A program made the position numbers and the translations under genes. The notes below the pieces were generated by a model that searched no databases, was not told where the DNA came from, and saw only the letters and a program-made list of their open reading frames with translations. 26,294 nucleotides of DNA from a virus, in the IMG/VR virus record IMGVR_UViG_3300028423_001086, positions 1 to 26,294 of that record; one strand, 5' to 3'. Shown here piece by piece: positions 1 to 26,294 of the stretch (positions are counted from its first letter, which is position 1; each line of letters starts with the position of its first letter).

Positions 1-384
1 GGTGCAATACCTGAAAGCAGAGCTTACAGAGGAATATCCACAGTAAATCGAGACGCTGCGAGCTGGACACTGTATGATATTGCTCTTATAAAACAGGATA
101 TAACTAACCACTTTCATATTCGACAGGGTGAAAAGCTCAGTGACCCTAGCTTTGGCACAATAATCTGGGACGTGTTGTTCGAACCTCTCACAGAAAGGTT
201 ACGAAGTCTCATACTGAAAAATGTCACACGAATAATCAATTATGATCCTAGAGTAGAAGTCAATGACATTGTGGTTGACAGCTATGACAACGGTATACAG
301 ATAGAAGTTACTCTTACCTATTTGACTTATAACATCTCAGAAACCATGCGATTGAGCTTTGACAGAGATGCGGGATTGATCTAG
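1..384 (+). CDS. 25: Baseplate wedge protein, T4 gp25-like (5' end cut off)
   Basis: The frame is open from base 1 to the TAG at 382-384, giving 127 residues. T4 gp25 is 132 aa, so probably only a few N-terminal residues lie outside the window. gp25 is a small core subunit of the baseplate wedge, related to TssE of type VI secretion systems, and helps start sheath assembly. Visible family signs are the segment DPSFGTIIWDVLFEPLTERL (codons 49-68) and a later YDPR (codons 81-84), which sits where the family has its EPR motif. An internal GTG at 172 could act as a start in isolation, but the conserved sequence continues upstream of it, so it is not the true start. The gp6-like gene that follows supports the call, since gp25 and gp6 are wedge partners. 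Confidence 0.88.
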   Translation, partial: GAIPESRAYRGISTVNRDAASWTLYDIALIKQDITNHFHIRQGEKLSDPSFGTIIWDVLFEPLTERLRSLILKNVTRIINYDPRVEVNDIVVDSYDNGIQIEVTLTYLTYNISETMRLSFDRDAGLI

Positions 385-407
385 TTAACTGACCAGATAA
401 TTAGTCA

Positions 408-415
408 AATAAATA
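408..415 (+). promoter_or_regulatory. Late-promoter-like octamer AATAAATA before gp6
   Basis: AATAAATA lies in the 52-base gap between the gp25-like and gp6-like genes, ending 21 nt before the gp6 ATG. T4-type late promoters are a single -10-like TATAAATA octamer read by the phage sigma factor gp55, and this differs by one base. A Shine-Dalgarno AAGGA follows at 424-428. The same core occurs before three later genes in this window. No start site has been measured. Confidence 0.5.
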
Positions 416-436
416 CAGTTATTAAGGAAACAGTCT

Positions 437-3400
437 ATGTCATCAACAGACAGACAGAATAGATTACTAGCAGCAGAAGACTGGAAAAAGGTATATCAGT
501 CTTTTCGAAACGCTGATTTCAAATCATATGATTTTGACAATCTAAGGCGCACAATGATTGAATATCTTCGGAACAACTATCCTGAAGATTTCAACGACTA
601 TATAGAATCATCTGAATACCTTGCTCTCATAGACATGATTGCTTTCCTTGGCCAAAACATTGCGTTTAGAGTGGATCTCAATGCGAGAGAAAACTATATC
701 GAACTCGCAGAACGCAGAGAAAGTGTTCTCAGACTGGCAAGGCTGGTTTCCTATAATCCCAAGCGCAATCTCGCAGCAAACGGTTTACTGAAAATCGAAA
801 GTGTAAGCACAACAGAAACTGTGCAGGATTCAAATGGAGTAAATCTTAGAAATCAAACCATAGTATGGAACGATCCAGCAAACCCAAACTGGAATGAACA
901 TTTTGAAAAGGTAATCAATGCTGCTCTGCCCGTAAACGGCAAGATTGGCAATCCTGTGAAACAGTCAAACATCAGCGGTGTTCCCACTCAGAAATACAAA
1001 CTCAACGCAGGAAACACTGGAATCCCTGTATATGGATATTCAAAAACCGTAGACGGTCGCAGTCTTGATTTTGAAATAGTATCCACAGATATCACAGACG
1101 ATCTAATACAGGAAGAAGCTCCTTTCCCTGGCAATAATCTGGGATTTATTTTTAGAGATGATGGTCAAGGACCTGCCAGCTCAAACACAGGTTACTTTGT
1201 GCATTTCAGACAGGGCACGCTCAATTTCGGTGATTTCACTGTGGATAATCCCAGCGCAAACCAAACAATCGCGGTAGATAGTGTTAACACAAACAACACA
1301 GATGTATGGCTTTACAATGTGGACGATCTCGGTGAGGAACAGGAGTTGTGGACAAGAGTTGACAGCATAGAAGGCAACAACGTAATCTACAACAGCCTTG
1401 TAAAAACAGAAAGAAACATCTATTCTGTGCTTACTCGAGTTGAAGACAGAATCAATCTTGTATTTGCAGACGGCACATTTGGCAATATTCCCAGCGGTCC
1501 TTTCAGAGTTTACTATAGAACTTCCGCAAATAGACCATCCAATATCACGCCCAGCGACATGCGCAATGTGTCTGTTTCTATTCCCTATATTTCAAGAAAC
1601 GGCAAGTCAGAAAATATTACATTTACATTTGCGCTGCAGTATGTGGTTGACAACGCTTCTAGATCAGAATCTAACGAAAGCATAAGAACCAACGCTCCTG
1701 CAACATACTACACTCAAAACCGTCTTGTTACAGCGGAAGACTATCAGATCGGTCCGCTTGCTGTTAGCCAGGAGATTGTAAAATCAAAAAGCGTGAACAG
1801 AACCAGCAGTGGTATTTCACGCAATTTTGATCTCATAGATGCCACAGGCAAGTATTCCAGTACAAATATCTTCAGCGCAGACGGCATACTTTACAAAGAA
1901 TTTATAAATGAAGCAAAAACCTTTACTTTTGAAAATCTCACAGATGTGCAGGGAGAGATACTCAACACAGTTGAGCCCACAGTACAGGGAAAGAGACTGA
2001 GAGATTTTTATCTTGACAGGTATCCCAGAGTGATTGTGGAAGATCTAGGCAACGTTTGGTTGCAGAATACCGCAGACACAAATCAAAGCACCGGTTACTT
2101 TGAAAACTCAGTAGATATTGCTGCAAAACTATCTTCTTTTACTCAAAACAATATGAGATTTGTAAGAGAAGGTGCTCTGCTGAAGTTTCGAGCACCCGAA
2201 GGATTGCATTTCTTGAACGGAGAACTGGTTTCGTCTGAGCCTGACTTTAGAGGCGGTACAAGAACAGTATGGTCCAAAGTGATAAGAATCATAGACGACG
2301 GAACTGAAGTGCAAGAAGATGGTACTGGTCCTGTCGTTCTCAGTGATCAAATACCGTCTGATGCGCAATTAACAGAAATTATCACCGCACTGCCTAACTC
2401 TCTTACTTCAGAGGTTACTGCTCAGGCAACGGATCAAATTTTCGCAGGCAGAACATTTGGCTTGCGCTATGACAGAGAGATAGATGAATGGCGCATAGTA
2501 ACAGAAAACAATCTTGACGTCCAGTCAGAATTTTCTACAGGTAAAACAGGTGATGTAACAGGACAACAGCTGGATGCCAGTTGGTTACTGCTGTTTGAAA
2601 CAGATGGTGTGAGATACAATCTCACACTGCGAGGTCTTAGATATGTGTTTGAAAGCTCCGAAGAAGTTCGCTTTTACTTTGACAGTGCAAACACAATTTT
2701 TGATGCAGAAACAGGCAGAGTAATAAAAGACAAGATCACAGTGCTAGACATAAACACTCGACCTGACAGTACAGAACCTTTCAACAGAGGATTTGATTGG
2801 GAAATAACCAATGAATTCAGAGACCTAGCTGGTTATGTCAACAGCAAAAAAGTTGAAGTTTCTTTCTTTGACAGTGACGCAGACGGTATCGTAGACAATC
2901 CAGAACAGTTTCTTGGTCTGGTAGATGACGCAAATCTTTCTCAAGACAATATTGAAAGAAAGCTGGTTTTTCTTGAAAGGCAAAACTCTCAAGACGGTAT
3001 CGTTGATTTTGAGTATGTTACCCAAGACGAAATTGATGTACGAGTGTTTCTCAGAAAAGGTCAGGAAGGGGCTCTAAGTCAATATCCAGACGGCCAATTG
3101 TTTTACTTTTTGAGAGAAGACATATTCGAAAGACTGAATCTTCAAACAGCGTCTCTCAGATTAGATCCAAATTACAGAGCAGAAATTGGTCGTGACAGTT
3201 TGAGATTTCAGTATGTGCATGCTGCGGATGACAACTCAAGAATTGATCCTTCTGCTAGTAATATAATTGATACCTATCTTCTTACAAGAGGTTATGATAG
3301 GCAGTTTAGGTTGTGGCTAGACGGCACAAGAAACGACAAGCCGCTGCCGCCGTCATCAGATTCTCTGTATGTAAGCTATGGCGAAAATCTAAACAAGATC

Positions 3401-3916
3401 AAGTCTCTTTCGGACGAAATCATATATCATCCTGTTAAGTACAAGGTGCTATTTGGAAACAAGGCAGATCCTGAACTGCAAGCTCAGTTCAAAATTGTGA
3501 AAAATCCCGATCTTGTAATCAACGAAAACGAACTCAAGAGCCGAACAATAGACGCAATAAACAGATTTTTTGCGTTGGAAAACTGGGAGTTTGGTGATAG
3601 ATTCGAAATTTTTATAAGCGCTGCAACTGTTGACAACATTGATATAATAGACGAAATTACAGAAGCAAGATTACGAGCTGAAGGTAAAGTTATTACAAGA
3701 AGTGTGGAAGAAAATACAGGTATTACTAGCAGTTCTATGATTACTCAAACCAGTGGCGTTTATAATACTACTTCCACATCGATACCATCTAACACTACTA
3801 CCTCATCGCCTGCTCAAACCACTGTGAGTGACAATAACACCGGTAGTACCTACACACCGCCTAGCACAAGCGGCTCAACAGGCGGTTCAACAAGCGGCGG
3901 AGGATATAGCTACTAA
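437..3916 (+). CDS. 6: Baseplate wedge protein, T4 gp6-like, extended with a Ser/Thr/Gly tail
   Basis: This is a gp6-type baseplate wedge protein (baseplate J-like family). gp6 dimers form the ring around the baseplate hub and join neighbouring wedges. The N-terminal part (residues 1-120) has the typical LRRTMIEYLR and LALIDMIAFLGQNIAFRVDL segments. The middle has DGTFGNIPSGPFRVYYR (345-361) and TYYTQNRLVTAEDY (from 423). The C-terminal domain ends with SRTIDAINRFFALENWEFG (1035-1053). At 1159 aa it is much longer than T4 gp6 (660 aa). The last 64 residues (1096-1159) are low complexity, about half Ser or Thr, ending in Gly-rich repeats, which suggests a flexible tail. The start at 437 has AAGGA 8 nt upstream. 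The TAA at 3914-3916 shares one base with the next ATG (TAATG). Confidence 0.92.
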   Translation: MSSTDRQNRLLAAEDWKKVYQSFRNADFKSYDFDNLRRTMIEYLRNNYPEDFNDYIESSEYLALIDMIAFLGQNIAFRVDLNARENYIELAERRESVLRLARLVSYNPKRNLAANGLLKIESVSTTETVQDSNGVNLRNQTIVWNDPANPNWNEHFEKVINAALPVNGKIGNPVKQSNISGVPTQKYKLNAGNTGIPVYGYSKTVDGRSLDFEIVSTDITDDLIQEEAPFPGNNLGFIFRDDGQGPASSNTGYFVHFRQGTLNFGDFTVDNPSANQTIAVDSVNTNNTDVWLYNVDDLGEEQELWTRVDSIEGNNVIYNSLVKTERNIYSVLTRVEDRINLVFADGTFGNIPSGPFRVYYRTSANRPSNITPSDMRNVSVSIPYISRNGKSENITFTFALQYVVDNASRSESNESIRTNAPATYYTQNRLVTAEDYQIGPLAVSQEIVKSKSVNRTSSGISRNFDLIDATGKYSSTNIFSADGILYKEFINEAKTFTFENLTDVQGEILNTVEPTVQGKRLRDFYLDRYPRVIVEDLGNVWLQNTADTNQSTGYFENSVDIAAKLSSFTQNNMRFVREGALLKFRAPEGLHFLNGELVSSEPDFRGGTRTVWSKVIRIIDDGTEVQEDGTGPVVLSDQIPSDAQLTEIITALPNSLTSEVTAQATDQIFAGRTFGLRYDREIDEWRIVTENNLDVQSEFSTGKTGDVTGQQLDASWLLLFETDGVRYNLTLRGLRYVFESSEEVRFYFDSANTIFDAETGRVIKDKITVLDINTRPDSTEPFNRGFDWEITNEFRDLAGYVNSKKVEVSFFDSDADGIVDNPEQFLGLVDDANLSQDNIERKLVFLERQNSQDGIVDFEYVTQDEIDVRVFLRKGQEGALSQYPDGQLFYFLREDIFERLNLQTASLRLDPNYRAEIGRDSLRFQYVHAADDNSRIDPSASNIIDTYLLTRGYDRQFRLWLDGTRNDKPLPPSSDSLYVSYGENLNKIKSLSDEIIYHPVKYKVLFGNKADPELQAQFKIVKNPDLVINENELKSRTIDAINRFFALENWEFGDRFEIFISAATVDNIDIIDEITEARLRAEGKVITRSVEENTGITSSSMITQTSGVYNTTSTSIPSNTTTSSPAQTTVSDNNTGSTYTPPSTSGSTGGSTSGGGYSY
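3899..3904 (+). promoter_or_regulatory. Ribosome binding site GGAGGA of the giant gene, inside gp6
   Basis: GGAGGA lies 11 nt before the ATG at 3916, rather far for a Shine-Dalgarno site. It is formed by the glycine codons at the end of the gp6 tail. Together with the TAATG stop-start overlap it suggests that translation of the giant gene is coupled to gp6. No late-promoter octamer is visible at this junction. Confidence 0.55.
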
Positions 3917-6900
3917 TGGCTTATAATGATGATCAACAGGAATATCCTGTTCCTGGAGGTGACAACACTAGACGAACCAGTGCGCAGCACCTTCCCAGAT
4001 ATTTTAGAACCGAAGCCAATAAGAAGTTTCTCTCTGCTACCCTCGACCAACTTCTAAAACCAGGCACTGCGGAAAAAATAAACGGCTTTGTAGGTAGAAA
4101 ATATGCCAAGGCTTTCGATCAAAATGACAACTATGTAGAAGAAACTCTCAAACAGAGATCAGACTATCAGTTTGAACCAGTCTCTGTGATAAAAGATGAT
4201 CTTAGAAATGTAGAGTTCTATGCTGACTATAACGATTACATCAATCAAATTCAGCACCTTGGAGGAAACACTGACAATCACTCTATTCTAAACAGACAAG
4301 AGTATTACAGCTGGAATCCTCACATTGACTGGGACAAATTTGTAAACTTTAGAGAATACTATTGGCTACCAAACGGCCCACAACCTGTTCCTGTAGCAGG
4401 AGAATCAGTTGAAGTAGAAACGGAATACTCAGTTACAAACGAAGACAACCTTGACAATAGAGGATTTGTGTTTACTCCCGATGGGTTTACTCAAAATCCT
4501 GAACTCGTTTTGTATAGGGGCATTACCTATCGCTTTGATATAGATTCTCCCGAACTTCCTATCAGCTTTAGATCAAATCGGATAATAGCTCAGCCTTGGT
4601 CTGCAAATACATTTTATAGATTAGGTTCTACAGCTCTGTATGAAGGCCAAATCTACACAGTAAATCGACAGCATCGTTCGTCTGATGATTTTCAAGAAGA
4701 CAGAGAGTTCTGGGATCTCAACACAGAATTCAATCTTACAAACGAAGTATCCGAACAGAATGTATCTCAGGGCACAGTTGAAATAGTTCTCAACCAACAG
4801 ACACCTGATTTCATATACTATGTTTCTGATCTAGATGCAAACGCAGGCGGCTTAATTCGAGTATATGACATTGAAGAAGCTGCTTTTGTAGAAGTAGAAC
4901 GAGAAATACTAGGTAAGAAAAAGTATCGTTCCGGTAATGGAGTTGATCTTTCCAACGGAATGAAAATCTATTTTCAAGGTACTACTAATCCTGATTTTTA
5001 CGAAACAGGCAATTTTTATGTTGAGGGTGTAGGAGATAGAATTAAGCTTATTCCTGAACAAGAACTAACGCTTGCCAGTGCATTTGTTGAAAACGAACAA
5101 ATTGCGTTCGACACAGAAGGTTTTGATTCAATACCTTTTTCCACTGCTATAGGCTTTCCGAGAGAAAAAGACTATGTTACAATTAACAGATCCTCAGACA
5201 ACGGCAACCTATGGTCAAAATACAATCGTTGGTTTCATAGAGAAATAATCGAAAAAGCTGCTGAAATAAACGGCACTGCGCTTGACTTAGATCAATCTGC
5301 TAGGGCAAAGCGACCTATTATTGAATTTGAACCAAATCTCAAATTGATAAACTTTGGAACAGAAGCAAAGCGTGCAGTTGATCTGGTAGATGATTTTACC
5401 CGAGATGTGTTTTCAACGATAGAAGGATCTGAAGGATACAACGTTGATGGCATAGACGTTTCCGAAGGCATGCGTCTATTGTTCTTGGCTGATCCTGATC
5501 AAAGAGTTAACGGCAAGATATTTGAAGTAAAATTCGTCAACTTCAAAGGCAACAGACAGATTTCTCTCATACAGCCACAGGATTCAGAGCCTCTAGAAAA
5601 CCAAACCATATTGTGCGGTCAGGGCAATGACTACAGCGGCGAAATTTTCTACTATGACGGCAGTCGGTGGCAGCCAGGACAAAACAAAGTATCAACAAAC
5701 CAGCAGCCGCTTTTTGAACTGTACAACTGCGACGAAGACAGTCTAGCAGATCCTGAAATATACGAATCCACTACTTTTGAAGGAACTGCGATATTCTCAT
5801 ACAGAGAAAACGAAAATGCACCACCGGATAGAGAACTAGGGATTCCAATTTCCTACAGAAGCATCGCAAACGTGGGCGATATAGAATTCGAATTTGATCT
5901 TCTCACAGACGGCGTTACTTATTGTCCAGGAGGCGACGTTACAATTCAGGAAAAAACCGGCATAGGATACTTAAGAAACTATGTGTCGAGAACAGACTAT
6001 AGAGTAGAAAACGGATGGCAGAAAGCAGAGCAGTTAAGTGACCAACCTGTTATTAGGCAATACGTAGCAGATACAGGAGACAGAGAATTTGAAATTGATG
6101 TGTTCCAAAATTCTGCGAATATCAATGACCTCAAATATCGAGTATATCTGAATAATGACATACAGGTAGAAGGCAGTGCTTACACAACTGACACTACACG
6201 TTCCGGCAATTTGAAAATTGTGTTCAACCGTGATCTATTTTCTGGTGACATTGTGCTTATTAAAGCAAGATCTCGATCACCAAAAAACGATAATGGATTC
6301 TATGAAATACCAATCAACCTTGAAAGAAATCCTCTCAACGGAGATCTCGACACAATAACTCTAGGCGAAATCAATGATCATGTGCAGTCTATTATTGAGT
6401 CTGTGGAAGATTTCCAAGGGGAATATCCAGGAAGATCCAATCTAAGAGACCAAGGCAGAGTCACGCAGTATGGTAGACGAATTGTAAAACACTCTGTACC
6501 TTACAATCTTCCTCTCTATCACTTGGTAGACGAAAGTGCCAATGTTATAAAATCAATTGACTATGCAGCTCGAGAATACACAAAGTTCAAGAGAAGATTC
6601 ATTCAGATTGCTAACGATTTGTCTTTTGCAGGAGACACACGAGATCATGTAGAAGCAATTCTGCGAGAACAGTTTAGAGATAATTCTCAGTCAGATCCGT
6701 TCTTTGCGAGCGACATGATTCCTTTGGGCGGCGCGAAGGTATCTCGATTTGAAGTGACCAGTGATCAGCAGGTATTTTATGCTCTAAATCAACCTTTCAC
6801 ACTAGAATATCTCAGCGACAACGCAGTACTGGTGTATCTAAATGATGTTCAGCTTGTGGCAGACAGAGATTACAAATTTAATTCAGAAGGCTTTATTGAA

Positions 6901-9900
6901 GTAACAGCAGCACTCGCACGCGGCGACGTTCTTGAAGTGTATGAATATGAAAACACAAACGGTTCATTTGTGCCACCAACCCCGACTAAACTGGGAATAT
7001 ATCCTCGATTTACACCTACAAAGTATGTAGATGATACCTATCTTGAACCCAGAGAAGTGATAAGAGGTCATGACGGTTCTATTATCCTAGCGTATGGTGA
7101 TTTCAGAGACGATCTTCTTTTAGACATCGAAAAGAGAATCTACAACAACATCAAAGTCAAATATGACACAGAACTGTTTGACATATTTGACTATGTGCCC
7201 AGCGTTGGCAGAACAACAGATCTCACAAGAACTGATATAGACAGCGCAATCCTGCCTGACTTTATTCGCTATCTGCGACTGATAGACGAAGATTACACAG
7301 AAAACAAATACTTCGACAGAGAAAACAGTTTTACCTACAACTATGCGGGCAGCAGAAACTTTCAAGGCGAAACTGTGCGAGGATGGTGGCGAGCAATCTA
7401 TCAAAATGCCTACGACACAGATGCCCCTCACACAAGACCTTGGGAGATGCTGGGATTTGTAGATAAACCAGACTGGTGGGAAGAACAGTATGGACCTGCA
7501 CCTTATACCAATAACAATCTCATATTGTGGGAAGACCTTGAACAGGGAGTGGTAAGACAGCCTGGACAGCGATATGAAATCTATGACAAGTTTCGCAGAC
7601 CAGAACTAAGCTCTCACATACCGGTAGACGATCAAGGCAATCTACTATCACCTCTTGAATCTGGATACATAAAATTCCTCAATTTTCAAACTACAAGCAA
7701 CAAATTCGAATACGGAGATTGGTCCCCTGTTGAAACTGCGTGGAGGAAAAATTCTGATTATCCGTTCAAACTGATAAAGTCTCTCATACTTAATCAGCCA
7801 AACCGAGTATTTGCCACAGCATTTGATAGGTCAAGGCAGATTAGAGGATTGGTAGGTGACATTATATATCAAGACCCCAATATTCAGCTTAGAACAGACA
7901 ATATTGTGTTTCCTGATGAAGTTGATTCAGGTGTGTTTGCGTCAGGACTGATCAATTGGGTAAAAGAGTATGTACAAAATGTAGAATTATTGACCTACAA
8001 CAGATACCAAGAAAAGATCACCACAATCAACAATCAAATGGGATTCAAGATTGGCGGATTTACTTCCAAAGAAAAATTCAATCTTGTGCTTGACAGCGGA
8101 ACTCCTACAAACGAAGGCAATGTGTTTGTACCACCTGAAAACTATCAGATATTTGTTAATAAAACTACGCCTATAAGACAGCTATACTACAGTGGCGTGA
8201 TTGTAGAAAAGAGAGCTCGTGGATTCTTAATCAGAGGCTACAACACAGAACAGCCGTTTTTCTTTTATCATCCTGCTGTACCACGGAATTCTCTCACTCC
8301 TACAACCGTGGGAGGGATTTCGCAACCCACAGTGACCTGGACTCCCGAAAAAACACTAGTAAAAGGCACTGTGGTTGTGAGAGGCGGAATAGTGTACAGA
8401 GTAACTGAAACTCATACCACAACCAATCAGTTCGAACAAGACAAATTTGCTCAACTGCCTAATATTCCTGTTGTAGGCGGAAGAAGCGCAATATTCAATA
8501 CAAGATTCGAAATCGAAGAGAAAATGCTGCCCTATAACACTATTCTTGACACTGTGCAGGAGGTGGTTGACTTTATTTTAGGCTACAGCAACTGGTTACA
8601 GAGACAGGGATTTAGATTTGATTACTTTGACAGAGAAGAGGGCAAGGTAGACGACTGGAACACCGCAGCTAAGGAATTTTTATTCTGGACCACACAAAAC
8701 TGGGCAGAAGGTTCTGTTCTCAGTGTCAGTCCCGGCGCAGAAAAATTCTCCTTTGTGAGCGAAACAGAAGCCATAGATGACGTCTATGACACATTCTATG
8801 GTTACAGTCTTGTAAAAGTTGACGGTAAAAAGCTCCAGCCGGAGTTGGTATCTGTTACGAGAGAAGCACCGTCAGAATTTCAAATTCGCACAACAGACAC
8901 TGCAGACGGTATCTACGGGCTTAGAATTTCCACAGTGCAAAAAGAACACGCTGTGTTATTAGATGACAGAACCGTGTTCAATGACATAATTTTTGACAAG
9001 CAGCCTGGCTTTAGGCAGGAGAGAATCAAGGTTGTGGGTTATAGATCAGGAGAATGGAATGGTTCATTCAACATTCCTGGCTTTACCTATGACAATGCGA
9101 CTGTAACAGAATGGCAGGCCTGGCGTGATTATGCCATAGGCGATCTAGTAAGATTCAAAGAATTCTTCTATGCTGCAAGAACAAGAATAGCAGGCGCAGC
9201 TACCTTTGACACTCAAAACTGGGTACCGCTGGAAAGCAAGCCTGAACCAGAACTGATTCCCAACTGGGACTACAAATCAAATCAGTTCGCAGATTTCTAC
9301 GATCTCGATTCGGACAATTTTGACGAAGAACAACAGAAATTTGCACAGCATCTTATAGGCTATCAAAATAGAACCTATCTTGCAAACATCATAAACGATG
9401 ATGTAAGCCAGTACAAATTCTACCAGGGATTTATTCAGGACAAAGGTTCAAGAAATGCGCTTGATAAACTGTTTGATGTTCTAAGCGGAACAAACAGAGA
9501 AAGCCTAGACTTCTTTGAAGAGTGGGCAGTAAAAGCAGGCAGCTACGGATCAACTAAAGGTTTTGAAGAAGTTGAATTCAGGTTAGATGAACGCAAGTTC
9601 AAAACCAAACCCCAGCCGTTTGAATTGGTAGATAGATTGCCGCCTGCTCCGATTGGTTTGGTGTATAGAATAGAACCTTCAGAAGTCTATCAGAAACCTG
9701 AAAATTACGATCATGCACCATTCCCTGAAAAATCTGTATTTGATACGTTTACAAAAACCAGCGGTTATGTAAATCCGGATGATATCAATTTCGAAGTCGC
9801 AACCTATGATGATATACTAGACTTAGATGTGACTAAAATATTCGACGGCGATGTTATATGGGTAGGCAATGTAAACAACGACTGGAATGTGTATACCGCT

Positions 9901-12900
9901 CTTAGTATAAAACAGGATCTAAAACAGATTGACACCGAAGACAATCTTGCTGTGACATTTTCAAAGACTGTTAAAAATCTCCTAGCAGGAGAAATTGTTG
10001 GCATTTTCAATGCTGACACAGCGAACGGTTTTTATAGAATTGATACTGTTAACAAAAACACAGTTGAGCTTGAAAATCCCAATGATGTTCAAATTGACGA
10101 TCCAATAACAGATGCTGTTTTTGTAATTTTCACACCAAGCAGATTTAAATCTATAGACGATGCCAACAATCAAATTGAAAGAATAAACGCAGGTCTAGAC
10201 AGAATATGGATAGACGATTTTGCAGGAACAAATTGGAGAGTGATTGACAAGGCGAGTCCTGTAAAACAACATCAAACAGTGCAAGAACGCACAGATCTTT
10301 CTGACGAATATGGCGCAGCAATTGACACAAACTACAATAACACAGTTGTAGTTCTAGGAGCGCCGAGAGAAGCAAATGGTGCGGTTTATATCTACATAAG
10401 AAACGGTGAAAATAATGACCTAAAGCTTGCTCAAAAAATAGAAGCCAACGCAGATCTAGCCAGAGCATATCCCGTTTTTGATGAAGATTCAACAGCCTAT
10501 GAAACTGGCGATATTGTAAAAAGATTCAACAAGCACTATCAAGCCAAACGTGAAATCACGCCCAGTGGTGAATTCGATCCTGTAGACTGGGAAGAAGTCG
10601 AACCTTATGATATACAACAGTTTGGCACAAGTGTAGCAGTTGATAGATCTGGTGACTATATTGCAATTGGAGCGCCAGGCGCCTCAGATGTTAAAACTTT
10701 CTTTCAGGGAGATTACGAAGAAACACGAAACTATGACGCAGGCAGTATTGTAAGATTTCAAGACAGACTATGGAGTGCAGCGACGCCTATCACAGGCGCT
10801 GTACAGTCTATAGAATTTGGCAGCTTTGAGTCAGTACCTCAGATCCTGCAAGATCTTGGTCTTGTTTCGGAATCTTCAGAAAAAATCTATACTATTCTAG
10901 CTGGTAATTATCCGTTTACAGATGTAACTACTGACCACTTTATCTTAAAAGCGCCTCGAGACATGTATGAAGGTTCGGATATAGGAGACACTGTTGACCT
11001 ACAGTGGAACAAAACAAGCTATGCATACCAAGACCAGGATTCTCTCAGCGAAACAGCACCTTTTGCAGGGACTATAGGTCTGTTTGACAAAAACTTTCTT
11101 TCGCAACAGTTTGTTATTGCTGAAAAAATTGATTCCATATTGTATGTAGACGCTTCGACTAATATACCCGATATTGGACAGATAATAGAAACGCCGTCAG
11201 GATTCGGCGAAGTTGCCTATACATACAGCGAAGTAGCATCGGTAACAATTTATGTTAAAAACCAAAACGGCACATTTGGTTTATCTAGTTCTCTATTTAC
11301 AGAAATTGGTGAATTTGTAGGAGAATACGAAACACAAGCACCGGTCGCTCAAACACCAGGAGCGGATGATTACTGGGGCGGATACTGGCGCATCAATTTG
11401 AATGAAACTTATCAAGTCAGTGAAACCAATCGCGACGAAGGCAGAGGATTAGTTTACAGAGATCTTCTCACGGACAGCTTCCCGCATGGTTTTTACTATA
11501 ATATACTTGACTATGCCTCGGATGATTTTTCCAGTTTTGACACTCGTTTCAGCGAAGTTACTACGTTATCTTATAGAGGATTACCTGGCCCTCTAGGAGA
11601 AGTTGCTGATTTTGACAGTAGGTTATACGTGTTAAGAGCACCTGCGGATCTTACAGGAAATGTAGGAGAGCCCGTAGATCCAAACGGATCAGAAATTACA
11701 GCAGGAGACGAAATAGAAATTTTCTATAATACGCTGCCTAATTTTGAAACCGGTGACTTTTTAGATCCTCAGACAATAGGTTTAACTCGAGAAGAAATAA
11801 ATCGCCGCCACACAGTTTTTGACGTATGGGACGGTTATATTGATGTTACTCTCACAATTGCGGATCCTCTCTCAGACAGATTCAGGGAGCCTAGACAGGG
11901 CTTGACTGTAAGACCAGTTGATTTTCCTAATGCAGGCACGGCGGTTATTGCTTTTTATCAAAAATTTGATACAGATTCTATAAGATTATATCTCAAAGAC
12001 CTCGAAGGGAATTGGCCAGCAGGCGCAGAATTCGGCGAAAATCGAGAAATTGAATGGCTTGAGGAAGAAGGAGAAACAGACCCACCGTATAATGCAACCC
12101 AAACCTTTGGCCAAATACAGAGCAGAAGCATAGGTTATGCGCCAGACAGCATTGGCAGAATGATTGTCTTAGAAGCGAATACTGTGATTCCTTTGACAGA
12201 ACAGTCAAGAATACTTGATGCAGAATATTGGTTATACAGAGAAGAAACTGTGCAAGGCATACCTCGAGAGCCAAATGTGCCGTCTGTTGACAACAATGAT
12301 TGGCTTGAAACAAACAGAATATCCACAAGCACCGCAGGAACAGCATCTAATCTTTCGCAAGAAGGCCTATTTGGTATATATGAAAGAAATGGTGTGTCAA
12401 ATTGGTCAGAAATTGACACATTCGTTGTGCCTGACCGGAAACAGGAAGCAAGACTAGGAAGTGACTTACAATTTTCCCAAATAAATGAATTAACAAGATT
12501 GTTTGTGGAATCTCAAGGCAACAGCACGGTAGGCAACAAAGGTCGGATTTATATCATTAAAAATGGTGTCGAGGACGAAAACGATTACAGCTGGGAACTG
12601 GGTTCGAACACACAGTACAAAGGAGAATATTCTGCATCAAGAGAATATGCAGAAAATGATGTTGTATTCTATGAAGGAGATTTGTATCAAGCAGTCACAA
12701 ATATAGTTGCAGGAGGTTTTGACACTAGCGATTGGGAATTGTTAGATATTTCTGAAACACCGTTTGATTATCTTGGATTTATCCCCAATGATACTGGCCT
12801 AGTTATAGACTCTGACGCTGTGCTAGAACAAATAGGACTAGAAACATTTTCTCAGAACTTTGACGCTTCTGAAAACGGCGAAGTTATAGTAGTGTCAAGC

Positions 12901-15900
12901 CGTTTTGATTCAAAGACTGAAAATACCGTTGTTGTTTACAGAAATATCAGAGGCTTCTATGAAAAATCACAAACAATAGAAGCACCAAACACAAACTCTG
13001 GATTCGGTGAAAGCATCTCAGTTTCCGACGATGGTAAGAAAATCGCAGTAGGAGTGCCCTACGATGACACAAACCTCCTCGATCAAGGCGCGGTCTACAT
13101 CTATCAAGAAATACAAACACAGTTTGAGCTAGTTCAAATTCTATATAGCACCGATCAGTCAAGAGCAGAATTGTTTGGCCTCAAAGTAGACTGGGATTCT
13201 GATACACTGGCTGTTGCTGCAAAAAATTCTGCTTCAAGTATTGAAACACAGTTCGACTCTGGTAAAACAGTGTTTGATTCAGAGTTTACAGATTTTGTAG
13301 ACGAGAGAGAAAATTCTGGCACTGTGCTTCTATTCAAAGACTACGGCGATGCTCTGTTATACAGTCAAACGATAGATTTTGTCGAAGATTCTGTGCAGTA
13401 TTTTGGCAGACAGCTTCTAGTAAACGAAAATCATGTATACGTTCCTCTTCCTAGTTATTCTGAGTCCGGTGCTACGGGCGTTCTTGTAGATTACCGCCGC
13501 GATCAAAGTCAAGACTTCTGGCAGACTGTGAGACAGATAAAACCCACAGTGGATATTTCAAAAATCAAACAGGTTAAACTGTATGATATAAAGGAGAATC
13601 AGCTGATAGAACAGCTGGATTTTGTTGATCCTCTCCAAGGCAAGATACCAGGCATTGCAGAAAGGGAAATCTCATTCAAAACCTATTATGACCCTGCTAC
13701 ATACACAGCAGGATCTGGAGTCAAGATAAACATCACTAACAGCTGGAACCATAATCAGGTTGGCAAAGTATGGTGGGATCTTTCAAATGCAAAATTTAGA
13801 AATCCCTATCAAGGCAGCACTGTGTTCGCAGCTAACAACTGGAATTCTGTGTTCTCTCAAGAACGAAACTCTATTGATGTGTACGAATGGGTAGAATCAG
13901 ACGTTCTACCTAGCAGATGGGATGAAATAAGTGGCACAGAAGAAGGCTTTTCTCGAGGAATATCGGGCTCGTCAAAATATGGCAACGATGGATACGTAGA
14001 AAAACAGCTATTTGATTCTGCTTCAAAAACATTTTCTACAAAATATTATTTCTGGGTCAAGGGCAAACTTACAAGACCTGCTATTTCTTCTAGACGATTA
14101 AATGTGCAAGACATAGCAGATCTAATTCAAGACCCCAAAGCGGAAGAATACAGATTTGTTCAGCTTATTTCTCCCACAGAATTCGCGCTTGTAAACTGCG
14201 ACGATCTTATCAGCAGTGACGATGTTGCACTTTCCATACAATACTGGACAATTGACGATCAGTCTATCAACGTGCATAACGAATATCAGATACTGACGGA
14301 AGGCCTAGACTCAAGCCGACCAAACGAAAAGGTAGAACAGAAGTGGTTTGACAGCTTAGTGGGCTATGATACAAGAAGAAGAGCCGTTCCCGCGCTTGAA
14401 TTGTCAGAAAAAGAAAAATATGGTGTACTGGATAATCCGAGACAGGGTTGGTTTGTTAATCGAGTAGAAGCTCTTAAACAGACTGTGGAAAGAATCAATC
14501 GAGTATTAAAAGAAAATCTCATAGCTGATAACAGAGACATATCAAGACTGACAGAATTCGAACCAGAACCTCTCATACAAAGCAGACTGTATGACACTGT
14601 AGTAGAAACAGTGACAGATCTAGAGTTTATTGGTGTTTCTAGAGCTAGACCTGCTAGATTACAGCCAGAAATTCAAAATGGTCGAATAGTAGATGTGGAA
14701 ATAGTCGATTCAGGCAGAGGATATCAAAATCCTCCAATAGTACAAATTGCAGGTACGGGAACAGGTGCAGAACTCCTTGCAGAAATGAACAGCCAAGGCC
14801 AAGTAGAATCGATAACAGTTCGAAACCCAGGTGAATATTATTCTGAGAACACTATTGTATCTGTGAGAAACTTTGCTGCACTGGTACAGAACGATGAAGA
14901 GATTGGAGGAAGATGGGCCGTCTATGAAAGGAATCCAGATTCTAACGAATGGCAGAGAACCGTCAGCCAAGGTTATAATGTTAATTTATATTGGGATTAT
15001 GAGGACTGGTATGACGAAGGATACAGCAGTGCAACAGAAATTGACACAGTAGTTTCCAGCTCATACGAGTTATCCGCAATTCAAGACGAAATAGGTGATA
15101 GAGTAAAAATCGAAAACGTGGGCACAGGTGGTTGGTTATTACTGGAAAAAATAGACAATCAATCTAACGTTGACTTTACTGTAAACTACAAAACTATAGG
15201 CAGACAAAACGGCACAATACAGCTATCCGACTTATTGTATGACATTGCTGCGAATCTTGTGAGCTACGACGTGGGAGGTTTTGATTCAAAATTCTATGAC
15301 AGCTTACCTACAATAGAAACAAGAATTATTCTGGAAACTGTGAGAGACGATATATTCACAGACGACCTGGCTATTGAATACAACAGATTGTTCTTTGCGA
15401 ATATAAGGTATGTTCTAGCAGAGCAGAAATACGTTGATTGGGTATTCAAAACTTCCTTTGTAAAGGCACAGCACAATGTAGGCAAGCTAGAACAAAAACT
15501 TACGTTCCGTAATGATAACTTGCCTAATTATCAAGAGTACGTAGAAGAAGTTAAACCTTATAAAACAAAGTTGAGAGAATATCTGTCCAGTTATGAAGGA
15601 CAAGACAACAGCAGATCTGTAGTCACTGATTTTGACCTACCACCAAGATACGTCGAAACAGAAAGTCGTATACGCCCCTTCCAAACCAGACTAGCAGACT
15701 CTGTTATAGATATTAGAGATGCAGTTGAACTTGAATACCCTAATCGTTTTTGGCTCGAAAATACAGGATTTGCAGTACAAGATATTCTTATTGCAGATGC
15801 GGGAATAGGATACACATCAGCACCTATTATAGAAATCGTAGGCGGCGCGGGCCGCGGAGCATCTGCTATTGCGAGTATAGGTAGAGACGGAATTTTGACT

Positions 15901-18900
15901 TCGATTACAGTCACTAACACAGGCTCAGGTTACATATCTCCTCCCGAAATAAGAATAAACGGATCAATACAAGAAGGAGGTCAATCAGGAAGAGCTGTCG
16001 CGGTTCTGGGAGGCTCTCCTGTGCGTTCAATTACAACAGGAATTAAATTTGATAGAGTAAGCGGTGACTTCGAATTTACTAGCTTGCTTACAGAAGAATC
16101 TTTTGTAGGCAGCGGCAATCAAAGAAACTTCGATCTAAAATGGCCAATGGATTTAAGAACACCTCTTGTGTCTGTAATTGTAGACGGTACAGAAGTACTG
16201 GGAGGACAATACTCTTATCAAAATAATAGAGACGTGTCCAAAGGTTACGAACGATTCCTTGGAGAAATCATATTTAGAGAAGCTCCTGCAGAAGGCGCAC
16301 CTATCACAGTGAGATACTCTAAGAACGTTGATATTCTAAATGCACAAGACAGGATAAATCTTTCCTATGAAGCAGGAGAAGGTGCTCTAGGAAAATCACT
16401 GGGCCAGCTAATGGACGGCATCGACTACGGCGGCGTAGAAGTAAAAAGTTTTGGATTTGCATCTACCTCAGGCTGGGATGCACAACCTTGGTTCTCGCAA
16501 GCCTGGGACGTATTCGATACGAGTTTCGAAGATGAAATCGTAAAGCTGGATGGCAGTACAGTTGCAATAGAATTGTCTAAACCTCTAGAAGATAATGTGT
16601 TATACAACATTTATAGAATTCTCAGAGATAATAACGGCAGACTTATTGATAATACAAGATTAGATGATCCAGCATATCCGATAACCTATGATCTTGAAGT
16701 AACAAATGTTAACGCAAATGCTTACAGGATCGAAGGATTAGACAGAAATGGTATAGTTTCTGGCAATAATCCCGAGCTTACTTTTAGAGTAGGCGACACT
16801 GTAAGATTTACTATCAATGCAGCTGGACATCCGTTTTATATTAAAGATGTGGCAGGTACAACGGATTCAAACGCAATTGATGTTGATAATAACGGAACTG
16901 AAAACGGATTTATTACATGGACAATAGATGTAGAACAAACATTTTATTATAATTGCGGAATCCATAGCAGTATGGCCGGTGAAATAGCAATTAATCAACA
17001 AGGTTCTATAACTAACTTGGATGCTGTAACGGCGCCTGTGGTAGGTGACGGCTTTACTGATATCTTGTATCTGGACGAATTGAATATAGAGACCAGCTTT
17101 GTAGATGAAAGTGTAGCAAGTGTGACAATAATTGTGCGCAAGGTTACAAGTGATGGATCTTTCATTCCGGATCCAGATAGTTATGATACGCAAATTGCAG
17201 GCGGCGATCTGGCTTATGAAACGGCACAGGGCATAAAAGCTGAAGACATTAACATAGACGGCGACGGATTTGTTACCGCAAAAAGAGCAAAAGGCCCAGA
17301 AGAAATAGTGCCAGGACAGGTGCTTGATACAGTTGATATTCAGGTTTATGAAAGACCAGCCGCTGGCGGCAGCCGAATAGAATCTAGAAATTACATAGGC
17401 AACGGAAGCACATTTGTGTATGATATAGGAGTGACTCCGGTAAAATTTGAAAATGTGTTTGTAAAAATAAACAACACATTTGAAGACAATTTCGACATTG
17501 ACTATGAAACAGACAGAGTGATTCTACACACAGTCCCTCAAGAAGGTGACAGAATTAACATTCTTAACCTAGGTAATGCAGGGCTAGAAATACTGGAAAT
17601 AGCAGATTTTATAGGCGACGGTGAAACTAGAGAGTTTTTACTGAATGCAAGTTATGAACAAAACCTTGACAGTTTTGTAACTGTGAACGGCACGACTACT
17701 GATGTGTCTATTGTAGAATCAGACGATACCTATGAAAATGCTGGCAGAGTGCTAGTAACATTTGAAGAACCCCCGGCACAAGATTCTAATATCAATATTC
17801 TTGTTACACTAGGCGGAGATAATTTTGTAAATTACAGTCAAGTGTCTATTGATAGATTTACAGCAGATGGAACGACTACACAGTTTACACTAGATAACAA
17901 TATCTTTGCACAACCGCCTGCACTTGCTAACACCGTAGTAAGAGTGAACAACATAGTATTAAACGCTGGATACTCAGAAGTTTTTGAAGTCACCGCAGCC
18001 AGACGGTATCAGATAAATCTCACACAGGTACCTATCGGAAGCGCAAATTCCAACGAAATAGAAGTATATCTTAATGGAATACAACTGCGATTCCTGCAAG
18101 AATGGAGATTTACTGGTTCTGCTCCTGGACAAGGAGATGAAAGTGTTGGTAGTGTAGTAGAACTGGAAAGAGGTATAGGCAAACCGGGCGATGAACTTAA
18201 AATTTATGTTATAGGCGATTCAGAATATCGTTTTGGATTCTTTGACGCTGCCGGAGAGTTTGTACCACAGAGAGGAGAAGATTCTACATTTCCTGTATTA
18301 AATCTTGACTCTGCTTACTCACCAGGCGACGAGATAGTGGTTTACTCATTTAGTAATCATGACGGCCAGGGTATTGAAAGACAGAGTGTTGATGTGATAG
18401 AAAAAACAGAAACCATACCGGGCACTGAAAGATATTATGAATATAGGCAGCTTACTAGAGGTGTAATTGAATTAAGAAAAACTGCGATAGATGCACAATA
18501 TGTATGGGTTGTGCAAAACGGTGATTTGCTGATGCCTAGCGTAGATTACAGTGTAACCGAAGATGGTAAATTTGTTACTCTTGTGACTCCTCCAAAGGAA
18601 AACGACGAAATTGAAGTAATACACTTTGCAAATGATGTTACAAGAGACACATTTGGCTGGAGACAGTTCAAAGATATGTTGAATCGTGTTCATTATAAGC
18701 GTCTCAATGAAACAGTGCAATTAGCACAAGATTTGAATTGGTACGACAAAACTATAGAGATTCAAGACAGTTCTTTGTTGCCAGAGCCTGCATTCAATTC
18801 ACCAAATCCTGGCGTTGTATTCATAGAAGGTGAAAGAATTGAATATTTTGTAAAAGATGGGAATACACTAAAACAGATCAGAAGAGGCACTCTAGGAACT

Positions 18901-19746
18901 GCTGTGAAAGATGCATATCTAGCAGGTACGTCTGTAATGGAACAGGGTGTCAGCAATGACTTGCCTTACAGGGACGAAGAGCAGCTAGTTACAGTTACAG
19001 CCAGCGGCTATTCAGAAGGTTTAAGTGAATACGAAAACAGCTTTGGAGTCTCAATAGACTCTGTGTCGTATGATTTTAACAATAATACTGCATATCCTCT
19101 AGGAGGTCAGGTTGCCACTGTTACAGGAACAGGACTTAGATCAAATGCTACTGCATTTGTTGGCGAAACAGAATGTGAAACTTCTTACATAGATGAGAAC
19201 ACAATTCAATTTATTACACCGGCTCTACCTGTAGGATCATATGATCTGATCATAGTAAATCCCGCCATAGAAGAGCCAGAAGAACAACCACGAACCAGTG
19301 CTGTAAAACAGGATGCTATAGTTTATGTACAGGTACTCTTGCCATATTCACCTTCTCCTGAAACTGAGATTGTGGATAATCCTGCAGCAGACGGTGATTG
19401 GTATAGAGCACCGTTCGAAGAAGGCGGCATTCCTCAAGATTATTGGCAGGCATTGGATATAGAAGTTTTTGTAGCAGGTAAGCGTTTGCGAAAAGCACCC
19501 CAGAGTGTGTATGCATTTGAAGCACAAGACTCTCCTGAAGGTGACATAGAAATACAAGCCGAGTTCGCAGTTAACAAAGACATTGGCGCTTATGTAAGAT
19601 TGTCAGCGCCACCACCTAAAGGTGCTGAGATTGTTATCATAAGAAAAACTCTCACAGAGTGGACAGACCCGGGCACCAGGCTTGCTCAGTCTAACACCGA
19701 AGTTGCTAAATTTTTAAGAGACGGTAGCACAGAACTGCCACGATAA
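3916..19746 (+). CDS. Giant multidomain baseplate/tail protein (5276 aa) in the T4 gene 7 position
   Basis: One unbroken frame of 5276 codons, roughly 0.58 MDa at 110 Da per residue. Its place directly after gp6 matches T4 gene 7 (wedge protein, 1032 aa). From memory, marine T4-like phages carry large proteins here that share blocks seen in this one: LPRYFRT (26-32), HIDWDKFVNFREYYWLPNGP (136-155), GWWRAIY (1156-1162), KPDWWEEQYGPAP (1184-1196), DDVSQYKFYQGFIQDKG (1828-1844), and a helical-looking block around 3840-3940. Set among these are inserted modules listed separately: two cupredoxin-like domains, six carbohydrate-binding-like modules, a probable FG-GAP propeller, GxGY repeats, T7-fibre-like beta modules and an IPT/TIG domain. 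The last 40 residues hold IVIIRKTLTEW and a final ELPR. No signal peptide or membrane segment is seen. A wedge or adhesin role is inferred from position and domains; orthology to gp7 is not shown. Confidence 0.85.
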   Translation: MAYNDDQQEYPVPGGDNTRRTSAQHLPRYFRTEANKKFLSATLDQLLKPGTAEKINGFVGRKYAKAFDQNDNYVEETLKQRSDYQFEPVSVIKDDLRNVEFYADYNDYINQIQHLGGNTDNHSILNRQEYYSWNPHIDWDKFVNFREYYWLPNGPQPVPVAGESVEVETEYSVTNEDNLDNRGFVFTPDGFTQNPELVLYRGITYRFDIDSPELPISFRSNRIIAQPWSANTFYRLGSTALYEGQIYTVNRQHRSSDDFQEDREFWDLNTEFNLTNEVSEQNVSQGTVEIVLNQQTPDFIYYVSDLDANAGGLIRVYDIEEAAFVEVEREILGKKKYRSGNGVDLSNGMKIYFQGTTNPDFYETGNFYVEGVGDRIKLIPEQELTLASAFVENEQIAFDTEGFDSIPFSTAIGFPREKDYVTINRSSDNGNLWSKYNRWFHREIIEKAAEINGTALDLDQSARAKRPIIEFEPNLKLINFGTEAKRAVDLVDDFTRDVFSTIEGSEGYNVDGIDVSEGMRLLFLADPDQRVNGKIFEVKFVNFKGNRQISLIQPQDSEPLENQTILCGQGNDYSGEIFYYDGSRWQPGQNKVSTNQQPLFELYNCDEDSLADPEIYESTTFEGTAIFSYRENENAPPDRELGIPISYRSIANVGDIEFEFDLLTDGVTYCPGGDVTIQEKTGIGYLRNYVSRTDYRVENGWQKAEQLSDQPVIRQYVADTGDREFEIDVFQNSANINDLKYRVYLNNDIQVEGSAYTTDTTRSGNLKIVFNRDLFSGDIVLIKARSRSPKNDNGFYEIPINLERNPLNGDLDTITLGEINDHVQSIIESVEDFQGEYPGRSNLRDQGRVTQYGRRIVKHSVPYNLPLYHLVDESANVIKSIDYAAREYTKFKRRFIQIANDLSFAGDTRDHVEAILREQFRDNSQSDPFFASDMIPLGGAKVSRFEVTSDQQVFYALNQPFTLEYLSDNAVLVYLNDVQLVADRDYKFNSEGFIEVTAALARGDVLEVYEYENTNGSFVPPTPTKLGIYPRFTPTKYVDDTYLEPREVIRGHDGSIILAYGDFRDDLLLDIEKRIYNNIKVKYDTELFDIFDYVPSVGRTTDLTRTDIDSAILPDFIRYLRLIDEDYTENKYFDRENSFTYNYAGSRNFQGETVRGWWRAIYQNAYDTDAPHTRPWEMLGFVDKPDWWEEQYGPAPYTNNNLILWEDLEQGVVRQPGQRYEIYDKFRRPELSSHIPVDDQGNLLSPLESGYIKFLNFQTTSNKFEYGDWSPVETAWRKNSDYPFKLIKSLILNQPNRVFATAFDRSRQIRGLVGDIIYQDPNIQLRTDNIVFPDEVDSGVFASGLINWVKEYVQNVELLTYNRYQEKITTINNQMGFKIGGFTSKEKFNLVLDSGTPTNEGNVFVPPENYQIFVNKTTPIRQLYYSGVIVEKRARGFLIRGYNTEQPFFFYHPAVPRNSLTPTTVGGISQPTVTWTPEKTLVKGTVVVRGGIVYRVTETHTTTNQFEQDKFAQLPNIPVVGGRSAIFNTRFEIEEKMLPYNTILDTVQEVVDFILGYSNWLQRQGFRFDYFDREEGKVDDWNTAAKEFLFWTTQNWAEGSVLSVSPGAEKFSFVSETEAIDDVYDTFYGYSLVKVDGKKLQPELVSVTREAPSEFQIRTTDTADGIYGLRISTVQKEHAVLLDDRTVFNDIIFDKQPGFRQERIKVVGYRSGEWNGSFNIPGFTYDNATVTEWQAWRDYAIGDLVRFKEFFYAARTRIAGAATFDTQNWVPLESKPEPELIPNWDYKSNQFADFYDLDSDNFDEEQQKFAQHLIGYQNRTYLANIINDDVSQYKFYQGFIQDKGSRNALDKLFDVLSGTNRESLDFFEEWAVKAGSYGSTKGFEEVEFRLDERKFKTKPQPFELVDRLPPAPIGLVYRIEPSEVYQKPENYDHAPFPEKSVFDTFTKTSGYVNPDDINFEVATYDDILDLDVTKIFDGDVIWVGNVNNDWNVYTALSIKQDLKQIDTEDNLAVTFSKTVKNLLAGEIVGIFNADTANGFYRIDTVNKNTVELENPNDVQIDDPITDAVFVIFTPSRFKSIDDANNQIERINAGLDRIWIDDFAGTNWRVIDKASPVKQHQTVQERTDLSDEYGAAIDTNYNNTVVVLGAPREANGAVYIYIRNGENNDLKLAQKIEANADLARAYPVFDEDSTAYETGDIVKRFNKHYQAKREITPSGEFDPVDWEEVEPYDIQQFGTSVAVDRSGDYIAIGAPGASDVKTFFQGDYEETRNYDAGSIVRFQDRLWSAATPITGAVQSIEFGSFESVPQILQDLGLVSESSEKIYTILAGNYPFTDVTTDHFILKAPRDMYEGSDIGDTVDLQWNKTSYAYQDQDSLSETAPFAGTIGLFDKNFLSQQFVIAEKIDSILYVDASTNIPDIGQIIETPSGFGEVAYTYSEVASVTIYVKNQNGTFGLSSSLFTEIGEFVGEYETQAPVAQTPGADDYWGGYWRINLNETYQVSETNRDEGRGLVYRDLLTDSFPHGFYYNILDYASDDFSSFDTRFSEVTTLSYRGLPGPLGEVADFDSRLYVLRAPADLTGNVGEPVDPNGSEITAGDEIEIFYNTLPNFETGDFLDPQTIGLTREEINRRHTVFDVWDGYIDVTLTIADPLSDRFREPRQGLTVRPVDFPNAGTAVIAFYQKFDTDSIRLYLKDLEGNWPAGAEFGENREIEWLEEEGETDPPYNATQTFGQIQSRSIGYAPDSIGRMIVLEANTVIPLTEQSRILDAEYWLYREETVQGIPREPNVPSVDNNDWLETNRISTSTAGTASNLSQEGLFGIYERNGVSNWSEIDTFVVPDRKQEARLGSDLQFSQINELTRLFVESQGNSTVGNKGRIYIIKNGVEDENDYSWELGSNTQYKGEYSASREYAENDVVFYEGDLYQAVTNIVAGGFDTSDWELLDISETPFDYLGFIPNDTGLVIDSDAVLEQIGLETFSQNFDASENGEVIVVSSRFDSKTENTVVVYRNIRGFYEKSQTIEAPNTNSGFGESISVSDDGKKIAVGVPYDDTNLLDQGAVYIYQEIQTQFELVQILYSTDQSRAELFGLKVDWDSDTLAVAAKNSASSIETQFDSGKTVFDSEFTDFVDERENSGTVLLFKDYGDALLYSQTIDFVEDSVQYFGRQLLVNENHVYVPLPSYSESGATGVLVDYRRDQSQDFWQTVRQIKPTVDISKIKQVKLYDIKENQLIEQLDFVDPLQGKIPGIAEREISFKTYYDPATYTAGSGVKINITNSWNHNQVGKVWWDLSNAKFRNPYQGSTVFAANNWNSVFSQERNSIDVYEWVESDVLPSRWDEISGTEEGFSRGISGSSKYGNDGYVEKQLFDSASKTFSTKYYFWVKGKLTRPAISSRRLNVQDIADLIQDPKAEEYRFVQLISPTEFALVNCDDLISSDDVALSIQYWTIDDQSINVHNEYQILTEGLDSSRPNEKVEQKWFDSLVGYDTRRRAVPALELSEKEKYGVLDNPRQGWFVNRVEALKQTVERINRVLKENLIADNRDISRLTEFEPEPLIQSRLYDTVVETVTDLEFIGVSRARPARLQPEIQNGRIVDVEIVDSGRGYQNPPIVQIAGTGTGAELLAEMNSQGQVESITVRNPGEYYSENTIVSVRNFAALVQNDEEIGGRWAVYERNPDSNEWQRTVSQGYNVNLYWDYEDWYDEGYSSATEIDTVVSSSYELSAIQDEIGDRVKIENVGTGGWLLLEKIDNQSNVDFTVNYKTIGRQNGTIQLSDLLYDIAANLVSYDVGGFDSKFYDSLPTIETRIILETVRDDIFTDDLAIEYNRLFFANIRYVLAEQKYVDWVFKTSFVKAQHNVGKLEQKLTFRNDNLPNYQEYVEEVKPYKTKLREYLSSYEGQDNSRSVVTDFDLPPRYVETESRIRPFQTRLADSVIDIRDAVELEYPNRFWLENTGFAVQDILIADAGIGYTSAPIIEIVGGAGRGASAIASIGRDGILTSITVTNTGSGYISPPEIRINGSIQEGGQSGRAVAVLGGSPVRSITTGIKFDRVSGDFEFTSLLTEESFVGSGNQRNFDLKWPMDLRTPLVSVIVDGTEVLGGQYSYQNNRDVSKGYERFLGEIIFREAPAEGAPITVRYSKNVDILNAQDRINLSYEAGEGALGKSLGQLMDGIDYGGVEVKSFGFASTSGWDAQPWFSQAWDVFDTSFEDEIVKLDGSTVAIELSKPLEDNVLYNIYRILRDNNGRLIDNTRLDDPAYPITYDLEVTNVNANAYRIEGLDRNGIVSGNNPELTFRVGDTVRFTINAAGHPFYIKDVAGTTDSNAIDVDNNGTENGFITWTIDVEQTFYYNCGIHSSMAGEIAINQQGSITNLDAVTAPVVGDGFTDILYLDELNIETSFVDESVASVTIIVRKVTSDGSFIPDPDSYDTQIAGGDLAYETAQGIKAEDINIDGDGFVTAKRAKGPEEIVPGQVLDTVDIQVYERPAAGGSRIESRNYIGNGSTFVYDIGVTPVKFENVFVKINNTFEDNFDIDYETDRVILHTVPQEGDRINILNLGNAGLEILEIADFIGDGETREFLLNASYEQNLDSFVTVNGTTTDVSIVESDDTYENAGRVLVTFEEPPAQDSNINILVTLGGDNFVNYSQVSIDRFTADGTTTQFTLDNNIFAQPPALANTVVRVNNIVLNAGYSEVFEVTAARRYQINLTQVPIGSANSNEIEVYLNGIQLRFLQEWRFTGSAPGQGDESVGSVVELERGIGKPGDELKIYVIGDSEYRFGFFDAAGEFVPQRGEDSTFPVLNLDSAYSPGDEIVVYSFSNHDGQGIERQSVDVIEKTETIPGTERYYEYRQLTRGVIELRKTAIDAQYVWVVQNGDLLMPSVDYSVTEDGKFVTLVTPPKENDEIEVIHFANDVTRDTFGWRQFKDMLNRVHYKRLNETVQLAQDLNWYDKTIEIQDSSLLPEPAFNSPNPGVVFIEGERIEYFVKDGNTLKQIRRGTLGTAVKDAYLAGTSVMEQGVSNDLPYRDEEQLVTVTASGYSEGLSEYENSFGVSIDSVSYDFNNNTAYPLGGQVATVTGTGLRSNATAFVGETECETSYIDENTIQFITPALPVGSYDLIIVNPAIEEPEEQPRTSAVKQDAIVYVQVLLPYSPSPETEIVDNPAADGDWYRAPFEEGGIPQDYWQALDIEVFVAGKRLRKAPQSVYAFEAQDSPEGDIEIQAEFAVNKDIGAYVRLSAPPPKGAEIVIIRKTLTEWTDPGTRLAQSNTEVAKFLRDGSTELPR
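4468..4860 (+). other. Degenerate cupredoxin-like domain split by a carbohydrate-binding-like insert
   Basis: Residues 185-315 of the giant protein. The first half (E196-F218) and the last half (Y301-I314) align without gaps to the intact cupredoxin-like domain at 4287-4358. Shared residues include ELxxxxGxTxRFxI and, in the second half, YY, G and I. All four copper-ligand positions differ: L214 for His, S304 for Cys, D307 for His and A310 for Met. Between the halves sits residues 227-268, which look like a carbohydrate-binding module. The copper site is therefore lost and only the fold is likely kept. Confidence 0.6.
4594..4719 (+). other. Carbohydrate-binding-like module 1 (CBM5/12, ChtBD3-type)
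   Basis: Residues 227-268. The pattern is W, then Y..G....YEGQIYTV, then an acidic turn and FWDL, which is the usual layout of this short module (W...Y..G..V.Y....Y......W). Five further copies occur in the same protein at about residues 1474-1516, 1733-1772, 2186-2228, 2265-2300 and 2901-2944. These modules bind polysaccharide in chitinases and are common in phage tail proteins; binding here is inferred. Confidence 0.55.
8335..8463 (+). other. Carbohydrate-binding-like module 2
   Basis: Residues 1474-1516. W1475 is followed by VKGTVVVRGGIVYRVTETH and a later acidic stretch ending AQL. It is the weakest of the six copies because the second conserved Trp is absent. It follows a conserved FFFYHPAVPR segment. 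Confidence 0.4.
9112..9231 (+). other. Carbohydrate-binding-like module 3
   Basis: Residues 1733-1772. It contains WRDYAIGDLVRFKEFFYAA and then FDTQNWVPL, a clear example of the W..Y..GD.V.F...FY.A...F...W..L pattern. It stands just before the conserved scaffold block with DDVSQYKFYQGFIQDKG (1828-1844). Confidence 0.6.
10303..13542 (+). other. Probable seven-bladed FG-GAP beta-propeller with inserted modules
   Basis: Residues 2130-3209. FG-GAP-type strands such as FGTSVAVDRSGDYIAIGAPG (2236-2255) and FGESISVSDDGKKIAVGVP (3030-3048) alternate with G.v.iY strands. Seven of the latter can be counted: GAVYIYIRNG (2155), LFGIYERNG (2818), GRIYIIKNG (2875), NTVVVYRN (3003), GAVYIYQE (3058), GTVLLFKD (3135) and TGVLVDYRRD (3187). 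Seven blades is the number in the integrin-alpha head. Carbohydrate-binding-like modules lie at 2186-2228, 2265-2300 and 2901-2944, and residues 2257-2815 interrupt blade two. The fold is inferred from motif spacing only. Confidence 0.6.
14668..14871 (+). other. GxGY repeat pair, first block
   Basis: Residues 3585-3652. DSGRGYQNPPIVQIAG is followed about 37 residues later by a weaker copy with PGEYYSENTIVSV. The repeat unit is V...I...G.GY..PP.V.I.G followed by a Gly/Ala-rich turn. Similar repeats are common in phage and bacterial surface proteins. Function is unknown. Confidence 0.6.
15772..16029 (+). other. GxGY repeat pair, second block
   Basis: Residues 3953-4038. DAGIGYTSAPIIEIVGG and TNTGSGYISPPEIRING are two clean copies of the repeat unit also seen at residues 3585-3652. 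About 300 residues of a conserved, partly helical region separate the two blocks, so one array may have been split or the unit may have been copied twice. Confidence 0.65.
16081..18645 (+). other. Array of T7-fibre-like beta modules around the cupredoxin domain
   Basis: Residues 4056-4910. The repeated plan is FxL, then VxVxVnG, a dYxx turn, vxFxxaPxxGdxIxVxY. Clear copies begin near residues 4063 (GSGNQRNFDL, then VSVIVDGTEVL), 4493 (YIGNGSTFVYDI), 4583 (FIGDGETREFLL), 4650 (FTADGTTTQFTL) and 4855 (VWVVQNGDLLMPSVDY). Earlier single copies lie near 742 and 972. Such modules resemble the T7 gp17 N-terminal region and often link or extend fibres; the role here is inferred. The intact cupredoxin-like domain sits between the first and second copies. 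Confidence 0.5.
16699..16995 (+). other. Cupredoxin-like (plastocyanin-type) domain with a full copper ligand set
   Basis: Residues 4262-4360 of the giant protein. PELTFRVGDTVRFTI leads into GHPFYIKD, and the domain closes with FYYNCGIHSSMAGEIAI. This gives the type-1 copper set H4305, C4347, H4350 and M4353. The His-to-Cys distance (42 residues) is close to that of plastocyanin (47). The Met spacing is shorter (C-x2-H-x2-M rather than C-x2-H-x4-M). The sequence supports a cupredoxin fold strongly. Whether copper is bound in the virion, and why, is not known. Confidence 0.75.
19054..19266 (+). other. IPT/TIG immunoglobulin-like domain near the C-terminus
   Basis: Residues 5047-5117. GGQVATVTGTGLRSNATAFV, then IQFITPALPVGSYDLIIVNP, is the usual IPT/TIG order (G..V.i.G.gf......v..g...., then i.f..P..p.G.ydv.V.n). 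These domains are common in adhesins and phage tail tips. The last 160 residues follow, ending with a conserved FLRDGSTELP segment. Confidence 0.7.
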
Positions 19747-19749
19747 ATA
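19742..19749 (+). promoter_or_regulatory. Late-promoter-like octamer GATAAATA over the stop of the giant gene
   Basis: GATAAATA differs by one base from the T4 late octamer. It overlaps the TAA stop (19744-19746) and ends 18 nt before the next ATG. AGGA at 19757-19760 is the likely Shine-Dalgarno site. It would start a unit covering 19768-24279, where genes are separated by only one or two bases. Confidence 0.5.
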
Positions 19750-19767
19750 ACACAATAGGAACAGATA

Positions 19768-20382
19768 ATGACAGACGAAATTAGAGATTATAACGGCATA
19801 TCAGTGCAAGGTCATATAAAAATACATGATCCAGAAACAGAAACTGTAATTGTAGACAAGAGAAATGCAATTCATTACGAAAATATTTCTATATCACTTG
19901 CGGAAACTGTTGCCAACGGCGGCGCTGGTTGGATATATGAAATGAGCTTCGGTAATGGCGGAACTTCTGTAGATCCTACAGGAATCATTACCTATCTAAC
20001 TCCTAATTCTACAGGCACAAATGCAAGTCTATATAATCAAACTTATTCTAAAGTAGTAGACGATAGGTCTGTTAATAATATCGATCCAGCGAGAAATAGA
20101 ATAGAAACTAGACACGTTTCTGGAACTAACTATACTGATGTATTTGTTACCTGCTTATTAGATTACGGTGAACCTGCAGATCAAGCAGCTTTTGACAACG
20201 CAACCGATCAAGCAGGCGCATACATATTTGACGAACTAGGTCTAAGAGCATTTTCTACCTCAGGCGAAGGTAGATTGTTAACACATGTTCTATTTCATCC
20301 TGTGCAAAAGAGTTTGAATAGATTGATTCAGATTGATTACACAGTTCGGATACAGTCGCTGTCAGGGTTTAACGAGGTATAA
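19768..20382 (+). CDS. Conserved virion structural protein of 204 aa (marine myovirus type)
   Basis: A small soluble protein with no signal peptide or membrane segment. The C-terminal part has FDELGLRAF and LLTHVLFHPVQKSLNRLIQI, then IDYTVRIQ, a block I recall from marine T4-like phages where it is annotated as a virion or baseplate protein. The N-terminal part (IKIHDPETETVIVDKRNAIH) is beta-rich. It sits where T4 has gene 8 (334 aa), but the length does not match and I cannot show homology. It starts at the ATG with AGGA 7 nt upstream. Its last codons carry GAGG (20374-20377), the Shine-Dalgarno site of the next gene. A baseplate or tail-assembly role is inferred from context. Confidence 0.7.
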   Translation: MTDEIRDYNGISVQGHIKIHDPETETVIVDKRNAIHYENISISLAETVANGGAGWIYEMSFGNGGTSVDPTGIITYLTPNSTGTNASLYNQTYSKVVDDRSVNNIDPARNRIETRHVSGTNYTDVFVTCLLDYGEPADQAAFDNATDQAGAYIFDELGLRAFSTSGEGRLLTHVLFHPVQKSLNRLIQIDYTVRIQSLSGFNEV

Positions 20383-20384
20383 TA

Positions 20385-22409
20385 ATGGCATATTCGGTTC
20401 CCTTTACAGATACAGCTAACAAAGGATCTATTGTAGTAGAAGATGGCACTCTAAATGAGCAAACCACAATTAAATTGCCTGGCAGAAATTACACTGGATA
20501 CGGAAATGCAATTGCAGAAAATTTTCTACAGCTATTAGAAAATTTTGCAAATACCCAAGAGCCTGCAAGAGCCATAGAAGGCCAGCTATGGTACGATGCA
20601 ACTTCAGGCAGTCAACAGCTTAAGGTATATGATGGCACTAGCTGGGTACCTGCTGGCAATGTTAATAAATCTACCTCAGAGCCAGATGTAGCAGCAGCTC
20701 AACCAGGAGATTTGTGGGCTGATACGAACAACCAACAGCTTTACATTAACACAGGCGCTGGTTGGATACTGGTAGGACCTAATTTTTCAGATGGCTTATC
20801 TACAGGAGCAACTCCTACAAATATTGTTGGCACTGATAATAAGGAATACACAGTTCTACTGATAGAAGTTAGAGCACAACCTGTGGCAATTATTGCAACT
20901 AATGATTTTACTCCTAAAACAACAATTCCAGGATTTATCAGAATTAGACCCGGGATTAATTTGTCGTCAAGAGACATAAGTGGCGCAGGAGAAACAAAAT
21001 TTTTAGGTACATCTGAAAAATCAGAAGCTCTTGTAGTTTCTAATGAAACTGTGCCAGCAAGTGCTTTTCTTAGAGGAGATATTGCTTCTACAACAGAATC
21101 ACAGTTCAATGTCCGAAACAATAATGGAGTGGCTATTGGGACAGATTCTGCTCTGAGTATAGGCGTAGAAGGTCAGTCAGGATTAATACAAAATAGAGCA
21201 GACGGTTCCAGAATTAATTTTAGACTGACAAATCAAGGAGCAACGCAAACAGTAGTTACAATTGACAGTGCAAGGCGTGTCGGCATTAATAACGTAGCTC
21301 CTGACGAATCCCTAGACGTTGTGGGCAATATAAGAACAGACAGCAGTGTATTGGTAACTGGCACCGAACAATCAAACTCAATAAATGAAGGTTCAATTAC
21401 AACCAAAGGCGGAATAGGGATTGCAAAAAATCTAACTGTTGGCGGAAATTCTAGGTTTGCAAATCTTTCTACTTTTTCAAACATTGTACCAGACAGCAAC
21501 AATACTAGAAATATTGGTATTCCTGAATCAAAGTGGCAAAATGTTTATGCAACTACATTTGTAGGAAATTTAACAGGAAATGTAAACGGCACCGTTTCAG
21601 GTACGTCTGGATCTGCAGAAAAACTGAGCACTGCAACAACATTTGAAATGGTAGGAGATGTTACGTCTAACAGCTTACTATTTGATGGACAAGTAGGCAG
21701 CCTTACGAAAACATTTGAAACTGAAATAAGTAATTCTTTCATAGGAGATAAAACACAGACTTTTGATTCCAACTCTGACGACGAGCTACTGCTAAACAGA
21801 GTATCAGGAACTCCAGGTTTGTACAAAATAACAAGGCGAAACTTGCTAGATGCGGTGCCAACCAATCCGCCCGGAGTAATTTTGCCATACGCAGGACAGA
21901 CTGCTCCTGCTGGGTGGTTGTTGTGTGACGGTTCTGAATATTCTAGAACAGAATATTCTATTCTTTTTGATGCAATAGGCTACTCGTTCGGCGCCAGAAT
22001 AAATGTAGAAGAAGGATTTTTTAGAGTACCTGATTTTAGGGGAAGATTGCCACTAGGTGCAGACAACATGGGAGGAGAATCTGCAAACACAGTAACAGCT
22101 AGTTATGCAGACGGGGTTGGACAAGTCGGCGGCGCCGAGCGTGTGAACGTTGAAGTACAAAATCTACCAGAACACGAACACGATCTCAAAGGCGATTCCG
22201 GCGACCAATACTATGCGATTCGCGACGTTGCTGGAACACCGAACGACATAGAAGCTATCACTTATGATGCTCCCACAGGATTAGGAAACGGCCAAGCTTA
22301 TCCTAATAGTGGCGGTATTGTATCGCCCGAAGGATCTGGCGAACCTCTACCAGTTATGAATCCAACTGTAACAATAAATTATATAATCTACACAGGCAGG
22401 GCAGGATAA
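20385..22409 (+). CDS. Tail fibre protein with phage tail collar domain
   Basis: A 674-aa fibre protein in three parts. Residues 15-135 are a module shared with the next two genes: GRNYTGYG, ENF....ENFAN, EGQLWYD, then GDLW.D..NQQLY. The middle is a repetitive shaft with RVGINNVAPDESLDVVGNI and a WQNVYATTFVGNLTG segment followed by Gly/Thr repeats. The C-terminal part is a tail collar domain: PPGVILPYAGQTAPAGW (from 495), FRVPDFRGRLPLG (546-558) and a final NYIIYTG (665-671). H597-E-H599 after NLPE resembles the HxH metal-binding motif of T4 gp12. It starts 2 nt after the upstream stop, with GAGG 7 nt before the ATG, so translation is likely coupled. The domains suggest host contact or fibre attachment. 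The name of the closest T4 counterpart is left open. Confidence 0.85.
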   Translation: MAYSVPFTDTANKGSIVVEDGTLNEQTTIKLPGRNYTGYGNAIAENFLQLLENFANTQEPARAIEGQLWYDATSGSQQLKVYDGTSWVPAGNVNKSTSEPDVAAAQPGDLWADTNNQQLYINTGAGWILVGPNFSDGLSTGATPTNIVGTDNKEYTVLLIEVRAQPVAIIATNDFTPKTTIPGFIRIRPGINLSSRDISGAGETKFLGTSEKSEALVVSNETVPASAFLRGDIASTTESQFNVRNNNGVAIGTDSALSIGVEGQSGLIQNRADGSRINFRLTNQGATQTVVTIDSARRVGINNVAPDESLDVVGNIRTDSSVLVTGTEQSNSINEGSITTKGGIGIAKNLTVGGNSRFANLSTFSNIVPDSNNTRNIGIPESKWQNVYATTFVGNLTGNVNGTVSGTSGSAEKLSTATTFEMVGDVTSNSLLFDGQVGSLTKTFETEISNSFIGDKTQTFDSNSDDELLLNRVSGTPGLYKITRRNLLDAVPTNPPGVILPYAGQTAPAGWLLCDGSEYSRTEYSILFDAIGYSFGARINVEEGFFRVPDFRGRLPLGADNMGGESANTVTASYADGVGQVGGAERVNVEVQNLPEHEHDLKGDSGDQYYAIRDVAGTPNDIEAITYDAPTGLGNGQAYPNSGGIVSPEGSGEPLPVMNPTVTINYIIYTGRAG

Positions 22410-22410
22410 A

Positions 22411-24279
22411 ATGAGTTATAGACTGAACAAAACCAACGGTGAACTGGTCCTAGACCTTGCAGACGGCCAAATTGACAATACCAGCACAGATATAACGCTG
22501 GTAGGAAGGAATTTTAAGGGATTTGGTGAATTTATAAACGAAAATTTCATCAAAATAGTAGAAAATTTTGCAAACCTCAATCCGCCCGACGCTCCTCTAG
22601 AAGGCCAGTTATGGTATGATACAAACCAAGCAAAGCTTAAAGTTTACAACGGCTCAGATTTTAGGCCCGCCGGAGCTCCATTATTAAGTCCAGAACGTCC
22701 TTCTCTTACTGGGGGTGATTTATGGATAGACAATAGAAATAGACAACTATACTTTTATGACGGTAATGTAGACAATGAATTGACTCTTGTGGGTCCAATA
22801 TACAACAATGCTCAAGGAACAACTGGGTTAGAAGTTGTATCGACTGTAGATACAAATGAGCAAGAAAGAACAGTGTTAAAAATGCTTATAGGAGGAAATT
22901 TAGAAGCAGTTATTACTGAAGATGAATTTAGATTATCGGGCGCTAACAAAATTACAGGATATCCAGACGATCCAAACGATTCGTTTAATCCACCTAGGCA
23001 GTTGTTTGAAACTGGCATAAATCTTGTTGATCCAAATTTTCGCTTTAGAGGTACAGCCGATGCTGCGTCTGCTCTAGTAGACAACCAAGGAAATGAACGT
23101 ACAATTGCTAACTTCTTGCCCGCAGACGAAAACGGGGAAACTCTTGGAAGCTTGTTTGTAAAAAATGCAAACGGAGTATCCATTGGTGTCAATGATATTA
23201 ACTATGCTAGTTTTAAACTTCTAGGTACTACAGCTACAATAGAAACTCAACAATCTGACACAGATCTTGTTTTTAGAACAAGAATCGGTAACCAATTCCG
23301 TAATTCTCTATATCTTGATGCAGATCCTGCTAGGGTAGGAGTCTTTAATACAGAGCCAGAATATACCCTTGATGTAAATGGAGATTTTAGATCAACCGGT
23401 AATGCTATTATAGACGGCGATCTAACGGTAAACGGCGAGGCAACTTATATTAACGTAAACACATTGTCTGTTTTAGATAAAAACATTGAACTGGGCCTTT
23501 TAGATGATAGCACAGAAGGCGGAGACAGTGATGTAGACAATGCGGGAATAATTGTAAGATCTTCAGACGGAAGTAAAGACTTTGTTTGGAAAGAAAGCAC
23601 CAATTCATTCTACACAAATGTTAACATTGACCTTCTACAAGGAAAAGAATATAAAATAAATGGCCAAACTGTTTTAACTACTGATAATTTGCCGACGGTG
23701 AAATCTGCAAACAGTCTTTCTAGTATAGGAAAACTAGTAAAACTAGATGTAGACGACATTGAAATAAATGGCAGTACAATATCTTCGAGCACAAGTCTTT
23801 CTTTAAACCCGTCGGGCGACATATCTGTTTCCAATAGTGTAATAAAAGACTTGGCTGAACCCAGTAATCCGCAAGACGCAACTAACAAGAACTATGTAGA
23901 TAACGAAATTAACTCTATTAATGTAGGTTTTGCTTTAGACATTACTGGAAAAAATCAACCTGAACCCGATGATCCTCATGATGACGTAGCAGTGATACTA
24001 GAGGAACTCTTCCCCGCGTCCGAAAAGGCAGAAGGCACACTAGCACGTATACATTGCACGTCTTACGACAATCTTACTCTGACAGGTATCGACGTTGCAG
24101 GATCAGCAAATAAATCATTTTTATCTGTTTTAACAGATGATAGCAGTGCGGAATCTGTTTTACAAGATATTAGCTTTGATCCTGCGTCAGGGTCTGCTTC
24201 ACTCCAACCTACAAGGCAACTAATGGAATTTGAAATAGATGGTGAACAATGGATTCACGTATCTACCACCAATTTGTAA
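22411..24279 (+). CDS. Tail fibre-like protein, second paralogue
   Basis: A 622-aa protein that begins with the same module as its two neighbours: GRNFKGFG (32-39), ENFAN..PP....EGQLWYD, GGDLWIDNRNRQLYFY. The middle has ARVGVFNTEPEYTLDVNGDF, again matching the upstream fibre, then a DGDLTVNGEATYINVNTLSV block and an FVWKESTNSFYTNV segment known from marine phage fibres. LAEPSNPQDATNKNYVD (from 481) is a frequent phage fibre signature just before the tip. The last ~125 residues differ from the other two proteins and I do not recognise a domain there. The start is one base after the previous stop (TAA A ATG) with AGGA only 4 nt away, so coupled translation is likely. A GATAAATA octamer follows the gene. 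Confidence 0.8.
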   Translation: MSYRLNKTNGELVLDLADGQIDNTSTDITLVGRNFKGFGEFINENFIKIVENFANLNPPDAPLEGQLWYDTNQAKLKVYNGSDFRPAGAPLLSPERPSLTGGDLWIDNRNRQLYFYDGNVDNELTLVGPIYNNAQGTTGLEVVSTVDTNEQERTVLKMLIGGNLEAVITEDEFRLSGANKITGYPDDPNDSFNPPRQLFETGINLVDPNFRFRGTADAASALVDNQGNERTIANFLPADENGETLGSLFVKNANGVSIGVNDINYASFKLLGTTATIETQQSDTDLVFRTRIGNQFRNSLYLDADPARVGVFNTEPEYTLDVNGDFRSTGNAIIDGDLTVNGEATYINVNTLSVLDKNIELGLLDDSTEGGDSDVDNAGIIVRSSDGSKDFVWKESTNSFYTNVNIDLLQGKEYKINGQTVLTTDNLPTVKSANSLSSIGKLVKLDVDDIEINGSTISSSTSLSLNPSGDISVSNSVIKDLAEPSNPQDATNKNYVDNEINSINVGFALDITGKNQPEPDDPHDDVAVILEELFPASEKAEGTLARIHCTSYDNLTLTGIDVAGSANKSFLSVLTDDSSAESVLQDISFDPASGSASLQPTRQLMEFEIDGEQWIHVSTTNL

Positions 24280-24288
24280 GTTAATATC

Positions 24289-24296
24289 GATAAATA
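24289..24296 (+). promoter_or_regulatory. Late-promoter-like octamer GATAAATA before the third fibre gene
   Basis: It lies in the 39-base gap between the second and third fibre genes and ends 22 nt before the ATG at 24319. AAGGGG at 24304-24309 is the Shine-Dalgarno site (9 nt spacing). The sequence is identical to the octamer at 19742. Confidence 0.55.
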
Positions 24297-24318
24297 CTTA
24301 TAGAAGGGGTATGAAATA

Positions 24319-25797
24319 ATGGCTTACACTATCAATCGATACGACGGCAGCACACTTACCGTTGTTGAAGACGGTACTATTGATCAAAACACAGATCTAA
24401 AATTAGTTGGCAGAAATTATGCCGGTTACGGTGAAATACAGAATGAAAATTTTGTGTTTCTCCTAGAAAATTTTGCAAACATTAACCCTCCCCCGAAACC
24501 TGTCAGCGGCCAGTTATGGTTCGACTCTAGCGCATCTAAATTAAAATTCTACGATGGAGGGCAATTTAGATCTACCGGCGGCGCAGAAACAAATACCGAC
24601 CAGCCGTCAGGACTCACCGAAGGTGATTTTTGGTGGGACACTTTAAACGAACAACTATATGCATTTAACGGCACAGATTTTATACTTATAGGACCGCAGG
24701 ATGCCGGTGAAGGCATCACGCAGATGCAGAGTCGAACAGTAATAGACACTAATGGTGTAGCCCATTCTGTGATTGTATCGATTCTCAATGACGAAGTCGT
24801 TCATATTATATCAAATGAAGAGTTTTTCATACAACAGACTTCAGAAAATGCAATTCCTGGATTTGACATTGTAAAGAAAGGTCTTACACTCATTAACACC
24901 GAAAATGCAACCGGCGGTGTTACCAGCACAGATCATATTTTTTGGGGCACTGCATCTAACTCTATGCAATTGGGGGGCGTTGACGCAGATGATTTTGTTA
25001 AACAGGGTGATGCTGGTTTTGATTCTGTAGTATCGTTCTCAGATCTTGGTTTCGCAGTAGGTAATTCTAATGATCTCAAGGTTATTATAGAAAACGGCGA
25101 CGAAGCAGTTATATCAAACGAAGTTGGCAGTGTTATAAAATTTAAAGCAAAGAATGACTCTGGAACTGTAAAAGACACGCTTCGAATACAAGCTAACACA
25201 ATACTTCCGGGCAAAACAGACGGGGAAAAAGAAACTGTTGCTATTGGCGCAATGGATGATACATTTGAAGATGTTTATGCTGACAATTTTTGGGGAGTGA
25301 GCGAACAAGCTAACAGTCTTTTAGTAGGCGGCAACAAACGCTTTGGTGATGTTCAAGCTACTTCAAATTCGGTAGCAGTAAGAGACAGTTCAGGAGATTT
25401 GAGAGTAAATCTTCTTAGAGGAACAGCACTAGCTGCTAGATATGCAGATTTAGCAGAAATTTATTCAACAGATCGAGATTATCCTGTAGGAACAGTGCTC
25501 AGTATATGTGTTCATGAAAGGCACGAAGCAGAGCAGGCACAGAAGAATGATATTCCGATTGGTGTAGTTTCTCTAAAACCAGCTTACATTATGAATTCAG
25601 AAGCAGAAGGACAACCTGTTGCTCTCACAGGAAGGACACCAGTAAGAATTACAGGAGCTGTGCAAAAAGGAGATGCTATTAGTGTAGCAGATAACGGTAC
25701 AGCAGTAGCAAACGGCTCGGGCGCCAGAGTAGGAATAGCACTAGAATCTAACAACATAATAGACGAAAAACTGGTTGAATGCTTTATCAAAACATAA
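24319..25797 (+). CDS. Tail fibre-like protein, third paralogue, with a DLAEIY-type C-terminal domain
   Basis: A 492-aa protein. Residues 1-125 repeat the shared module (GRNYAGYG, ENFVFLLENFAN, SGQLWFD, GDFWWDTLNEQLY). A second shared motif follows (GAMDDTFEDVYADNFWG, compare WQNVYATTFVG upstream), then VAVRDSSGDLRVNLLRGTAL. The C-terminal domain (about 373-492) reads ADLAEIYSTDRDYPVGTV, then IGVVSLKPAYIMN, GRTPVRITGAVQKGDAISV and GIALES. It resembles the C-terminal ends of other phage fibres and loosely the Peptidase_G2 autoproteolytic chaperone family; no catalytic residue can be named from the sequence alone. A mini-ORF ATG at 24311 is ignored because it stops after two codons. Confidence 0.8.
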   Translation: MAYTINRYDGSTLTVVEDGTIDQNTDLKLVGRNYAGYGEIQNENFVFLLENFANINPPPKPVSGQLWFDSSASKLKFYDGGQFRSTGGAETNTDQPSGLTEGDFWWDTLNEQLYAFNGTDFILIGPQDAGEGITQMQSRTVIDTNGVAHSVIVSILNDEVVHIISNEEFFIQQTSENAIPGFDIVKKGLTLINTENATGGVTSTDHIFWGTASNSMQLGGVDADDFVKQGDAGFDSVVSFSDLGFAVGNSNDLKVIIENGDEAVISNEVGSVIKFKAKNDSGTVKDTLRIQANTILPGKTDGEKETVAIGAMDDTFEDVYADNFWGVSEQANSLLVGGNKRFGDVQATSNSVAVRDSSGDLRVNLLRGTALAARYADLAEIYSTDRDYPVGTVLSICVHERHEAEQAQKNDIPIGVVSLKPAYIMNSEAEGQPVALTGRTPVRITGAVQKGDAISVADNGTAVANGSGARVGIALESNNIIDEKLVECFIKT

Positions 25798-25800
25798 ATA
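25793..25800 (+). promoter_or_regulatory. Late-promoter-like octamer CATAAATA over the stop of the third fibre gene
   Basis: CATAAATA overlaps the TAA stop (25795-25797) and ends 25 nt before the ATG at 25826. It is the fourth copy of the ATAAATA core in front of a gene in this window, and the second that spans a stop codon. Confidence 0.5.
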
Positions 25801-25825
25801 AGTGCGTAGATAATGGATAAAGTGT

Positions 25826-26294
25826 ATGGCAATTAATACTGGCGATCGAATTAATGCAGCAGACTATAATGCCCTTCAGAGTCGAGTTGCACAGGTTTTA
25901 GGGACAGGGTCTCAATCTTTCGGATATGGACAGCAAGTAGAAAGCTCACAAGTAAGTGGGCCATCCGAGACCGGGGCAACGGATGCTAGCGATGTTACTG
26001 CAGAAGAATTAAATAATCTTCGAAACGACATAGGCAGAATATACACTCATCAAACAGGATTAAGCAATCCTATTGAAGAATTTGTTTCTACCGATGTAAT
26101 CGGTGCCGACCAAACAGCTAAAGAAGTCACAGTAGACGACGATAATAATTATTCTTATACTGATGTAGATGCATCAAAAGGATTTAACAATCTAGCTGAA
26201 ATAGTAGAAGATTTAGAATCAGAAGTAAATCGTTTTAAAATTAATCCTAATCAACAAGGAATAGCATTTCTCTCGTCCGATAGACGCACTCTTA
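25826..26294 (+). CDS. Virion structural protein, N-terminal part (3' end cut off)
   Basis: An open frame of 156 codons runs off the right edge with no stop. It begins MAINTGDRINAADYNALQSR, followed by a GTGSQSFGYGQ stretch and later RNDIGRIYTHQTG. I recall this start and the GYGQ and HQTG motifs from marine myovirus proteins annotated as virion structural. No catalytic domain is seen in the visible part. The Shine-Dalgarno site is weak (GGAT at 25815-25818). The octamer at 25793 would give it its own late promoter. An upstream ATG at 25813 opens only seven codons and is not used. Confidence 0.75.
   Translation, partial: MAINTGDRINAADYNALQSRVAQVLGTGSQSFGYGQQVESSQVSGPSETGATDASDVTAEELNNLRNDIGRIYTHQTGLSNPIEEFVSTDVIGADQTAKEVTVDDDNNYSYTDVDASKGFNNLAEIVEDLESEVNRFKINPNQQGIAFLSSDRRTL

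Follow-up and report, generated by a model that had tools for sequence, protein, structure and literature searches.

Can a phage tail carry a type-1 copper site? The question is raised by a 26,294-base uncultured virus record (the whole stretch analysed here, hereafter the window), in which an earlier note had recognized a plastocyanin-like domain, with four candidate copper ligands, inside a virion protein. We examined the genes around this protein, the fold and ligands of the domain, its relatives in phages and bacteria, and the site at which it is inserted.

Genomic setting of the giant protein

The window consists of a plus-strand run of contractile-tail genes (Table 1). Two baseplate wedge genes precede the giant protein, for the second of which we infer the gp6 label from gene order; the genes after it encode a 204-aa protein, a fibre protein with a collar domain and additional tail proteins. 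In one of these, a 492-aa tail protein at 24319–25797, the C-terminal region resembles the Peptidase_G2 autoproteolytic domain, with a match (E 1.8e-4) that does not reach the cut-off. The flanking wedge and collar genes and the membership in phrog_10938 identify the giant as a predicted tail/virion protein, a placement by synteny and PHROG families and not by proteomics. Among named phages, those closest to it over the N-terminal half are jumbo phages, which share 27–30% identity (Agrobacterium Atu_ph07, Sinorhizobium Phosso, Pseudomonas PA5oct and MIJ3, and Salicola SCTP-2), and further relatives of the protein occur in IMG/VR contigs; a megablast search of phage records returned nothing near. 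Gel-band proteomics of the distant relative MIJ3 named only four proteins (PMC6892783).

Table 1. Features of the window discussed in the text, with the evidence for each
Feature	Position	Strand	Evidence
gp25-like baseplate wedge subunit, 5′ end cut	1..384	+	PHROGs phrog_261, E 3.2e-19
gp6-like baseplate wedge subunit, 1159 aa	437..3916	+	PHROGs phrog_10646, E 7.4e-279
Giant protein, 5276 aa, phrog_10938 'virion structural protein'	3916..19746	+	ORF, PHROGs
Ligandless cupredoxin-like fold, residues 172–319	4429..4872	+	Profile iteration; S-x2-D-x2-A replaces C-x2-H-x2-M
CBM5/12 carbohydrate-binding piece, residues 228–257	4597..4686	+	Pfam PF02839, E 2.9e-13, protein half
Approximate inserted stretch, residues ~4255–4366, absent from orthologues	16678..17013	+	Junction alignments, approximate ends
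Cupredoxin domain, residues 4262–4360 of the giant	16699..16995	+	Translation, AlphaFold, Foldseek PDB, phmmer amicyanin
His4305, first predicted ligand (HPF), CAT	16828..16830	+	Conservation rank 1, H in 98% of weighted rows
Cys4347, second predicted ligand, TGC	16954..16956	+	Conservation rank 3, C in 94%
His4350, third predicted ligand, CAT	16963..16965	+	Conservation rank 4, H in 94%
Met4353, predicted axial ligand, ATG	16972..16974	+	Conservation rank 2, M in 96%
Tail fibre/collar protein, 674 aa	20385..22409	+	Pfam PF07484 Collar, E 2.7e-16; PHROGs tail families

Fold and predicted ligands of the domain

Residues 4262–4360 read as previously reported, and the four ligand codons were verified on the DNA. 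H4305, C4347, H4350 and M4353 follow the order of type-1 ligands, His...Cys-x(2-4)-His-x(2-4)-Met, with the last three in the final loop. Across the six reading frames of the window, the C-x2-H-x2-M motif was found a single time. Cysteine is scarce in the giant, which has six over its whole length of 5276 residues. The domain contains C4347 alone, and no other Cys lies between residues 3428 and 5087, ruling out an internal disulfide as the reason for conservation of this residue.

AlphaFold, given an alignment of 25 phage domains, modelled the domain with nine strands and a mean pLDDT of 94.3. This model and its PDB matches agree with the Greek-key beta-sandwich of the cupredoxin superfamily (about 7–8 strands). 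The leading Foldseek PDB matches were rusticyanin, plastocyanin and amicyanin (E 1.4e-4, probability 1.00), with a Nitrosopumilus purple cupredoxin and nitrite reductase also in the leading group, all of it made up of blue copper proteins or of copper enzymes that contain cupredoxin domains. At the sequence level, amicyanin was the best single-sequence PDB match (phmmer, E 0.003), and the best NCBIfam match was the amicyanin model TIGR02657 with E 0.0017, scoring 18.7 bits against a cut-off of 110.2. A total of 246 phage records contained a match to the domain at a permissive E limit of 10, with values among the matches listed mostly between 1e-20 and 1e-7. Together with the two amicyanin matches, these indicate that the likeness is not due to chance. 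Searched alone, the window domain gave no match at the gathering cut-off of PF00127 (Copper-bind, the plastocyanin/azurin family), and matched neither that family nor PF25489 (At5g54830-like); its sole Pfam match, to TrkA_C, was dismissed as chance. Among the 25 aligned phage members, 7 matched PF00127 (best E 7.9e-8) and 10 matched PF25489 (best E 2.2e-6). The amicyanin and PF00127 matches make the relation to known cupredoxins significant, though weak for the window domain by itself.

The domain thus almost certainly has a cupredoxin fold. Predicted fold, sequence matches and ligand conservation all support the assignment to the cupredoxins and the complete, ordered ligand set. Because the amicyanin and Copper-bind cut-offs were missed, we name the domain a cupredoxin, and not an amicyanin or a plastocyanin.

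Amicyanin shares both the fold and the identical C-x2-H-x2-M spacing, in an ungapped phmmer alignment, so that the loop, earlier described as shortened, is not abnormal. The two proteins differ in setting, amicyanin being a soluble periplasmic carrier and the window domain an insert in a giant phage protein, and in the residue after the first ligand, which is Pro in the window domain. In small blue copper proteins this His is followed by Asn, and the predicted site could therefore differ from the classical one. Phage-encoded plastocyanin, of which the S-WAM1 protein was among the fold matches, is likewise a cupredoxin from phage. It is an auxiliary metabolic gene product of cyanophages, a separate small soluble protein serving host photosynthesis and not a tail domain.

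Conservation of the ligands and distribution of the family

Conservation was measured as relative entropy over 126 distinct related domains from phage tail proteins and bacteria (effective number 84). The columns of H4305, M4353, C4347 and H4350 ranked first, second, third and fourth of all columns, and the complete set (HCHM) was present in 113 of the 126 domains. Both the main viral scan and the scan of bacteria used the first-His motif as their sole anchor, which inflates the rank of that ligand and no other; C, H and M were free to vary. In these scans, HCHM was found in 53 of 55 complete viral domains and in all 17 bacterial ones. At 17 loci drawn from a tblastn ranking of annotated phage records, the domains that could be read all keep the four ligands; among them are several from cyanomyoviruses, one from the podovirus P-SCSP2 (L264) and one from DSL-LC01 (L269), a phage of Actinomycetia.

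The departures from HCHM are themselves patterned. Rows that lack the Cys also lack the second His (NSNA, QSDF, HSDA, HADM and, in L006, AATM), with HGHM (L020) as the lone exception, and HCDM (L036) is the sole row in which just the second His is lost. Of the apparent half-domains, with only the first His, some belong to degenerate repeats or to frames that are broken, whereas in L119, L105, L106 and the S-CAM1 locus an inserted domain interrupts the cupredoxin. In L119, an insert of ~90 aa between His and Cys splits the domain, and the C/H/M loop was recovered past it, the second half still ending in YYYQCGNHADM. Such conservation, together with the joint loss of Cys and His, is what selection on a metal site would be expected to produce. 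The proposal that the window copy might be a structural fossil is not supported, since its ligands occupy the four most conserved positions of the family.

In L105, L106 and S-CAM1 (L268), another inserted domain separates the first His from the place where the Cys loop is expected; annotations of related phage proteins read subtilisin-like or tail fibre. L006 (IMGVR_UViG_2910013374) has four cupredoxin-like copies in two adjacent frames, only one of them with all four ligands.

Four PHROGs match the domain (phrog_677, phrog_15006, phrog_9158 and phrog_27200; E 7.8e-19 to 4.6e-15). In a Foldseek search of predicted viral structures, the best matches were cyanophage tail-fibre and baseplate-connector proteins. 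These contain the same domain (TM up to 0.94) with the same four ligands, situated in other host proteins such as PSSM2_298 of P-SSM2 and gp9 of S-ShM2; no copper domain is named in the annotations of the cyanophage proteins seen. Bacterial occurrences, at 38–53% identity, are found in marine Bacteroidetes, Myxococcota and some proteobacterial MAG contigs. Four of them are open frames of 130–159 aa with a hydrophobic N-terminus and a single HCHM domain, and from their sequences look exported, as expected of exported cupredoxins. A tree of the 126 domains gives neither the origin of the window copy, which lies unplaced in an open fork with both Bacteroidetes and phage rows, nor the direction of transfer. 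A further cupredoxin, in a 'Gammaproteobacteria' MAG (L057), lies beside phage baseplate-like frames, and this contig is probably viral and binned as bacterial.

Insertion, ligandless copies and the possible role of a metal

Orthologues of the giant (30–56% identical) lack this domain, their sequence being continuous across the site. About 20 distinct orthologues were examined there and all were empty; one example reads RVDDINYGTVNPVTNPNAICQSITGDG where the window reads RLDDPAYPITY, then the domain, then NLDAVTAPVVGDG. The earlier note would have taken ligands not conserved in close homologues as a refutation, and here the answer has two parts: the giant's orthologues do not have the domain, and the ligands are kept nearly wherever homologous domains occur. 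On these alignments, the domain is evidently a mobile accessory module, dispensable and set in a loop of the giant. Different inserts occupy neighbouring loops of other orthologues, indicating that the surrounding module (window residues 4150–4460) is an insertion hot-spot. In one orthologue (L239 in G020), the next loop holds a domain of about 300 aa containing FEHIFHTIHAFGIPGAV, and orthologues L246–L252 have a ~75-aa insert after FEDE in the same module. The orthologue in G016 (L252) was considered as a carrier of a relative of the domain at the site and rejected, its extra length being a different insert.

A second cupredoxin-like fold, at residues 172–319, lies near the N-terminus of the same protein. 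A match at this position was found in 30 of 30 orthologue records tested, and the copies that were read have S-x2-D-x2-A or a close variant, although a few keep HP at the first position. The model of this segment has a pLDDT of 82.5, and its fold matches, mostly laccases, nitrite reductases and plastocyanins, are weak (best E 2.3e-3, none below 1e-3). It is a fossil-like, ligandless copy in the same giant. The CBM5/12 piece within it is present in the window and near relatives, and several orthologues have the fold uninterrupted, making it a domain inserted within a domain. The presence of cupredoxin folds with and without ligands in one protein indicates that the fold serves phage tails both with and without a metal site.

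Ligandless cupredoxin folds are stable and common in these phages, as would suit a metal-free adhesion domain, in which H, C, H and M owe their retention to packing or to a recent origin from a cellular gene whose copy has not yet decayed. We consider this unlikely: the ligands are the top four columns over strongly diverged domains, most phage members being 22–50% identical to the window domain, and the ligandless copies keep the fold with S, D and A, so that packing does not need C, H and M.

The explanation we prefer, with a probability of roughly 0.6, is a mobile cupredoxin inserted in a giant baseplate-cluster protein of a marine contractile-tailed phage, whose complete His-Cys-His-Met type-1 metal site is under purifying selection across the domain family, and which serves as a metal-stabilised attachment or spacer module of the tail. 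The parts of this explanation differ in strength. From the sequence evidence, the domain probably binds a metal in the virion, and we lean, somewhat less firmly, towards copper as that metal; that its role is structural or adhesive rather than redox we put at even odds. The giant would fold and assemble in the host cytoplasm, and because that compartment is poor in copper, the preformed site would load copper once the cell has lysed or when the tail reaches the host periplasm; zinc or some other thiophilic metal might take its place. The bound metal would lock the ligand loop and rigidify the exposed beta-sandwich, which could then help the tail to attach or act as a spacer. Since the giant also uses this fold with no metal site, the scaffold would be structural, and the metal site an added and conserved feature. 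Several points count against a metal-stabilised module: the window domain lies below the curated cut-offs of the blue-copper families, the Pro after His4305 could make the site differ from a classical one, the persistence of ligandless cupredoxin folds in the same protein and family suggests that tails do not need metal, and a cytoplasmic protein would have little access to copper until lysis.

A further rival is a purely structural site for zinc or another metal, which would be loaded while the particle assembles in the cytoplasm. Type-1 sites accept zinc, and the compartment of virion assembly offers more of it than of copper. The Met, a soft ligand suiting copper over zinc, is nevertheless kept in nearly all weighted rows, and we regard cytoplasmic loading with zinc or another metal as improbable.

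Functional iron in phage tail proteins has reportedly been proposed as the Ferrojan horse hypothesis, which resembles the present case in placing metal in tails but concerns iron and other folds, with no cupredoxin. This iron-based analogue, the complete type-1 ligand set and the existence of exported-looking single-domain bacterial relatives at 40–49% identity would fit a copper-loaded tail domain that exchanges electrons with the copper or electron-transfer proteins of the host envelope, or mimics a partner of these, and so helps to trigger or target infection. Orthologues of the giant manage without the domain, however, and of the readings considered for the window domain we hold this one least probable. 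A broader version is also doubtful, namely that functional type-1 sites loaded with copper are widespread on the tails of marine phages, in exchangeable cupredoxin modules that exported proteins of bacteria share, the metal being used in infection for docking on copper or electron-transfer proteins of the host or for redox sensing, as a copper counterpart of the Ferrojan horse. What the family conservation suggests is that many phage tails carry a predicted metal site of this kind.

No paper describing a tail or virion cupredoxin was found in the open-access literature searched, which omits most subscription journals. A cryo-EM report on cyanophage P-SCSP1u, in which the distal fibres were not resolved, was checked for copper terms and mentions no cupredoxin (PMC10575957). 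The fold and the site are already known; that open-access literature appears to contain no description of such a site, under selection, in a family of tail modules of phages.

A loaded site would mean a tail metalloprotein in hundreds of marine phages, which would link the chemistry of infection to ocean copper and allow the use of metal by virions to be tested directly. Should the metal be only structural, the family is still a widespread tail module, apparently without a name, in which members with a selected metal site have ligandless siblings; its recognition would improve the annotation of misnamed tail proteins now called 'hypothetical', 'subtilisin-like' or 'tail spike'.

Two relatives (G032 and G033) have further proteins with this fold elsewhere. 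Each encodes a separate protein of 242–245 aa (L299 and L301) with an intact THPIRF...YYYCVNHSGM cupredoxin domain, adjoining a protein with repeats resembling CBM5/12. Both records also carry a ligandless cupredoxin-like fibre protein (L300 and L302).
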